Shown: positions 1-64,000, counted from the stretch's first letter. The stretch: DNA of 64,000 nucleotides from Thermoanaerobaculia bacterium (GCA_022826745.1 JAJDUI010000004.1:1-64000), one strand, 5' to 3'. Made by a program: numbers and translations. The notes: generated by a model from the letters alone, not told the origin.

Positions 1-51
1 CGAATCCCGTCTCCCTTGTGCTGACGCCGTGGTCGCGTCGGTTTGCTCCGC

Positions 52-190
52 TGGGTGCGCGGGTCTTCTGACCCGCTGCCGCCGGAGGCGGCCAGAGATC
101 GTCGCCGGCCTTTGGCCGGCGGCCGCACTATCCGAGTTCCGCCGCTCCGCGGCTGCACTCGGTGGGCGGGTCAGAGGACCCGCGTACCCA
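52..190. repeat. palindrome-rich intergenic element
   Basis: Non-coding stretch before ridA made of nested inverted repeats. A 25-bp arm at 52-76 is matched, with two mismatches, by its reverse complement at 166-190. Each arm contains its own hairpin (GCGGGTC arms with 4-nt loops at 59-76 and 166-183). Between them is a perfect 8-bp-arm hairpin at 103-121 (CGCCGGCC, loop TTT). The structure resembles a REP/MITE-type element or a processed structured RNA. I see no coding signal in 1-201. Confidence 0.5.
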
Positions 191-201
191 GCCGCGATCC
201 C

Positions 202-672
202 CTACTCCGCAGCCACCACCGCCGTCGCCTCCACCTCAACCAGCAACGACGGGAACACCAGCCCCGTGACGCCGACCCAGGTCGCGGCGCGCGGCGGGTC
301 GAGTTGCAGCACCTTGGCCTGGGCCCGGCCTACCTGCTGCACCTTTTCCGGATCGATGTCCTTGATGAAGACGGTCGTCTTGACGATGTCCTCGACGCTC
401 GCTCCGGCCTGCTCCACGCGCTTGACGACGTTGGTGAAGGCGATCTCGGCCTGCTCGGCGAGAGTGGCCGCGGGCGCGTCCGCGCCGTCGGCCATGCCGA
501 CCTGGCCCGAGATGAGGATGGTGGTGACGCCGTTGGCGGTCGTCTTGGCGATGTGGGAGAAGCCCTGTTGCGTGCCGAGGAATTCCGTCTTCAAGTCCTG
601 TGCCTCCGCGTTGGCGGCTGCGAGCAGGAGCGCTCCGAGGAAGAGGGCAAGGTGATGGGGTCGTCTCTTCAT
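202..672 (-). CDS. RidA/YjgF/UK114-family protein, exported
   Basis: 156 residues. The start is ATG at 672: it gives a clean signal peptide (basic MKRRPHH, then a hydrophobic stretch, Ala-rich end near residue 25), so the open frame that continues further upstream is not used. The mature part matches the RidA fold (ILISGQVG; the ASVEDIVKTTVFIKD segment; a PPRAATWVGV segment where RidA proteins keep the Arg that binds the substrate carboxylate). Cytosolic RidA proteins deaminate reactive enamines/imines; secreted members are common but of unknown substrate. It diverges from the ThuA-like gene across a 141-bp gap with no obvious operator. Confidence 0.9.
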   Translation of the reverse strand: MKRRPHHLALFLGALLLAAANAEAQDLKTEFLGTQQGFSHIAKTTANGVTTILISGQVGMADGADAPAATLAEQAEIAFTNVVKRVEQAGASVEDIVKTTVFIKDIDPEKVQQVGRAQAKVLQLDPPRAATWVGVTGLVFPSLLVEVEATAVVAAE

Positions 673-813
673 TGCTGTCTCCTGATTCGTGCCGTGCCGG
701 TCGTTTGAGAGTGGCCGCCGAGTGTAGGGGATGCGGAAGGTAGCGCCAACCTGGCTGAGGGCGATCGGAGTTCGCCCCGGCGCGGTGTTACGCTGATTCC
801 GGAGGTTCCAGAA

Positions 814-1842
814 ATGAGAGTGGATCGTCTTGTTCCGGCCGGCTCGGTCTTGTGCGCGGTGCTCCTGCCCTTCCTGCACGCGCCGGCGTTCAGCAGCGAG
901 GCCCAGTGGGTGAACTATCCCGGAGGCGAGGGTCCTGGCGCCGGCCGCAAGGTCGTCCTGATCGCCGGCGACGAGGAGTACCGCTCCGAGGAGGCGATGC
1001 CGATGCTGGGCAAGCTGCTCTCCGTGCGGCACGGCTTCGAGTGCACGGTCCTCTTCTCGATCGACGCGGAGACCGGGGCGATCGATCCGGAAGAGCAGAC
1101 GAACATCCCGGGTCTGGAAGCCCTCGACGACGCCGACCTCATGGTCATCGCGACGCGGTTCCGGGAACTCCCCGACGAGCAGATGAGGCACATCGTTGAC
1201 TACGTCGAATCGGGGCGCCCGATCGTCGGCCTGCGCACCGCGACCCACGCCTTCTCGTACCAGCGCAACCCGGACAGCCCGTACGCGCACTGGAGTTTCC
1301 GCAGCGAGGCATGGCCCGGCGGGTTCGGCCAGCAGGTGCTCGGCGACACCTGGATCAACCACCACGGCCGGCACGGTCAGGAGAGCACCCGCGGCGTCGT
1401 CGCGCCGGCTGCGGCGGGCCATCCGATCCTGCGCGGCGTCGACGACGTCTGGGGTCCGACCGATGTATACGGGCTCAGGAACCTGGGAGACGATGCGAAC
1501 GTCCTGCTGCTCGGCGCCGTTCTCGCCGGCATGACGCCCGACGATCCGCCGGTCGAGGGGTCGAAGAACGAACCGATGGTCCCGATCGCCTGGACCCGGT
1601 CTTACACCGGCGTCGGCGGCAAGGCGGCGCGGGTGTTCACGACGACGATGGGTTCCTCCACTGACTTCGAGAGCGAGGGGTTGCGCCGCCTGCTCGTGAA
1701 CGCCGTGTACTGGGGGCTGGGCATGGAGGACCGCATCCCGGAGCGGAGCGACGCCCGGGTCGTCGGCGAGTACGAGCCGACGGACTTCGGCTTCGGCAGC
1801 CACGCGGCCGGCGTCATGCCGTCGGCCCACGCGCTGCCGTAG
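814..1842 (+). CDS. ThuA-like domain protein, secreted
   Basis: 342 residues. A GGAGG ribosome site lies about 10 bases before the ATG. An N-terminal signal peptide (to about residue 28) is followed by a ThuA/class-I-glutamine-amidotransferase-like fold: a KVVLIAGDEEYRSEE opening strand, a DADLMVIATRFRELPDEQ segment, a GRPIVGLRTATHAF turn and an INHHGRHGQE region. ThuA-like proteins are linked to carbohydrate use and are often exported in Acidobacteriota and Planctomycetota, but a reaction is rarely proven. The gene is single and ends 14 bp before the convergent SulP gene. Confidence 0.8.
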   Translation: MRVDRLVPAGSVLCAVLLPFLHAPAFSSEAQWVNYPGGEGPGAGRKVVLIAGDEEYRSEEAMPMLGKLLSVRHGFECTVLFSIDAETGAIDPEEQTNIPGLEALDDADLMVIATRFRELPDEQMRHIVDYVESGRPIVGLRTATHAFSYQRNPDSPYAHWSFRSEAWPGGFGQQVLGDTWINHHGRHGQESTRGVVAPAAAGHPILRGVDDVWGPTDVYGLRNLGDDANVLLLGAVLAGMTPDDPPVEGSKNEPMVPIAWTRSYTGVGGKAARVFTTTMGSSTDFESEGLRRLLVNAVYWGLGMEDRIPERSDARVVGEYEPTDFGFGSHAAGVMPSAHALP

Positions 1843-1856
1843 CGACGGCGCGGCGC

Positions 1857-4046
1857 CTACAGTGTCGCGTTCGCGACGACGTAGCGGTAGAACCTGAGCG
1901 CCAGGGCCTCCTCGTTCCGCTCCAGCCAGCTAACGGCGGCCGGCGTGAGCAGCAGCGCGCGGCAAGGCTCGGTCGCGCGGACTTCGCCGGGTGTCCTGCG
2001 TTCGCCCACGTTGACGTCCCCGATCACCTCGCCCGGACCGCACTCGGCGAGACGACTCCCGGCGGCATCGAACCGGCCGGCACGCCCGGTGGCCAGCAGC
2101 AGTGCTCCACGGGACTTCTCGCCACTCGCGACGATCGTCTCGCCGGTCGCGAAGTCGATCGGTTCCAGCCAGGCGTCCAGGTCGGCCACGAGATCCTCGA
2201 AGAGGACCTGCCTGTCCAGGTAGGCGGCCAGATCGTCGGCGACGATTTCGAGGAGCCCGGCATCGACCCGTGCCGGCTCGTCGTCCGGGGCCCGGGTGTG
2301 CGCGGCCAGGACCAGGTCTTCGCAGCGTTCCAGCGCATGGTCCGTGTCGTCCGCGACCAGGAGGTCGTCGTGGACCGAAAGCGGCAGGCTCTGCTTCAGT
2401 CCCACGTCGAGCTCCCTGGACGTGCCGTTCAACGCGACCCGCGTGCCGGAGTGATGGGCGGCGAGGATGAACCGGCCGAGAGCGTTCACGGCGGAGACGT
2501 CGACGCCTGTCGTGTTGCCGAAGTCGAGCAGGATGCAGGTCGGTTTCGGGTCGTTGCGAAGGGACTGCTTCAGACGGTCGGCCAGCGTATGGGCCGTGCC
2601 GAAGAAGATGTAGCCGCGCAGCTTGTAGGCCAGTGCTCTCTCTCCGTGCATCCGCAGGATCGCCTGATCGGGAATGGGACGGCTCCTGCTGCTGCGGCGC
2701 TGGCGAGCCGTGAAGTGGGACTCGACCGGATCGAGGGCGGCCAGCCGTGTGAGCAGGAAGACGACCAGGACCGCCGCGCCGACGCCCACCCCGACGAGGA
2801 AACCGAAGAACAGGATCGTCAGGAAGATCAGGACGACGATCCCGAACTCCGGCCCGGGCAGCTTGCGGCGAACCTGCACCAGCCAGGCATCCAGCAGCAT
2901 CGCGCCGGTGAACAGCAGCATGCCTCCGACGAGCGGCGTGGGCACGAGCCGGAGCGCCGCGTTGCCGAAGACGCAGACGGTCGCGACGAAGAGGGCGGTC
3001 GTGACGCCCGCCAGGCGCGTATCCACCCCGAAGATGCGGTTGCGCAGGGAGGGCGGCAGGCTGAGGCATCCCGGTGGAGTGCCGAAGCCGCCCGCGGCCA
3101 TCGACGCCAGACCGGTGACCCGGAACTCGCTGTTCCAGTCCAGTTCCAGATCGCCGGCCAACTCGAACGCCCCGAGATAGATCACCAGGCAGAGCACGGT
3201 CATCAGCACCAGGGCCAGCAGGACGGGAACCTGCGTCGCCACGACGGCCCAGTCCACCAGGCCGAGAATCGCGGGGTCGAGGAGCAGCCGGAGGCCGCCG
3301 TCCGCGGATTCGGAGACACCGGCGAGCAGGAGACCTTCCGCCTCCGCCTCGGCCGGCGATACGCCCAGGAAGGAGAGAACGAGGTAGAAGGCCGCGATCG
3401 TCAGGACGAAGCTCGCGGGCAGGATCAGGGGGGTCTTTCGCCGCCTCGTCAGCAGGAACAGGCCGAGACCGTAGGCAACGCCGATTCCCCAGTTCAGTGC
3501 CATGAACGGTTGGAGAAGCAGCCCCGGGTTGGGGAGCGCCGCCGTGACTCCCATCAGCGAGAAGGCGATCTTGAAACAGAGCCCGCCGATTCCGGCGACG
3601 AACCCGCATGCCAGGGGGAAGGGAACGAACCGGATGAGGTTCGCCAGCCGGAACGAGCCGAGCAGCATCGTGGCTACACCGGTGGCCAGCGCAGCGATCG
3701 CGATCGCCGCGATCATCGTTGCGAACAGCGTGTCGGACTGAAGCGGGAGCGTGGCGGCGATCCCCGCCAGGACGACGAGAGTCGCCGGCGGCGACATGCC
3801 CACCGCGCCGCGGTAGCCGCTGCCCAGGGCGATGAACAGACAGACGATCGCGTTGCCCAGCAGCACGAGGCGGGTGCCCGGGATCGAGTAGGGGGCCAGG
3901 GCTCCGGAGAAGACGACGCTGCCGAGGGGGACGATGGTGACGACCACGTTCGACCCGGCGATGAGACCGAGGATCAAGGCGGAGGAGACCCGCCCCGCCG
4001 TCGCGTCGCCGGTCCGCCTCGAGGCGAGGGACGGGAGCAGCTTCAT
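1857..4046 (-). CDS. SulP-family anion transporter with STAS and cNMP-binding-like domains (copy 2)
   Basis: 729 residues starting at ATG 4046, which overlaps the stop of the upstream paralogue as ATGA. About eleven hydrophobic segments form a SulP (SLC26-like) transporter core (residues 1-430). A STAS domain follows (about 465-575; CILLDF...VSAVNALGRF), then a C-terminal domain resembling a cyclic-nucleotide-binding/Crp beta-roll (about 595-729). The SulP-STAS-cNMP order is a known bacterial sub-architecture. The substrate cannot be read from sequence (sulfate, bicarbonate or a dicarboxylate are possible). It is a tandem duplicate of copy 1 and probably co-transcribed with copy 1 and the lipase maturation factor gene. 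Confidence 0.85.
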   Translation of the reverse strand: MKLLPSLASRRTGDATAGRVSSALILGLIAGSNVVVTIVPLGSVVFSGALAPYSIPGTRLVLLGNAIVCLFIALGSGYRGAVGMSPPATLVVLAGIAATLPLQSDTLFATMIAAIAIAALATGVATMLLGSFRLANLIRFVPFPLACGFVAGIGGLCFKIAFSLMGVTAALPNPGLLLQPFMALNWGIGVAYGLGLFLLTRRRKTPLILPASFVLTIAAFYLVLSFLGVSPAEAEAEGLLLAGVSESADGGLRLLLDPAILGLVDWAVVATQVPVLLALVLMTVLCLVIYLGAFELAGDLELDWNSEFRVTGLASMAAGGFGTPPGCLSLPPSLRNRIFGVDTRLAGVTTALFVATVCVFGNAALRLVPTPLVGGMLLFTGAMLLDAWLVQVRRKLPGPEFGIVVLIFLTILFFGFLVGVGVGAAVLVVFLLTRLAALDPVESHFTARQRRSSRSRPIPDQAILRMHGERALAYKLRGYIFFGTAHTLADRLKQSLRNDPKPTCILLDFGNTTGVDVSAVNALGRFILAAHHSGTRVALNGTSRELDVGLKQSLPLSVHDDLLVADDTDHALERCEDLVLAAHTRAPDDEPARVDAGLLEIVADDLAAYLDRQVLFEDLVADLDAWLEPIDFATGETIVASGEKSRGALLLATGRAGRFDAAGSRLAECGPGEVIGDVNVGERRTPGEVRATEPCRALLLTPAAVSWLERNEEALALRFYRYVVANATL

Positions 4047-6221
4047 CGCTCCCCTCGCGGGACCGGCGAGGAACGTTCTTCCGCGGCGAGGTAGCGATAC
4101 AGCTTCACCATCAGCGCCGTTCGGTTCTCCTCCAGCCACTTCGCCTCGGCGGCGCCCAGCGTCACGATGCGGCAGGCGTCGCCCGCTCTGCTGCGCGGTC
4201 TGCCTGCCGACAAGCGCCCGCGGGTCGATCGCGGCGCCCGGACTGCGCTGGGCCAGACGGGTGCCGGAGGGGTCCAGGACCGAGGCGTGGCCGGAGGTCA
4301 CCAACTGAAGGCCGGCCAGCGCTTCTCCGACGGCGGCGATCGTGTCGCCGGGCTCGTAGTCGCAGGGTTTCAGCCAGGCGTCGAGTTCCTCCACGAGGCG
4401 CTCGAAGACGATCTGGCGATCCAGGTGGGCTTCAAGGTGATCGGCGACGATCTCGAGGAGCGAAGCGTCGCTGCCGGGCCCGCCGCCGCCAGCCGTGGAG
4501 GCGTGGGCTTCGAGGACCCGGTCCTCGCCGTACTCCAGAGCCTGGTCGGCGTCGCGGGCCAGCAGAAGGCGGCCGTGGACGTCGGGTGGGAGGTTCCGTT
4601 CGAGTTCGGAGGCGAGGCGCTCCGGCATACCGGTCAGGGCGACCGCGACACCGGAACTGTCACAAACCTGAATGAACCTGCCGAACGCGCTGACGGCGGA
4701 GATGTCGCATCCGGAGACGGCCCGGAAGTCCAGCAGGATGCAAACGGGCCGGGGGTCCGCGTTCAGGGAGCGTCGTAGGCGCTCCACCAGCAGGTGGGCG
4801 CTGCCGAAGAAGATGTAGCCACGAAGCTCGTAGGCGCGCAGGTGGTGCCCCTGCAGGCGCAGGATGCCCCGGTCCGGGACGGGACGCATCCTGCGGCTGT
4901 GGCGGTCGCGCGCGGTGAACTGGGACTTCACGGGATCCGTGGCCGCGAGCCGGAGGATCAGCAGGAGGACCAGCACCGACATCCCGACGCCCACGCCCGC
5001 CAGGAAGCCGAAGAAGGTGACCGTCAGGAAGATCAGCACGACGATCGCGAACTCGGGCCAGGGCAGCCTGCGGCGTACCTTGATCAGCCACTCGTCGAGC
5101 ATGATGGCGCCGGTGAACAGGAGGACGCCGCCGATCAGGGGCAGCGGAACAAGTGAGAGAACCGCGTCGCCGAACAGCAGCGCCGCGCCGACGAGAAGCG
5201 CGGTGAAGACGCCGGCCAGCCGCGTGTCGGCGCCGAGCCGGAGGTTGCGCAGGGTGATGGGAACGACGATGCAGCCGGGGGGACCGCTGCCGAGTCCGGA
5301 AGCCATCGAAGCGAGACCCATCGCGCGGAACTCCCGGTTCCAGTCGAGCTCCACGTTGCCGGCGAGTTCGAGGCCGCTGAGGTAGATCACGAGACAGAGA
5401 AGGCCGACCAGGATCAGGGCCAGGATGTTGGGTACCTGTCCGGCCACCGCCGCCCAGTCGACGAGACCCAGCCGACCGGGATCGAACAGCGGCAGCAGGG
5501 CGCCTTCCGGCGCCTCGGCCATGCCCGCGAACAGCAGGCCCGCGGTTCGAGCCTCCTCGGTGGAGACGTCGAACCACGTCAGTGAGAGGTGGAACAGCGC
5601 GATCGCGGCGGCGAAACTCGCCGGCAGGATCAGTGGGCTCTTCCAGCGCCTGGTCGCCGCCAGCAGGCCGAGGCCGTACGCGACGCCCAGACCCCATCTG
5701 GAGAGGGCCGCGGGTTCGAACAGGGCACCGAGCGCTTCCCGCTCCAGCCGCACACCCAGTTGGGACAGGGCCACCAGGATCGCGACGGCGCCGGTGCCGG
5801 AAACGAATCCGCAGGCCAGCGGATAGGGAACGAAGCGGACGAGATGGGCCAGGCGGAACCAGCCGACCAGCGCCGCGCAGAGTCCCGTTGCCAGGGCGCC
5901 GAGCGCCGTGACCGCTGCCACCGTGACGAAGAGGCGGTCGCCCTGAAGGGCCAGGCCGGCGCCTATCCCGGCCATCACGACCATAAGCGGGGCCGGTGGG
6001 GTCGCGACTGCACCCCGGAGCCCGCTCGCGAGAGCTGTAATCAGGGCGATGAGACAGCAGCCCAGCAGGATGAGGCGGATCCCCTGAGCCGAGTAGGGGG
6101 CCAGATCGCCGGCGTAGACGAAGCTGCCGAGGGCAACCGTGCCGACGACGATGTTCGCCGCCGCGATCAGCGCGAGAGTGAGGGCGGGAATGACGGTGGT
6201 GAGTCTCCGGTCCGAACTCAC
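4043..6221 (-). pseudogene. SulP-STAS-cNMP transporter copy 1, frameshifted near the 3' end
   Basis: GTG start at 6221, overlapping the upstream stop as GTGA. The core, STAS (about residue 459 on) and the start of the cNMP domain (from about 587) read in frame. Near 4200-4215 homology to copy 2 jumps by one base. In the shifted frame the reading is RIVTLGAAEAKWLEENRTAL and then LYRYLAAEE, ending at TGA 4043, which matches the end of copy 2 (AAVSWLERNEEALALRFYRY). The span of 2179 bases is one over a multiple of three, consistent with one extra base. Without correction the frame runs straight into copy 2 and gives a false 1454-residue fusion. This is either a real indel or an assembly error. 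Confidence 0.8.
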
Positions 6222-7753
6222 CTGAGACCTGCCTCACTCGGAGTCTGAACGAAGGCGTCGCGCTCCAGCACAGGAGATAGATCGTAGAGCAACTCGCGCC
6301 GCCACCAAACGGCTGGTCCGCCAGCCGCTCTGTAGGGAGCGCCGGCGCCGGGTTCGCTGAACGTGTGGTCGTAGAGCCGGAGACGTACGTAGCGTGGGGG
6401 CTCGGCCTGCCGGCTCGCTTCGCCGAGCAGTCCGAGAACCGCGGGTTCTCCTTCGAAGAGCCGCGCGACGAACGATCCCAGCCAGTCCGCGCGGCCGGGG
6501 TCGAGGGCCGCGAACCACATCTGCCAGTCGAGCCGGGGCATGTGGGGTTGGGCGGCTCGTGGTGGACGGTCCACGTCGCCCGGCTTGAAGCGGAAGGCGA
6601 GTTCGTTCCAGATCACGCCGTCGGCGCTCGCCTCGACCACGATCTCGGGCCGCGACGTCGTCATGGCCCGGAAGAGGCCGTAGCCGTTGATCGAGCGGAA
6701 CGGCGCGATGGCGCGCAGGACGGGCGCCGCCGGATCGACCAGGACCCGGTCGAGGAGATCCGCCAGCCGGACCGCTGTCGCCGGCGTGTCCGGCCCGCGC
6801 GGGAGCGACCGGGTGAGTTCGCGGGCGGTGACCGGCAGGCTGAGCAGCAGGATCGCCGCGGCGGCAAGCCAGCGGATGCGTGTTCCGGCAACGCCGGCGA
6901 AGGGGCGGCGAGCCGCCGTGCTCGCGGCGGGCGGGTTGTCCGGTCTCGACGGACCGGCAAGGGGCAAACGGTCGAGCCAGGACAGGCAGAGCACGGCGGT
7001 CAGCAGGTTGAAGAAGCCGTAGTTGCCGGTCGCAGCGATCAGGAGCTGGAGTGCCAGCAGGAGCCACACTCCGGGCCGCCTCAGACGGCGCCAGAAGAGG
7101 CACCAGGGCACGACCAGCTCGACCGCGAACATGATCGCGACCGACAGTCGGTGGAACCAGTCCGGGAGGTGGTGGACGTACCAGCTCGCGGTGACAGGCA
7201 GAGGCTGCGTGAAGTAGTGCACGTCGAGTGCGGTGAGTTGCCACCACGTCGAATCCAGGCTGAGCAGCTTGACCGCGCCCGAGAGGAACATGAGCTTGAC
7301 CGCCAGGAGCCGGAAGAGCCACAGGCCGGGACGGGGGTCCGCGTGCCGACCCAGGGGCGCCAGCACGACGGCGCACAGGGTCGCTTCCAGCAGCAGCGTG
7401 TCCCACTGGAAGGCGAGGAAGGTCTGGCCGCCCCAGACCAGCGACAGGTAGCAGATCCAGAGCGCGCCGAAGACGGGCGCCGTCGCCATGCCGGCGATCG
7501 CGAGCAGCGACAGCAGGACACCGGCCGCACAGAGAACGTGGAGCGCCGCGTCGCCGGAGGAGAACCAGAGCAGCGAGGGCGCGTTCGCGAGCCGTTCGAG
7601 CGTGCCGTCGCCGAGCACCCGCTCGAGGTACGTGAAGAAGTCCCGCGCCGGGAGAATGCCCCGCGATCCGATCAGGCCGTCCATCTGCACCCAGAGCGAG
7701 ACGAAGGCGACCAGGTGGACGCCAGCCAGGAGGCGCAGAAGCAGTCGCGGCAC
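6218..7753 (-). CDS. lipase maturation factor (LMF)-family membrane protein
   Basis: 511 residues from GTG 7753; the open frame allows an upstream start at 7834, but that would overlap the divergent promoter region. It has several membrane spans and the conserved LMF core motifs (FLAFQWDTLLLEATL, WWQLTALDVHYFTQPLP, HRLSVAIMFAVELVVPW, NYGFFNLLTA) and the C-terminal family ending (RYVRLRLYDHTF). In animals LMF1 folds lipases in the ER; bacterial homologues are of unknown role. It overlaps the downstream SulP gene by 4 bp (GTGA), so the two are likely translated together. Confidence 0.85.
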   Translation of the reverse strand: MPRLLLRLLAGVHLVAFVSLWVQMDGLIGSRGILPARDFFTYLERVLGDGTLERLANAPSLLWFSSGDAALHVLCAAGVLLSLLAIAGMATAPVFGALWICYLSLVWGGQTFLAFQWDTLLLEATLCAVVLAPLGRHADPRPGLWLFRLLAVKLMFLSGAVKLLSLDSTWWQLTALDVHYFTQPLPVTASWYVHHLPDWFHRLSVAIMFAVELVVPWCLFWRRLRRPGVWLLLALQLLIAATGNYGFFNLLTAVLCLSWLDRLPLAGPSRPDNPPAASTAARRPFAGVAGTRIRWLAAAAILLLSLPVTARELTRSLPRGPDTPATAVRLADLLDRVLVDPAAPVLRAIAPFRSINGYGLFRAMTTSRPEIVVEASADGVIWNELAFRFKPGDVDRPPRAAQPHMPRLDWQMWFAALDPGRADWLGSFVARLFEGEPAVLGLLGEASRQAEPPRYVRLRLYDHTFSEPGAGAPYRAAGGPAVWWRRELLYDLSPVLERDAFVQTPSEAGLR

Positions 7754-7839
7754 GCCACCTATCCTGTCCGACGCCGTACGCAAGGCGGTGGCATACTGCG
7801 GCGCTGACGACGGACCGATCCGGCTGCGGGGCAAGCACG

Positions 7840-8988
7840 ATGGAAATGGAGACCTTCGATCTGGAGCGGCAACAGTCCCTCTGGGAACACCGCGTCGACT
7901 TCAACCTGAGCGAGAGCGGCGTCGAACCGCTGACGCTGAACGGCCTGGCGGCGCTGGGGTTCGATCTGGACGGCCTGCACCGCGTGCCGCTCGAGTACAT
8001 CCAGTCGAACGGCACGCCGGAACTGCGCGCGCAGCTCGCCGGCCACTACGCGGGGGCGACGATCGAGCACCTCCTGGCGACGACCGGCTCGTCCGAGGCG
8101 AACTACGTGGCCGTGCAGGTCCTGGTCCGGTCGGGGGACGAGGTCGTGGCGATCGTGCCGAACTATCTCCAGGTAGGCCTGGCGGCGCGCGGCCTGGGCG
8201 CGGTCGTGCACAACATACCGCTTCTTCCCGGCGCCGGCGAGTCGACCTGGTCGCTCGACTGGGAGGGGTTCGAGGCCGCGGTTTCGGAGCGGACGAAGCT
8301 CATCTACCTGAGCCATCCGAACAACCCGACCGGCCATGTGTTCACGCCGTCCGAACTGGACCGGATCGCGGCCGCGGCGGAACGGGTAGGGGCCTGGGTG
8401 CTGTCGGACGAGGTCTACCGGGGCGCCGTGCACGATCTCCTGCCCGGAGAGGAGGCGCCCGGCATGTGGGGGAGGGGTGACCGTGTCGTCGCGGTGTCGA
8501 GCCTGTCCAAGTCATACGGTCTGCCCGGCGCCCGCCTGGGCTGGATGGTCGGTCCGCCCGATTTCATCGAGCGCTGCTGGTCGCGGCGGGACTTCACGAC
8601 GATCGCCCCCGCCGCGCTCTCCGACCCGATCGCCCGTTTCGCCACCGAGCCGTCGAACCAGGAGCGGCTGTTCGAACGCGCGCGGCGGATGATGCGCACC
8701 AACCGTGCGACCTTCCGCGACTGGACGGGCCGGCAGAACGGCGCGATCGTCTATCGAGAGCCGCGCGCCGGCGCCTACGGCTTCGTGCCGTTGCTGGAGA
8801 ACGGCCGCCCGGCGGACTGCGCCGCTTTCGCCGAACGGCTCCGGCGCAACCGCAGCGTGCTGCTGGTCGCGGGCCTCTGGGCCGGGATGCCGGGCTACCT
8901 GCGCTTCGGTCTGGGTGTCGAGCCGGAAGCGTTCGCGGAGGGCCTGAGGCGGGTCGAGCTCGAGATCGGCGAGGGAGTCGCTTCGTGA
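7840..8988 (+). CDS. PLP-dependent aminotransferase, class I/II
   Basis: 382 residues, fold-type I. Visible landmarks are TTGSSEANYVA (cofactor-binding loop), SHPNNPTGHVFTPSEL (Asn of the class I/II signature), SDEVYRG (Asp that pairs with the pyridine nitrogen), SSLSKSYGLPGARLGW with Lys224 as the Schiff-base lysine, and a late Arg in GYLRFGLG that binds the substrate carboxylate. The amino-acid specificity is not readable. Its stop overlaps the GTG of the next gene (GTGA), implying a two-step pathway with the CitE-like lyase. An ATG two codons in (7846) is an alternative start. Confidence 0.85.
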   Translation: MEMETFDLERQQSLWEHRVDFNLSESGVEPLTLNGLAALGFDLDGLHRVPLEYIQSNGTPELRAQLAGHYAGATIEHLLATTGSSEANYVAVQVLVRSGDEVVAIVPNYLQVGLAARGLGAVVHNIPLLPGAGESTWSLDWEGFEAAVSERTKLIYLSHPNNPTGHVFTPSELDRIAAAAERVGAWVLSDEVYRGAVHDLLPGEEAPGMWGRGDRVVAVSSLSKSYGLPGARLGWMVGPPDFIERCWSRRDFTTIAPAALSDPIARFATEPSNQERLFERARRMMRTNRATFRDWTGRQNGAIVYREPRAGAYGFVPLLENGRPADCAAFAERLRRNRSVLLVAGLWAGMPGYLRFGLGVEPEAFAEGLRRVELEIGEGVAS

Positions 8989-9884
8989 ACAGCGTTCGTC
9001 TCCGGCGCGCCGTCCACTTCGTTCCGGGCGGCAACGAGCGCATGCTCGCCAAGTCCCTGGGACTCGAGGCGGACACGCTGATCCTCGATCTCGAGGACGC
9101 GGTGACGCCGGATCGCAAGGAGGCGGTGCGGTGCGAAGTCGCCGACTGGCTGAAGGCGACGGACTTCGGCGGCAAGGAGCGCGCGGTGCGGATCAACGAC
9201 CTGATGAGCCGTTGGGGCCGCAACGACGTCGAGGCCACGATGGAGCACCCGCCCGACGCCTACGTCGTGCCCAAGGTCAGCGGCGTCGACGACGTGCTGC
9301 GGATGGACCGCCTCGTGGCGCAACTGGAGCTGGCCCACGGACACGACCTGGGCGGCATCGCCCTCATCCTGATCGCGACCGAGACCGCCGGCGGGGCGCT
9401 CAATCTCGCCCATCTGACCGCGACGACGCGGGTGTCGGCCTTGACCTGGGGCGCCGAGGACCTGTCCGTGTCGATCGGCGCGAGCCGGCGCCGGGACGAG
9501 CGCGGCGAGTACCTGGACGTGTTCCGCTACTGCCGGTCGATGACCCTGCTCGCGGCCCGCGCCGGCGGCGCCCAGCCGATCGACAGCGTCTTCACCGACA
9601 TCGGCGATCTGGACGGCCTGCGGCTCGACTGCCAGCGGGCGGCCTGGATGGGCTTCGAGGGCAAGATGACGATCCACCCGAACCAGATTCCGATCGTCAA
9701 CGAGGTCTTCACGCCGAGCGAGGCGGAAGTCGCCTCCGCCGCCGCCCTGGTTGCCGCGTTCGCCGAGAACCAGGCCGCGGGCCGGATGGCCTTCCGCCAC
9801 GAAGGCCAGATGGTCGACGCCCCGCACCTGCACCGCGCCGAGCGTCTGCTCGACCGGGCGCGCCAGGCGGGAGCGCTCGAGTAG
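8985..9884 (+). CDS. HpcH/HpaI-CitE family CoA-ester lyase
   Basis: 299 residues, GTG start overlapping the aminotransferase stop. It has the TIM-barrel CitE/malyl-CoA lyase pattern: an RAVHFVPGGNERML opening, LILDLEDAVTPDRK (metal- and substrate-binding acidic residues), a short arginine-containing VRIND strand, LILIATETAGG (catalytic-site Glu), WGAEDLS and GKMTIHPNQI. Family members cleave or form (S)-malyl-, citramalyl- or citryl-CoA type esters. Coupled to an aminotransferase it may act in breakdown of a branched or hydroxy amino acid, but that is inference. Confidence 0.85.
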   Translation: MNSVRLRRAVHFVPGGNERMLAKSLGLEADTLILDLEDAVTPDRKEAVRCEVADWLKATDFGGKERAVRINDLMSRWGRNDVEATMEHPPDAYVVPKVSGVDDVLRMDRLVAQLELAHGHDLGGIALILIATETAGGALNLAHLTATTRVSALTWGAEDLSVSIGASRRRDERGEYLDVFRYCRSMTLLAARAGGAQPIDSVFTDIGDLDGLRLDCQRAAWMGFEGKMTIHPNQIPIVNEVFTPSEAEVASAAALVAAFAENQAAGRMAFRHEGQMVDAPHLHRAERLLDRARQAGALE

Positions 9885-9898
9885 GGCTACACCGGCAG

Positions 9899-9918
9899 GC
9901 ACGATGGGCTGATCGTGC
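9899..9918. terminator. candidate bidirectional terminator hairpin
   Basis: Perfect 7-bp inverted repeat GCACGAT/ATCGTGC with a 6-nt loop, in the 69-bp gap between two convergent genes (lyase and restriction endonuclease). No clear T-tract on either side, so termination strength is uncertain. Confidence 0.45.
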
Positions 9919-9953
9919 TCCGGGACCGAGGAGCGGCCGGTTCCGGCCCAACG

Positions 9954-10934
9954 CTATCGGAGGGACGAGGCGGAGTCCCTCAGACCGATCCGCGAGTAGA
10001 GCTGTTCCTTGAAGTCGTCGAAGGCTGCCGAGTCGCCGCGCGTGATCTCGTCGAGGGCGAAGAACTTGTCGGTGGTCGGCGACTCACCCCTAAGCAGGTC
10101 GTGGTCCAGGCCAGCGATTCCGAGGATCGTCCAGCATTCCGTGAAGCCGTCCTGTTTGGCCTTCTGGTGGCTCTTCTCGGCTTCGCCTACTCTGTTGTGG
10201 ACGTTCGAGACGTCCTTTCCACCCTTGATCTCGATTGCAATGACAGGGCGGCTGCGACCCGAGGGTAGTTCCTCATGGATGGCGATGTCCGGATCGGAGG
10301 CGAAGAAGATCCGGATGGGTGCGCCGGCGGCGTTCCGCATCTTGATCGTGGATTGGTCCACTTCGACGTGAGCGCTTTGGGTCAGAACGGCTATCAAGTC
10401 GAACACCCGCCTCGTGGCTTGCTGACCGACGAGGTTCAGGGCGCCGCCCCGCAACTGGGGTCCGAGCGTGAGCAGAGTGAGGTCGTGAACCTTCGATTGG
10501 GTCAGCCGGTCCACCGAGTGCACCAGGTGAGCCGCGCCGATGCAGAGGCAGCGCGCAAGTTCGGCCAAGCGGTCTTTCTGGGCCCTGGATATGGCTCCTC
10601 TTTCCTCCATCGACTTGAAGGGGCTCAGACCGTGCTCCTTGCCGTAGAACTGCTTCTGCGAGAACCCGAGCAGGAGCCTGTAGTAGCCGAGCAGATGGGG
10701 ATTGGCCATGAGCAGACTCGGCACCGCGAAGAGGATCTCGCCTCTCAGGCCCCAGCCGGCCAGGCGCTGAAGTGCTGCCGTGTCGGCGAACTGGCCGAGT
10801 TCCCGATCCACGGTGTGGATGTCCGCTTCGGAAGACGCCTTCAGGAGAGCATCGAGCAGGTGAGTCGACCGGAGCCGCTCCAGGCTCTTGAAGAAGGAGA
10901 TCTGGAGGTCCGGCAGCGGGGGGTTCGGGGTCAC
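9954..10934 (-). CDS. XcyI-type restriction endonuclease
   Basis: 326 residues. The start is the GTG at 10934 that overlaps the methyltransferase stop (GTGA); a longer open frame upstream merely shadows the methyltransferase. The C-terminal half carries a PD-(D/E)XK nuclease core: DPDIAIHEELPSGRSRP with the metal-binding Asp near residue 215, and VIAIEIKGG (Glu-x-Lys near 233-235), followed by NVHNRVGEAEKSHQKAK. This pattern fits the XcyI family, whose characterised members cut CCCGGG; the family match is from memory and specificity is inferred. The order methyltransferase then nuclease fits a type II restriction-modification operon. Confidence 0.7.
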   Translation of the reverse strand: MTPNPPLPDLQISFFKSLERLRSTHLLDALLKASSEADIHTVDRELGQFADTAALQRLAGWGLRGEILFAVPSLLMANPHLLGYYRLLLGFSQKQFYGKEHGLSPFKSMEERGAISRAQKDRLAELARCLCIGAAHLVHSVDRLTQSKVHDLTLLTLGPQLRGGALNLVGQQATRRVFDLIAVLTQSAHVEVDQSTIKMRNAAGAPIRIFFASDPDIAIHEELPSGRSRPVIAIEIKGGKDVSNVHNRVGEAEKSHQKAKQDGFTECWTILGIAGLDHDLLRGESPTTDKFFALDEITRGDSAAFDDFKEQLYSRIGLRDSASSLR

Positions 10935-11803
10935 TGCGCCGTGTCGTAGTCGAGCGCGAAGAGAGTCCGCTGAGTCGAGCGAATGCGCTTTGCTGCTAGT
11001 TCGGCGTACGCCGGGTTGAGCTCGATGCCGACGTACTTGCGGCCCTGCTGTTCGCAGACAACACCGACCGTGCCCGAACCGAAAAAGGGATCGAGGACCC
11101 AGTCCCCGGGAATCGACCCCGTGAGGATGCAGGGCTCGATCAATCTCGGCGGGAATGTGGCGAAGTGGGCGCCTGAGAAGGGCTCGGTGGGAACGGACCA
11201 GACGGTCCGTCGGTTCCTGCCCTTGACGCGAGCTTTCGAGGAGTCGTAGTGGTAGCGCAGCGACTTCGTGAACAGGAACAGGTACTCGTGCGATCGCGTC
11301 GGCCGATCCTTGACGCTCTCGGGCATGCAGTTCGGCTTCTCCCAGATGATGTCGCTGCGGAAGTACCAGCCCGCCTCCCTCAGCGCGAAGGCAACCATCC
11401 ACGGTATGCCCACGAGGTCCTTCGGCTTCATGCCCTCGGGCGTCCGTGCCCTGTAGCTCATCGCGCGAACGGGGTTCTTCTTGTCCGGGGCCCGCGTTGC
11501 GCGGTTGCCGCTCGTGTAGCTGTCGCCGAGGTTGAGCCAGAGCGTGCCGTCGGCCCTAAGGACCCTCCGCACCTCGTCGAAGATGGCGGTCAGGCGCTCG
11601 ATATAGAGGGCAGGTTCCGCCTCGGCGCCGATCTGATCCTCTTCGGCGTAGTCGCGAAGTCCCCAGTAGGGAGGTGACGTGACGCACGTCCGGAACCAGG
11701 AGTCGGGAAGCTCCGGCAGAACCGCCTCGGCCGCTCCTCGAAAGAGAGTGGAGCGCTCCAGGGTGACAGGATCGTCCGATGGCGCCGCGGCTACGAGGTC
11801 CAC
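10931..11803 (-). CDS. site-specific DNA methyltransferase (probable N4-cytosine), partner of XcyI-like nuclease
   Basis: 290 residues, GTG start. Motif order is that of a beta-group amino-methyltransferase: the catalytic TSPPYWGLRDY (around residue 42) comes first and the AdoMet-binding DPFFGSGTVG (around 239) comes late. SPPYWGLRDY is typical of N4-cytosine enzymes, but N6-adenine enzymes with SPPY occur, so the modified base is inferred. It would protect the host from the endonuclease whose gene overlaps its stop codon. Transcription starts away from the ATPase/NACHT operon across a 167-bp gap. Confidence 0.85.
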   Translation of the reverse strand: MDLVAAAPSDDPVTLERSTLFRGAAEAVLPELPDSWFRTCVTSPPYWGLRDYAEEDQIGAEAEPALYIERLTAIFDEVRRVLRADGTLWLNLGDSYTSGNRATRAPDKKNPVRAMSYRARTPEGMKPKDLVGIPWMVAFALREAGWYFRSDIIWEKPNCMPESVKDRPTRSHEYLFLFTKSLRYHYDSSKARVKGRNRRTVWSVPTEPFSGAHFATFPPRLIEPCILTGSIPGDWVLDPFFGSGTVGVVCEQQGRKYVGIELNPAYAELAAKRIRSTQRTLFALDYDTAQ

Positions 11804-11934
11804 GACGCCACTCTACTACCGGCCTCGCTCCCACCGGTGCGGGTCGCATGCTCGCTGGTACCGGGGCCGCCCCGCGCGGCGCCGATCCGTCCCCCTCACG
11901 GTCTCAGTTTGGTGGCCACACACCGATTACCCTA

Positions 11935-11963
11935 TTGAATAGATCTATTCAGTAGAATACTCT
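11935..11963 (+). promoter_or_regulatory. candidate promoter with 16-bp palindromic operator
   Basis: TTGAAT at 11935-11940 and TACTCT at 11958-11963 are 17 bp apart. A start site about 7 nt further on would sit at the GTG of the next gene (11971), giving a leaderless message. The perfect palindrome TGAATAGATCTATTCA (11936-11951) overlaps the -35 box and spacer, where a repressor would block transcription. The patch is clearly more AT-rich than its surroundings. Confidence 0.45.
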
Positions 11964-11970
11964 AACTGCC

Positions 11971-13263
11971 GTGATGGAGTACGAGCGAGCACAAGTAGCA
12001 CTCCTGAGAAACCGCCTGGCGGAGCCTCCCAAGACGATTCAAGCCGTCTTCGGACCCCGCCAGAGCGGCAAGACCACTATAGTCAAGCAAGCCCTCCGGA
12101 CATCCCCGCACCGCTACTACTACTATGCCGTCGACGCGTCCGGCGCCGACGAGACGAACTCACTCGATCCGGCCGCATCGCGGCCGATCGAGTATGTCGG
12201 TGAACGTGACCGGAACTGGCTCGTCCGAACCTGGGAACACGCCCGCGCGGAAGCCGTGCGCCACAACGGCTGCGTTCTTGTGCTGGACGAGATCCAGCAC
12301 ATCCCGGACTGGTCCCGAACCGTCAAGGGCCTTTGGGACGGCGACCGCTGGAACGATATCCCGCTTCGGGTAGTCATCCTCGGCTCGGCGCCGATGGCCA
12401 TTCAGTCCAGCCTGAGCGAGAGCCTCATGGGCCGCTTCGAGCTCATCCGGGTTGGCCATTGGTCCTTCAGCGAGATGGCCGACGCCTTCGGCTTCGACCT
12501 GCCCCAGTACCTCTACTTCGGCGGCTATCCGCGGGTCGCGGGCCTTGCTCCGGGCTGGCCTCCGGAGTGGACCGAGTACGAACCCCGGTGGCGCGACTAC
12601 ATACGAAGAGCGATCGTCACGCCCACCATCGACCGCGACGTGCTCGCGATGACGCGAGTCGACAAGCCAGCCCTGCTCCGACAGGTGTTCGAGTTGGCCG
12701 TCGCGCACTCGGGGCAAATGCTCCCCTACCACAAGATGCTCGGCCGCCTTCAGGACGCGGGCAATGCCACGACAGTGGCCCGCTACGTGGACCTCCTCTC
12801 TCTTGCGGGCCTGTTGACCGGGTTGGAGAAGTACTCGCCCAACCTCCTGAGAGTGCGGAGATCGCCGCCCAAGTTCAATGCCCTGAACACCGCGTTGCTT
12901 ACTGCTACCTCGAACTACACGTTTCGGAACGCTCGGGCCGACCGGAGCTTCTGGGGCCGGCTGGTCGAGAGCGCGGTTGGCGCTCATCTCCTGAACACGG
13001 CGGATTCAGGTCCCCGAGTCCACTACTGGCGCGAGAGCGTTGACGAAGTCGACTTCGTCCTCGAATGGGGAACGCGCGTCGTGGGCATCGAAGTGAAGAG
13101 CGGGGCGAACGTGTGGCCGACGCGCGGAATGCGCGTCTTCCGGGAACGGTTCAGCCCCCATCGCGTCGTCCTGGTCGCTCCCGACGCCACGACGCGGAAC
13201 GCCGTGCCGCTCGCGGAGTTTCTCTCCCGGCCCGCCTCCGATTGGTTCGAGGACGGCGAATGA
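11971..13263 (+). CDS. AAA ATPase with DUF4143 C-terminus
   Basis: 430 residues; GTG at 11971 or ATG one codon later. A P-loop near residues 28-36 (FGPRQSGKTTIVKQ), a Walker B at about 103-110 (VLVLDEIQHIPDW) and a GYPRVAGL segment are typical of the AAA_14/DUF4143 family. The C-terminal DUF4143 region (FWGRLVESAVGAHLLN; VDFVLEW...GIEVKSG) resembles a degenerate nuclease-like fold. Such proteins are abundant in defence islands and accessory regions but lack a settled function. The stop overlaps the next start (ATGA), so the two proteins are made together and may form one system. Confidence 0.8.
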   Translation: MMEYERAQVALLRNRLAEPPKTIQAVFGPRQSGKTTIVKQALRTSPHRYYYYAVDASGADETNSLDPAASRPIEYVGERDRNWLVRTWEHARAEAVRHNGCVLVLDEIQHIPDWSRTVKGLWDGDRWNDIPLRVVILGSAPMAIQSSLSESLMGRFELIRVGHWSFSEMADAFGFDLPQYLYFGGYPRVAGLAPGWPPEWTEYEPRWRDYIRRAIVTPTIDRDVLAMTRVDKPALLRQVFELAVAHSGQMLPYHKMLGRLQDAGNATTVARYVDLLSLAGLLTGLEKYSPNLLRVRRSPPKFNALNTALLTATSNYTFRNARADRSFWGRLVESAVGAHLLNTADSGPRVHYWRESVDEVDFVLEWGTRVVGIEVKSGANVWPTRGMRVFRERFSPHRVVLVAPDATTRNAVPLAEFLSRPASDWFEDGE

Positions 13264-16200
13264 CGATCATCGACCGCACCTGCACCGAGGTCCTGGAGGG
13301 CAAGACCGAACCGGACAGCCGACCGGTCTCGAAGCCGCTCTCGGAGTACCGCTCGGAACCCGCCTACGTCCTGCTCGGCGACCCTGGCGCAGGCAAGAGC
13401 ACCTCCTTCAGGGAGGAGCGCAAGCGGACGCCCGCTGCCGCCGAGAAGGTGGTCGAGGCAAGGGACTTCGTCACCTTCGACGTTGCCGGCCACCCCGAGT
13501 GGCGCAACCGAACCCTGTTCATCGACGGTCTGGACGAGATCCGCGCGGGAAGCCACGACGGCCGCACCGCTCTTGACAAGGTGCGCGCCCGACTCGACGC
13601 GCTTGGAAGGCCCCGTTTCCGCTTGTCGTGCCGAGAGGCGGACTGGTTGGGACCGAACGATTGGGTGCGACTGCAAGCGGTCGCCCCGAGCGGCGAACTC
13701 ACGGTGCTGCGTCTCGACGCGTTGACGCTCGACGACGTACGTCGGATTGTCGAGGCGAGCCCCCTCGTCCTCGACGCGGAGGGATTCATCGATGAAGCAG
13801 GCGACAGGGGCCTGCGGGATCTCCTGTTCAACCCCCAGACCCTGGAACTGCTGATCGAGGCTGTCGGCGGCGCCGGACGATGGCCGGAGAGCCGCATCGA
13901 GACCTTCGAACTCGCCTGCCGGCAACTCGCTAGGGAGCAGAACAAAGAGCACAGGTACTCGCAGCGGAATCCACCCAGCGAGAACCAAGTGCTCAAAGAC
14001 GCGGGACGCGTTTGCGCCTTGCTTCTCCTTTCCGGGACGCCGGGCGTCAGCCTGCTGCCCTCCGCGGAAGAGCACGACACCGACTACCCGAATGTCGAGC
14101 GCCTCGATCCAACCCCCGAAGGGATCGCGGCAGGCGAAGCCGAACTGCTCGCTCGCCGAAGACGCCTTGCCGTATCGAGCGGGCTGTTCAGGAGTGTCGG
14201 CGACAGCTACCCGGCCGCGCAACGCTTCGAACCGGTGCATCGTCACATCGCCGAGTTCCTTGCCGGCGGCTACCTCGCTCAACAGATCGAAGGCGGGCTT
14301 CCACCCGCCCGCGTTCTTGCCTTGATCACGGGCCTCGACGGTGGCGTGGTGACCTCGCAGCGCGGCCTCTCGGGCTGGCTGGCGGCGCACTCCAAGGCCG
14401 CCCGACGGAGGCTGATCGACCGCGACCCCATCGGCATCGGTCTCTACGGCGACATCGGCGGCTTCTCGACCGAAGAAAAGCGAAAGCTCCTGCGCTTGCT
14501 GGCGAGGCAGGGAGCAAGGTTGAAGGATCTCCACTGGCTGAGTGTCCGCTCCTTCGTTCCGCTCGCCACGGATTCGTTGGCGGAGGAGATTCGCGGCGAA
14601 CTGACGGTCGACCCCTGGAAGGAGAACGATCAACACTCGACGGAGTTCCTCCTCCTGCTGCTCCGTTACGCGGCTCCGTTGCCGACTCTTGCGGAACCGA
14701 TTCTCGCGATCCTCCGCGGCTCCGGCTGGTGGGATCGGGTCCGGCACTGGGCACTCGACGCTTTCCTTCGCCACTGTCCGGACAGGGCTACGAGGGTCGC
14801 CCACCTCGAACGACTCCTGTCGGATGTCCACGAAGGTCGACTGGAGGACCCGGACAACCGGATCGCCGGAGCGGCCCTGGAGCGGCTCTATCCGAGCGTG
14901 GTCGGCCCAGCGGACGTCTGGCGCTGCCTAACGCGGACACGGCTCTCGAACCGCTTCGGAACGCATCACCAGTTTTGGAGTGGCTTGGCCGAACCGGAGC
15001 GGTCCTCCGACGCGGAGGTCACGACCCTTCTGGATACCTTGCCGAAGTACGTATCCGGCCTGCGCGCCGTCCTCGACGACATCCCACTAACCAGAGTCGC
15101 AGCGGAACTCCTCGGCCGCGGCCTCGACGCGGCCGGACCTGACCTGACTCCGAACCGACTTTACGACTGGCTCAGCGCTCCCGTGGACTGTCAGCCTGAC
15201 GCTGACAGCCGGGCAACCGGAGATGCACGGATCAGGATTTCCTCCTGGCTGGAAGGCCACCCCGGTGCCTACAAGGAGGCGTTCCGCGAGGGCCTGCGGC
15301 GAGCGGGCGACGACGAACCTCCCGACAACGTCGTCTACGCCATAGAGCAACGGCTGTACGAGGCGGAACCGCCGGACGACTTCGGCTCCTGGTGCCTCGA
15401 CGAGGCCGAGCTACTCGCCGATAGCCGACCCGCCCTCGCAGCGTGGCTGTTCGGGAAGGCCCGGAGACGATTCCGGCAGGGCGAGTCCGGCCTCTCACAA
15501 GCCCGACTGGACGACTGCGTCCGGCATCATCCCTCCTGGCAACCGGCACCCGAAGACCCGAGCGCGGGAAAGAAGTTCCGAGACCAGATGCGGAGACTGA
15601 GAGCGTCCCGAAAGGCCGCCGAAGAAGAACGCGAGCAAGAGCGGAGCCAGTGGTTGGATGCCGTTCGCCAGGAAGTTCCAGCACTCCGCGAGAACCGGGG
15701 CGCCCCGTGGCTGCTGGAACGCCTCGCCGGGAAGTGGTTCAAGAATGCGTCAAGCGCAGAGACCACATACGAGGATTGGCTTGATGGGGGATCGAAGCCG
15801 CACCATCTCAAACAGTCAGACCAACCGCGGATCCAATTGAGGGACTGGCTTCGCGAGGAGTTCGACTCCGACGAGGAGCTGGCGACTGCGGCGCTTCAAG
15901 CCCTGCGGGGCGTCGTGGACCGGGACGACATGCCAGGACCTGACGAGATCATCCGCCTCCACTCGGAGTCACGACGCCACCGGCTGTCGCTGCCCTTTCT
16001 GGCGGCGCTTTACGACCGCCACCGGGAAGCGCCTGGCTTCGTCGAGAACCTGACCGAACGCCAAAGACGCCAAGCTCTCGCGGTCCACTACTGCGTGCCG
16101 CCGGTCTGGGGCCGTCGCCCCGCTTGGCGCCGCGACCTGATCCGGCGGCACCCCGAGGTTGCGGCCTCCGTTCTGCTGCCTTACGCGCGAGCCGAACTCC

Positions 16201-17453
16201 GGGGCGGCAGCAATCGCGTCGCCGGCCTCCCGGTTGCCGGCCTCGAGGAACTCGCCCACGATCCGGATCACGCCGAGTTGGCGGCGCTGGTGAGCCTGCC
16301 CCTCCTGCGCGGCTTCCCGGTCCGGGGCCGCGCAACGCAACTGACCGACCTGAACCGCTTGCTCTGGGCCGCCCTGCGGCACGCCGACCGGGACGAAATG
16401 CGCGCGGTCGTCGCGACAAAGCTGGCGGCCCGGAGCATGACCGTCGCCCAGAGGGTCGTCTGGCTGGGAGCGGCTCTCGTCGTGGACCCGCACGCCTACG
16501 CGGGACCTCTGGAGGAGTTCGTCGACGGAATCGAACAGCGCGCAAACCGACTTGCGGAGTTTCTCTGGTTCGACTTCACCCTGAGTCCGAAGAACCTGCC
16601 TCCGAGAGCGCTGGAGGCGCTCATCCGGCAGTTCGGAAGAGCGGGCATCTACCGGAACGAACTTCCACACTCTCCCGACCCGTCCCCTGGACGCCTGGGC
16701 GGCCTGATCGAACTCCTGGCGGCCGCTCCGGAAACAGAAGCGGCCGAGGCGCTTGATCGGCTTGCGAAGGACGAATCCCTCTCGGCATGGCAATCCAACC
16801 TGCAGCTCGCCGTCGATCGGCAGACCGTCGCGCGCCGGGACGCTTCCTGGGAGCGCCCCGATCTGGCCGCCATTCGCGCCACCCTTGACAACGCAGCGCC
16901 GGCGAACGCGGCTGACCTCGCAGCCCTTGCTGCCGACCGCCTCGACGAGCTCGCAACGACGATTCGTCACGCCAACACCAACGACTGGCGGCAGTACTGG
17001 AACGAAGACGCGAACGGCCAGCCGATCGGTTCCAAGCACGAGGAATCGTGCCGGGACGCTTTGCTTTCGCGCCTTCGCTTCCTTCTCCGAGACGAACTCC
17101 ACGACCAACCAGAGGCGGCGGCCGCCGCCAGGAAACGCGCTGACATCGGACTCTTCGGACCCGGCTTCCACGTCCCAGTTGAAATCAAGAAACAGTCCAA
17201 CCGCGAACTGTGGCGTGCCGTGCGCGACCAACTCGTCGCCAAGTACACCCGGGATCCGGCGACCGGCGGCTACGGCATCTTCGTCGTCTTCTGGTTCGGC
17301 GATCCCGACAAGACCCAGTTGGATGAAACGGGCAAACGGCCAAGCACCCCGGAAGAACTGCGGCTCAGGCTCAAGGCCGGCATCGTCGCCCAACTGCCGC
17401 AAGAACAGGCGAGGAAGATCGCCGTCCGCGTCATCGACGTCAGCAAGCCCTGA
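13260..17453 (+). CDS. NACHT-like NTPase with helical-repeat middle and C-terminal PD-(D/E)XK nuclease; candidate antiviral protein
   Basis: 1397 residues from ATG 13260 (ATGA overlap with the previous stop; the frame is open further upstream but only as a shadow). The P-loop comes almost at the N-terminus (LLGDPGAGKST, Lys46), followed by LFIDGLDE (86-93), the hallmark NACHT Walker B with tandem acidic residues. A long alpha-helical region with no recognised domain follows (about 300-1250). The C-terminus has a nuclease core: E in HEESCRDALL, ADIGLFG with Asp1295, then VEIKKQ (Glu1308, Lys1310). Many bacterial NACHT/Avs proteins sense phage products and activate a nuclease, usually at the N-terminus; here the nuclease is C-terminal. 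A defence role is inferred from architecture and from the neighbouring restriction system. Confidence 0.75.
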   Translation: MTIIDRTCTEVLEGKTEPDSRPVSKPLSEYRSEPAYVLLGDPGAGKSTSFREERKRTPAAAEKVVEARDFVTFDVAGHPEWRNRTLFIDGLDEIRAGSHDGRTALDKVRARLDALGRPRFRLSCREADWLGPNDWVRLQAVAPSGELTVLRLDALTLDDVRRIVEASPLVLDAEGFIDEAGDRGLRDLLFNPQTLELLIEAVGGAGRWPESRIETFELACRQLAREQNKEHRYSQRNPPSENQVLKDAGRVCALLLLSGTPGVSLLPSAEEHDTDYPNVERLDPTPEGIAAGEAELLARRRRLAVSSGLFRSVGDSYPAAQRFEPVHRHIAEFLAGGYLAQQIEGGLPPARVLALITGLDGGVVTSQRGLSGWLAAHSKAARRRLIDRDPIGIGLYGDIGGFSTEEKRKLLRLLARQGARLKDLHWLSVRSFVPLATDSLAEEIRGELTVDPWKENDQHSTEFLLLLLRYAAPLPTLAEPILAILRGSGWWDRVRHWALDAFLRHCPDRATRVAHLERLLSDVHEGRLEDPDNRIAGAALERLYPSVVGPADVWRCLTRTRLSNRFGTHHQFWSGLAEPERSSDAEVTTLLDTLPKYVSGLRAVLDDIPLTRVAAELLGRGLDAAGPDLTPNRLYDWLSAPVDCQPDADSRATGDARIRISSWLEGHPGAYKEAFREGLRRAGDDEPPDNVVYAIEQRLYEAEPPDDFGSWCLDEAELLADSRPALAAWLFGKARRRFRQGESGLSQARLDDCVRHHPSWQPAPEDPSAGKKFRDQMRRLRASRKAAEEEREQERSQWLDAVRQEVPALRENRGAPWLLERLAGKWFKNASSAETTYEDWLDGGSKPHHLKQSDQPRIQLRDWLREEFDSDEELATAALQALRGVVDRDDMPGPDEIIRLHSESRRHRLSLPFLAALYDRHREAPGFVENLTERQRRQALAVHYCVPPVWGRRPAWRRDLIRRHPEVAASVLLPYARAELRGGSNRVAGLPVAGLEELAHDPDHAELAALVSLPLLRGFPVRGRATQLTDLNRLLWAALRHADRDEMRAVVATKLAARSMTVAQRVVWLGAALVVDPHAYAGPLEEFVDGIEQRANRLAEFLWFDFTLSPKNLPPRALEALIRQFGRAGIYRNELPHSPDPSPGRLGGLIELLAAAPETEAAEALDRLAKDESLSAWQSNLQLAVDRQTVARRDASWERPDLAAIRATLDNAAPANAADLAALAADRLDELATTIRHANTNDWRQYWNEDANGQPIGSKHEESCRDALLSRLRFLLRDELHDQPEAAAAARKRADIGLFGPGFHVPVEIKKQSNRELWRAVRDQLVAKYTRDPATGGYGIFVVFWFGDPDKTQLDETGKRPSTPEELRLRLKAGIVAQLPQEQARKIAVRVIDVSKP

Positions 17454-17461
17454 CCGGGCGC

Positions 17462-17515
17462 CGGCCATCCAGTTCTCCTTGTAGACCCGGAACAGGTCGG
17501 AGTCGGGCCTGGTCT
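17462..17515 (-). pseudogene. relic of a DUF5916-type outer-membrane protein gene
   Basis: Read on the minus strand, about 17 codons give DSDLFRVYKENWMAG, close to GSDLFVVYNENWMAE near the C-terminus of the intact DUF5916 gene at 31.04-33.30 kb; the DNA is similar too. Nothing else of the gene remains. It lies in the 95-bp gap between the NACHT gene and the permease, at the edge of the defence island. Confidence 0.6.
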
Positions 17516-17548
17516 ACTCCGTGGAGCGTCCCTGGGGCCAAGCTAACG

Positions 17549-19306
17549 CTAACCGCCCGTTGCCTTCCGCTTCACCTCGACCGTGACGATGTCCAGGTCG
17601 TGGTACTGCTGATGCCGGACCGAGGACGCGAGATGGCGTAGCAGCCGGAGGGAGATCTCCTGCTCGAGCGGCGCCGCTTCGGCCTGGTCGCCGAGCAGGG
17701 CGAGCCGTTCCTGCAGGTTTCCTTCGAGCGGCGCGACGACGAACTCCAGCGTCGCGCCGTTCTGATCCCGTGACGCCGCCAGCCGCAGGCGCCGGGGCCG
17801 GCCGCCGGCTTCCGCGTCTCCATCCTCTCCAAGGAGGGTGAGCAGGGCCTCCTCGCCGACAGCGTCGAGGCGCTGGGCCATCGCCTGGTCCCAGCCGCTG
17901 CGCTCGGCGAAGGCCGCCAGGAATTCGCGGATCCGGGGCAGCGCGGCCGGATTGAACGCCGCCTCCATCCGGCTGGGGCCCCGGCGCGCGAAGTCCACGA
18001 CGAGTGTCAGGAGAATCGCGGTGAGGCCGCCGGTCGTGATCCCGTTGCTGAAGATCCCGCCCGCGAAGTCGGCGACGAGCTCCGGGAAGATCGCGTCGTT
18101 GTGGAAGCCGAGTCCGAGCCAGAAGGAGACGCCGACGATCGTGCCCTTGCGGTAGTCCATTCCCCCCTGCATGACCAGTCCGATGCCGATGAGGAACAGC
18201 ATGGCGGTCAGGACGATCAGGTAAGCGCCCACGACTGAACCGGGAATCGCGAGTACGAGCGCCAGAGCCTTCGGCAGGAAGGCGACGATGAAGAAGAAGG
18301 CTCCCGTCGCGATACCCACGGCCCGGGCCCCGACCCCGGTGATCTCGACCAGCGGCGCGGCCAGCGAGTAGGTCGTGTTGGGCATCGTTCCGGCAAGACC
18401 GCACAACAGGTTGCCGATCCCGTCGACCGTCACCGTGCCCTGGACCGCGCGGAAGTCGACGACGTCCGGATTCCGCCACGAGACGCGCTGGAGCGCGACG
18501 CAACTGCTGATGGCGCGGATCGAACAGATCAGTGCCGTCAGCAGGAAGGCAGGGAGAAGGGTCCAGAACGCCGGCCCGAAGGCGAGATCGAAGCCGGGCG
18601 CCTCGATCGATGGAATCCCGATCCAGGCCGCCGCGGCGACGCGTTCGCCATCGTAGAGCCCGAAGAGGGCCGCGACCGCCGTACCGACGACCACGCCGGC
18701 GACCGGCGCCCAGAGGCGCAGTCCGGCCGCCCCCTTCAGCGAAATGCCCAGAACGGTCAGAATCGTGACCAGGGCGATCACGGGCGCCGCCTGGACCGGG
18801 GTGCCCTCGGGTACGTCGTCCAGCATGTCGAAGGCGATCGGCATGACGGTCACGGGCAGCAGCATGATCACGGTGCCGGAGACCGCCGGTGTCAGCAGCC
18901 GCCGGAACAGCGGAAGCCGCGCCGAGACCAGGAGTTGCAACAGGGCCGAGATCGCGACGAGCGTGGCGAGCATCGCCGGACCGCCCTCCGCCACGGCCGT
19001 GACGCTGATCCCGACGAAGGCGCTGGAACTGCCCATGACGAGCATGTGGCCGCCGCCGATTCGGCCGAAGCGAACCGCTTGCAGCGCCGTGGTCAGGCCG
19101 CTGATCGCGACCGCGGCGAAGACCGCCCAGGCCAGATGGGACTCGGCCGCGCCGGCAATCCGCATCACCGCGGTGGGAAGCAGGATCGGGACCGTGACGG
19201 TGATCAGGCCGAGCTGCAGGCCGAGACCTGCGGCAAGCGCCGCGGGCGGGTGGTCGTCGGCCTCGTAGCGAAGCCCCTGGCCGCGGGCCGGTTCGTTCCC
19301 GCTCAT
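17549..19306 (-). CDS. NCS2 (xanthine/uracil) permease family transporter with C-terminal extension
   Basis: 585 residues; ATG 19306 chosen because it starts just before the first membrane helix and leaves the divergent PKS promoter free. About 12-14 membrane spans with the NCS2 core (GGGHMLVMGSSSAF; the AGTMPNTTYSLAAPLVEITG loop corresponds to the NAT signature region). The last ~125 residues are soluble and charged (AVGEEALLTLL...LRLLRHLASS) and vaguely resemble a GHKL ATPase N-box, a domain not usual for purine permeases. Substrate unknown. Diverges from the PKS with a 47-bp shared upstream region. Confidence 0.85.
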   Translation of the reverse strand: MSGNEPARGQGLRYEADDHPPAALAAGLGLQLGLITVTVPILLPTAVMRIAGAAESHLAWAVFAAVAISGLTTALQAVRFGRIGGGHMLVMGSSSAFVGISVTAVAEGGPAMLATLVAISALLQLLVSARLPLFRRLLTPAVSGTVIMLLPVTVMPIAFDMLDDVPEGTPVQAAPVIALVTILTVLGISLKGAAGLRLWAPVAGVVVGTAVAALFGLYDGERVAAAAWIGIPSIEAPGFDLAFGPAFWTLLPAFLLTALICSIRAISSCVALQRVSWRNPDVVDFRAVQGTVTVDGIGNLLCGLAGTMPNTTYSLAAPLVEITGVGARAVGIATGAFFFIVAFLPKALALVLAIPGSVVGAYLIVLTAMLFLIGIGLVMQGGMDYRKGTIVGVSFWLGLGFHNDAIFPELVADFAGGIFSNGITTGGLTAILLTLVVDFARRGPSRMEAAFNPAALPRIREFLAAFAERSGWDQAMAQRLDAVGEEALLTLLGEDGDAEAGGRPRRLRLAASRDQNGATLEFVVAPLEGNLQERLALLGDQAEAAPLEQEISLRLLRHLASSVRHQQYHDLDIVTVEVKRKATGG

Positions 19307-19320
19307 GACGGTCCGGTCAG

Positions 19321-19342
19321 CGTAGCAAAGGGCATTGCTACG
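19321..19342. promoter_or_regulatory. inverted repeat in the permease/PKS divergent intergenic region
   Basis: Perfect 8-bp arms CGTAGCAA and TTGCTACG separated by 6 nt, lying inside the 47 bp between the two divergent start codons (19306 and 19354). The position suits a regulator that controls both genes at once. A GGACGGG ribosome site for the PKS follows directly. Confidence 0.45.
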
Positions 19343-19353
19343 ATGGACGGGAC

Positions 19354-22300
19354 ATGCCCCACGAGTCGGTGCCGCCACCGTCGGACGCAACATACGGAGC
19401 AGCGCGGGCGAGCGCGCCGGGCAACGAGCCGGTCGCGATCGTCGGCATGGCCTGCCGATTCCCCGGCGCGGACAGCCTCGCGGCCTTCTGGGATCAGTTG
19501 GATGGCGGTGTGAATGCCGTCAGCGAGGGGGTCCCGGGTTCCGGGATCGGCCGGATCGGCGAGCTCTTCCCGGACGGCGCGGAGCTCCGCCGTGCCTGCC
19601 GTTTCGGGGCCTATCTCGACGGCCTCGACCAGTTCGACGCCGCCTTCTTCCGCATCTCGCCGGTCGAGGCGCAGATGCTCGATCCCCAGCAGCGGTTGAT
19701 GCTCGAGACCTGCTGGCGAGCGCTCGAAGACGCGGGCATCGATCCGGACGGTCTGAGGGGCAGCCGGACCGGGGTCTATGCCGGCATCAGCAACAACGAG
19801 TACCGCGGTCTGATCCTCGACGTCAGCGAGACGGACGAGCCGGCCGCCAGCCTCTACGCCGTCACCGGCACGTCGTTCAACACCGCCATCGGGCGGGTCG
19901 CCTTCGCGCTCGGCCTGGAAGGGCCGGCCCTGGCGCTGGATACCGCCTGCTCGTCCTCCCTGGTCTCCATCCACCAGGCCGTGTCCAGCCTGCAGCGCGG
20001 CGAGGCCGATCTCGCGCTGGCCGGAGGGGTGCACACGATCCTCTCCGGCCGATTGCTGGAACTGCGCGCCAACGCCGGCATGCTGTCGCCCGACGGGCGC
20101 TGCGCCACCTTCGACGCCGCCAGGAACGGCTACGTCCGGGGCGAAGGCTGCGGCATCGTCGTGCTCAAGCGGCTCGCCGAGGCGGAAGCCGATGGCGACC
20201 GCATCTGGGGCGTCGTTCGCGGCTCGGCCCTGAACCAGGACGGTGCGAGCCAGGGGCTGACCGTGCCGAGCCGTCCGGCGCAGGAGAAGGTCATCGAGGC
20301 CGCGCTGCGCGAGGCCGGGATCGCGCCCACCGATGTCGACTACGTCGAAGCGCACGGCACGGGCACCGAAGTGGGCGACCCGGTCGAGGCGGAGGCGGTG
20401 GGAACGGCCTATGGCCGTGGTCGCGATCCGGACCGGCCGCTCTTGATCGGCTCGGTGAAGACGAACATCGGCCACCTGGAATCGGCCGCGGGGGTGGCCG
20501 GGGTCATCAAGGTGCTGCTGGCGATGAACAAGGGGGTCATTCCCAGGCACCTCCACTTCAGCACGCCGAACCCGGAGATCCCATGGGATCGGCTGCCGCT
20601 CAAGGTCACGGCGGAGCCCACGGCATGGCCGGACGTGGACGGCCGGCCGCTGAGAGCGGGCGTGAGCGGCTTCGGCTGGTCGGGCACGAACGCCCATGTC
20701 GTGCTCGAGGGATACGGCAAGCCGGGCGCCGCCGCGGAGGCGGAGCACCTGCCTGCCGGCGCGGCTCTTCCGATCGCGGTTTCGCTGCCGGAATCGGTCG
20801 CGGACCTGACGCCGGCTGAAGTGGCTCTCCCGGAGCGCGGGGCCCGCCTGCTGCCGCTGTCGGGCAAGTCGGACAACGCGCTTCGCGAACTGGCCGGCGA
20901 GGTTCTGTCCTGGGTCGACGGGGGGATCGGCGATGCGGCCGAAGGCGATGCCGGTACCGCGCTGCTGGCGGACATGGCATGGACGGCGAGCGTCGGTCGA
21001 AGCCACTTCGACCGGCGCGCGGGCGTCGTGTTTCGCGACGGCGCTTCGTTGCGCCACGGGTTGGCGGCGCTTGCCGGAGGCGAACGGGAGGCCGCGTCGC
21101 GGGCCGCGTCGAAGGTGGCGTTCGCCTACACCGGACAGGCCAGCCAGTGGGTCGGCATGGGCGAGACCCTCTACGAGAGCGAACCGGCGGTTCGAGCGGT
21201 GCTCGACCGCTGCGATGCCCTGCTCCGGGAAGACAGGGGCGGCTCGCTGCTCGACGTGATGTTCGGGCGTTCCGGCGACGCCGGCGACCTGGACGATCCG
21301 CAGTGGAAGCAGCCGGCCATCTATGCCCTCGAATGCGCGCTCACCGCCCTCTGGTCGAGCCTCGGGATCCGGCCCGACGTCGTGCTCGGACACAGCCTCG
21401 GGGAGATCGCGGCCGCCCATGCGGCGGGTGTGTTCAGTCTGGAGGAGGGGTTGCGCTTCGCCGCTGCGCGGGGGGCGCTGATCGGGGCGGTTCCGGGCGA
21501 CGGGGCGATGGCCGCGGTCTTCGCGCCCCCGTCGCGGGTGACGGCGACGGTGGAAGAGCACAATGCGGAGTACGGCGGGGTCGGCGTGAGCGTGGCCGCC
21601 GACAACGGGGCGCACCAGGTGGTGAGCGGTCCGCTGGAAGCGCTCGAGGCGCTTGAACGGCGCTTCGAGGCGGACGGCGTCCGTGCGGTGCGACTACGGA
21701 AGAGTCCCGCCTACCACAGCGCCATGATCGAACCGGCGCTGGACGATCTGGAGGCGGCGCTTGGTGGAACGACGTTCGCGCCGCCTTCCGTTCCGTTCGT
21801 CAGCAACCTGACCGGGCGAATCGTGGAAGCGGACGACGCCCTGGACGCCGCCTACTGGAAGCGGCAGGCTCGCGAGCAGGTCGCGTTTCGCGCTTGCATC
21901 GAGACCCTGGCCGAACTGGGCGTCGACGCCGTGGTGGAGATCGGTCCGCACGCGGTGCTCAGCCAGATAGCCGCCATGTCCTGGCCCGCATCGGCGGAAG
22001 GCGGCGCGCCGGCGACGATCTCGAGTCTCCTGCGTCCCGGGTCGAAGGTCACGGAGGCCGAGGCGGAAACCGCCTTCGTCGCCGCGGCCGCGGCGGCCTG
22101 GGAAGCGGGACTGCCGGTCCGGTTCGAAGGGCTGTACGAAGGCGAGGCGCGGCGCCGGATCGCGCTGCCCGGCTATCCGTTCCAGCGCGAACGCCACTGG
22201 GTCGAGGGGTCGAGGCGTCGACGGACCACCGCCGGCCATCCGCTGCTCGGCGACCGCCACGAATCGGCGCGCGGCGAAGTCATGTTCGAAACCGAGGTGT

Positions 22301-25300
22301 TTCCTTCGGAGCCCGCCTGGCTGAACGATCACCGCGTCTTCGGCCGGCTGATCGCGCCGGGCGCGCTCTTCGGCGCCATGGCGGCCGCGGCATCGAGCGG
22401 CGAGGACGGTGGGCCGGCGACCCTGGAAGACGTGCAGTTGCACAATCCGCTGGTCTTCGCCGAAGAGGACCCGGAGGATGGAGGCGGGGAAGGGGCTGGA
22501 CGCATGGTTCAGCTCTTGCTGGATCCGCCGGAAGACGAACCGTCGAAACGCGTCCAGATTCTCAGCAGGGGCGCCGGCGACGAGGAATGGACGCTGCACG
22601 CCGAGGCCCAGGCACCAGCCGCTCCGCCGAGCCTGGGGCCCGCGCTGTGCGTCAACCTGAAGAAGCTGAAGGCGGATCTGTCGCCGGTCGACGTGGAGGC
22701 CTTCTATCGCGCCAAGGCCGAGGTCGGAATCGATCTCGGCACGTCGTTCCGTACCCTGGGCGCGGTCTGGAGCCGGCCCGGCGAGGCGCTGGGCGAGGTG
22801 TCGTTCCCCGCCGGACTCGGCGCGAACGGACTCGACGTCCATCCGCTGCTGCTCGACGGCTGCTTTCAGGTCATGGGGGCGGCGCGAAATCCGGACGGAG
22901 CCGACGACGGCATCACCTATCTGCCGTTCGGCTGGGAGCAACTGCGGCTGCGGGGTCGGCTGCCCGACCGGATTGTCTGCCATGTGCGCCTGCGGGAGAG
23001 TCCGCGCGACGCGGCGCCGGAGGCGGAAGGCGGACAGCCGCCCGAGGTCGTGGCCGGAGACCTGTCGTTCTACGACGACGCCGGCGTGCAGGTCGGGGAA
23101 CTGACCGGCTACACCGTGAAGCGAGCTACGCGGGCGGCGCTGCTTTCGGCGGTGGAAGGCGTGAACGAGCTTCTGTACGAGGTCGCGTGGCGGGACCGCG
23201 CGCTGCCGCCGGGCATGCCGTCCGCGGACTTCCTGGCCGCGCCGGCAGCGGTCGGAGCGGAGCAGGGGCCCTTCACCGACTACCTGGCGGCGGAAGGCGT
23301 CGGCGCGGACGACAGGGCCGCGTTGCTCGCGGACCTCGAGCTGCTGTCGCACGCCTACGCGCTCGCCACGCTGGACAGGCTTGGCTGGCGGCGCACGGTC
23401 GGCGAGTCCGTCGACTCCGACGCGCTGCGGCAGCGTCTGAACATCGGCCCGGAGCACCAGCGCCTGTTCGGGCGCATGCTTGAGATGCTGGCCCGATGCG
23501 GTGTGCTGAGCGCCGCGGATGGCGGCTACGTCGTCCAGGTCGGGACCGGGGAACCGCTGCCGGAAGGCCTTCCCGACGACGCGGACGCGTTCGCGAGCCG
23601 GATGGCGGCGCGTTACCCGCACGGATCCACCGAGATCGGACTGTTCCGGCGCAGCGCGCACGCGTTGCCCGACGTGCTGATCGGCGAGATGGACCCCCTC
23701 ACCCTGCTGTTCAGCAGCGGCGAGCCGACTGCGGCCGACCTGTACAAGAAGGCGCCGGTGGCCCGGGCGGCGAACCGGATGCTGGCGGACGCGACCGCGG
23801 CGCTGCTGCGCCGGATGCCGGCGGAACGAAGGCTGCGCGTGATCGAGGTCGGCGCCGGGACCGGATCGGCTACCGCGGTCGTGCTGCCGGAGCTCCCCGA
23901 AGGCCGCTACGACTTCACCTACACGGATATCTCCGCCGGTTTCTTCGCGGAGGCCGAGTCGCTGTTCGGCGGCAGCGAAGCGTCGATCGACTACCGGGTT
24001 CTGGACATCGAAGTCGATCCGGTCGAGCAGGGATTCGACCGCCACGGCTACGACATCGTCATCGCCTCCAACGTGCTTCACGCCACGCGCTACCTGGACG
24101 AGACGCTGGCCCACTGCCGCGAACTCCTGGCGCCCTCGGGCCAGTTGCTGGCGCTGGAGAATCTGCGCGGGCAGGGCTGGCTCGACCTGACCTTCGGACA
24201 GCTCGACGGCTGGTGGCGCTTCGCCGACGACTACCGGCCGAGCCACGCACTGGCCGACCCCGGCATCTGGCGGCGGGCGCTCGCGGATGCGGGTTTCGGC
24301 GAGGTCGCGATCCTCGGCGTCGACGAATCGGATCCGGCGGCGAAGCCGGACCGCGGCGTGATCCTGGCGCAGGGTCCCGCGGATGTCGACGAGGCGCCCG
24401 GCCTCTGGGTGCTGGCGGCGGACAGGGGCGGCACTGCCGCTGAACTCGCCACGGAACTGTCCGCGCACAACCAGACGGTCGTCCTGGCGGGCGAGGAAGT
24501 CGAGATGGAGCGGCGCGAAGCGTGGCAGGCGTTGCTTGAAGACCTGCCGGAAGAGGTTCCGCTCGCCGGCATCGTTCACCTGACCGGGCTCGACGGTCAC
24601 GGGGCCGGGGCTTCAACCCTGGAAATGGCCGGCGACGCACGGCGCAAGGCGGCGAGCGCCCTGGCGCTGGCGCAGGGCATCGGCGATGCCGGTGCGACGC
24701 CGACGCACGGCGTGTGGTTCGTAACCCGTGGGGCGCAGGTGCTGGAGAAGGAGACCGGCGGCGAACTGGCGGGTGCCACGCTCTGGGGACTGGGCAAGGT
24801 GATGACGCGCGAGGCTGCCCATCTGCAGCCGCGGATGATCGACCTCGACCCCGGTGACGGTGCGCCGCTGGCCGATCTCGTCAATGAACTGCTGTATCCG
24901 GATCCGGAGAACCACATCGCCTACCGGTTCGGCCGCCGTCAGGCCGCCCGGCTGGTCCGGGCCGGCGAGGGCGTGGTGCGTCTTGCGCCGCCGGACGATA
25001 CGGCCTGGGCGCTCGCGTCCGACCCGGGGGGCTCGCTCGACGCGATTCAGGTCGAGCCCTTGCCGGCGGCGCGGCTCGAACCGGACGAGGTTCGCGTCGC
25101 GATCGAGGCGGTGGGGCTCAACTTCCGGGACGTGTTCATCTCGATCGGCCTGGTCGAGGATTCCCTGGGCGGAGAGTTCTGCGGCCGCGTGCTGGAAACG
25201 GGCGCCGGCGTCTCGAGCGTCGCGCCGGGCGACCGTGTCGTGGGCATGGCGTTCCGCGCGTTCGGAACCGAGACCGTGATCCCGGAAGACCTGATCGTGC

Positions 25301-28300
25301 CGGCGCCGCCGGGGTTCTCCGTCTCGGAACTGGCGACGTTGCCGACCGCGTTCGTGTCGGCGGCGCTCTCCTTCGACATGTCGGGCTTGGCAGCCGGCGA
25401 GCGGGTCCTGATTCACGCCGGAGCGGGTGGCGTGGGGCTGGCGGCGATCCAGCTCGCCCAGGCCGCCGGCGCGGAGGTGTTCGCGACCGCGAGCGCGCGC
25501 AAGCGCGCCTACCTCCGGTCGCTGGGCGTCGAGCACGTCTTCGACAGCCGCACGACGGCCTTCGGGCAGGAGATCCTCGACGCGACGGACGGGGCGGGCG
25601 TCGACGTCGTCCTGAACAGCCTGACCAGCGAGGGTTTCATCGACGCGAGCCTGTCCTGCCTGGCCCAGGGCGGCCGCTTCGTCGAGATGGCCAGGGTCGA
25701 CATCCTGAGCGAGGAGGAGATGGCGGCCGTACGGCCGGACGTGGCCTATTCCATCCTCATGATCGATGTCCTCAAGGAAGAAGACCCGCCCCGAGCCGGA
25801 GAGATCCTGAGGCGGATCGTGAAGCAGTTGTCGGAGGGCGTGCTCAGGCCCCTCGTCCACGCCCGATGGCCGTTGCTCGAGGCCGGCCCCGCCATGGAAT
25901 CGATGCGTGCGGCCCGGCATATCGGCAAGATCGTGTTCACGAATTCGCCCCTTGCCGGGGGCCGGCTGCGGGAGGACCGCACGGTTCTCGTGACCGGCGG
26001 CCTCGGCGGCATCGGCTGCGCGGTAGCGGGCTGGCTGGCGGACCGCGGCGCCGGCACGATCGTGCTGAACGGCAGGCGGCCGCCGGACCCCGAAGCCGAG
26101 GCGGCGATCGAGGCGCTGCGGGACCGTGGGGTCACGGTTCAGGTCGAACTCGCGGATGTGACGGACGCGTCCGCGGTCGACGCGATGCTCGAGCGCGTGG
26201 ACCGGGAGCTGCCGCCGCTCGGCGGGGTGATCCACAGCGTCGGCGTACTGGCCGACGCCGCCCTCGGCAACCAGAGCTGGGAGAGCTTCGAGACGGTGCT
26301 GTGGCCGAAGATGCTCGGGGCCTGGCACCTGCACCGGGCGACGCTGGATCGGGATCTCGAACTGTTCGTCCTCTTCTCGAGCGTTGCCGGCGTGATGGGC
26401 AATCCGGGTCAGGCCAACCACGCGGCGGCGAACGCGTTCCTGGATCAGCTCGCGGCGCACCGCCGCGCCCGGGGGCTGCCGGGCCAGTCGATCGCCTGGG
26501 GCGCCTGGTCGGGCATCGGCGAGGCGGAGGAGCAGCGGGAACGGATCGCCGGCCACTTCGCGGCCCGCGGCGTCCGCTGGATCGCACCGGACCAGGGCCT
26601 CAAGGTGCTCGACTGGCTCGTGCGTCATGACCTGACGGCCAGCGTCGTGACGGCGGTCGACTGGCCGGTGTTCGGCGAGTCCCTCGAAGACCGTCCGCCT
26701 CTGCTCGAGGCGCTGCTGTCCGACGCGGCCGACGAGGGCGACGATGCGGCTTCGACGGAGGATCTGCTGGCGCGCCTGCGGGATTCGCCGCCGGAAGAGC
26801 GCGAGAGCCTCCTGGTTGCATACCTGCAGAGCGAGGTGCAGGCCGTGCTGCGGCTGCCCTCGGCGCCGGCGCCGGCGGTCGGCTTCTTCGACCTGGGCAT
26901 GGACTCGCTGATGGCGGTGGAGTTGCGGAATCGACTGAACCGCGCGTTCGCCGGCGCCTACACGGCGCCGAACACGCTGGTGTTCGACTATCCGGACATC
27001 GCCGCCCTGGCAGGTCACCTTGGCGGGGAGCTGGGCGATGCCGGCGCCGCGACGCCGCCGCGGGGTGCGCCCGCGCCGGCCGTTCCCGCGACGGTGCGGG
27101 AGGACGACGACGACAGGATTGCGATCGTCGGCATGGCCTGCCGGCTCCCCGGCGCTCCGGACCTCGCGGCCTACTGGCGGCAGCTCGAGTCGGGCGGCGG
27201 AGCGGTGACCGACGGACGGCCGGATCCCGGGCCCTGGGACGGGGTCTGCGGCGATCCCGCGGCCGGCGATGTCACCCATCGTCGCGGCGGCTTCGTCGAG
27301 GGGATCGACCAGTTCGACGCCCGGTTCTTCGGGATCAGGCCGATCGAAGCGCACACGATGGATCCGCAGCAGCGGATGTTGCTGGAGACGACCTGGCAGG
27401 CCCTCGAGGACGCCGGGATCGATCCGGACGGGCTGAGAGGCAGCCGCACCGGCGTGTATGCCGGGTTCAGCGGCTGCGAGTATCGGGATCTGGCGGGCGC
27501 GGGCGGATCCGGCGTCGACTATCTGGGTACCGCCGGCAGTGTCGCCGTCGGGCGCATCGCCTTCGCGCTCGGCCTGATGGGGCCGGCGATGCCGCTGGAC
27601 ATGACCTGCGCCTCCTCGCTGGCCGCGATCCACGAAGCGGCGATGGCCTTGCAGAGCGGCGAGATCGATCTTGCCCTGGCCGGCGGCGTCAAGGCGATCC
27701 TGTCGCGGGCGGTGACGGACTTCATGGTCGAGATCGGGATGCTGTCGTTGACCGGCGAGTGCAGGACGTTCGATGCCTCCGCCGACGGCCATGTCCGGGG
27801 CGAGGGCTGCGGCATCGTCGTGCTCAAGCGGCTCGCGGAGGCGCAGGCTGACGGCGACCGGATCTGGGCGGTGATCCGGGGATCGGCGGTCAACCAGAAC
27901 GGGGCGAGCGCCGGCCTGACGGTGCCGTACGGTCCGGCTCAGGAGCAGGTGATCGAGGCCGCGCTCGATCGCGCCGGCATCGCGCCGGCGGAGATCGACT
28001 ACCTGGAAGCGCACGGCACGGGATCCGCGCTGGGCGATCCGATCGAGGTGCAGGCGGCCGCCGCGGTCTACGGCCGGGGACGGGAACCGGAACGTCCCCT
28101 GCTGATGGGGACCGTCAAGACCGGCATCGGCCATCTGGAAGCGGCGGCAGGCATCGCCGGCCTGATCAAGGTCGTGCTCGCGATGCGCCAGGGCGAGATC
28201 CCGAAGCAGCTCCATTTCCGGACGCCGAACCCGGCCATCGACTGGGAGCGCCTGCCGGTTCGGGTGACGGGAGAGGCGACCGCCTGGCCGGACGACCCGG

Positions 28301-28920
28301 ACCGGCCGGCCCGTGCCGGGATCAGCTCTTTCGGGCTGTCCGGAGCGAATGCCCACGTCGTCGTCGAGGCGCACGGCGAGTCGAACGGGGTGGCCGCCGG
28401 CAACGGCCTGCCCTTCGCGCCGGCAGGCGAGCCGCGGCCGGTTGCGGCAACCGCGCCGGAGACGGAGTCCGATCCGGCCGCGACGAACGGGGACCAGCCA
28501 CGTCTGGCGCGGTTGCTGCCGCTCTCGGCCAAGTCCGGGGACGCGCTCCGGGATCTGGCGAACCGGTATCTCGGCTGGCTGGACGAACATGCCGACTCGC
28601 TGTCGGGTGAAGGGGAGGCGGAACAGTTGCTGTCGGACATGGCCTGGACAGCGTGCGTCGGGCGGAGCCACTTCGAGCACCGCGCCTCCGTCGTGTTCCA
28701 CGACGCGGCCTCGCTGCGCGAAGGGTTGCGCGCGGTGGCCGCCGCGGACGGCAAGCGGGAACCTGCTGTCGCGGACGGCGGTTCCGTCGAGGCGGCGGCG
28801 GCAGCCTACGAGGCCGGGGACCCGGTTTCGCTGGCCGGGCTGTTCGCCGGCGAAGAGCGGCGGCGGGTCGCGCTGCCCGGCTATCCGTTCCAGCGCCGTC
28901 GCTTCTGGATCGGCTCCTAA
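19354..28920 (+). CDS. type I polyketide synthase, KS-AT-DH-MT-ER-KR-ACP-KS with the second AT missing
   Basis: 3188 residues. KS1 (25-450; Cys199, His334, His374), AT (588-905; GHSLGE with Ser681, PAYHS around His788), DH (962-1255; HxxxGxxxxP at His993, Asp1168), C-methyltransferase (about 1330-1690; [10 protein letters not shown] at 1498), ER (1890-2205; HAGAGGVG at 2021), KR (2200-2440; GGLGGIG; the usual catalytic Tyr of QANYAAAN is His2356), ACP (2470-2560; DLGMDSL, Ser2518), KS2 (2588-3010; Cys2752, His2887, His2927). After KS2 comes the KS-AT linker, then directly the post-AT linker ([17 protein letters not shown]) and stop: no AT, ACP or thioesterase. The full reductive loop plus MT predicts reduced alpha-methyl-branched chains, perhaps built iteratively. 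It converges on the hydrolase-PPTase-ACP operon with a 4-bp overlap. Confidence 0.92.
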
Positions 28921-29819
28921 GCGAGCCCGTTCGTCTTCAGGAAGTCCCTGAGCATCGCGACGCACGCCGCCGGCTTTTCCAGTTGGAGGAAGTGAGTGGC
29001 CTCGGGCAGGAAGTCGTAATCCACGGTCATCATGTGACTGAGGTCGAAGGTCGGCAGGTAGGCGTACTCGAGGGTGGGGTCGGCGCCGAGGACCTTGGTC
29101 GGGCATGAGAGCAGCGTCAGATCCAGGAGGGGCGCGAAACTCCGGACGTAGTCCATGATCTGGGCTTCGTACTCTCGCGGACAGCGGAGCTCGAAGCCGT
29201 CGCCGTCGGCCGCCCTGCGCAGCGTCGTCGAGGCCATCAGTTCGCGCACGCCGGGCAGCACCCGCGCAAAGGCCGGCAGGTAGCTGAGGAGTTCGGCGAA
29301 CTCGGCCTCCGTGCGGAAGCGGTAGCCCCGCCGGCGCGTCATCGCGGCCGCGCGTTCGGCAGCCTCGTCGAGTTCCTGGAGAGCTCCGATCGGCTTGCAC
29401 AGCGGCGGATCGAACAGCACCAGCCCCGAGTACGCGTTCCTGAACGCGAGGATGGCCACCAGCGTCGAGAGGGAGTGAAAGACGCCGACGGACGGTTTGG
29501 CGCCGTACTCCTGTTCGATGGCGTCGAGCACGAGGTCATGGTCGTGCATCAGCACCGGGACGTTGTGATCCTGTCGGCGTCCGACGCTGTTCCAGCCGTG
29601 GTTCCGCAGATCGAACATGACCAGGTCGAAGTCGTCGGCGAGCAGGGACCAGAACGGGTAGTAGAGATCGATCGCGAGACCGTTGCCGTGGCTCAGGATG
29701 AGCCGCAGACCGGCGTCCGGGTTGCCGTGCCGCCGAACGACGGTGACCGTGTCGTCGTCGAGGCGAACCTCGCACGCCGCGAGCGGTTCGGGGACTTCCC
29801 AGATCGTCTCAGCCGGCAC
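28917..29819 (-). CDS. alpha/beta hydrolase, likely release or editing enzyme of the PKS
   Basis: 300 residues from GTG 29819, which has a good GGGAGAGG ribosome site; a start further up lacks one. Alpha/beta-hydrolase order: LILSHGNG (oxyanion region), VMFDLRNHG, nucleophile in VGVFHSLST (Ser in an H-S-L-S turn instead of canonical GxSxG), KVLGADP (acid) and LPEATHFLQLEKP (His). It overlaps the PPTase gene by 11 bp and the PKS stop by 4 bp tail to tail. As the PKS has no thioesterase, a role in releasing the chain is a reasonable inference. Confidence 0.75.
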   Translation of the reverse strand: MPAETIWEVPEPLAACEVRLDDDTVTVVRRHGNPDAGLRLILSHGNGLAIDLYYPFWSLLADDFDLVMFDLRNHGWNSVGRRQDHNVPVLMHDHDLVLDAIEQEYGAKPSVGVFHSLSTLVAILAFRNAYSGLVLFDPPLCKPIGALQELDEAAERAAAMTRRRGYRFRTEAEFAELLSYLPAFARVLPGVRELMASTTLRRAADGDGFELRCPREYEAQIMDYVRSFAPLLDLTLLSCPTKVLGADPTLEYAYLPTFDLSHMMTVDYDFLPEATHFLQLEKPAACVAMLRDFLKTNGLA

Positions 29820-30624
29820 GCCTCTCCCTTCTTCGCGGGTTCGTGGGCACGGCACGGTTCGGAACGGTCTCCGGCAGTTCCCGCGCCAGCGCTGCCGCGA
29901 AGCGAACGTCCTCGAGGGCCTCCAGCCTCCAGGCGACGCCCGGCGCGCCCGGAAGCCGAAAGTCGGGGCAGCGCTCCCGAGACTGCGGTGCGGCCTCGCC
30001 CTCGGGCGCTCCGCGATACAGGGCGCGAGGGATCTCGAACCCGGCGGTATCCAGCCCGAGGCCCAGGCCGGACGCTTTGAGAACCGCCTCCTTCAGGGTC
30101 CAGAGTCGATAGAAGAGGTCGGTCTTCCGGTCTCCGTCCGCGGCCTCGAGTTCGGCCCGTTCGCCGGGCGCGAACAGCAGCCGGATGTCGTCATTCAGAT
30201 TCCGGCGCGGGGCTCGTTCCTCGACGTCCACTCCGATCCGCCCGTGCGGAACGAGGGCAATCAGTCCGTGGCCGCCGCTGTGACTGACGCTGAAACCCAC
30301 CGGTGACGGAACCCCGCCGACCACCGCGAAGGGCTTGCCACGGTCCAGAGTCCCGAACGAGAGCTCCGCATTGGCGCAGCCGAGGCGGCGGCAGAGCAGG
30401 GCACGAAGGGCGGCGCGACAAAGCGTGAACTCGCGCCGGGGCGCGGCTCTCGTAAAGCGGCGCCGGCGAGCGCGTTCCGTCTCGTCCAGCCAACCCAGGG
30501 CGTCCGCCTCCGGATTTGCGCCGGGCCTGAGGTCGACGTGAACGACTGCCGCGTCGTCCGACTCATGGAACGGGCGCCGCGCTGGCGCCCGCTGACGCGA
30601 GTCGGACGCGCGGCGACTGCTCAG
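29809..30624 (-). CDS. Sfp-type 4'-phosphopantetheinyl transferase (start unclear)
   Basis: Clear Sfp motifs: GFSVSHSGGHGLIAL, IGVDVEERAP (Mg-binding Asp/Glu) and FYRLWTLKEAVLKASG (W-x-x-K-E). Residues that should belong to the N-terminus (VDLRPGANPEADALGWLDET, then a stretch ending GTLDRGKPFAV) are in frame, yet no ATG, GTG or TTG precedes them. The only start-like codon at the right place is CTG 30624, which overlaps the ACP stop (CTGA) and would give 271 residues. Alternatively ATG 30566 plus a one-base deletion would restore a normal start. The enzyme would load the PKS ACP and the free ACP with phosphopantetheine. Confidence 0.75.
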   Translation of the reverse strand: MSSRRASDSRQRAPARRPFHESDDAAVVHVDLRPGANPEADALGWLDETERARRRRFTRAAPRREFTLCRAALRALLCRRLGCANAELSFGTLDRGKPFAVVGGVPSPVGFSVSHSGGHGLIALVPHGRIGVDVEERAPRRNLNDDIRLLFAPGERAELEAADGDRKTDLFYRLWTLKEAVLKASGLGLGLDTAGFEIPRALYRGAPEGEAAPQSRERCPDFRLPGAPGVAWRLEALEDVRFAAALARELPETVPNRAVPTNPRRRERRAG

Positions 30625-30851
30625 CTCGCGTTCGAGGCGAGCCAGTTGCTGAGATCGCGAAGGTTCTTGAACTCCGCGATCTGCAGCGGCGGAATCTCGA
30701 CGTTGAAGTCCTCGCCGACCTTCTTGAAGAAGGCCACCATCTGCACGGAGGTCACGCCGGAGTTACCCAATCCACTGTTGAAGTCCGGGTCGTGGCCGAG
30801 ATCGAGCTGTTCGTTCACAATCGCCGTGATGCGGGCGTCAATGTCTGCCAT
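30621..30851 (-). CDS. free-standing acyl carrier protein
   Basis: 76 residues with a strong AAGGAGA ribosome site before ATG 30851. A four-helix ACP pattern; the phosphopantetheine serine is in GVTSVQMVAFF, where the usual Asp before Ser is Thr. It is first in the operon ACP-PPTase-hydrolase. It could accept the chain made by the PKS or serve the orphan KS2. Confidence 0.85.
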   Translation of the reverse strand: MADIDARITAIVNEQLDLGHDPDFNSGLGNSGVTSVQMVAFFKKVGEDFNVEIPPLQIAEFKNLRDLSNWLASNAS

Positions 30852-30943
30852 CGGGTTGATTCTCCTTGTTTAAGGGGGCTTTGAGAACAACGTGCCCGTT
30901 GGGCGTGCTGCTGCCCTTGGTTGACTGTCGGGTTGACCGGGAG

Positions 30944-30972
30944 ATTATCGTCCCGGCCGCGTCCCCGGTCAA
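30944..30972 (-). promoter_or_regulatory. sigma70-type promoter of the ACP-PPTase-hydrolase operon
   Basis: On the minus strand TTGACC (30972-30967) and GATAAT (30949-30944) are exactly 17 bp apart, about 93 nt upstream of the ACP start. Just downstream GGTTGAC occurs twice (30919-30925 and 30931-30937), a 12-bp-spaced direct repeat that could be a regulator site in the early transcribed region. Confidence 0.65.
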
Positions 30973-31042
30973 GGGCTGGCGAGCCGCCCGGCGGGCGGCG
31001 CCAGGACCTGAGGCCTGGCGGTCGCGACGTTGAGGCCGAACG

Positions 31043-33301
31043 CTACGGCTGGATCATGTAGGTGAACTTGACCGCGATCTGCCGGTGCGTGCTCTGCCGG
31101 TAGCGCAGATCCTCGGCCATCCAGTTCTCGTTGTAGACGACGAACAGGTCGGAGCCGGGCCTGTAGATCCAGTGCAGCCGGATGTTCGTCCCGAGGTCGC
31201 CGGACAGGTCGTTGTACTGGACGATCGTGTTCAGCCGCAGGTTCGGGCTGAACGTGAAGTTGACCAGTTGGCTGTAGAGCCCGACATCGAAGGCGCCCTG
31301 CGGCAGCTCGACGGAGTTGAAGACCCAGCGGGTTTCCGTCTGCACGAGCCTCGAGAGCCGGAGATTGACCGTGGCCCGGCCGGAGGTCTGGGTTCCGCCG
31401 TAGAAGTCGCCGGCGAAGACGCGCCCGCGAAAACCGACGAGCCGGCTCTGGTTCGTGAAGGCGGCGAGGACGACGTTGTCGAAGTCGTAACGCCCCGGCG
31501 GAATCACGATCCCGGGCGATACCTCGAAGGGCGCGATCAGGTTCTCCGTTTCCCAGACGTATCCCAGCCGCCAGCGGTCCTCGCCCGTCGTCCTCATGCC
31601 GATCGGCGAGAACTCGATCCGCCGGGTTTCCAGGTCGCCGTCGTCGAGCGTCTCGTAGTAGTCGACGTTCAGCTCGGTGAACCAGGTGCGGACGAAGCCG
31701 CGCTCGATCCGTGGCAGCCACTGGATGTACGGGGCGAGGTGGCGGACGTTGTTGCGCAGGAGAAAGCCGGCCTTCGGGCTGTAGTCCTCCTCGATCTCCT
31801 GGGCGTCGAGGTACACGGTCCACTCCGGGCCCTGGTAGTCGAAGTTGAAGCCGTAGGCGGACTCGCCGGCGTCGGAGGTGCCGCCGTCGCCGTCCGGCTC
31901 TTCGCTGATGCCGCTGCTGGTCCAGAAGCCTCCGAAGATCATCTTCGACGTCGGCTTGTAGACGAAGTCGACGCCGGCGACGCGGTTGGCGTCCTCGGCG
32001 TCCGGCGCCGCCTCGGTGAGCACGGCGCCGATCGACGACCGCTGGCCGACGTTTCGCTTCAGCCGGGCCACCGTGAAGGCGTTCCCGGGCACCGTTCCGC
32101 TGTCTTGCTGGAGTCCGGCCGTGGCGACCCGCAGCACGCCGAGGTCCCAGCCGCCGACGCGGCCGGTGAGCCGCGCCCCCCAGTCGATCGGTACCTGCCG
32201 GCCCTCGTCGAGACCGACCCGGCGCGAGAAGAACGCCTTGAGCACCGGCGGCTCGAAGAAACGGCGGTGAGGCGGCCCGAAGTCGAAGATGCCCGCGTTT
32301 TCGAGGAAGAAGTCGCGTTTCTCGGGAAAGTAGAGCGAGAACCGGGTCAGGTTCGTCTGCAGTTCGTCGACCTCGACCTCGGCGAAGTCCGTGTTGTACG
32401 TCAGGTCGAGCGCCAGGGAGCGGGTCACGCCCCACTTGATGTCCAGGCCGCCGTCGCCGTCCGTCAGGGGGTCGGCGTCCAGCCGTGGATCCTCGCTGAC
32501 GTCGCCGATCACGAAGGGCTTGATCTGAAGCTGCGCCGACTGCGCCAGACCGGTCAGGCCCGTCAGTTCGCCCGCCATCGAGATGCGGTGGACGGGTTGG
32601 ACCAGGGAGCCGACCTGCCCCAGCATGCTGACCTCCCGCGGCAGGCCGGACCAGTGCGTCATTTCGCGCTTGTGGGCGATGTACCGCTGGACGTTGAAGC
32701 CCCAGGCCGGCGCCGCCGGGTCGAATCGCAGGGTCGAGATGGGAATCGCGATCTCGGCCGCCCAGCCGAAGGCGGTTCGCCGTGCCGCCACGGACCAGAT
32801 GCCGTCCCACTCGAGGTTCAGGTCGCGGCCTTCGTCCGTGACCAGGGTGTCGGCCCTGGCGGCGTTCAGGTTCGTCTCGAAGGCGTAGCCGTTGCGCCGG
32901 TCGTGGAACGTGTCGAGCAGCAGGATGATCGAGTCGTCCTGGAAGATGCGGCTGTCGCGCTCCATCTCCTTGGCGATGATCGCCTCGGGGCTCGCGTCGA
33001 AGGCGGTGATGCCGAAGTAGATCGTCGAGTCCGTGAACACGACGCGGACTTCGGTCTGCTCGGTGGCCGGCACGCCGTCGAGCGGCTCGTGCTGCACGAA
33101 GTCGGCGCCAACGTTCGACTCGGCCCACACCGCGTCGCTCAGGTCGCCGTCGACGGTGGGGCCTTGCTCGACCCGGGTAGCGGCCATCGTCGGGCGCTCG
33201 GTTTCCGGCGCCGGATCCTGCAAACCGGCGGCCGCCGCCGCCAGCAGGGCGAATCCGCCGGCGATGGCCGCGGCAGTCGGCTTCGGTCTCGGCAACGGCA
33301 T
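31043..33301 (-). CDS. DUF5916 outer-membrane protein with N-terminal CBM9-like domain
   Basis: 752 residues with a signal peptide (to about residue 27). Residues 45-220 form a carbohydrate-binding family 9-like domain (VDGDLSDAVW; DDSIILLLDTFHDRRNGYAFETN). The rest is a beta-barrel-like region with FAEVEVDELQTNLTRFSLYFPEKR and FFLENAGIFDFG, hallmarks of DUF5916, ending in an aromatic barrel strand (KFTYMIQP). Function unknown; expected in the outer membrane. A short relic of a paralogue lies at 17.46 kb. Monocistronic, divergent from the LolA-like operon. Confidence 0.85.
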   Translation of the reverse strand: MPLPRPKPTAAAIAGGFALLAAAAAGLQDPAPETERPTMAATRVEQGPTVDGDLSDAVWAESNVGADFVQHEPLDGVPATEQTEVRVVFTDSTIYFGITAFDASPEAIIAKEMERDSRIFQDDSIILLLDTFHDRRNGYAFETNLNAARADTLVTDEGRDLNLEWDGIWSVAARRTAFGWAAEIAIPISTLRFDPAAPAWGFNVQRYIAHKREMTHWSGLPREVSMLGQVGSLVQPVHRISMAGELTGLTGLAQSAQLQIKPFVIGDVSEDPRLDADPLTDGDGGLDIKWGVTRSLALDLTYNTDFAEVEVDELQTNLTRFSLYFPEKRDFFLENAGIFDFGPPHRRFFEPPVLKAFFSRRVGLDEGRQVPIDWGARLTGRVGGWDLGVLRVATAGLQQDSGTVPGNAFTVARLKRNVGQRSSIGAVLTEAAPDAEDANRVAGVDFVYKPTSKMIFGGFWTSSGISEEPDGDGGTSDAGESAYGFNFDYQGPEWTVYLDAQEIEEDYSPKAGFLLRNNVRHLAPYIQWLPRIERGFVRTWFTELNVDYYETLDDGDLETRRIEFSPIGMRTTGEDRWRLGYVWETENLIAPFEVSPGIVIPPGRYDFDNVVLAAFTNQSRLVGFRGRVFAGDFYGGTQTSGRATVNLRLSRLVQTETRWVFNSVELPQGAFDVGLYSQLVNFTFSPNLRLNTIVQYNDLSGDLGTNIRLHWIYRPGSDLFVVYNENWMAEDLRYRQSTHRQIAVKFTYMIQP

Positions 33302-33401
33302 TGCGGAGGACGAAGGCTAACTGCTAACAACAGGGTCGGCATCGTCGCCGGGCCCATTGGCGGTCCGCCGGTATCCGCCGCCGAGACGCGAGAGGGCGCG
33401 C

Positions 33402-33407
33402 TATAGT
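33402..33407 (+). promoter_or_regulatory. -10 element very close to the LolA-like start
   Basis: TATAGT lies 10 bp before the GTG at 33418, with no good -35 box. A start site 6-7 nt downstream would leave a 5' leader of only a few bases, so the message would be nearly leaderless; no ribosome site is visible before the GTG. Confidence 0.35.
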
Positions 33408-33417
33408 CCTCTTTCGC

Positions 33418-34182
33418 GTGAACGAACTCCTCGGCCGCACCGGCGCCGCGTTGGCGGTTGCTTCTCTCCTCTGGGCCGCCGCCGCGGCGGCTCAGCCGGC
33501 CGACCCGCCGCTCGACGTCCTGATGCGCGCCACCGACGACGCGATGCGCGGCGACTCGAGCGAGAGCCGGATCACGATGCGGATCAAGACGGAGCGCTGG
33601 CAGCGTGAGTTGCGGCTCCATGTCGTCTCCGAGGGCACAGAGACGGCGCTGATCCGGATCGAAGCGCCGGCGAAGGAGCGCGGCACGGCGACGCTCAAGG
33701 TCGAGCAGAACATCTGGAACTACCTGCCTAAGGTCGACCGGACGATCAAGGTGCCCGGGTCGATGATGCAGGCGGCGTGGATGGGCAGCCACTTCACGAA
33801 CGACGACCTGGTCCACGAGTCGCGCTACAGCGAGGACTTCGAGTGCGCCTACCGGGAACGGCCGGCGGACGGGTCGGGCCACTGGCTGGTGCGCTGCGTT
33901 CCGTTGCCGGATGCGCCCGTCGTCTGGGGCGCGATCGACGCGCGTTTCCGGGCCCGGGACATGCTGCTCGACCAGGCCGAGTACTTCGACGAACGCGATC
34001 GGCTGGTGCGCACGGTCATGTACGAGGACTTCGGTCCGCTCGGCGGCCGGACGCTGCCGCGGCGGATGCGGGTGATACCGGCGGACGACGCCGACGAGTT
34101 CACCGAGATCGTGTACGAGGAACACGCCTTCAACGTCGATTTGCCGCCGGGTACGTTCTCGCTGCAGTCGCTACGCCAGTAG
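33418..34182 (+). CDS. LolA-like outer-membrane lipoprotein-sorting protein
   Basis: 254 residues, GTG start, signal peptide ending near AAAAAQP. The mature protein matches the bacterial outer membrane lipoprotein-sorting (LolA-like, DUF4292-type) family: ITMRIKTERWQRELRLHV, ERGTATLKVEQNIWNYLPK and MGSHFTNDDLV. It probably ferries a lipid or lipoprotein across the periplasm. First of a five-gene run (carrier, two FtsX-type permeases, ATPase, outer-membrane protein), 15 bp from the next gene. Confidence 0.85.
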   Translation: MNELLGRTGAALAVASLLWAAAAAAQPADPPLDVLMRATDDAMRGDSSESRITMRIKTERWQRELRLHVVSEGTETALIRIEAPAKERGTATLKVEQNIWNYLPKVDRTIKVPGSMMQAAWMGSHFTNDDLVHESRYSEDFECAYRERPADGSGHWLVRCVPLPDAPVVWGAIDARFRARDMLLDQAEYFDERDRLVRTVMYEDFGPLGGRTLPRRMRVIPADDADEFTEIVYEEHAFNVDLPPGTFSLQSLRQ

Positions 34183-34197
34183 AAGGAGCGCTGCCGG

Positions 34198-35424
34198 ATG
34201 AAGCTCCTCCGCATGGCCTGGCGCAACCTGTGGCGGAACGGCCGCCGCACCCTGGTCACGGTCGGCGCGATGACCCTGGCCCTGTGGGCGATGGTGCTCT
34301 ACACGTCGCTCATGCAGGGGATGCTGGGCAGCATGGAGAGCACGCTCCTCGACGTCGAGCTGGGCGAGATCCAGATCCACGCCGACGGCTACCGGGAGCG
34401 GCCCTCGATCTGGGAACGGATCGAGGATCCGGAGGCTCTGCTCGAAGCACTTGACGAGACCGGGCTGCGCTCGAGCGCGCGCCTGCTCGGCGGCGCGCTG
34501 GTCGCTTCGGGGGAGGCCTCGACCGGGGCCCTGCTCAAGGGGCTGAGGCCGGAGCGGGACGCCCGGGTCAGCGACGTCCATGAGCGGCTCGACCGGGGCG
34601 AGTGGCTCGACCCGGCCGACGGTTCCGGCGTGGTGCTCGGCTACCGGCTCGCGCGCACGCTGGGCGTGGACGTCGGGGACGAGCTGGTCGCGCTCAGCCA
34701 GGCGACCGACGGCAGCATGGCGAACGACCTGTTTCAGGTGCGGGGCGTGCTGCAGAGCCTGAGCGAGGACACGGACCGCGGGACCGTGTTCCTGGTGGAG
34801 GACGCGTTCCGGAGCTTCTTCGCCCTGGAGGACGGCGCCCACCAGGTCATCGTTCGCAGTGGCGAAGGGCAGGAGCTCCTGGCGGCGACGGGGGTCGTGG
34901 AAGAGGCCGCGGCGGCGAGCGTCTCCGGGGTGGAAGTGAGGACCTGGCGGGATCTCCTGCCGGGCATCGCGAACGTGCTCGACTCCGCCCAGGCGGCCGT
35001 CCAGGTCGTGGCCTTCATCGTCTACGTCGTGATCGCGATCATGATCCTGAACGCGATGCTGATGGCGGTCTTCGAGCGGATCCGGGAGTTCGGCGTACTG
35101 AAGGCGATCGGCGTTTCGCCCAGGCGGGTGCTGGCGCTCATCCTGACCGAGGGCGCGCTGCAGGCGGCGCTGGCGATCGCCGTCGGGCTGCTGGCCAGCC
35201 TGCCGACGCTCTGGTTCGTCGTGTCGCGTGGGATCGACGTCGGTCAACTGGGCGGCACCGCCATCATGGGCGTCTCCATGGACCGGATCTGGACCGGCGC
35301 TGTGAGCCCGGTGACGATTGCCGGGCCGGTCTTCATCCTGCTCTTCATCGTCGGGCTGGCGGTCCTGTTCCCGGCGGTCAAGGCCGCGCGCATCAGCCCG
35401 GTCGAGGCGATCCACCACCAGTGA
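34198..35424 (+). CDS. FtsX/MacB-type ABC transporter permease (LolC/E-like), first copy
   Basis: 408 residues. An N-terminal membrane helix is followed by a large periplasmic domain and three C-terminal helices with the FtsX pattern (IAIMILNAMLMAVFERIREFGVLKAIG, then the LFPAVKAARISPVEAIHH ending). The opening WRNLWRNGRRTLVTVG is shared with the next gene (WRNLWRNRRRTLLTLG), so the two are paralogues that likely form a heterodimer. Type VII ABC systems of this kind extract lipids or lipoproteins mechanically rather than pumping through the membrane. Confidence 0.85.
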   Translation: MKLLRMAWRNLWRNGRRTLVTVGAMTLALWAMVLYTSLMQGMLGSMESTLLDVELGEIQIHADGYRERPSIWERIEDPEALLEALDETGLRSSARLLGGALVASGEASTGALLKGLRPERDARVSDVHERLDRGEWLDPADGSGVVLGYRLARTLGVDVGDELVALSQATDGSMANDLFQVRGVLQSLSEDTDRGTVFLVEDAFRSFFALEDGAHQVIVRSGEGQELLAATGVVEEAAAASVSGVEVRTWRDLLPGIANVLDSAQAAVQVVAFIVYVVIAIMILNAMLMAVFERIREFGVLKAIGVSPRRVLALILTEGALQAALAIAVGLLASLPTLWFVVSRGIDVGQLGGTAIMGVSMDRIWTGAVSPVTIAGPVFILLFIVGLAVLFPAVKAARISPVEAIHHQ

Positions 35425-35455
35425 CAGCCTGCGCCGTACAGAGGGAGGAAGGAAG

Positions 35456-36703
35456 ATGAGTGGACCCAATGTGGCGACCCTGGCCTGGCGCAACCTGTGG
35501 CGGAACCGTCGGCGGACCCTGTTGACGCTGGGCTCGATCGTCTTCGGCGTGTTCCTGGCGGTCGTATTCACGGCGATGCAGGATCGCAACTGGAAGGACA
35601 TGATCGATCTGGCCGCGCGCCTCGGCGGCGGCCACGTGAGCCTCCAGCATCCCGAGTACCTCGACACGCCGACCCTGACCCGTACCGTCGTCCGCGGCGA
35701 GGAGATCGAAGCGGCGCTCGACGGCGAGGGCCGCCGGATCGCGCGTGCCGTCGACCGTATCGTCGGGCCGACGATGCTGGCCACGGCGGGCGAGAACTTC
35801 AGTGCCGCCTTCATTGCCTTCGACCCGGAGGCCGAGGACGAGACGACGCTCTCCATCCTGGAGGCGCTGGATGAAGGCTCGGCCCTTGAACCCGGGGACC
35901 GCGACGGCGTGATTCTCGGCCACCGGCTGGCCAGTAACCTGGGGATGGAGCTGGGCGACAAGGTCGTCTACACCCTGACCGACAGGAACGGCGAGATCGT
36001 GAGCGGCCTCGCGAGGTTGCGGGGGACGCTCAGGACGAACGCGCCCACGGTCGACGGCGGCTTCTGCCTGCTGCCGATCGGCACGGTGCGCGACCTGCTC
36101 GGCTACGGCGAGGACGAGGCGACGATGGTCGCCGTGTTCCTCGAGGACCAGCGGAGGAGCGGCGGAGTCGCCGGCCGGCTCGACCGGGCACTCGGCGAGA
36201 GGGTTGCGGCTCTGCCCTGGAACACGAGTCAACCGCAACTGGCGGCGTTCATCGCGCTCAAGGTCGGCGGGGCGGTGGTCATGGAGATCCTGATCGCGGT
36301 GCTGGTCGCGGCGGGGATCTTCAACACGATGTTCGTCAGCGTGATGGAGCGGCTGCGGGAGTTCGGCATCATGCTGGCGATCGGCTGGAGCCCGCGACGG
36401 CTGTTCCGGCTGATCATGATGGAGAGCGCCTGGCTGGCGATCCTGGGTCTGACCGGCGCCTTCCTGATCACTCTGGGGCCGTACGTTTACCTGTCATCTA
36501 CCGGCCTCGACCTGACGGCGGTCTATGGCGGCACGGTGGAGGTCGCGGGCGTCGGCCTGGATCCGGTGCTCAAGGTCGGCATCTTCCCGCGCAACGCCGT
36601 GCTGATCGGGCTGTTCGCGGTGGTGGCGACCCTCGCCTCGGGGATCTACCCGGCCTGGCGCGCGGGTCGGGTGCAGCCGGTCGACACGATCAAGGTGGTG
36701 TGA
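35456..36703 (+). CDS. FtsX/MacB-type ABC transporter permease, second copy
   Basis: 415 residues from ATG 35456, which follows a strong GAGGGAGGAAGGA ribosome site (the frame is open upstream but unsupported). Same layout as its neighbour: one N-terminal helix, a periplasmic domain, and a three-helix FtsX domain (NTMFVSVMERLREFGIMLAIGWSPRR; YPAWRAGRVQPVDTIKVV). It ends one base before the ATPase start, so stoichiometric expression is expected. Confidence 0.85.
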   Translation: MSGPNVATLAWRNLWRNRRRTLLTLGSIVFGVFLAVVFTAMQDRNWKDMIDLAARLGGGHVSLQHPEYLDTPTLTRTVVRGEEIEAALDGEGRRIARAVDRIVGPTMLATAGENFSAAFIAFDPEAEDETTLSILEALDEGSALEPGDRDGVILGHRLASNLGMELGDKVVYTLTDRNGEIVSGLARLRGTLRTNAPTVDGGFCLLPIGTVRDLLGYGEDEATMVAVFLEDQRRSGGVAGRLDRALGERVAALPWNTSQPQLAAFIALKVGGAVVMEILIAVLVAAGIFNTMFVSVMERLREFGIMLAIGWSPRRLFRLIMMESAWLAILGLTGAFLITLGPYVYLSSTGLDLTAVYGGTVEVAGVGLDPVLKVGIFPRNAVLIGLFAVVATLASGIYPAWRAGRVQPVDTIKVV

Positions 36704-36704
36704 A

Positions 36705-37397
36705 ATGGGCGAGGGTCCGGTCATTTCGCTCCGTGACGTGAGCAAGGTCTACCGCCAGGGCAGCGTCGACATCCACGCGCTGCGCGATCTCTCGATGGAT
36801 GTCGAGGCGAGTGAGTTCACCGTGATCTGCGGTCCCTCGGGCTCCGGCAAGACGACCATGCTGAACCTGATCGGGGCGCTCGACGCCGCGACCTCGGGTT
36901 CGATCGTGCTCGAAGGACGCGAACTGGGCGGCCTGAACAAGAAGGAGCTCTCCGAACTGCGCCGCGACCGGATCGGCTTCGTGTTCCAGGCCTACAACCT
37001 GATGCCCGTCCTGACCGCGTATGAGAACGCCGAGATGGTGCTCTGGGTCCAGGGCGTCGACGGAAAGACCCGGCGCGAGCGGGTGATGGGCCTGCTCGAG
37101 CAGGTCGGGCTCAAGGGCATGGAGGACCGGCGGCCTTCGGAGCTCTCCGGCGGGCAGCAGCAGCGGGTGGCGATCGCCCGCGCGATCGCCAGCAACCCGG
37201 CCGTCGTGCTCGCGGACGAGCCGACCGCGAACGTCGACTCGGAGACCGCGGAGACTCTCCTCGGCCTGATGGAAGAGCTGAACCGGGAGCAGGGCGTGAC
37301 CTTCCTGTTCTCGACGCACGATCCGCAGGTGATGGAACGGGCCCGCCGGGTGGTGCGCCTCGTCGATGGGAACGTCGCGAGCGACGAGCGCCGCTGA
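36705..37397 (+). CDS. ABC transporter ATPase, LolD/MacB type
   Basis: 230 residues. Walker A GPSGSGKTT, Q-loop FVFQAYNLMPVLTAYEN (the LolD/MacB-type sequence), signature LSGGQQQRVAIARAI, Walker B VVLADEPTANVD and switch FLFSTHDPQV are all intact. It powers the two FtsX-type permeases encoded just upstream. Its last 32 bp overlap the next gene in another frame. Confidence 0.9.
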   Translation: MGEGPVISLRDVSKVYRQGSVDIHALRDLSMDVEASEFTVICGPSGSGKTTMLNLIGALDAATSGSIVLEGRELGGLNKKELSELRRDRIGFVFQAYNLMPVLTAYENAEMVLWVQGVDGKTRRERVMGLLEQVGLKGMEDRRPSELSGGQQQRVAIARAIASNPAVVLADEPTANVDSETAETLLGLMEELNREQGVTFLFSTHDPQVMERARRVVRLVDGNVASDERR

Positions 37398-38661
37398 CCC
37401 TTGGCGGGGCGTCGCGGGCCTCTGCACGCTGCTTCTGCTGGCGGCGCCGGCCGGGGTTGCGGCGCAGACGGAGTTCGGCGGCGACGTTCGCGTCTTCGCG
37501 TTCCGGATCCTGGAGGAGACGGACCTGGCCGGCGACGGGGAGCCGGCCGAAGAGGACGGCCCGGCGGCCGGGGCCGGCGGCGTCGAACTCGGGATCCTGC
37601 GGCTCAAGCTCGACTCGCGCTGGAGGTCGGGCGACCGGGACCGCTTCCGCTTCGAGATGCACGGTACGGCCCATGCCGTGTCGCCACCCGGCAGCGGCGC
37701 GGTGACGTCGGTCGCCACCGGAGACACGCGTCGCTTCTTCGACCTGACGAAGGACTCGTTCGGCGGCGGCGACGTCGCGGGGACGACGGAAATCGACCGC
37801 TTCAACCTGCGCTGGGACCGCCCCCGCTTCCGCATGGTCGCGGGCCGCCAGGCGATCACCTGGGGCGTCAACTACTTCTGGCCGGTGCTCGACCTGTTCG
37901 CTCCCTTCGCGCCTCAGCGGATCGACCGGGACTACAAGCCGGGCGTCGACGCGCTTCGCTTCACCGTTCCGGTGGACGACTTCTCGGAGATCGAGGTCAT
38001 CGCTGCCGGCCAGGGCGCCCGCACGCCCGACGACCTGAGCCTCGCCTCGATGGGTCGTTTTCACGCGGAACTCGGCGAGGGCGCATCGACGGTCGACTTC
38101 GGCTACATGGTCGGCGGCTTCCACCGGGACCTCGTTCTCGGCGGCTTCTTCTCCGCCGATGTCCGCGGCACCGGCCTGCGCGGCGAGGTCTCGTGGACGA
38201 GTCCGGGCTGCGATCCGGACAGCGCCCACCCGGTCTTCGGCTGCGGCGATTTCTGGCGCCTGACGGTGGGTGTCGACCGCCTGCTGACGCCCAGGCTGAC
38301 CCTGATCGGCGAGGCGAGCTGGAACGGCTTCGGCGTCGGCGACCCCGCGGACTACACGCGGCTGGCGGAGGCCGACCGCGTGCGGCGCGGCGAAGTCGTT
38401 TCGCTCGGCCGGCGATACGCGGGCCTGTCGCTGGCCTGGCAGGCGCATCCGCTGCTGACCGTGACGGGTGCCGTGCTGGCGAACCGGGACGACGGTTCGG
38501 CCCTGTTCCAGCCGGGCATCGCCTGGTCGGTGTCCGACAGCGTGACCTGGACCGCGGGCCTCATCGCCTCGACCGGCCGGGGCGTCCGGGACGGCGTCCT
38601 CGGCAGCGAGTACGGCGCCGTGCCGGTCGTGGCGTGGTCGTCTCTGACGGCCTACTTCTAG
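37366..38661 (+). CDS. predicted outer-membrane beta-barrel protein
   Basis: 431 residues. The ATG at 37366 lies inside the ATPase gene and gives a signal peptide cleaved near GVAAQ. The mature protein is rich in alternating aromatic/Gly strands (FRFEMHGTAHAVSPP; RFRMVAGRQAITWGVNYFW; a PQRIDRDYKPGVDALR turn) and ends in an aromatic residue (SLTAYF), as outer-membrane barrels do. I do not recognise a named family; the RQAITWG pattern occurs in porin-like proteins. Its place at the end of the LolA/FtsX operon suggests it is the outer-membrane partner or cargo of that system. Confidence 0.7.
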   Translation: MGTSRATSAADPWRGVAGLCTLLLLAAPAGVAAQTEFGGDVRVFAFRILEETDLAGDGEPAEEDGPAAGAGGVELGILRLKLDSRWRSGDRDRFRFEMHGTAHAVSPPGSGAVTSVATGDTRRFFDLTKDSFGGGDVAGTTEIDRFNLRWDRPRFRMVAGRQAITWGVNYFWPVLDLFAPFAPQRIDRDYKPGVDALRFTVPVDDFSEIEVIAAGQGARTPDDLSLASMGRFHAELGEGASTVDFGYMVGGFHRDLVLGGFFSADVRGTGLRGEVSWTSPGCDPDSAHPVFGCGDFWRLTVGVDRLLTPRLTLIGEASWNGFGVGDPADYTRLAEADRVRRGEVVSLGRRYAGLSLAWQAHPLLTVTGAVLANRDDGSALFQPGIAWSVSDSVTWTAGLIASTGRGVRDGVLGSEYGAVPVVAWSSLTAYF

Positions 38662-38757
38662 TCCCGGACAATCGCGCATCTTTACCGCTTGTTCACGAAC
38701 CGTCGGCTACGCTCCGCAGGCGTGGAGAACCTCGAATTGCACGGAATCTCAAGCCAT

Positions 38758-39645
38758 ATGAAGACTGCAAGACGCATCCGCACCTGGAGCACTCTGGCTC
38801 TCGCGGCCGCCCTGGTTGCCGCCTGCGGCGGGGGCAGCTCGCGGAGCGTGATCCAGAACAAGGGCTCCGACACCCTGGTCAACGTGGCCCAGGCCTGGGC
38901 CGAGAACTACGCCGCGGTGGCGCCGGAGACGGCGGTCGCGGTGACCGGCGGCGGATCGGGCACCGGCATCTCCGCGATGATCAACGGCACGGTCGACATC
39001 GCGAACTCGAGCCGCAAGATGAAGGACTCGGAGATCGAGCTGGCGCGCGGCAACGGCAACGAGCCGATCGAGTTCGTCGTCGGCTTCGACGCCCTGGCGG
39101 TCTTCGTCCATCCCGACAACCCGCTCGACGAGGTCTCGCTGGAGCAGTTGGCCTCGCTCTACGGCGAGGGCGGCGAAGTCGACACATGGAGCCAGTGGGG
39201 AGTCGAGGTTCCGGGTTGCGGCAGCGACGAGATCGTTCGGGTCAGCCGCCAGAACAACTCGGGCACCTACGTCTACTTCCGCGAAGCGGTGCTCGGCGAC
39301 CAGCGCGACTTCCGGCTCGGCTCGCGCGACATGCACGGGTCCAAGGACGTGGTCGACCTGGTGGAGAACACGCCCTGCGCGATCGGCTACAGCGGCCTCG
39401 CGTACGCGACGGACCACGTGAAGATGCCCTGCGTCAAGAAGGGCGAGGACGGCGAGTGCGTGTCTCCCTCGGTCGATACGGCGATCGACGGGTCCTATCC
39501 CATCGCGCGTCCGCTGTTCATGTACACCGCGGGCGAGCCCCAGGGCGCCATCCGCGAGTACATCGACTGGGTGCTGAGCGACGAAGGCCAGTGCATCATC
39601 TACGAGAAGGGCTACGCGGCGCGAACGGACGTGGACTGCTCCTGA
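38758..39645 (+). CDS. pstS: phosphate-binding lipoprotein PstS
   Basis: 295 residues from ATG 38758; an open frame upstream adds only non-signal sequence. A lipobox LVAAC places the lipidated Cys at about residue 23. The PBP-like fold shows KGSDTLVNVAQAWAE, a GGGSGTGISAMINGTVDIANSSR loop (phosphate-binding Ser/Gly), VSRQNNSGTYVYF and IGYSGLAYA. It is the external receptor for PstCA. No phoU or phoBR is in the window. Nothing I can call a Pho box stands out in the 96-bp upstream gap. Confidence 0.92.
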   Translation: MKTARRIRTWSTLALAAALVAACGGGSSRSVIQNKGSDTLVNVAQAWAENYAAVAPETAVAVTGGGSGTGISAMINGTVDIANSSRKMKDSEIELARGNGNEPIEFVVGFDALAVFVHPDNPLDEVSLEQLASLYGEGGEVDTWSQWGVEVPGCGSDEIVRVSRQNNSGTYVYFREAVLGDQRDFRLGSRDMHGSKDVVDLVENTPCAIGYSGLAYATDHVKMPCVKKGEDGECVSPSVDTAIDGSYPIARPLFMYTAGEPQGAIREYIDWVLSDEGQCIIYEKGYAARTDVDCS

Positions 39646-39699
39646 ACGGGAGCAGACTCCCGGGAATGACGCGGCGTTTCTGGTTCCCCGGCGGCCGCC

Positions 39700-40653
39700 T
39701 TGACTGACGTAGCGCACGCCGCCGACCGGCGGGACCTCGCCTGGTGGGTCGACCGCGCGGTCCAGGTCCTGGTGCTCGCCGGGGGGCTGTCGGCGATCGT
39801 CTTCATCGCGGGCATCTTCGTCTTCATCACCCGCGAAGGCGCCGGCTTCGTCTTCGACCGCTTCGATTTCCGGGAGTTCTTCTTCTCGCCGCGCTGGACG
39901 CCCACGTCGAGCCACAACCCGACGTACGGCGCCCTCGCCCTGATCGCGGGCACGGCCTCCGTGACGGGACTCGCCATGGTCGTGTCCGTGCCGTTTTCGC
40001 TCGGCGCCGCGATCTACATCGGCGAGTTCGCCACCGGCCGCGTACGCGAGACGCTGAAGGTGCTGGTGGAACTCCTGGCGGCGATCCCGTCCGTGGTCTG
40101 GGGGTTCATCGGTCTCTCCATCATGAATCCGCTGATCATCCAGATCTTCGACGTTCCGATCGGACTGAACGTGCTGAACTCGGGGATCATCCTGGGGCTG
40201 ATGGCGGCGCCGATCATGACGACGATCGCCGAGGACGCGCTGAAGGCGGTCCCCGACACCTACCGCGAGGCCGCCGAGGCGATGGGGGCGACCCGCTGGC
40301 AGGTGACCTTCAAGGTGGTGCTTCCGGCGGCCCGCAACGGCCTCGTCGCGGCTACGCTGCTGGGCGTCGGCCGCGGTTTCGGCGAGACGATGGCGGTGCT
40401 GATGGCGAGCGGCCACTCGATCAACCTGCCGACGAGCCCCTTCGACTCGGTGCGGGCGCTGACGGCGACGATCGCCGCCGAACTCGGTGAGACGGCGGCC
40501 GGCTCCGACCACTACCAGGCGCTCTTCACGCTCGGCATCTTCCTGTTTCTGGTCACCTTCGCGATCAACTTCGCGGCCGACGTGTTCGTGCGGGGCGGCC
40601 AGCGCAAGCACCGCCGCCGCGGCCGCCGGCCGGCCGCTTCCGCGAACCCGTAG
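39700..40653 (+). CDS. pstC: phosphate ABC transporter permease PstC
   Basis: 317 residues, TTG start at 39700 (ATG 39666 is in the wrong frame). Six membrane helices and the permease EAA loop (YREAAEAMGATRWQVTFKVVLPAARNG) are visible, as is VWGFIGL typical of PstC. It pairs with PstA nine bases downstream. The C-terminus is basic (KHRRRGRR) on the cytoplasmic side. Confidence 0.92.
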   Translation: MTDVAHAADRRDLAWWVDRAVQVLVLAGGLSAIVFIAGIFVFITREGAGFVFDRFDFREFFFSPRWTPTSSHNPTYGALALIAGTASVTGLAMVVSVPFSLGAAIYIGEFATGRVRETLKVLVELLAAIPSVVWGFIGLSIMNPLIIQIFDVPIGLNVLNSGIILGLMAAPIMTTIAEDALKAVPDTYREAAEAMGATRWQVTFKVVLPAARNGLVAATLLGVGRGFGETMAVLMASGHSINLPTSPFDSVRALTATIAAELGETAAGSDHYQALFTLGIFLFLVTFAINFAADVFVRGGQRKHRRRGRRPAASANP

Positions 40654-40662
40654 CGAGGCGCC

Positions 40663-41528
<866 letters not shown>

Positions 41529-41532
<4 letters not shown>

Positions 41533-42314
41533 CGTCGCCTGCCCCGGAGATAGCGGCCGGCGACTACGCGGTCGAAGTCGAGGATCTGGCGATTCGCTAC
41601 CACGGCAAGCCGGCGCTTTCGGGCGTCACGTTCCAGGTACAGAGAAACGAGATCTTCGGCATCATCGGACCCGCGAACAGTGGCAAGACGTCGTTCCTGC
41701 GAGCAATCAACCGGATGGACCTGATGACTGCGGGCATGGAGGTTTCCGGCAGCGTCCGCGTCGAGGGCCGGGACGTGCGCAGTTGGCGCAACCCCTACGC
41801 CTTGCGGCAGCGGATCGGCGTCGTCTTTCCACTGCCCGTCGGCCTGCCGTTGACCATCTACGACAACGTCGCGCTCTCGTCCCGGCTGAGGGGCACGCGG
41901 AGGAAGGCGGACCTGGACGTGATCGTCGAACGCTGCCTCCGCCGCGCGGCGCTCTGGGACGAAGTGAAGGACCGGCTCGATTCCCTGGGCAGCCTGCTCT
42001 CCGGCGGCCAGCAGCAGCGGCTGACGATCGCCCGCGCCCTGTCGCAGGATCCGTCCATCCTGCTGCTCGACGAGTTCTCGATCGCGGTCGATCCGGTGAC
42101 CACGATGCGGATCGAAGAGGTGCTGGCGGAACTGAAGTCCGAGATGACGATCGTGCTGGTGACGAACCTCGTCCAGCAGGCGCGGAGGCTGGCCGCGCGG
42201 ACCGCCTTCTTCCTGACCGGCGAGCTGGTCGAGGTCACGGAGACGGAGGCGATGTTCGAGGGCGGCGCCCAGGACCCGCGAACGACCGCCTACGTCGAAG
42301 GGAAGTTCGGATGA
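41529..42314 (+). CDS. pstB: PstB-type ATPase, first copy: canonical signature but altered Q-loop and switch
   Basis: 261 residues, GTG start. Walker A is intact (GPANSGKT, 47-54), Walker B too (ILLLDEF), and the signature is canonical (LSGGQQQRLTIARAL, 157 on). Two catalytic-site residues differ from PstB: the Q-loop Gln is Pro101 (VVFPLPVGLP where PstB has VFQRPNPFP) and the switch His is Asn213 (LVTNLVQQA where PstB has VTHNMQQA). Alone it should be a poor ATPase. With the next gene product, which has the opposite defects, it would form an asymmetric heterodimer. Confidence 0.85.
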
Positions 42315-43117
42315 GCGTCGCTGAGCCTTCGACTCCGAGCGCCGCCGGCGCATCGGCGGCCATCCTGGTCGAGAAGCTGAACCTCTGGTACGGCGACTTC
42401 CAGGCCCTGTTCGACGTCGACCTGCGGGTGCGCGCCGGCGCGATCACGTCCCTGATCGGCCCTTCCGGCTGCGGCAAGACGACGCTGCTGCGGTCGGTGA
42501 ACCGGATCAACGAGCGTCTCGGTTACGTGCGCACCACCGGCAGCATCCGGCTCTGGGGCCTCGACGTGCTCGACCCCTCGGTCGAGCTGGCCCAGCTCCG
42601 CAAGCAGGTCGGGATGGTCTTCCAGCGCCCGAATCCGCTGCCGCTCTCCGTACGCGACAACGTCCTCTTCGGCACCCGTGTCCACCTGCCCGGCGGAAAG
42701 CCGCCGACGAGGGCGGAGGCCGGGCGGATCGTCGAGGAGGCGCTGCGGGAGGTGCTGCTCTGGGACGAACTGAAGGACTCGCTCGACCGCCGCGGCACGG
42801 AGTTGTCTCTCGAACAGCAGCAGAAGCTCTGCATCGCCCGCCTGCTCCCGGTCAAGCCGAGGCTGCTGCTGATGGACGAACCCTGCTCGGCGCTCGATCC
42901 GGCCGGCACGGAAGCCGTCGAGGAACTGATCTGGAAGCTCCGCGGCGACTACACGATCCTGATCGTGACCCACAACATGGCCCAGGCCCGCCGCGCCAGC
43001 GAGGAGTGCGTCTTCATGCTGCTCGGCGAGATGATCGAGCACAGCGACACGGCGTCGATGTTCCTGAATCCCGCGAACGAGCAGACGGCGGCCTACATCG
43101 AGGGGCGGTACGGGTAG
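42311..43117 (+). CDS. pstB: PstB-type ATPase, second copy: degenerate signature motif
   Basis: 268 residues, ATG overlapping the previous stop (ATGA). Walker A GPSGCGKTT (50-58), Q-loop Gln105 (VFQRPNPLP), Walker B LLLMDEPCSALDP and switch His221 (VTHNMAQA) are all standard PstB. The ABC signature is LSLEQQQKLCIA (165 on) in place of LSGGQQQRLCIA, so the two glycines that contact ATP in the partner site are gone. It provides the intact Walker/switch half of the one good site in a heterodimer with the first PstB. Confidence 0.88.
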   Translation: MSVAEPSTPSAAGASAAILVEKLNLWYGDFQALFDVDLRVRAGAITSLIGPSGCGKTTLLRSVNRINERLGYVRTTGSIRLWGLDVLDPSVELAQLRKQVGMVFQRPNPLPLSVRDNVLFGTRVHLPGGKPPTRAEAGRIVEEALREVLLWDELKDSLDRRGTELSLEQQQKLCIARLLPVKPRLLLMDEPCSALDPAGTEAVEELIWKLRGDYTILIVTHNMAQARRASEECVFMLLGEMIEHSDTASMFLNPANEQTAAYIEGRYG

Positions 43118-43130
43118 GGCGGCGTCGCGG

Positions 43131-43159
43131 TTGACCGTCTGCGAGCGTAGTCATACGAT
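43131..43159 (+). promoter_or_regulatory. sigma70-type promoter of the Phd/PIN module
   Basis: TTGACC (43131-43136) and TACGAT (43154-43159) are 17 bp apart, 13 bp after the pstB stop. An AGGAGG ribosome site sits at 43177-43182 before the antitoxin ATG. Confidence 0.6.
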
Positions 43160-43186
43160 TAGCCAAGAGGCTGGCCAGGAGGCGCC

Positions 43187-43420
43187 ATGTCCATCGTCAA
43201 CGTTCATCAAGCCAAGACCCATCTCTCACGGCTACTCGCGCAAATGGAGGGGGGCGAGGACGTCGTGATCGCCCGCGACGGCGAGCCGGTGGCGCGGCTC
43301 GTTCCCTGCAAGCCCGCGGCCCGGCGCCAGCCGGATGTCCTGAAGGGCAAGATCGCGGTTCCCGACAGTTTTTTCGACCCGCTGCCGGAGGACGAGCTTG
43401 CCGCCTGGGAAGGCGGCTGA
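43187..43420 (+). CDS. Phd/YefM-family antitoxin
   Basis: 77 residues. The N-terminus is the Phd/YefM dimerisation and DNA-binding fold (VNVHQAKTHLSRLLAQMEGGEDVVIARDGEPVARLVP); the acidic tail (PLPEDELAAWEGG) would neutralise the PIN toxin. It ends immediately before the toxin's TTG start. Confidence 0.88.
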   Translation: MSIVNVHQAKTHLSRLLAQMEGGEDVVIARDGEPVARLVPCKPAARRQPDVLKGKIAVPDSFFDPLPEDELAAWEGG

Positions 43421-43808
43421 TTGCGGGCCCTGATCGACACCCACGCGCTGCTCTGGTGGGTGGCCGACAGCGCGCGCCTCTCCGGGACGGCCCGTGCCGT
43501 GATCGCTGACGACTCGAACGACATCTTCGTCAGCGCGGCGTCGGCCTGGGAACTGGCCACCAAGTACCGGTTGGGCAAATTGCCGGGTGGCGAGCGCGTT
43601 GCGGCGGACGTTGTCGCCTGCATCGCTTCGCAGGGATTCCTGGAACTTGGGATCAGCGTGGCCGACGCGGAGCGCGCTGGTCGGTTGGCCGGCCCCCCGC
43701 CGGGATCCGTTCGATCGAATGTTGATCGCTCAGACGTTGGCTCACGATCTGCGAATCGTCTCCGTGGACAGGGCGTTCGACGACTATGTCGTGGATCGAG
43801 TGTGGTGA
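43421..43808 (+). pseudogene. PIN-domain toxin of the Phd/PIN module, frameshifted
   Basis: TTG start right after the antitoxin stop. The first half is a normal PIN domain (LIDTHALLWW with the first acidic residue; SAASAWELATKYRLGKL). At the run of six C (43693-43698) the frame breaks. One base on, the reading continues RRDPFDRMLIAQTLAHDLRI and on to SVDRAFDDYVV, the standard PIN C-terminus, to TGA at 43808. The span is one base over 129 codons, so one extra C explains it. This is either an inactivated toxin, a slippage (phase-variable) site, or an assembly error. Confidence 0.8.
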
Positions 43809-43818
43809 ACTCGGTGGA

Positions 43819-44130
43819 CTACACGCCTGCAGCAACCCGGTCCGGTTCGGCGGTACGTGCTTGACGTGCCCGCGCCAGGTCGTAGCTGGCCTGCATCCGC
43901 ATCCAGTGAACGGCTGTTCCCCAACCGATGTCCTCGAGCGCCAGCGCTATCCTGGCCGAGACGCCCGCCCGGCCGTTCAGCAGGCGCGACAGAGTTCCGC
44001 GTTCGCAACCCAGACGCGCCGCCGTCTCCGTCACGTTCCATCCGACCTCGTCCATGCTCTCGCGGATGAGTCCCCCCAGATGCGGCGGGTTCATCATCGA
44101 ACCGACGCGATCGTTTTCTCGATTGCTCAT
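43819..44130 (-). CDS. higA: HigA-family XRE antitoxin (orphan)
   Basis: 103 residues with an AGGAGGG ribosome site. Helix-turn-helix of the HigA type (MNPPHLGGLIRESM; NVTETAARLGCERGTLSRLLNGRAGVS; IALALEDIGWGTAVHWMRMQASYDLARAR). It is a close paralogue of the intact HigA at 54.8 kb. Its toxin gene upstream survives only as a relic, so the protein may act as a solitary antitoxin or regulator. Confidence 0.85.
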   Translation of the reverse strand: MSNRENDRVGSMMNPPHLGGLIRESMDEVGWNVTETAARLGCERGTLSRLLNGRAGVSARIALALEDIGWGTAVHWMRMQASYDLARARQARTAEPDRVAAGV

Positions 44131-44150
44131 GATTCCCTCCTGCGCTAGTG

Positions 44151-44226
44151 CTAGTGGTAGTCGATCAGGTCCACGTCCACGGCTTCGCCGTCCTCAAAGC
44201 GGAACGTGACACGCCAGTTGCCAGAA
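44151..44226 (-). pseudogene. higB: higB toxin relic (3' end only)
   Basis: About 25 codons reading SGNWRVTFRFEDGEAVDVDL and then IDYH, stop TAG, nearly identical to the end of the intact HigB at 54.54-54.81 kb. The first ~65 codons are missing; the sequence changes to an IS21-type terminus at about 44226. Confidence 0.8.
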
Positions 44227-44253
44227 GTGGGACATTTTCGGTTGCCCCAAACA
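44218..44253 (-). mobile_element. solitary IS21-type terminus
   Basis: On the minus strand the sequence begins TGTTTGGGGCAACCGAAAAT and goes on to a TCCCACTTCTGGCAAC segment. This parallels the end of the complete IS21-type element at 49741 (TGTTGGGGGCAACTGTAAAT, then TCCCATTCGTGGCAAC). Only the end remains; it abuts the higB relic. Confidence 0.5.
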
Positions 44254-44309
44254 CCGCGACCCTGATGGAGTCCGTGAGGACGGCGATAGGGGTCGAGCCG
44301 CGATGGATG

Positions 44310-44696
44310 TCAGGCCTCGGTAACCTCGGGCGACGTGCCTTTCGCGCTACGAACGAAGCCGCGGTCGAATGTGAGCATGGTCTCGCAGTGCGCGGCAGCG
44401 CCGAGATGCAGCGCGTCGGCGAAGTCCATGCCCATCTCCGTTCGATCGAGCGCCGCCATGAGCAGGCTCGGATCCTCTACGGTGACTCCCGGCAGTCCCG
44501 AGAAGGCCCTTAGGGCTGCCGCGACTTCGTCGCTCGCAAGGCCGTACACGCTACGCAGGACCCAATCGCTCTCGAGCAGGACCGTCGTGCCCACGAAGAC
44601 GTCGCCCTGGTCGACCGCGGCCTTTGCCTTGGCCGCCTGCCGCGGATCGTCGCCGATCAAGTAGCGGACGACGACGTTGGTGTCAATCGCCTTCAT
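44310..44696 (-). CDS. PIN-domain (VapC-type) toxin
   Basis: 128 residues from ATG 44696 (the open frame goes further but this start follows the antitoxin closely). All four PIN acidic positions are present: AIDTNVVVRYL, VLLESDWVL, MDFADALHLG and MLTFDRGF. It should be a Mg-dependent RNase. It overlaps the AbrB-type antitoxin gene by 14 bp. Confidence 0.88.
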   Translation of the reverse strand: MKAIDTNVVVRYLIGDDPRQAAKAKAAVDQGDVFVGTTVLLESDWVLRSVYGLASDEVAAALRAFSGLPGVTVEDPSLLMAALDRTEMGMDFADALHLGAAAHCETMLTFDRGFVRSAKGTSPEVTEA

Positions 44697-44958
44697 GGCG
44701 CCGCCTGGCTTCGGCCAGTACGCCGGCATTCATCTCTTGAACGGTCTTCGGCTTGCCGTCGTAAGCCAGGCTGCCGAACACGTCCTCGGTCCGGGTCTCG
44801 GGAAAGGAGGGCTCGGGCTTGAGCAAGACACCGTCGGATGTGCTCTCCACGACGAGGCGCGTTCCCGCCGCCCAGCGCAGCGCGCGGCGGATGGGCTTGG
44901 GCAGGATGACCTGCCCCTTGGTCGACAGGGTCGTCGTCAGCGGTTCGGGTGCGGGCAT
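44683..44958 (-). CDS. AbrB/SpoVT-type antitoxin
   Basis: 91 residues. The start ATG 44958 follows an AGGGAGAG ribosome site. An N-terminal swapped-hairpin DNA-binding domain (TTTLSTKGQVILPKPIRRAL; GTRLVVE) and a C-terminal tail (DVFGSLAYDGKPKTVQEMNA) that would bind the PIN toxin. The 226 bp upstream (44959-45184) hold no gene I can support. Confidence 0.85.
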   Translation of the reverse strand: MPAPEPLTTTLSTKGQVILPKPIRRALRWAAGTRLVVESTSDGVLLKPEPSFPETRTEDVFGSLAYDGKPKTVQEMNAGVLAEARRRHEGD

Positions 44959-45184
44959 CGTAGAACTCTCCCTGGGGGGTAAGGCGGAAGTAGGATACAG
45001 GGTTCGCCGCCTTGAGCCAAGTGCGGCGAGCCGCGCGAACGCACGGGAGGTGTGCCCCGGTCCTTGAATACTGCTTCGCCGTCGTCCGCCGAGACCATGT
45101 GCCCAGCAGCCGCGCTCCGGAACGCCGAAGGCGCGCAGGATCTCGATGGGCGCCTGGATGTTCACACCGGGAGTCTCGATCGAT

Positions 45185-45397
45185 TCAGGCGGCGACGTCG
45201 ACCTGGGCGGCGGTGGTCTGGGGTGGCGGGACCGGGTCGCCGTCGCGTCGCAGGCCCTCAAGATGGAACTCGATCGCTTCGCGCATTTGCTCGATGACTT
45301 CATCGCGCGTGGCGCCGGTTGCAATGCAGCCAGGGAGGTCAGGAGCGTATGCCGCGTAGTTGTTGGGAGTTTTCTCGATGACGATGGTGTACTTCAC
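45185..45397 (-). CDS. hicB: HicB-type antitoxin
   Basis: 70 residues from GTG 45397, which overlaps the HicA stop (GTGA). Typical partial RNase-H-like HicB fold: KYTIVIEKTPNNYAAYAPDL, then PGCIATGATRDEVIEQMREA. No C-terminal DNA-binding domain, as in the short HicB class. Confidence 0.85.
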   Translation of the reverse strand: MKYTIVIEKTPNNYAAYAPDLPGCIATGATRDEVIEQMREAIEFHLEGLRRDGDPVPPPQTTAAQVDVAA

Positions 45398-45597
45398 GGG
45401 TTCTTGACTCCTTTGAGGCCAGCCTGTCGGAGGATGCTGTTCCAAGTGCCAGGGGGCAGCTCATCGCTGAGTTTACCGGGCACGGTTACCTTGCCCGGCT
45501 TGGAGGGATGGCGGTACTGCCGGTGGCTGCCTTTCGTTGCGACGAGCTGCCGGCCGTGGCGCTGGATGGTACGGATGGTTTCGCGGACCTTGAGCAT
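45394..45597 (-). CDS. hicA: HicA-type mRNA interferase toxin
   Basis: 67 residues; ATG 45597 chosen because the family starts with a short lysine-containing helix (MLKVRETIRTIQRHG). The double-stranded-RNA-binding-like fold has GSHRQYRHPSKPGKVTVPGK with the catalytic His. First gene of the HicAB pair. Confidence 0.85.
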   Translation of the reverse strand: MLKVRETIRTIQRHGRQLVATKGSHRQYRHPSKPGKVTVPGKLSDELPPGTWNSILRQAGLKGVKNP

Positions 45598-45692
45598 CGG
45601 GTTGGAGAGGAGACCGGCGACGGCCGGTGCCGCCGCCGGCTGTTGAGACGCTCCAGGGGGCCGCGCCGCCTGCGGCGCCTTCGCGCCTGCGT

Positions 45693-47249
45693 TCACCCAC
45701 GAGCCACCGCGAACGACACGACGTTTCTCGTTTCACGGCTGAACTCCACGGCCACAAGATGGATGGGCTGGCCGAGGCCGCGGTACTTGTCCGCATAGTT
45801 CCTGTCCTTCAATTGCGCCATCGCGGCGCCCTCGGAAGCCATCTCGACGACCTTGAACTCGAAGAGGTACACGTTGCCGCCGAACCGTACCGCCATGTCC
45901 AGCCGCCCGCGGCTGGTCGCGTCCTCGACCGTCACGTCGAGCCCGAGCGACGCGAAGTAGGAGTAGACGACGCTCGCGTAGAAGCCCTCGTAGTGCGCAA
46001 TGTCGTTGTTCGTGTACCAGTGGTAGGGAATGCTCGCGAAGAACGAGTGGAATACGTCCCCGAGTCCCTCGATATCGTTCCGGGACAGCAGGTCCTCCAG
46101 CCGGACGCTGTTCCTCATCTGGCCCGAGCCATCCCGCACCAGGCGGCGAAGCAGACTGCGGTTCAGACTCTGCCTGACTTCCCGATTCGGATAACCGAGA
46201 CGGTAGACGGCGCCGCCGGCGAACTCCTCCTCGCCGACGACCGTCAGGTATCCCGTCTGAAACAGCAACGCCTCGGTCGCCATGTCGTCGACGTCGAAGG
46301 CCGAAAGCAGATCGCTGCTGGCGAGCATCCTCGCCAGGTCCGGCGACCCGACGCGCCGCTCGAGCAGGGTTTCCACCAAGAACGCCGGCGTGCCCGTCTC
46401 GAACCACCAGGCGTCGAACTCCCGCCGGTCGAACAACAGCAGGATGTCGTAGGGGTTGTAGACCTTCCGGTCGCCCAACCAGTTGTAGCCGTTGTACCAC
46501 TCCCGGATCCGCTCTCGGTCGAGACCCTCGAGCTCGGGCGCGAACACCGTGTCCAGGTCGTCGTCCGTGTACCCGCAGAGCGCGGAGTGGCGCGCGTCGA
46601 GGGTGATGTCCTTCAGGTTGTTCAGTCCCGAGAAGAGGCTGACCTTGGAGAACTTGCTGACGCCGGCAAGGAAGACGAAGCGAACGTGTGCGTCCCGGTC
46701 CTTGATCACCGAGTAGACGCCACGCAGGTACTCCCGGTTCGCACGGGCGACGTCGGGAACCGCTAGCGCATCCAGAATCGGCTTGTCGTACTCGTCGACG
46801 AGCACGACGACCGGCCGGCGTGTCCGGTCGTGAATCCGCTTCAGAAGATCGCCGAACCGCTCGGGGGCCGTCGCGTAGCCCGAGGCGACGCCGGTCCGGG
46901 CCTCCACGGCGTCGAGCTGCGCCATCAGGTTGGCGTGCAGGACGCCCTCTTCCGTGAAGTTGCCGCCGCCGAAACTGAGCCGCACGACGGGATGGCGCAC
47001 GGACCAGTCCCACCGGTCATGGATGTACAGACCCCGAAACAGCGGCTCGGCGCCCTCGAACAGCTCCTTCAGCGTGTCCAGAAACAGGCTCTTGCCGAAG
47101 CGGCGCGGGCGCGACAGGAAGAAGTGCGATCCTTCGTCGAGCAGCGCCTGGATCCAGGGCGTCTTGTCGACGTAGTAGTAGCTGCCGCCCTCCCGGATCT
47201 TGCGGAACGTCTGAATGCCGATGGGCAGCTTGCGCCTGGATGGAGGCAC
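45693..47249 (-). CDS. AAA-ATPase-like/PD-(D/E)XK nuclease-like protein (DUF1703 group)
   Basis: 518 residues, GTG start. N-terminal AAA-ATPase-like domain (GIQTFRKIREGGSYYYVDKT; P-loop SRPRRFGKSLFLDTL; Walker B VVLVDEYDKPI) and C-terminal PD-(D/E)XK superfamily domain (GRLDMAVRFGGNVYLFEFK). The family is common in accessory regions and host-associated bacteria; its role is unknown and a mobile-element or defence function is often guessed. It starts 3 bp after the stop of a truncated cmr4-like frame, so it probably now uses that gene's promoter. Confidence 0.85.
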   Translation of the reverse strand: MPPSRRKLPIGIQTFRKIREGGSYYYVDKTPWIQALLDEGSHFFLSRPRRFGKSLFLDTLKELFEGAEPLFRGLYIHDRWDWSVRHPVVRLSFGGGNFTEEGVLHANLMAQLDAVEARTGVASGYATAPERFGDLLKRIHDRTRRPVVVLVDEYDKPILDALAVPDVARANREYLRGVYSVIKDRDAHVRFVFLAGVSKFSKVSLFSGLNNLKDITLDARHSALCGYTDDDLDTVFAPELEGLDRERIREWYNGYNWLGDRKVYNPYDILLLFDRREFDAWWFETGTPAFLVETLLERRVGSPDLARMLASSDLLSAFDVDDMATEALLFQTGYLTVVGEEEFAGGAVYRLGYPNREVRQSLNRSLLRRLVRDGSGQMRNSVRLEDLLSRNDIEGLGDVFHSFFASIPYHWYTNNDIAHYEGFYASVVYSYFASLGLDVTVEDATSRGRLDMAVRFGGNVYLFEFKVVEMASEGAAMAQLKDRNYADKYRGLGQPIHLVAVEFSRETRNVVSFAVARG

Positions 47250-47251
47250 GC

Positions 47252-47347
47252 CTACTCCGCCTCCTGCAGATCCACGACCCCCATGCCGTGCCCGGCGCCG
47301 CGGTGGGTCGGGGTCTCGGCCAACAGGCCGAGCATCGCTGGTTTCAT
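47252..47347 (-). pseudogene. probable relic of cmr4 (type III-B CRISPR Cas7-like)
   Basis: A 31-codon frame with a strong GGGAGGG ribosome site: start MKPAMLGLLAETPTHRGAGH, then GMGVVDL, then QEAE and stop TAG. The pattern L-AETP-H-G-G---G-VDL is how Cmr4 proteins begin (they continue with P-x-QRE). Homology ends at VVDL. A 6-bp inverted repeat (GGTGTT/AACACC, 47362-47380) lies in its promoter region. Confidence 0.45.
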
Positions 47348-47417
47348 CGCTACCCTCCCGGGGTGTTGGAATGTAACACCGCCGTCAGCCGACTTCCTCC
47401 CGTCTGAAGGCTACGAG

Positions 47418-47707
47418 CTTGTCCGCCCAGATCGTGCTGCGCAACGACCGCCGCCTGCAGACGGCGATGCGCTCCTCGCGTCTTCCGACGGTCAAGACGC
47501 TCGACCGGTTCGACTTCAGCTTTCAGCCGAGCATCAAGCGGGAACAGATCGAGAGCCTCCACGAGCTGGTCTTCCTGGAGCGCGCCGGACCGAAGCGAAG
47601 GCCGCGGGCGACCTCTCGCCGCGACTCCCGGTGCTCACCCACTCGGCGCTGCTGATCGTGGACGAGATCATGGCTGCGACGCTCATTCGACCGCCTGCTG
47701 CACCACC
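47418..47707 (+). pseudogene. istB relic, inverted relative to the intact IS
   Basis: Pieces of IstB on the plus strand: SAQIVLRNDRRLQTAMRSSR and on to SLHELVFLERA, then EAKAAGDLSPRLPVLTHSAL and on to LIVDEI, then MAATLI followed by a shifted frame. Compared with the intact IstB next door, the P-loop part is deleted and the segment between its two DEI motifs has been removed, as if by recombination between them. It fills most of the 47350-47798 gap; the remainder has no gene I can support. Confidence 0.7.
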
Positions 47708-47798
47708 CCTCCACTCGCGCGTCCGGTGTCGGCCTCCGCTCGCTCCGCTCCCTCCAGCCGACACGGAGGCGCGCCGAGGCCAGGGGGTTGGCGGCTGA

Positions 47799-48596
47799 TC
47801 ACGAGCCGGTTTCCTGGCGACGCTCTTCGTGGGCGGGGCGGAAGAGGTCCTGGTGCGCTCTCATCCGGTAGCTGTTGCCCCGGATGTTGACGATGTGGCA
47901 GTGATGCAGGAGGCGATCGATGAGCGCCGCGGCCATGATCTCGTCGCCAAGCACGCCACCCCATTCCTCGAAGCCCTTGTTGGAGGTGAGCACCGTGGAG
48001 GCCCGCTCATGTCGAGCGTTGATCAACTGGAAGAAGAGCACGGCGCCGTCCTGGCTGATCGGCAGGTAGCCGATCTCGTCCACGACCAGCAAGGCGGGAT
48101 GGGTGAGCACCCGGAGCCGGCGCGACAGGTTGCCTGCAGCCTTCGCCTCGGTCAGCGACTCGATCAGGGCCGCCAGCGTGCCGTAGTAGACCTTGCGGCC
48201 CGACTCGGCGGCTGCGATCGCCAGACTGATCGCGAGGTGGGTCTTGCCCACTCCCGGCGGCCCCAGGAGAATCACATTCTCGGCGCGCTCCAGGAAGCCC
48301 AGCTCGTGGAGGCTCTCGATCTGCTCCCGCTTGATGCTGGGCTGGAAGCTGAAGTCGAACTGGTCGAGCGTCTTGACCGCCGGCAGGCGCGACGAGCGCA
48401 TCGCCGCCTGTAATCGGCGGTTGTTGCGCAACACGATCTGGGCGGAGAGCAGCTCCTCGATCGCCTCGGAAGCGGTCACCGCTCCGCCGTCGGCCTGGGC
48501 CAGGATGCCGTCCACGGCTTCCAGGGCGCCGGGCATTTTCAAGTCCGCCAGCATCTCTCGCAGCCGAGCCCGCCGATCGCCTGCCGGCGCCTTCAT
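47799..48596 (-). CDS. istB: IS21 helper ATPase IstB
   Basis: 265 residues. AAA+ DnaA-like ATPase: the N-terminal helix bundle is followed by LLGPPGVGKTHLAISL (Walker A), ALLVVDEIGYLPI (Walker B) and STVLTSNKGFEEWGGVLGD. IstB remodels target DNA for the IstA transposase. Its ATG overlaps the istA stop (ATGA). Confidence 0.93.
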   Translation of the reverse strand: MKAPAGDRRARLREMLADLKMPGALEAVDGILAQADGGAVTASEAIEELLSAQIVLRNNRRLQAAMRSSRLPAVKTLDQFDFSFQPSIKREQIESLHELGFLERAENVILLGPPGVGKTHLAISLAIAAAESGRKVYYGTLAALIESLTEAKAAGNLSRRLRVLTHPALLVVDEIGYLPISQDGAVLFFQLINARHERASTVLTSNKGFEEWGGVLGDEIMAAALIDRLLHHCHIVNIRGNSYRMRAHQDLFRPAHEERRQETGS

Positions 48597-49618
48597 CGGA
48601 CTGCCTCCGAGTACTCCCGCAAGGATCGCCGCTGCACCTGTACCGCCGGCGCCGCGAACCGGCGCCGAGCCGCCGCCTCGGGCTGCCGAGCGCCCAGACG
48701 TCGGTAAGGGTGGCTGGCCAGGGGGCGAAGTGCCTGGCGCTCGTCGCGCTCGAAGCGGTCCACCGGGCGCTCACCCGTCGTGCCATGCCGACGCACATTG
48801 GCGGTACCCTCCAGCCAAGACGAGGCCTGCTCATTCAGGTCGGCGTCATTTGTGAACAGCCGGCCGTAGAAGAAGCTCTCCCGCACGTACCGGATCGGCC
48901 GCTCCACCTTGCCCTTGGTCTGCGCCCGGTAAGGACGGCACGACCGCGGCACGAAGCCCCAGTGGGCCGCGAACCGCAGAAACTCGGCATTCAGCGCCAA
49001 CTCGCCGCCCGAGGCGCGGTCGTCCGACACGACCACCGCGCGCATCTGATCGAAGAGGAGCTCCTGCGGCACGCCGCCGAACCGACCAAAGGCGCTCTCG
49101 AGCCCCTCGATGAGGACCGGCATCGTCTGCCGGGAGTAGAAACGCAGCCACAAGAGCCGGGAGTAGCCGAGCACCACCAGCAGAGCATGCCGACGTCCCC
49201 AGGGCAGCCTGAACGTCCCGAAGTCCACCTGGCCCTGATGGCCCGCCGGAGTCTCGAACCGCACCGGAGCCTCCTGGGGCGCCCGCGGCCGAACCTCCCG
49301 AACGAAGTCCCTGACCCGGCTGTAGCCGCCGCCGTAACCGGACGCACGCACCTCGTCGAACAGGCGCTTCGCCGACAGCTTGGGGAACTCCTCAAGCCGG
49401 ACCTCGATCAACTCCTTGTACGGGTCCAGCTTGTGCGCGACCCGCGGTCGCGGCGAGTACCGAGACCCGCCCGACGACAGGTCCCGGTCCAACTGGCCCG
49501 ACTCGGTCCACGCGTGGATCGTCCGCCGACTGATGCCGAACCGCCTGGACAACTCGGCCTTCGAGACGACCCGCTCCAGGTAGTGCCTCAACTGCATCCT
49601 GATCTCCCATCCGTACAT
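48593..49618 (-). CDS. istA: IS21 transposase IstA
   Basis: 341 residues, shorter than many IstA (around 400-500) but apparently complete. An N-terminal HTH (ELSRRFGISRRTIHAW) and the rve-type DDE core: GQVDFGTFRLPWG (D), QELLFDQMRAVV (D) and KGKVERPIRYV (E). An intact DDE triad suggests the element is or was recently active. Confidence 0.92.
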   Translation of the reverse strand: MYGWEIRMQLRHYLERVVSKAELSRRFGISRRTIHAWTESGQLDRDLSSGGSRYSPRPRVAHKLDPYKELIEVRLEEFPKLSAKRLFDEVRASGYGGGYSRVRDFVREVRPRAPQEAPVRFETPAGHQGQVDFGTFRLPWGRRHALLVVLGYSRLLWLRFYSRQTMPVLIEGLESAFGRFGGVPQELLFDQMRAVVVSDDRASGGELALNAEFLRFAAHWGFVPRSCRPYRAQTKGKVERPIRYVRESFFYGRLFTNDADLNEQASSWLEGTANVRRHGTTGERPVDRFERDERQALRPLASHPYRRLGARQPEAAARRRFAAPAVQVQRRSLREYSEAVR

Positions 49619-49760
49619 CCATCCGTCGCTCCATTGCCGTTGGCGAAGCCGACAGCATCGACCGACGGAGCGGCTACCGCAAACCGCAGACTGTGCAGTC
49701 TTCGGTTGCCACGAATGGGAGATTTACAGTTGCCCCCAACAGCCGTCGCCGTGCGGGCAC

Positions 49761-52214
49761 GCTTCAATGAGGCCAGGGCGCATGCGCCCTGGAAAGCTGG
49801 GAGCGCACGGGCGAGCGCGGCCGCGACGTCTCCGCTTCAATGAGGCCAGGGCGCATGCGCCCTGGAAAGTTGGTTACCCGTCGATTACATGGGATGCGGA
49901 TACCCCGGCTTCAATGAGGCCAGGGCGCATGCGCCCTGGAAAGACGATCGCGCGCGCGGCGGCCACGTCGCGGATCTCCGGGCTTCAATGAGGCCAGGGC
50001 GCATGCGCCCTGGAAAGGAGAACTGCCCCAGGATCCGCGCGTTCGTCTTCAGGCTTCAATGAGGCCAGGGCGCATGCGCCCTGGAAAGTGGCGGCCGCGC
50101 GCCGTCCGCCGCGGCCCATCGAGTTGCTTCAATGAGGCCAGGGCGCATGCGCCCTGGAAAGCCCATGTTCGGCGTCCAGGGCGGTGCCGACTACTGCCTG
50201 CTTCAATGAGGCCAGGGCGCATGCGCCCTGGAAAGGCACCAGATCTCCGTCTCCCGCTGCATCCTCGTGATGCTTCAATGAGGCCAGGGCGCATGCGCCC
50301 TGGAAAGTCGCCCGCGAGGCGGAGCCGGAGTCCCGCGTCCGGCACTACGCTTCAATGAGGCCAGGGCGCATGCGCCCTGGAAAGTACCTGCGGGGAGCGA
50401 AACGATGACGACCGATTTCATGCTTCAATGAGGCCAGGGCGCATGCGCCCTGGAAAGGACATCTCCCGTGTCGCCGACCGAATCACGTTCTTGGCTTCAA
50501 TGAGGCCAGGGCGCATGCGCCCTGGAAAGACGCGAGTCGCCTCGCTTGCAGGTGACAGGAAGTTCTGGCTTCAATGAGGCCAGGGCGCATGCGCCCTGGA
50601 AAGTGCACGGCAGTTCGCGCGCGCGATCCAGCTCGTCGGCGCTTCAATGAGGCCAGGGCGCATGCGCCCTGGAAAGGAAGCAATGGAGCGACGGAGCGCC
50701 GAACGTCACAGCCTCGCTTCAATGAGGCCAGGGCGCATGCGCCCTGGAAAGGCGGGTCAACGAACACCGCTGCACGTCGCCCCAATCCGTGCTTCAATGA
50801 GGCCAGGGCGCATGCGCCCTGGAAAGCGCGCCCTCCGCGGACTCGACGACGAGCGAGGTAGTGCTTCAATGAGGCCAGGGCGCATGCGCCCTGGAAAGTC
50901 GAGTGCGAGAACGCAGTCCCCGGGTGCGTCGGTGCTTCAATGAGGCCAGGGCGCATGCGCCCTGGAAAGAAGGGCGATCCCGTCCCCGACCGCTGGAGAG
51001 CCGGTTGCTTCAATGAGGCCAGGGCGCATGCGCCCTGGAAAGGCGTCCCGTCGGCCACGAACACGGGCGAGTCCACGCCCACGCTTCAATGAGGCCAGGG
51101 CGCATGCGCCCTGGAAAGGCGGCGTTACGCGAGGAGCTGGCCGGGCGCCAGGAGCTGCTTCAATGAGGCCAGGGCGCATGCGCCCTGGAAAGTGATCGTG
51201 TCGAGCAGCGAGTCGAGCATCTCGATGTGCTTCAATGAGGCCAGGGCGCATGCGCCCTGGAAAGCTGGCGGCGATGGGCGCCCGGATCGTGCAGCTGCAG
51301 GAGCTTCAATGAGGCCAGGGCGCATGCGCCCTGGAAAGGGGCGGATAGGCTCGGCACGCCGGCAATCAAGCCGGCTTCAATGAGGCCAGGGCGCATGCGC
51401 CCTGGAAAGGCCGTAGCGTTCGCGGTCGTAGGCGAAGCGCGACGCGAGCTTCAATGAGGCCAGGGCGCATGCGCCCTGGAAAGGCCGATCGCTGGCAACC
51501 CGACCGCCGGGTCCACGGACTCGCTTCAATGAGGCCAGGGCGCATGCGCCCTGGAAAGACGCCGTACTGCGCCGCGTTCGCGGCGCGTCGGGAGTGGCTT
51601 CAATGAGGCCAGGGCGCATGCGCCCTGGAAAGTTGTTAAGCGCCCCGATGTAGGGCGCGTTGTTCGTGCAGCTTCAATGAGGCCAGGGCGCATGCGCCCT
51701 GGAAAGTCCCACTGTCCGGCGCCGGCGAGCTGGCAGGCCAGGCTTCAATGAGGCCAGGGCGCATGCGCCCTGGAAAGGCTCAGCGCGTCGATGGCCGGCG
51801 CGAGGGCTCGCTGGCTTCAATGAGGCCAGGGCGCATGCGCCCTGGAAAGAAGAGACCGAGCCACCGGCGCCGACGCGGCGGCCGCCCCGCTTCAATGAGG
51901 CCAGGGCGCATGCGCCCTGGAAAGAGCCAGACCTGCTTGCTCTCAGTCAGGAACGGCAGGCTTCAATGAGGCCAGGGCGCATGCGCCCTGGAAAGTCGGC
52001 GCTGAGGACATCAGCGCGCCGCTGCTGGCCTTGCTTCAATGAGGCCAGGGCGCATGCGCCCTGGAAAGTCGTGGACGCCTACGAGATCTGCGGGCGTCAA
52101 CTCGCTTCAATGAGGCCAGGGCGCATGCGCCCTGGAAAGCTGGAGGTCGCTCCAGGCGCACCATAAAGCCAGCACGCGGCTTCAATGAGGCCAGGGCGCA
52201 TGCGCCCTGGAAAG
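49761..52214 (-). CRISPR. CRISPR array, 34 repeats of 36 bp and 33 spacers, type I-G
   Basis: Every repeat reads identically. On the plus strand each starts GCTTCAATGAGG and ends GGAAAG around a perfect 20-bp palindrome CCAGGGCGCATGCGCCCTGG. Spacers are 35-41 bp. On the minus strand the repeat ends ATTGAAGC, the usual type I 5'-handle form, so the array is most likely transcribed on the minus strand, away from cas2, with the leader and newest spacers near 52.2 kb. First repeat 49761-49796, last 52179-52214. No degenerate terminal repeat is seen at the far (49.76 kb) end, where an IS21 element sits 19 bp away. Confidence 0.97.
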
Positions 52215-52445
52215 GGGGTGCTCGCAACCGACTGAGCCGCCTACTCTACAGTCTCGACCTGCGAGAGCTGCCTCGAAAGTCGCTTCCACCGACCTCTTGG
52301 GTGCTGCTCCATCCCGCGTGGGCGGCCACAAAGTGTCTTGTTGTCAAGGAGCTGCCACCGTTCGAGCGGTGCCAGAGATAGCCAGCGCAGCGGAGCGCTC
52401 GCCGGCCGTCGGCAGAGGCCCCACGCGGGCCCTGAGAGCGCTCGA
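52215..52445 (-). promoter_or_regulatory. CRISPR leader region
   Basis: 231 bp between the cas2 stop and the first (leader-proximal) repeat, without a credible gene. On the minus strand it holds a TTGACA box (52347-52342) that could be a -35 element, though no good -10 follows at 17 bp. Confidence 0.5.
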
Positions 52446-52739
52446 TCATACGATCATCGCCGCCCGCTCGGGCTTCTGGTAGGACTTTCCCAGACTCTCC
52501 ACGCGGAGGTCGACCTGTTCAGCCGGGCCCAGATCGAGAATCAGCACATGATCCTCCGACGGCCGAATGAGCCGGTCGATCTTCGCCGTCATCTCGGCCC
52601 GTCGTCTCGCCGTCAGACGGCATTGGAACACGGAGAGCTGCAACCAGCGCCCGAAGCCCTTCATCGTCTTGAAGATCCGCCGCCACCGCTTCTGGTCCGC
52701 GATGTCGTACGTCACGATGTAGAGCCGCTCCTTTGCCAT
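52446..52739 (-). CDS. cas2: Cas2
   Basis: 97 residues. Ferredoxin-like Cas2: RLYIVTYDIADQKRWRRIFK with the conserved Asp after the first strand, then MKGFGRWLQLSVFQCRL. With Cas1 it forms the spacer-integration complex. Six bp after the cas4-cas1 stop and next to the leader, the usual adaptation-gene position. Confidence 0.93.
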   Translation of the reverse strand: MAKERLYIVTYDIADQKRWRRIFKTMKGFGRWLQLSVFQCRLTARRRAEMTAKIDRLIRPSEDHVLILDLGPAEQVDLRVESLGKSYQKPERAAMIV

Positions 52740-52745
52740 CGTTCG

Positions 52746-54461
52746 CTACCTCGGGAGGTAGTGAGGATACTCCCGCAGCTCGCCCTGGAGGAACCTTGTC
52801 AGCAGACGTGCCTGGACCTCGATCAGGCGTCGCATCGTCACGCGGTAACCGAACACGGGATGAGTCGTCTCCTGCTCCAGCCGACGCTCGAACGCGGCGA
52901 TGAATGCTCGCCGTCCCCGCGGCTTGAGGGCGCAGGCGTTGCCGCTGCGGACGAAGTGAGAGGGGCGCACCTCCCCATTGTTGATCACTTGCACGACGCT
53001 CGAGTCCGCCACGGTCGGGCGAAAGGGCTCCATCAAGTCGAGTGCCAAGGCCGGGCGGCCATGACGAGGCCGGTGGTAGAACCCGAAGTAGGGATCCAGG
53101 CCGACGGATGAAGCGACGTTCGTGAACGTCCGCGCCAGCAGCGCATAGGCGAGCGAGAGCATCGCGTTCACCGGATCCGTCGGCGGCCTCCGGTTTCGCG
53201 TGGTGAACTCGAACTTCTCCATTGCAGACCCGCGCGGCGAAGCCAGCATGCGGTTGAAGAACCGGAAGTAGATCGCCGCGCCATCTCCCTCCATGCCGAG
53301 CAACTGCTGAACGCCGGTCGCCGTCGCCGCCTCCGCCGCGACGTGCTTCAGACGACCCAGCGCGCGGTCCTTGTCCGGGCCTTCGCCCTTCTCGGCCCGC
53401 CAGTTCCGACGCAGCAGTGTTCGGGCGTTCCGGACCTTGGCCCTCACCAGGCCCCGCGCCAGTTCGAGACATTGGCGCTCGTCGAAAGCTGCCCGATACT
53501 GCGCCTCGCGAACGGCGACGTTCCGATGCCCCGTACCGACCGTGTGACCGACGAACCAGCCGCCAGTGGTGAACCACGACACGGGAATCTCCGCATTCAT
53601 CAACGCATGAAGCGCAGGCGTCGTCACCGAGGCAGGACCGTAGATCGCTACGTCCGAGACTTCGATCAACGGCATCTCCGTCTTCTCGCCTTCCGCGTCG
53701 ACGACCAGTCGCTCGCCGCTCTTTCGAAGCCTTGCTCGCGGCGTCTGCACGTACAACGGCCGCGCCGGATCGTCCGACGGATTGAGCGGCCTGGGCGGTC
53801 CACCGCGTTCGAACAGGTTCGTCTCGTCCGGCAGGCAGATTCCCGCAAGCGAACAGCGAGGGCACTTCGGACTGTCTCGGAGCGGCGGCGGCCGCCGCCC
53901 GGCCGCCGCGGCGGAACGCAACCCGGCGATGGCATCGAGAGTCCGGGCCCGAAGCTGATCGTCGAGCACGACGGGCACTCGCTCCCGGGAACCGGCGTAC
54001 CACAGCGCGCCCTGCTCCACCCGATAGCCGTTGTCCTCGAGGATCATCGCCTGGGCGCACACCTGAACTCGCTCCGGCTCATAGGCGCCGGCCGCCACAT
54101 GAGGCCGCTTGCCCTTCTTGAAGTCCACGGGCATGGCGACGCCGTCTTCCAGGTCGACCACATCCATCTTCGCGATGATTCCCAGGCGCTCCGAGGACAT
54201 CGTGACGCCCCGGGCCCTGCCCACCTCGTCGCCGGCGTCCTCCGGCGCCGCCAGCCGGCCTCCTCCCGAATCGACCCGCCGGTGCGAGCGCCTTCCCTCC
54301 GCCGTGTCCCCGCTCTCGGCCCACTCGCCCTCGACCCATTCCAGGTAGGCAAGCCGCGGACAGTAGACCCACTCGTTCACCATCCGGGCCGGCACGAGAT
54401 CTTCGCCGCGCCCCGGAGCCGAGGGAGGCAGGTTCAGGAGGAGTTGGGACTCAGGGGGCAT
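52746..54461 (-). CDS. cas4-cas1: Cas4-Cas1 fusion protein
   Basis: 571 residues. The Cas4 part (about 20-215) has the Fe-S cysteines (VNEWVYCPR near the start; SPKCPRCSLAGICLP) and nuclease residues in MPVDFKKGKRP. The Cas1 part (about 235-565) has LIEVSDVAIYGPASVTTPAL, the metal-binding Glu in QQLLGMEGDGAAIYF and the His/Asp segment RPRHGRPALALDLMEPFRP. The fusion is a hallmark of type I-G (old I-U). Cas4 trims prespacers with correct PAM orientation before Cas1-Cas2 integrate them. All key residues look intact. Confidence 0.95.
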   Translation of the reverse strand: MPPESQLLLNLPPSAPGRGEDLVPARMVNEWVYCPRLAYLEWVEGEWAESGDTAEGRRSHRRVDSGGGRLAAPEDAGDEVGRARGVTMSSERLGIIAKMDVVDLEDGVAMPVDFKKGKRPHVAAGAYEPERVQVCAQAMILEDNGYRVEQGALWYAGSRERVPVVLDDQLRARTLDAIAGLRSAAAAGRRPPPLRDSPKCPRCSLAGICLPDETNLFERGGPPRPLNPSDDPARPLYVQTPRARLRKSGERLVVDAEGEKTEMPLIEVSDVAIYGPASVTTPALHALMNAEIPVSWFTTGGWFVGHTVGTGHRNVAVREAQYRAAFDERQCLELARGLVRAKVRNARTLLRRNWRAEKGEGPDKDRALGRLKHVAAEAATATGVQQLLGMEGDGAAIYFRFFNRMLASPRGSAMEKFEFTTRNRRPPTDPVNAMLSLAYALLARTFTNVASSVGLDPYFGFYHRPRHGRPALALDLMEPFRPTVADSSVVQVINNGEVRPSHFVRSGNACALKPRGRRAFIAAFERRLEQETTHPVFGYRVTMRRLIEVQARLLTRFLQGELREYPHYLPR

Positions 54462-54503
54462 TTTCCTTGGTCATGGCCGCGGGTCCTCCGGCCGGGAGCG
54501 GCG

Positions 54504-54532
54504 TTGCGTCGCGTAACGCGCCGCGCTACAGT
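54504..54532 (+). promoter_or_regulatory. HigBA promoter with palindromic operator
   Basis: TTGCGT (54504-54509) and TACAGT (54527-54532) are 17 bp apart; a start 7 nt on falls exactly on the GTG of higB (54539), implying a leaderless message. The palindrome CGCGTAACGCG (54510-54520) sits in the spacer, suitable for HigA autorepression. Confidence 0.5.
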
Positions 54533-54538
54533 CTCGCC

Positions 54539-54811
54539 GTGAGGATCAGGCACAAAGCGCTGCGAGCGCTGCACGAGCGCGACGAATCAGCTCGGTTACC
54601 TGCCAATCTCGTACCAAGGCTAAGGCGCATTCTGTTCCGTTTGCAAGAAGCAACCCACCCACGAAGCGCCGAGGCGCCCGGCTTCCGGCTGCATCCGCTG
54701 AAGGGCGACAGGGCCGGTCAGTGGAGCGTTCGCGTCTCCGGAAACTGGCGGGTCGTGTTCCGGTTCGAGGATGGCGAAGTCGTGGACGTGGACCTCATCG
54801 ACTACCACTAG
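54539..54811 (+). CDS. higB: HigB-type (RelE-superfamily) toxin
   Basis: 90 residues from GTG 54539; the open frame further upstream runs into the cas4-cas1 start and promoter. RelE/HigB fold: RIRHKALRALHERDESARLP, a LHPLKGDRAGQWSVRVSGNW segment and a FRFEDGEVVDVDLIDYH ending. Ribosome-dependent mRNA cleavage is expected. It lies on the strand opposite the cas genes, between cas4-cas1 and csb2. Confidence 0.9.
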   Translation: MRIRHKALRALHERDESARLPANLVPRLRRILFRLQEATHPRSAEAPGFRLHPLKGDRAGQWSVRVSGNWRVVFRFEDGEVVDVDLIDYH

Positions 54812-54829
54812 GTGCAAGGAGCGCACACC

Positions 54830-55144
54830 ATGAACGGCAGGGAAGACGATCGAGTCGGGAGCATGATGAATCCGCCGCACCTGGGCGAACTCATCCGCGA
54901 GAGCATGGATGACGTGGGCTGGAACGTGACGGAAACGGCAGCCCGCCTGGGCTGTCAGCGCGGAACACTGTTGCGCTTGCTGAACGGCAAGGCCGGCGTC
55001 TCCGCCAGCATGGCGCTGGCGCTTGAAGAGATCGGCTGGGGAACCGCAGTTCACTGGATGCGGATGCAGGCGAGTTACGAACTCGCGCAGGCGCGGCAAG
55101 CGCGGGCCGGTTCACGGCAGCGAGTGGCTGGTGCTTCTGCTTGA
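54830..55144 (+). CDS. higA: HigA-type XRE antitoxin
   Basis: 104 residues; ATG 54830 with AAGGAG nine bases before it (a GTG at 54812 is less likely). The HTH (NVTETAARLGCQRGTLLRLL) and the typical MNPPHLGELIRESMDDVGW start are clear. It neutralises HigB and should bind the promoter palindrome. Close paralogue of the orphan HigA at 43.8 kb. It ends 24 bp before the convergent csb2 stop. Confidence 0.92.
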   Translation: MNGREDDRVGSMMNPPHLGELIRESMDDVGWNVTETAARLGCQRGTLLRLLNGKAGVSASMALALEEIGWGTAVHWMRMQASYELAQARQARAGSRQRVAGASA

Positions 55145-55168
55145 TCCACCCGCTGGACAAGGCCACAC

Positions 55169-57346
55169 CTACGCCTCAGCCTTCGCTGCATGGAACAAAC
55201 CGCCACCGGAGTGGCTGTCTCCCCCCAGCAGCACCGGGCCCCTCACTGCAACCGCGAACCGCAGGTCCAATCGCGCTGTAGGGCGTCCTCCCCGAGGGCC
55301 CACGACGACACTCTTGACGTTGATGTCGACTGGCCTGGGAAGGCCTCGCCGCGTACATTCCGCCATCACATCGGCCCGAATCGCCACCTCCGCCTCGTCA
55401 CGCCCCTTCAAGTTGCGTGTGGCCACGTAGTCCGTCTGGCCAATCCACGTGCGCGAAGGGCCCAACAGAGGGTCTCCTTCCGTGACCGGCATGGCCACTA
55501 GCCGACTGAAGCGTCCCCCACTTCCGGCCCTTAGGTCCGTGAGCCCTCGCGCCACCTCGTTGAAGCGCTGTACGTTGCGCCATAGTCGACCCGCGTGGCG
55601 GTCGGCCGCCCAGGGCGCAATCACGAGCAGCCTCTCGACCGAACCGGGAGCGGAGCCGTCCACAGCGAGAAACACATGCTCATGGTGTCCTGACCGGGCC
55701 GGTTGTCCGCCAGTCTCGTGCCCCGAGAAGAGCTTGCCCACCTCGCCTCGGCTGTCCCGCGCCAGCGCCATCAGTGCGCGACGCAGGTGTCCAACCAGGA
55801 CAGATCGCTCACGCATGTCGTGCCCGCCAGCCGCGCCGAGATCGAACTCAAACACGTCGACTTCCCGACTGACCGGCTCCATCAGACCCAAGCCGCAGAA
55901 ACGCCCGTCACCGAGGACCAACGGCCCCGCCAACGCCTCGGCGAACTCCAACTCCAGATGCCACAAAGCATGCTTCGAGAACCGCGTACCCTCGGCGAAG
56001 TGCTCCGCCCGGGTTCCACGGCGGTCAAAGGGCTCCTTCTGCAGCCGAACCGTCGCCGGCTGGTTCTGAACACCGGCTCGCCGAAGCGATTGGAGCACGA
56101 AGAAGACAGCACCGCGTTCTTCACGCTCACGCTCCGCGGCGGACTTGCGGCCGGCATTGCCGGTCCGCCGACGCGGAGCCTCCGACAGCACGACAGGTGT
56201 GACGCTCCGAAAGGTCTCGCCCGGCACAGCGAACCGCTCGGCCATCCGAGTGTCAGTGCTCGAGACCAAGCGGCCAAGGCCAACACGACCGGCAAGCTGA
56301 TCATCATGCACCGTGCCCGCGAAGGCCCACTCCAGGTCACCGATCCGTATCGGGCACTCGGCCGGGATCTCGAGGAGTACACGACGTATGGCGCGGTCAA
56401 CATGGAGAGAGCCGACCGAGGGAATCGGCAACAACCTCGCTCTCTGTGCGAGATCCTCGGGACCCGCTTCCCTCCCTCGGATCAACCGCTCATACTCCCC
56501 GGCGCCCTCGGGAAACGCATCCTGGAGCCTGCGCGTGGCGGCCGCAAGCAGACCTGAAACAAGAGGCGCTGCCGAAACAAGAGGCCACGGCGCGAACCCG
56601 CCATCCTCGTTGCGGAGTTCGAAGCTGAGGCGCCGTGGCGGTGCGTCGTAGCCGACCCGGCCGAACAGAGCCTTGGGCGGCTGGACAAAGCGCTGCCTCA
56701 ACTTTCGCCCTGAACGCTCCGGCCGAAGTCGGCGACGCTTGCCGTCGTACCTGAGTGCGAGGCTCTTGAGCGTGCCTGGGCGAGGCACCGCCACGTCGCC
56801 CGAACCTCCTGGAGTTCTCACGGTGCCCGAATGCGCGGCAAGAAGGAGGTCTGCATCGCCTTCGTCGACGATCTCGCCGTGGGCCCAGGCCATGTCGATG
56901 CCCCGGCCGAGTTGGTACAAACGATCCGCGATCTCGCAGACCTGCCGGGCCTCAGGAAAACCGGAGTCGTCGAGCTTCCAGACATAGAGAATCGGCTCGC
57001 CGGAGTCGAACACGACCGACCGCCACTGCTTGCCAGTGCGGATACTGGCCATTCGGGCTGGATCGCCACGCACCGAGTCCAAGTCGTTGTTGGGAACGAA
57101 GAGCTTCACCGGGCGCCCCTGTCGACCGGCCGGAGCGGCAACCCTCGGCGGATGAAGGCACTCAAGCCACCCGAGTGCATCCTGATCCTCGGACCGGACG
57201 ATCGCACCCCGGGCCGCACCCGCGACGAGGGCCTGAAACAGGCGACCCGGCGAGGGAGGCCAGCCGCGCCCGCCGGCGAATCCGTCCTGCTCGCCGTGAT
57301 AGCGGCCCTCGCAGAACCATGCCGCGATTACCAGAGCGCGCGGCAT
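55169..57346 (-). CDS. csb2: Csb2 (type I-G Cas5/Cas6-like RAMP protein)
   Basis: 725 residues. Opening ALVIAAWFCEGRYHG and WPPSPGRLFQALVAGAA are typical of Csb2 (GSU0054 group). Two glycine-rich loops (GDGRFCGLGLMEP mid-protein; GGDSHSGGGLF at the C-terminus) mark the two RAMP halves, Cas5-like and Cas6-like, the latter expected to process pre-crRNA. It starts 2 bp after the csb1 stop. The gene looks intact, in contrast to csb1. Confidence 0.88.
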   Translation of the reverse strand: MPRALVIAAWFCEGRYHGEQDGFAGGRGWPPSPGRLFQALVAGAARGAIVRSEDQDALGWLECLHPPRVAAPAGRQGRPVKLFVPNNDLDSVRGDPARMASIRTGKQWRSVVFDSGEPILYVWKLDDSGFPEARQVCEIADRLYQLGRGIDMAWAHGEIVDEGDADLLLAAHSGTVRTPGGSGDVAVPRPGTLKSLALRYDGKRRRLRPERSGRKLRQRFVQPPKALFGRVGYDAPPRRLSFELRNEDGGFAPWPLVSAAPLVSGLLAAATRRLQDAFPEGAGEYERLIRGREAGPEDLAQRARLLPIPSVGSLHVDRAIRRVLLEIPAECPIRIGDLEWAFAGTVHDDQLAGRVGLGRLVSSTDTRMAERFAVPGETFRSVTPVVLSEAPRRRTGNAGRKSAAEREREERGAVFFVLQSLRRAGVQNQPATVRLQKEPFDRRGTRAEHFAEGTRFSKHALWHLELEFAEALAGPLVLGDGRFCGLGLMEPVSREVDVFEFDLGAAGGHDMRERSVLVGHLRRALMALARDSRGEVGKLFSGHETGGQPARSGHHEHVFLAVDGSAPGSVERLLVIAPWAADRHAGRLWRNVQRFNEVARGLTDLRAGSGGRFSRLVAMPVTEGDPLLGPSRTWIGQTDYVATRNLKGRDEAEVAIRADVMAECTRRGLPRPVDINVKSVVVGPRGGRPTARLDLRFAVAVRGPVLLGGDSHSGGGLFHAAKAEA

Positions 57347-57348
57347 CG

Positions 57349-57808
57349 TCAGCCCTTGGACTTGACCTTCGAGTCTTGGATGGCGAGCTTCTTGTCAAAG
57401 GCTACAAGGCGGCTCTTTCCGACACCGAAAACTGCAGCCGCACGTTCCGCATAGTTGAGGGCCAAGGTCTCGTTCAGTCCCACCGGTTCGCGGACGCCAG
57501 TGCGTTCGATCAGTTCCCACACGGACTCCCGGTCAGGATCGAGGGTAAGCAGACAACCGGCACGGAGGAAGCCGTCCATCGGCACGGTCGCCGCCACCAG
57601 GGAGAGGGCCAGGATGTAGTGTCGAAGGTTCCGGCCGTCCTCCCCATCCAAGCGCCGCAACGCCACCAGATTGACCGTGACGTCACGCCGGGAAGAAAGG
57701 TGAACCCGCACCCTCAACTGGCACCAGGAACTGCCGAAGGTGGAGCGCAACCGCAGCGCTTCGGTCATCTGCGAGCAGATCGAGGCTCTCTTGGGTCAGG
57801 GGTCTCAT
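57349..57808 (-). pseudogene. csb1: csb1 (type I-G Cas7) with a large internal deletion
   Basis: The ATG at 57808 shares its A with the csb3 stop (TGATG) and has a GAGGAGGAGA ribosome site. The first ~41 codons are a normal Csb1 start (SLDLLADDRSAAVALHLRQF, then LVPVEGAGSPFFPA). Around 57685-57692 the sequence jumps to the C-terminal part in another frame (RDVTVNLVALRRLDGEDG; MDGFLRAGCLLTLDPD; NYAERAAAVFGVGKSRLVAF). Roughly 200 central residues (normal length is near 350) are missing and the junction is out of frame, meeting TGA at once. The Cas7 filament of the effector complex could not be made from this gene. Confidence 0.82.
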
Positions 57809-58707
57809 CACTGAACGATCTCCTCCTCATGTACTTGGATAATGCTCCTTGCTTGGCCCTCCTTTCCGGGCCAATCCAGGAGCACTACGAATCGGCGGAA
57901 AGGCGCACCAGGGACCGGACTCGTTCGCCGTCCAAGGGCAGCGCGGTGAAGCGCGGGTTCCAGCAGAAGGCGTCGCTCGTCCAAGCCAAGGACTCCGTAA
58001 GCGTACTCCAGCTTGGTCTCGGGGCTACGGATCGGACGAGCGTGCGTCAGGCCAACCGCAGCCAGGACCTCAACGAAGGGGAATCCCACCATACGGATGG
58101 AGTCGTGCCGGTTCGCTGAGAAGCCGTCCTGCAGCGGAAGGTTGTCGCGGCGCCAATCGAGTCGGAAGCTGCTGCTCTGGACTTTGGCCAACGCGAACGG
58201 GTCTCGGGCATGTTGGCTAGCTTCAGGCCGACACAGTTCAAGCGCATCGCGCAGGAGAGCCGCCCCGGGGTAACCGGCCGACCCTCCCCAGAACTTGACG
58301 TTGTCCCGCCGCGTCGTGTCGCCCCAGTAGTCGACCGGAAGTGCTTTGCCTCCCGGCTCTCGAAGCACCGCCGGAAGCACGTCCGGCTTCCCAGGATCAC
58401 GGAACGGAAACGGGTGGTCGGGCGGATCGACCTCCGTCTTGCCCCACTTCTCGTTCCACTTCTTCAGACTAGCCGAGGCATGTGGCGCCCGTGCTACTAC
58501 CCGCGCGGCCTCCAGGAAGCACAGTATCCGGTCAACTGGAGGCTCGTCCCCGTCGGCCGACACGCGGAACTTGACCTCCTCGCCACCAGACCAATCGAAC
58601 GCTCCCTTCGCGGTGCCCAGGAGAACATCGGCCCCCTCCAGGAGCCCGAGGCACGCGAGGACCTGGCCGGGGTTGAACAAGTCCACAGGCAAAGTCGATT
58701 CAGCCAT
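57808..58707 (-). CDS. csb3: Csb3/Cas8-like subunit of type I-G
   Basis: 299 residues; ATG 58707 with a GGTGAG ribosome site, overlapping the cas3 stop by 8 bp. The opening LPVDLFNPGQVLACLGLLEG and the DYWGDTTRRDNVKFWGG motif match the small Cas8-like family found between cas3 and csb1 in I-G loci (GSU0052 group). It is thought to take the large-subunit position of the effector complex. The family name is from memory; position and motifs support it well. Confidence 0.75.
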   Translation of the reverse strand: MAESTLPVDLFNPGQVLACLGLLEGADVLLGTAKGAFDWSGGEEVKFRVSADGDEPPVDRILCFLEAARVVARAPHASASLKKWNEKWGKTEVDPPDHPFPFRDPGKPDVLPAVLREPGGKALPVDYWGDTTRRDNVKFWGGSAGYPGAALLRDALELCRPEASQHARDPFALAKVQSSSFRLDWRRDNLPLQDGFSANRHDSIRMVGFPFVEVLAAVGLTHARPIRSPETKLEYAYGVLGLDERRLLLEPALHRAALGRRTSPVPGAPFRRFVVLLDWPGKEGQARSIIQVHEEEIVQ

Positions 58708-61543
58708 TTCGCTCACCGTTCTCCGGCTTTGCCGACCGGGAGGCGCTCTGATCCGCGGCTCGGAGAATTGCCTCACGCCAGGCGAGCCCCCAAGGTCCGT
58801 AGCGCCCTTGCAGCTTGGTGAATCTCAACGCCGCGTCGCCAGCCTTGATTTCGAGAAGGGAAGGTGGTCCGGTCTCGCAGCCATCGGGCCGGATGAGCGG
58901 CCGGGCATGGCCGTGGTGGGAAGCGATCAGGTGCAAGACCAATTCCCGGGTTTCGGCGGGCAGTTCCCGCGTCTCGGCTTTGAGAAGCGAGCCGAACTCG
59001 TGCCGATAGCCTTCAAGAGCCCACCAGTTGCCGCCCCCTCCCGTCTTGGCGTAGACGCGGCCGTCCTTTGGAGCGTTCATCGCTCGCTGCCATCGAGAGG
59101 CGGCCTTTCCTTCATCGTGCAGCCGCGCCGCCTCGGCCAGCGCTTCTCTTTCCGACTGCGGAAGATCGAGGCGACAAGCGATCGCCCGAACCCGAGCAAC
59201 CACCGCCTCCGTGTGCTCGGCAAGCACCTGAACTCTGGCGCCAGCCGACCGAACGTCCTCGTTCAGCGGCTCGTCCGCCCAGGTCAGAACGGCAAGCCCA
59301 CGGACCGGCGTTCCACCAAGGTCCACGCGAGTCTCGAAGGTGCGGAAGTGGCGCCAGTTGTCGCTCGGCACCGGCTCAACGAGACCCTCGCCATCGTCGG
59401 TGCGGACAACTTCCTGGACTCGAAAACCGATGACGGGCGCAGCGTCAGGGGCCTGCCCCTGCGGTAGGTCTTGCCAACCACGGTCGGAATCGGCGGTTGC
59501 AGTCATCTTGTCCTCTCGCTCGTTCAGCATGCCGTCCCGCAGGCCGCCGATGCGCGAATCCACTACGAGAAGAGCACCCGGCAGCAGAGACTCCCTCCAC
59601 TTCCGCTTCAGCGCATCCCGTTCCTTCCGGGCAGCGACGCTCAACGCCTTGACAGGCGCGGCCATCGTCCGAAGCTCGGACCATCTGATGCTCCCTCGGT
59701 GGCGATGCCCCCGATCCAGCAAGACGCCCACGATCTCGGCCCCGTCCACGAGCGGAGAATCGGCTTGCTGGCTCTTGGCCAGCCTTGCCGCCCGCTTGAG
59801 GAGCCATTCGAGAACTCGGCCTGTGCCGGCCTCCAGCTTCTCCGTGGCGTGAATGGGTGCCGCGCGAAAGTACTCGGTGGCCAACGTTGCGGACAACGTG
59901 ACGTCGTCATCCACTTGAACCGAGGGCAGGTGCGCCCGCCAGACGACCTCGGTCCGCGGCTCCTCAACCTCCTCCCACCCCCGCAGCCAAGGCGCCACCT
60001 CGGGCCGGCCTTCATGCTGGTCAAGAGACGTCATGGCCCATGCATCGAGCAGCGGCCGCGTGAGTTCAGGATGCAAGGGAGCTTTCGTGGTCGCGACACG
60101 AACTACCTCCGGATACCGCTCCTTCAACTCGACCGTTGACGCGGGACTGGCGTCACACCGGTCGCTTCCGCCCAGAGGCCGGAGGCGCTTCAGCGGCGCC
60201 AACCATCGCTCAACCGCCTCCGCCGCCCGCTTCTCCCTCTCGGCCTTGTTTCCAGAGAACAGCGCGCTGGCCGGCTGGGCCGAGAACACGTCAACCCTGG
60301 CGCTACGGTCCTGGCCACCGCGGCGGTTCACCCTTCCCAGGCGTTGGACCATCCGCTCGTACGGCACCAGGTCGCAGACGAGATGGTCCGCATCCAGATC
60401 CACACCGACCTCGCCGGCCGACGTCGCCACCAGGACCGCTGGCGCCTCCCGCTCGAGGCGTGAACCGCCCAGGAAACCCCGCTCTTCGAGCCAGCCCTCC
60501 AACTCGGTCCGCTCATGCACGCGGCGTTCGCCGACAAGCAACTCCGTCGCCCAGTCCCGCGACGTACGGTTCTCGCCCGAACCACGTCGGCACTCCTTGT
60601 CGATGCGTGCCTTGACATCGACTGCTACCTTGCGACTGTTGCTGTAGACGATGATGCGAGCACGCTGGCCCTCCGGTGAAGCTCCGATCTCCACAGTTCG
60701 CTGCGCGAGCTTCTCGGCCAGCGCGCCTGAGTCCTCGACCCTCTCAACGAGTAACCGCTTGTCGGCGTTGAGGCGGTCACAGACCGTTTGCTCGGAACGA
60801 TCCTCGTCGAGCAATGTGAACACGTCCCGGTCCTCCAGACTCGCTGACTGCCGTCCGGTAGCTGACAGCGACATCAGCCGAAACGGCGGCGTCACCGCTC
60901 CAACATCGACCACCGGGCCGAGCTTGTCGTCACGGTGGTCGTCGACCTGTCGAAGCAGAGCTTCAAACGGGGGACAAAGGTGCGCCTCGTCCAGCACCAC
61001 CAAGGCGTCGGCCCCGAGCAGGCCCGCAAGGTAGGGGCGCATACCCTTGGAGACACCGTAGCCCCGAAAGAGCAGCCGGGAACCGATCATGTCGACTGTT
61101 CCGACCACGATCGCCGGAACGGACGGATCCTCCTGCCAAGCCCGGTTGTCCGCGAACCCGCCGCGAAGGGTCGAGATCGGAAGGCCTCCTCCTCGCTCGG
61201 CCACGCCAAGCCCCCTCGCCAGGTCCTTCGGCAAGTTCTGACGAAGACGCTCCGCATAGCGAGTCGCCTGGTCCACCACGGCCCGGCGATCCACGACGTA
61301 TACCAGCCGCCTCGGCAGCTTGGCTCCTTTCCCAAGCGCGATCAGCCACAGCGCCATTACCGCCGTCTTCCCCAGACCCGTCGGTACGTCCACGGCATCG
61401 GGCAGTTCCCCTTGAAGCAGGCGGTCAAGGAGCCGTTGCTGCCAGCGGAACGGTCGATGACACTCGCCATTGTCGGCGGTCAGGGTCTCAAACAGATCCG
61501 CCAAGGAGTCGGCGTCAGCCGACCTGTAGCTGCTTTCGTTCAT
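58700..61543 (-). CDS. cas3: Cas3 helicase-nuclease (type I-G, C-terminal HD)
   Basis: 947 residues from ATG 61543 (a TTG three codons earlier is less likely). Superfamily 2 helicase: RPFRWQQRLLDRLLQG (Q-motif region), VPTGLGKTAVM (Walker A), VVLDEAHLCPP (DEAH), LMSLSATG (motif III), SAGEVGVDLDADHLV and QRLGRVNRRGG (motifs V/VI). The HD nuclease is C-terminal as in I-G: ARLHDEGKAASRW, YRHEFGSLL, LIASHHGHARPL and ILRAADQSAS. All motifs are intact. First gene of the cas run. Confidence 0.92.
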   Translation of the reverse strand: MNESSYRSADADSLADLFETLTADNGECHRPFRWQQRLLDRLLQGELPDAVDVPTGLGKTAVMALWLIALGKGAKLPRRLVYVVDRRAVVDQATRYAERLRQNLPKDLARGLGVAERGGGLPISTLRGGFADNRAWQEDPSVPAIVVGTVDMIGSRLLFRGYGVSKGMRPYLAGLLGADALVVLDEAHLCPPFEALLRQVDDHRDDKLGPVVDVGAVTPPFRLMSLSATGRQSASLEDRDVFTLLDEDRSEQTVCDRLNADKRLLVERVEDSGALAEKLAQRTVEIGASPEGQRARIIVYSNSRKVAVDVKARIDKECRRGSGENRTSRDWATELLVGERRVHERTELEGWLEERGFLGGSRLEREAPAVLVATSAGEVGVDLDADHLVCDLVPYERMVQRLGRVNRRGGQDRSARVDVFSAQPASALFSGNKAEREKRAAEAVERWLAPLKRLRPLGGSDRCDASPASTVELKERYPEVVRVATTKAPLHPELTRPLLDAWAMTSLDQHEGRPEVAPWLRGWEEVEEPRTEVVWRAHLPSVQVDDDVTLSATLATEYFRAAPIHATEKLEAGTGRVLEWLLKRAARLAKSQQADSPLVDGAEIVGVLLDRGHRHRGSIRWSELRTMAAPVKALSVAARKERDALKRKWRESLLPGALLVVDSRIGGLRDGMLNEREDKMTATADSDRGWQDLPQGQAPDAAPVIGFRVQEVVRTDDGEGLVEPVPSDNWRHFRTFETRVDLGGTPVRGLAVLTWADEPLNEDVRSAGARVQVLAEHTEAVVARVRAIACRLDLPQSEREALAEAARLHDEGKAASRWQRAMNAPKDGRVYAKTGGGGNWWALEGYRHEFGSLLKAETRELPAETRELVLHLIASHHGHARPLIRPDGCETGPPSLLEIKAGDAALRFTKLQGRYGPWGLAWREAILRAADQSASRSAKPENGERNG

Positions 61544-61590
61544 TGGGGGCAACCTTCGGTGAAGGCGGCACGGACACTACACCCACGGAG

Positions 61591-61812
61591 TCACTCACCA
61601 TCCAGCCACGAGCCAAACAGAAACGCCCCCACCAGGGCGGCCGCCAGACAAACCGGGCAACCGCCCGCGAGGCCGCCGCAACAGTCCTCGTCGGCCGCCG
61701 GCGGCTCGGGACGCCGCGCGAGCCGCTCCTCGCGTTCCGGCGGCGCGACCACGGTCCAGACGACCAAGGCAACGAAGAGGACGACGCTGACGACCGCGGC
61801 GGTGGCAAGCAT
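61591..61812 (-). CDS. small Cys-containing membrane protein, unknown
   Basis: 73 residues. One N-terminal helix (MLATAAVVSVVLFVALVVW), a charged linker, then a Cys/Gly stretch (DEDCCGGLAGGCPVC) running into a second hydrophobic segment. Composition looks like a genuine short membrane protein rather than a shadow frame. No ribosome site is evident and no family is recognised. It reads towards cas3, 47 bp away. Confidence 0.5.
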   Translation of the reverse strand: MLATAAVVSVVLFVALVVWTVVAPPEREERLARRPEPPAADEDCCGGLAGGCPVCLAAALVGAFLFGSWLDGE

Positions 61813-61933
61813 GAGGAGGGGCTCCGGAGTACGTTCCCGTCGAATCCAGCGGGCGAGAAAGAGATTAGCGCCTCCCAGTCTCAGAACCTGACACCGGCGC
61901 CGCAGACCGCCCCGTAGACCGCGCGGAAGCCGT

Positions 61934-62898
61934 TCAGCGATACTGCTCGATCGCCCGTTCCAGGCGCTCCCGCACCATCTCGACCAGTTCCGGCGGCGCC
62001 AGGACCTCCACGTCCGGGCCGTACCTCAGAATCTCGCTCAGCAGTTCCTCGACCTCGGAGTAGGGCACGGTCAGTTCCAGGCGGCCGTCCGGCAACCGGT
62101 GCGCCGTCTGCTTGCCATGCCAGCGTTCGTCGCCGACCCATCGGGCGCGCTCGCGCCGGAAGCGCAGACGCGCGTAGCCCCGGACCGGGCCGCTGAACAG
62201 GCCGTAGCCGGCGCCGAAGGTGTCGATCATGTCCTTCTCCTGCACCTCGCGGGCGGCGGCGTCGAGGACTTCCGGCGCCGCCATGCGGTCCACGGCGAAG
62301 GTCCGCAGGGATCGGCGGTCCTCGTCCCAGCAGTCGAGGTACCAGTGGTCGCGATAGTGCACCAGCCGTTGCGGCGACGTGGTGCGCTCCGTCGTCTCGC
62401 CGGTCGATCGCGCTTCATAGGTGAACGCAAGCGGCGGCGTTCCACCACGGCCGTTGCGATCGTCTCGAAGCCTCTCGCAACTACGTCCCGGCCGTGCGCG
62501 GGCAGGATGCGGAACCGGTGCGCCGGAAAGCGTTCGCCCCGGCGACTGCCGCGGTCGAGGATGGCCCGGAAGCGGCTTCGGAGCGGAGCGATGAGGTCTT
62601 CGAACAGGCCGGGCTGGACCCGGCTCAGCAGTTCGTCCATGACCAGCAGGGCCTCCAACTCGTCCCTGCGGAACCACAGGCCCGGCAACTCGAACGCGCC
62701 TGCCTCGCGGTCGTAGAACCAGCCCCGGCCAGGCGCGTTCGCGATCGGTGCGCCCAGGTGGTCGCGCAGCATGCGGATCGTCCGGAACAGGGTCGAACGC
62801 GAGCATTCGAGCTCGGCCATCAGGTCGCCGGCCGAGGCGGGATGCCGCCGGGAGTCCAGCACGCGATGAAGCGCGACCATTCGCTCCATCCGGTTCAC
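61934..62898 (-). pseudogene. WYL-domain transcriptional regulator, frameshifted between HTH and WYL domains
   Basis: The N-terminal part reads MNRMERMVALHRVLDSRRHP with an HTH (ASAGDLMAELECSRSTLFRT) up to ETIATAVVERRRL. Near 62440, at a CGC repeat, the frame changes. The other frame continues LAFTYEARSTGETTERTTSP, then LVHYRDHWYLDCWDEDRR, the WYL core, to the C-terminal dimerisation part. The total of 965 bases is one short of 322 codons, so one missing base explains it. WYL regulators sense nucleic-acid ligands and often sit beside CRISPR and other defence genes; this one is near cas3. Confidence 0.82.
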
Positions 62899-62920
62899 GA
62901 TCTGCTTCCCGGAAGCGCCC

Positions 62921-64000
62921 TCACATCCCCCATACCGAGATCACGGCATTCTCGACCGGCTCCTCCCGCCGGAAGATCTTCTCTCGCCACGGTCGATCCT
63001 CCGACCGGTCGAAGACCACCAGGTGCCCCTCGTCGGCCGCGCAGCGGTCCATGTAGGCGGCAGTCTGTTCCAGACCCTCGTTGATCGTGCGTTCCAGGCT
63101 CTTGCGCAGAATCTTGCACTCGATCACGAAGCGCTCCGCGCCTCCCGCGGCACGGGGCCAGACGACGAGGAGGTCGGTGCGGCCACGGCCCAAACCGTAC
63201 TCGCGTTCGATCCGGCCGCCGCTGTTGACGATCCGCTGCAGGAACGCCTGCAACAGGAGTTGCGGGCCGGCTTCCAGGTAGTCGAAGCGCGGAATCCAGT
63301 GCTCGGAATGCTCGCGGAAGAACTCCTGGAAGGCGGTCAACAGCCGAGCGAGGTCCAGCCCGCCGTCCTCGTTCGCATACCAGGCGGCATCCTGCACCAG
63401 CCCTTCCTGGGCGGCCAGGGTCAACTCGCGCGGGACGACTTCGGCATAGATGGGGTTCGCGATCCGCAGCGGTCCTCTCCGCGCGATCAATCCCAGGTCG
63501 CGCACGTACTCGGTGTCGCGGGCGGAGAATTCGCGCTCGTCGCCGCCGGAGAGCAGCGGGCCGACGACCCGCCGCACTCGCTCTTCCCGGAGCTTGTCGC
63601 CGAGCTGGTCGAGGTGTGTTTCGCGGCTCAGGATGAGATTCTCCTGCGCCTCCAGAACGGCCTCCTCCGTGACGGGATCCGCGCCGTAGCGGCCGTCGTC
63701 GTCGCGGGGGCAGGCCCGGTAGGCGAGGGCGTTCACGAGCCAGGGCTGGCCTTGCGTCTGCCGGAAGACCGCCGCCGTCGCCGCGGCGTTGAACTCCTGG
63801 CCGGTCTCCGACGTGTGCTGCGCCAGCAGGGAGCGCACTTCGTTCTCGGTGAAGTCGCCGAGCGTGAGCGACTCGGCCTTGATGTTGAACGCGCTGCCGC
63901 CGGTGATGATCTCCTTCCCGGCGCCGGAGTGGATGCGATAGTCGCGCACGTCGCGGACGCCGCAAAGGACGACGCTTTGGGGAAAGTGCGCCGGACGGTC
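62921..64000 (-). CDS. AAA-like ATPase with C-terminal PD-(D/E)XK domain, 5' end outside the window
   Basis: At least 359 residues; the frame is open to the window edge, where it reads FPQSVVLCGVRDVRDYRIHS. Segments such as FNIKAESLTLGDFTENEVRS and TQGQPWLVNALAYRAC match a family of AAA-like ATPases of unknown role. The C-terminal nuclease-like core has YGLGRGRTDLLVVW (Asp) and RFVIECKILRKS (Glu-x-Lys). The P-loop should lie beyond the window. Family members occur in accessory regions with the DUF1703 type seen at 45.7 kb. Confidence 0.8.
   Translation of the reverse strand, partial: DRPAHFPQSVVLCGVRDVRDYRIHSGAGKEIITGGSAFNIKAESLTLGDFTENEVRSLLAQHTSETGQEFNAAATAAVFRQTQGQPWLVNALAYRACPRDDDGRYGADPVTEEAVLEAQENLILSRETHLDQLGDKLREERVRRVVGPLLSGGDEREFSARDTEYVRDLGLIARRGPLRIANPIYAEVVPRELTLAAQEGLVQDAAWYANEDGGLDLARLLTAFQEFFREHSEHWIPRFDYLEAGPQLLLQAFLQRIVNSGGRIEREYGLGRGRTDLLVVWPRAAGGAERFVIECKILRKSLERTINEGLEQTAAYMDRCAADEGHLVVFDRSEDRPWREKIFRREEPVENAVISVWGM

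What the first reader, a model, noticed from the sequence alone, without database searches (positions are those of the whole stretch)
13260..17453. NACHT-like NTPase with a C-terminal PD-(D/E)XK nuclease, coupled to a DUF4143 ATPase
LLGDPGAGKST and LFIDGLDE near the N-terminus mark a NACHT P-loop NTPase. About 950 residues of helical repeat follow, then a nuclease core (Asp1295, Glu1308, Lys1310). Known antiviral STAND/NACHT nucleases usually have the effector at the N-terminus, so this is the reverse order. The preceding DUF4143 ATPase overlaps by ATGA, and a type II restriction system is next door. It is a strong candidate for an undescribed two-gene defence system.
Basis: partly seen in the sequence, partly recalled or inferred. 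Interest (0 to 1): 0.78.

Follow-up and report, generated by a model that had tools for sequence, protein, structure and literature searches.

The report
Two-gene NACHT-nuclease immune module
A bacterial relative of animal and antiphage immune receptors, carrying a DNA-cutting domain at its tail, is welded by evolution to a second ATPase gene and a dedicated palindromic DNA switch across at least twelve phyla, which makes it a good candidate for a two-gene antiviral system.

Summary
Window 13260-17453 encodes a 1397-aa NACHT protein (predicted fold closest to active NLRC4, Z 20.7 over 400 residues). It has a helical-repeat body and a C-terminal PD-(D/E)XK nuclease whose Asp1295, Glu1308 and Lys1310 are essentially invariant. 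It overlaps by ATGA a DUF4143 AAA ATPase (11974-13263).

It is related along its full length to NCBIfam 'antiphage EruA' but scores below that model's cut-off (798 of 1000 bits). The ATPase is PADLOC candidate PDC-S01. What appears undescribed is their marriage. In 76 of the 80 closest genomic relatives, over 12 phyla, the ATPase lies directly upstream (two of the other four are cut by contig ends). The two are fused in five genomes, their distances correlate (r 0.84), and sister genomes show the pair inserted as an exact two-gene unit, separable from the neighbouring XcyI restriction system.

A new feature emerged: a palindrome (consensus TTGAGTAAATTTACTCAA) about 30 nt before the ATPase start in 69 of 75 loci. 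It is unique in this genome, also present before solo relatives of the ATPase, and absent before NACHT genes without it. Best reading: an autoregulated two-gene antiphage module. Defence, nuclease activity and palindrome binding remain untested.

The parts
11926..11961 (.). Conserved palindromic operator-like site upstream of the operon (perfect 16-bp palindrome TGAATAGATCTATTCA at 11936-11951, plus outer arms ATTACnCTA / TAGnGTAAT)
   Evidence: 69 of 75 loci have a <=5-mismatch match to TTGAGTAAATTTACTCAA in the 120 nt before the DUF4143 start, centre a median 29 nt from it (1% of shuffles); unique in the 4.39-Mb genome at <=2 mismatches
11974..13263 (+). DUF4143 AAA+ ATPase (AAA_14, then DUF4143 with a PD-(D/E)XK-like motif; a middle winged-helix is inferred from sequence), PADLOC PDC-S01 type; alternative GTG start at 11971
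   Evidence: Pfam AAA_14 1.6e-20 and DUF4143 1.1e-25; PADLOC PDLC04791 3e-145 full length; K33, D105, E106, E332, D360 100%, E373 and K375 99% in 74 partners
13260..17453 (+). EruA-like NACHT NTPase with C-terminal PD-(D/E)XK nuclease, 1397 aa
   Evidence: NCBIfam NF058535 antiphage_EruA, residues 25-1395 against 16-1318 of 1318, 798 bits, cut-off 1000
13332..14459 (+). NACHT module (residues about 25-400, extending into a following helical domain)
   Evidence: AlphaFold model of residues 1-1164, pLDDT 87.2; best match NAIP5-NLRC4 inflammasome NLRC4 chain, Z 20.7, rmsd 4.3, 400 aligned
14460..16649 (+). Helical-repeat body (residues about 401-1130), presumed sensor/regulatory region
   Evidence: All-helical in the model; weak HEAT-type scaffold matches
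17031..17450 (+). C-terminal PD-(D/E)XK nuclease domain (residues about 1258-1397; Asp1295 at 17142, Glu1308 at 17181, Lys1310 at 17187)
   Evidence: Conservation; model pLDDT 89.9; top matches Can2, OkrAI, BglII, PaqCI, BstYI, McrC, Z 7.4-8.3
11829..17567 (.). Natural presence/absence unit holding only the two genes and their operator
   Evidence: Sister genome G302 carries the XcyI R-M and resumes at the permease with only a 9-bp gap in place of 11829-17567 (L131); G398 lacks R-M and pair altogether (L130)

Best explanation
This is a self-contained, mobile two-gene immune module. Gene 2 is an EruA-like NACHT receptor. Inferred mechanism: it is held in an autoinhibited monomer; its helical-repeat body detects a phage product or infection cue; ATP-dependent NACHT oligomerisation, as in NLRC4 and Avs, brings C-terminal PD-(D/E)XK domains together, which then degrade DNA and abort infection. 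Gene 1, a DUF4143 AAA ATPase with its own PD-(D/E)XK-type domain, works with it, probably as a physical partner (the two fuse in five genomes), and also controls expression by binding the dedicated palindrome about 30 nt upstream of its start. Shown computationally: gene coupling, fusion, co-inheritance, conserved active sites, predicted folds, conserved operator-like site, mobility as a pair. Inferred: antiphage function, trigger, nuclease activity, complex formation, and that gene 1 is the palindrome-binding protein.
For: Partner directly upstream in 76 of 80 loci; 2 of the other 4 are cut by contig ends, and L054/L055 (one MAG) lack it. Spacing about -7 to +17 nt in nearly all. Fused ORFs of 1811-1832 aa in L021, L023, L042, L043, L086. 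The paired proteins fall in one 87-row branch (support 99) with two apparent secondary losses. Mantel r 0.84 over 74 pairs, 0.86 between phyla. Exact two-gene presence/absence at the window's site and different sites in other species of the genus. NACHT fold and PD-(D/E)XK fold. Full-length homology to NCBIfam antiphage EruA and to PADLOC PDC-S01. Palindrome in 69/75 loci against 1% of shuffles; unique in own genome; in 396 Acidobacteriota genomes 11 of 14 loci with the exact TGAGTAAWWTTACTCA form sit at DUF4143 genes; present before solo DUF4143 relatives of Thermus, Bacteroides and Collinsella and absent before partner-less NACHT genes. Solo and linked ATPases separate on the tree (support 98).
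Against: No phage, nuclease or binding experiment exists for this pair. The NACHT protein is below the EruA equivalog cut-off, so even EruA's assigned function is borrowed, and the EruA source paper was not found in the library. Flanking genes of relatives are mostly housekeeping, with only a few PADLOC hits among 133 flanking proteins, so defence-island support is weak. Foldseek gave no C-terminal hit below E 0.001 and best VIA Z is only 8.3. Six loci lack a clear palindrome. The NACHT half persists without an intact partner in L022, L054, L055, L027 and L029, so the partner is not strictly required everywhere.
Confidence: 0.72

Rival explanations
1. Toxin-antitoxin-like control: the NACHT nuclease is a dormant toxin and the upstream, operator-binding DUF4143 ATPase is its antidote and autorepressor, as in type II toxin-antitoxin operons; phage shut-off of the host would release the nuclease.
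For: Gene order, stop-start overlap and a palindrome close upstream of the start codon fit a toxin-antitoxin layout.
Against: Intact NACHT nuclease genes persist without an intact DUF4143 gene in L022, L054/L055, L027/L029 and in all EruA-like plasmid genes examined, and the two proteins fuse into one chain, which does not fit an unstable antidote.
Confidence: 0.12
2. The partner and the palindrome form an independent regulatory gene that merely drives the NACHT gene; the ATPase is a transcription regulator with no role in defence, so the working system is single-gene EruA-like.
For: Solo DUF4143 relatives carry the same palindrome in metabolic surroundings; EruA-like proteins elsewhere have no such partner.
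Against: Protein fusions, and intact Walker and PD-(D/E)XK motifs in the partner (99-100%), imply more than regulation.
Confidence: 0.2
3. Non-defence role, for example in DNA repair, plasmid maintenance or control of other mobile elements, using the nuclease on cellular cues.
For: Flanks are mostly housekeeping genes; no phage record holds it; PDC-S01 is an unvalidated candidate (PMC12988326).
Against: Patchy, mobile distribution with frequent decay within one genus (14 of 21 genomes, several broken), homology to a family NCBI names antiphage, and a receptor fold shared with NLRC4 and Avs4.
Confidence: 0.13

Closest known systems
EruA (NCBIfam NF058535, NACHT domain-containing antiphage protein)
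   Same: Full-length homology, residues 25-1395 against 16-1318 of 1318; same order NACHT - helical body - C-terminal nuclease with the same D, E, K residues in two members above cut-off (L035, L040)
   Different: Score 798 below the cut-off of 1000; the above-cut-off members L035 and L040 lack a P0001-type DUF4143 gene and the palindrome; a different branch of the tree
PDC-S01 (PADLOC single-gene candidate, ATPase fused to PD-(D/E)XK)
   Same: P0001 matches PDLC04791 along its full length at 3e-145; described as ATPase + PD-(D/E)XK (PMC12988326)
   Different: Catalogued as a single-gene, unvalidated system; here it is one half of a stable two-gene unit, forming a branch distinct from solo relatives
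bNACHT25/32 (clade 6 bacterial NACHT proteins with PD-(D/E)XK DNase)
   Same: NACHT module coupled to a PD-(D/E)XK nuclease needed for defence (PMC12169576)
   Different: There the nuclease is N-terminal and the sensor C-terminal; here the nuclease is C-terminal and nothing precedes the NACHT module; no partner gene is described there
Avs (AVAST) STAND NTPases
   Same: STAND/NACHT fold; Avs4 aligns at Z 9.4 over 281 residues
   Different: Avs effectors are N-terminal with a C-terminal repeat sensor (own knowledge and PMC12169576); no PADLOC Avs model matches P0002
HyoA (NCBIfam NF058534)
   Same: Related NACHT antiphage family, partial match 144-1097
   Different: 150 bits against a cut-off of 1200, in split stretches

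Membership tests
EruA (NF058535) | Score above the curated cut-off (1000 bits) | tested here: not met
   797-798 bits
EruA (NF058535) | Full-length architecture of the model | tested here: met
   25-1395 aligned to 16-1318 of 1318
EruA (NF058535) | Shown antiphage activity | not testable with these tools
   Needs a phage challenge; the source paper was not found
NACHT / STAND NTPase | Walker A and NACHT-type Walker B motifs | tested here: met
   G43, G45, K46, D89, D92, E93 in 81/81
NACHT / STAND NTPase | NACHT fold | tested here: met
   AlphaFold model against NLRC4, Z 20.7, 400 aligned; Pfam NACHT found in 3 of 16 relatives
bNACHT / Avs canonical architecture | N-terminal effector and C-terminal sensor | tested here: not met
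   NACHT starts at about residue 25; nuclease is C-terminal; rule stated in PMC12169576
PD-(D/E)XK nuclease superfamily | D - (D/E)xK catalytic signature | tested here: met
   D1295 ... E1308-x-K1310
PD-(D/E)XK nuclease superfamily | Core fold | tested here: met
   Model pLDDT 89.9; listed matches almost all PD-(D/E)XK enzymes, Z up to 8.3, though in the range where caution is advised
PD-(D/E)XK nuclease superfamily | Nuclease activity | not testable with these tools
   Needs biochemistry
PDC-S01 | Full-length match to a PDC-S01 model | tested here: met
   P0001 against PDLC04791, 3e-145, 1-425 of 429
PDC-S01 | Acts as a single gene | tested here: not met
   Linked or fused to NACHT in 76 of 80 loci; genomic linkage only, function not tested
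Type II toxin-antitoxin | Second gene not maintained without an intact first gene | tested here: not met
   Intact NACHT ORFs without an intact partner in L022, L027, L029, L054, L055

The most novel reading that the evidence does not exclude
The DUF4143/PDC-S01-type ATPase is a sequence-specific DNA-binding ATPase that reads a palindrome (TTGAGTAAATTTACTCAA) conserved across at least twelve phyla. It was captured once by a reverse-order NACHT nuclease to form an autoregulated two-component immune system in which the ATPase both controls expression and licenses or loads the nuclease. This would give one of the commonest unexplained candidate defence genes of prokaryotes a DNA ligand and a mechanism.
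Probability: 0.4. Interest if true: 0.8.

Novelty: new variant of a known kind. Interest (0 to 1): 0.66.

Why it matters
PDC-S01 is reported as the fourth most common defence annotation in prokaryotes and has no validated function (PMC12988326). This locus supplies a dedicated partner, a natural fusion, a minimal two-gene transfer unit and a DNA motif it probably binds, all directly testable. It also gives a clear counter-example to the rule that NACHT immune proteins carry the effector first and the sensor last.

Tried and rejected
Viral contigs: no encoded relative, and 0 of 80 palindrome-bearing viral loci has a DUF4143 gene, so a phage-borne version or a phage target motif is not supported. 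Phage records: none. E. coli genomes with the Pantoea and Vibrio genes as DNA queries: none, so no annotated EruA could be inspected there. Paper searches for EruA/HyoA, DUF4143 with NACHT, and the palindrome found no source. R-M plus NACHT as one island: rejected, since G302 has the R-M alone at the same site. A classical sigma-70 promoter in the window's upstream region was not found by consensus scan. The palindrome as a global regulator site: rejected for this genome (single occurrence) and unlikely elsewhere (20 of 396 genomes have it, the exact form mostly at DUF4143 genes). TGAATAA-type palindromes are not associated with DUF4143. A defence-island argument from flanks was weak.

Full report
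OBSERVATION. The NACHT ORF lies exactly at 13260-17453 (+), 1397 aa, and overlaps the preceding ORF 11974-13263 by ATGA. That ORF carries AAA_14 and DUF4143. The window's genome has a single copy of the NACHT gene. P0002 itself gives no Pfam NACHT hit, but 3 of 16 relatives do, and NCBIfam places it in the antiphage NACHT family EruA along its full length, 798 bits, below the equivalog cut-off of 1000. PADLOC has no model for it; the ATPase matches PADLOC's PDC-S01 model PDLC04791 along its full length at 3e-145.

ANATOMY. An AlphaFold model of residues 1-1164 (pLDDT 87.2) aligns best to the active NLRC4 chain of the NAIP5 inflammasome: Z 20.7, rmsd 4.3 over 400 residues. NLRC4 structures also lead the Foldseek list, with Avs4 at rank 11. 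The model is all-helical from about 400 to 1130. Residues 1135-1397 fold at pLDDT 89.9. Foldseek gives no hit below E 0.001, but its list is dominated by PD-(D/E)XK enzymes, and VIA-align returns almost only such enzymes (Can2 8.3, OkrAI 8.2, BglII 8.2, PaqCI 8.0). Z of about 8 alone is modest; the uniformity of the list together with the motif is what carries the assignment. Across 81 paired relatives K46, D89, D92, E93, D1295 and K1310 are 100% conserved and E1308 80/81. The partner ATPase keeps K33, D105, E106, E332 and D360 at 100% and E373/K375 at 99% in 74 sequences, so both proteins keep an ATPase site and a PD-(D/E)XK-type site. The published description of PDC-S01 as ATPase fused to PD-(D/E)XK agrees (PMC12988326). 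A winged helix between them is inferred from sequence only.

COUPLING. A scan of 84,980 reference genomes with a 16-member alignment found 463 relatives, of which the best 80 were fetched. Directly upstream on the same strand, 76 of 80 have a P0001 relative (47-76% identity); two others are cut by contig ends, and two belong to one Dehalococcoidia MAG that lacks it. Spacing is about -7 to +17 nt in nearly all. In five genomes the two are one ORF of 1811-1832 aa (L021, L023, L042, L043, L086). The partnered proteins form one 87-row branch (support 99), within which two small lineages (L027/L029, L054/L055) lack the partner; the EruA-like plasmid genes branch outside (FastTree, long branches noted). 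The window's nearest kin include both fused and unfused forms, so fusion or fission happened more than once. Pairwise distances of the two proteins correlate at r 0.84 over 74 pairs and 0.86 between phyla. The sampled pairs come from 12 named phyla. The 80 were chosen by similarity to the window's protein, so these figures describe this branch and not all 463 relatives.

MOBILITY. At the window's site, sister genome G398 has neither R-M nor pair: HpcH/HpaI and permease genes are 6 bp apart. Sister genome G302 has the XcyI R-M (94% identical) but not the pair, and resumes at window 17568; its own pair is fused and lies elsewhere (L021). The pair is thus a transfer unit of about 5.7 kb holding just these two genes. 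Within the genus 14 of 21 genomes carry relatives at varied places, several decayed (L030, L031, L136); L033, from another genus of the phylum, is a deletion remnant. In L022 the ATPase is reduced to a remnant while the NACHT ORF is intact.

OPERATOR. Upstream regions revealed an unexpected feature: a palindrome with consensus ATTACnCTATTGAGTAAATTTACTCAATAGnGTAAT, centred a median 29 nt before the ATPase start, at <=5 mismatches to the 18-nt core in 69 of 75 loci against 1% of shuffles. In the window it is a perfect 16-bp palindrome at 11936-11951, the only such site (<=2 mismatches) in the 4.39-Mb genome. It is absent before NACHT genes without the partner but present before solo DUF4143 relatives of Thermus, Bacteroides and Collinsella, and absent from a distant Ensifer DUF4143 gene. 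An unbiased scan of 396 Acidobacteriota genomes for the palindrome gave matches in only 20 genomes; 11 of the 14 fetched loci with the exact TGAGTAAWWTTACTCA form sit at a DUF4143 gene of the same subfamily (one of them broken), none of the TGAATAA-type loci does. Solo and linked ATPases separate with support 98. The simplest inference is that this ATPase subfamily, rather than the NACHT protein or a host regulator, recognises the site, and that the site predates the capture of the NACHT gene. Its position close to the start codon suggests autorepression; a sigma-70 consensus scan of the window found no promoter there, so overlap with a promoter is not shown.

COMPARISON. The published rule for bacterial NACHT proteins is N-terminal effector, central NACHT, C-terminal sensor (PMC12169576). 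Here the effector is C-terminal, an order shared with EruA. EruA-family plasmid genes show no constant partner: Bradyrhizobium, Vibrio, Pantoea (beside ppl), Agrobacterium and Burkholderia have none of this type, and Paracoccus has an unrelated DUF4143 gene downstream. The protein is therefore a relative of EruA, not a member by NCBI's cut-off. The source paper for EruA was not in the library, so whether EruA was tested with a partner is unknown.

MECHANISM. Most likely an infection cue is sensed by the repeat body, NACHT oligomerisation follows, and the C-terminal nucleases act on DNA; the ATPase is a physical partner and autoregulator. Steps beyond fold, motif, coupling and operator conservation are inference. 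Rivals are toxin-antitoxin control (weakened by intact NACHT genes lacking the partner and by fusions), a purely regulatory partner, and a non-defence role.

VERDICT. The stable union, the natural fusions, the two-gene transfer unit and the conserved palindrome appear undescribed in what could be searched here.

Noticed in passing
window 9954-11803 (-): XcyI-family type II R-M system (REase PF09571, MTase PF01555) inserted between HpcH/HpaI and permease genes; present alone at the same site in sister genome G302 and absent in G398. The listed REase ORF overlaps the MTase; the Pfam match covers only residues 172-474, so the true start is probably further in.
   Followed up: partly
L030, L031, L136, L033: Decayed copies of the pair in related genomes, including L033 where a deletion joins the start of the DUF4143 gene to the end of the NACHT gene.
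   Followed up: partly
L139, L141, L143, L147, L149, L153, L155, L156 and others: Solo DUF4143 ATPase genes of Acidobacteriota carrying the same palindrome 20-75 nt before their start: a dedicated operator for an abundant uncharacterised ATPase family.
   Followed up: partly
L037 (Pantoea agglomerans plasmid) 1420-12622: EruA-like NACHT gene beside annotated anti-phage gene ppl and an Abi family gene, next to a recombinase and an integrase.
   Followed up: no
L040 5914-11144 (Paracoccus plasmid): An above-cut-off EruA gene followed by a DUF4143 gene unrelated to P0001: a possible independent association of the same two kinds of protein.
   Followed up: no
window 48213-48329 (-): Weak second EruA-model match (E 1.4e-4, model positions 9-47 only), probably just a P-loop ATPase.
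   Followed up: no
window 19354-28920 (+): Large modular polyketide synthase-like ORF (3188 aa by mechanical ORF listing) next to the module.
   Followed up: no
L054 and L055: One Dehalococcoidia MAG carries two very similar partner-less NACHT copies, both without the palindrome; one has transposase-like and recombinase-like ORFs nearby.
   Followed up: no
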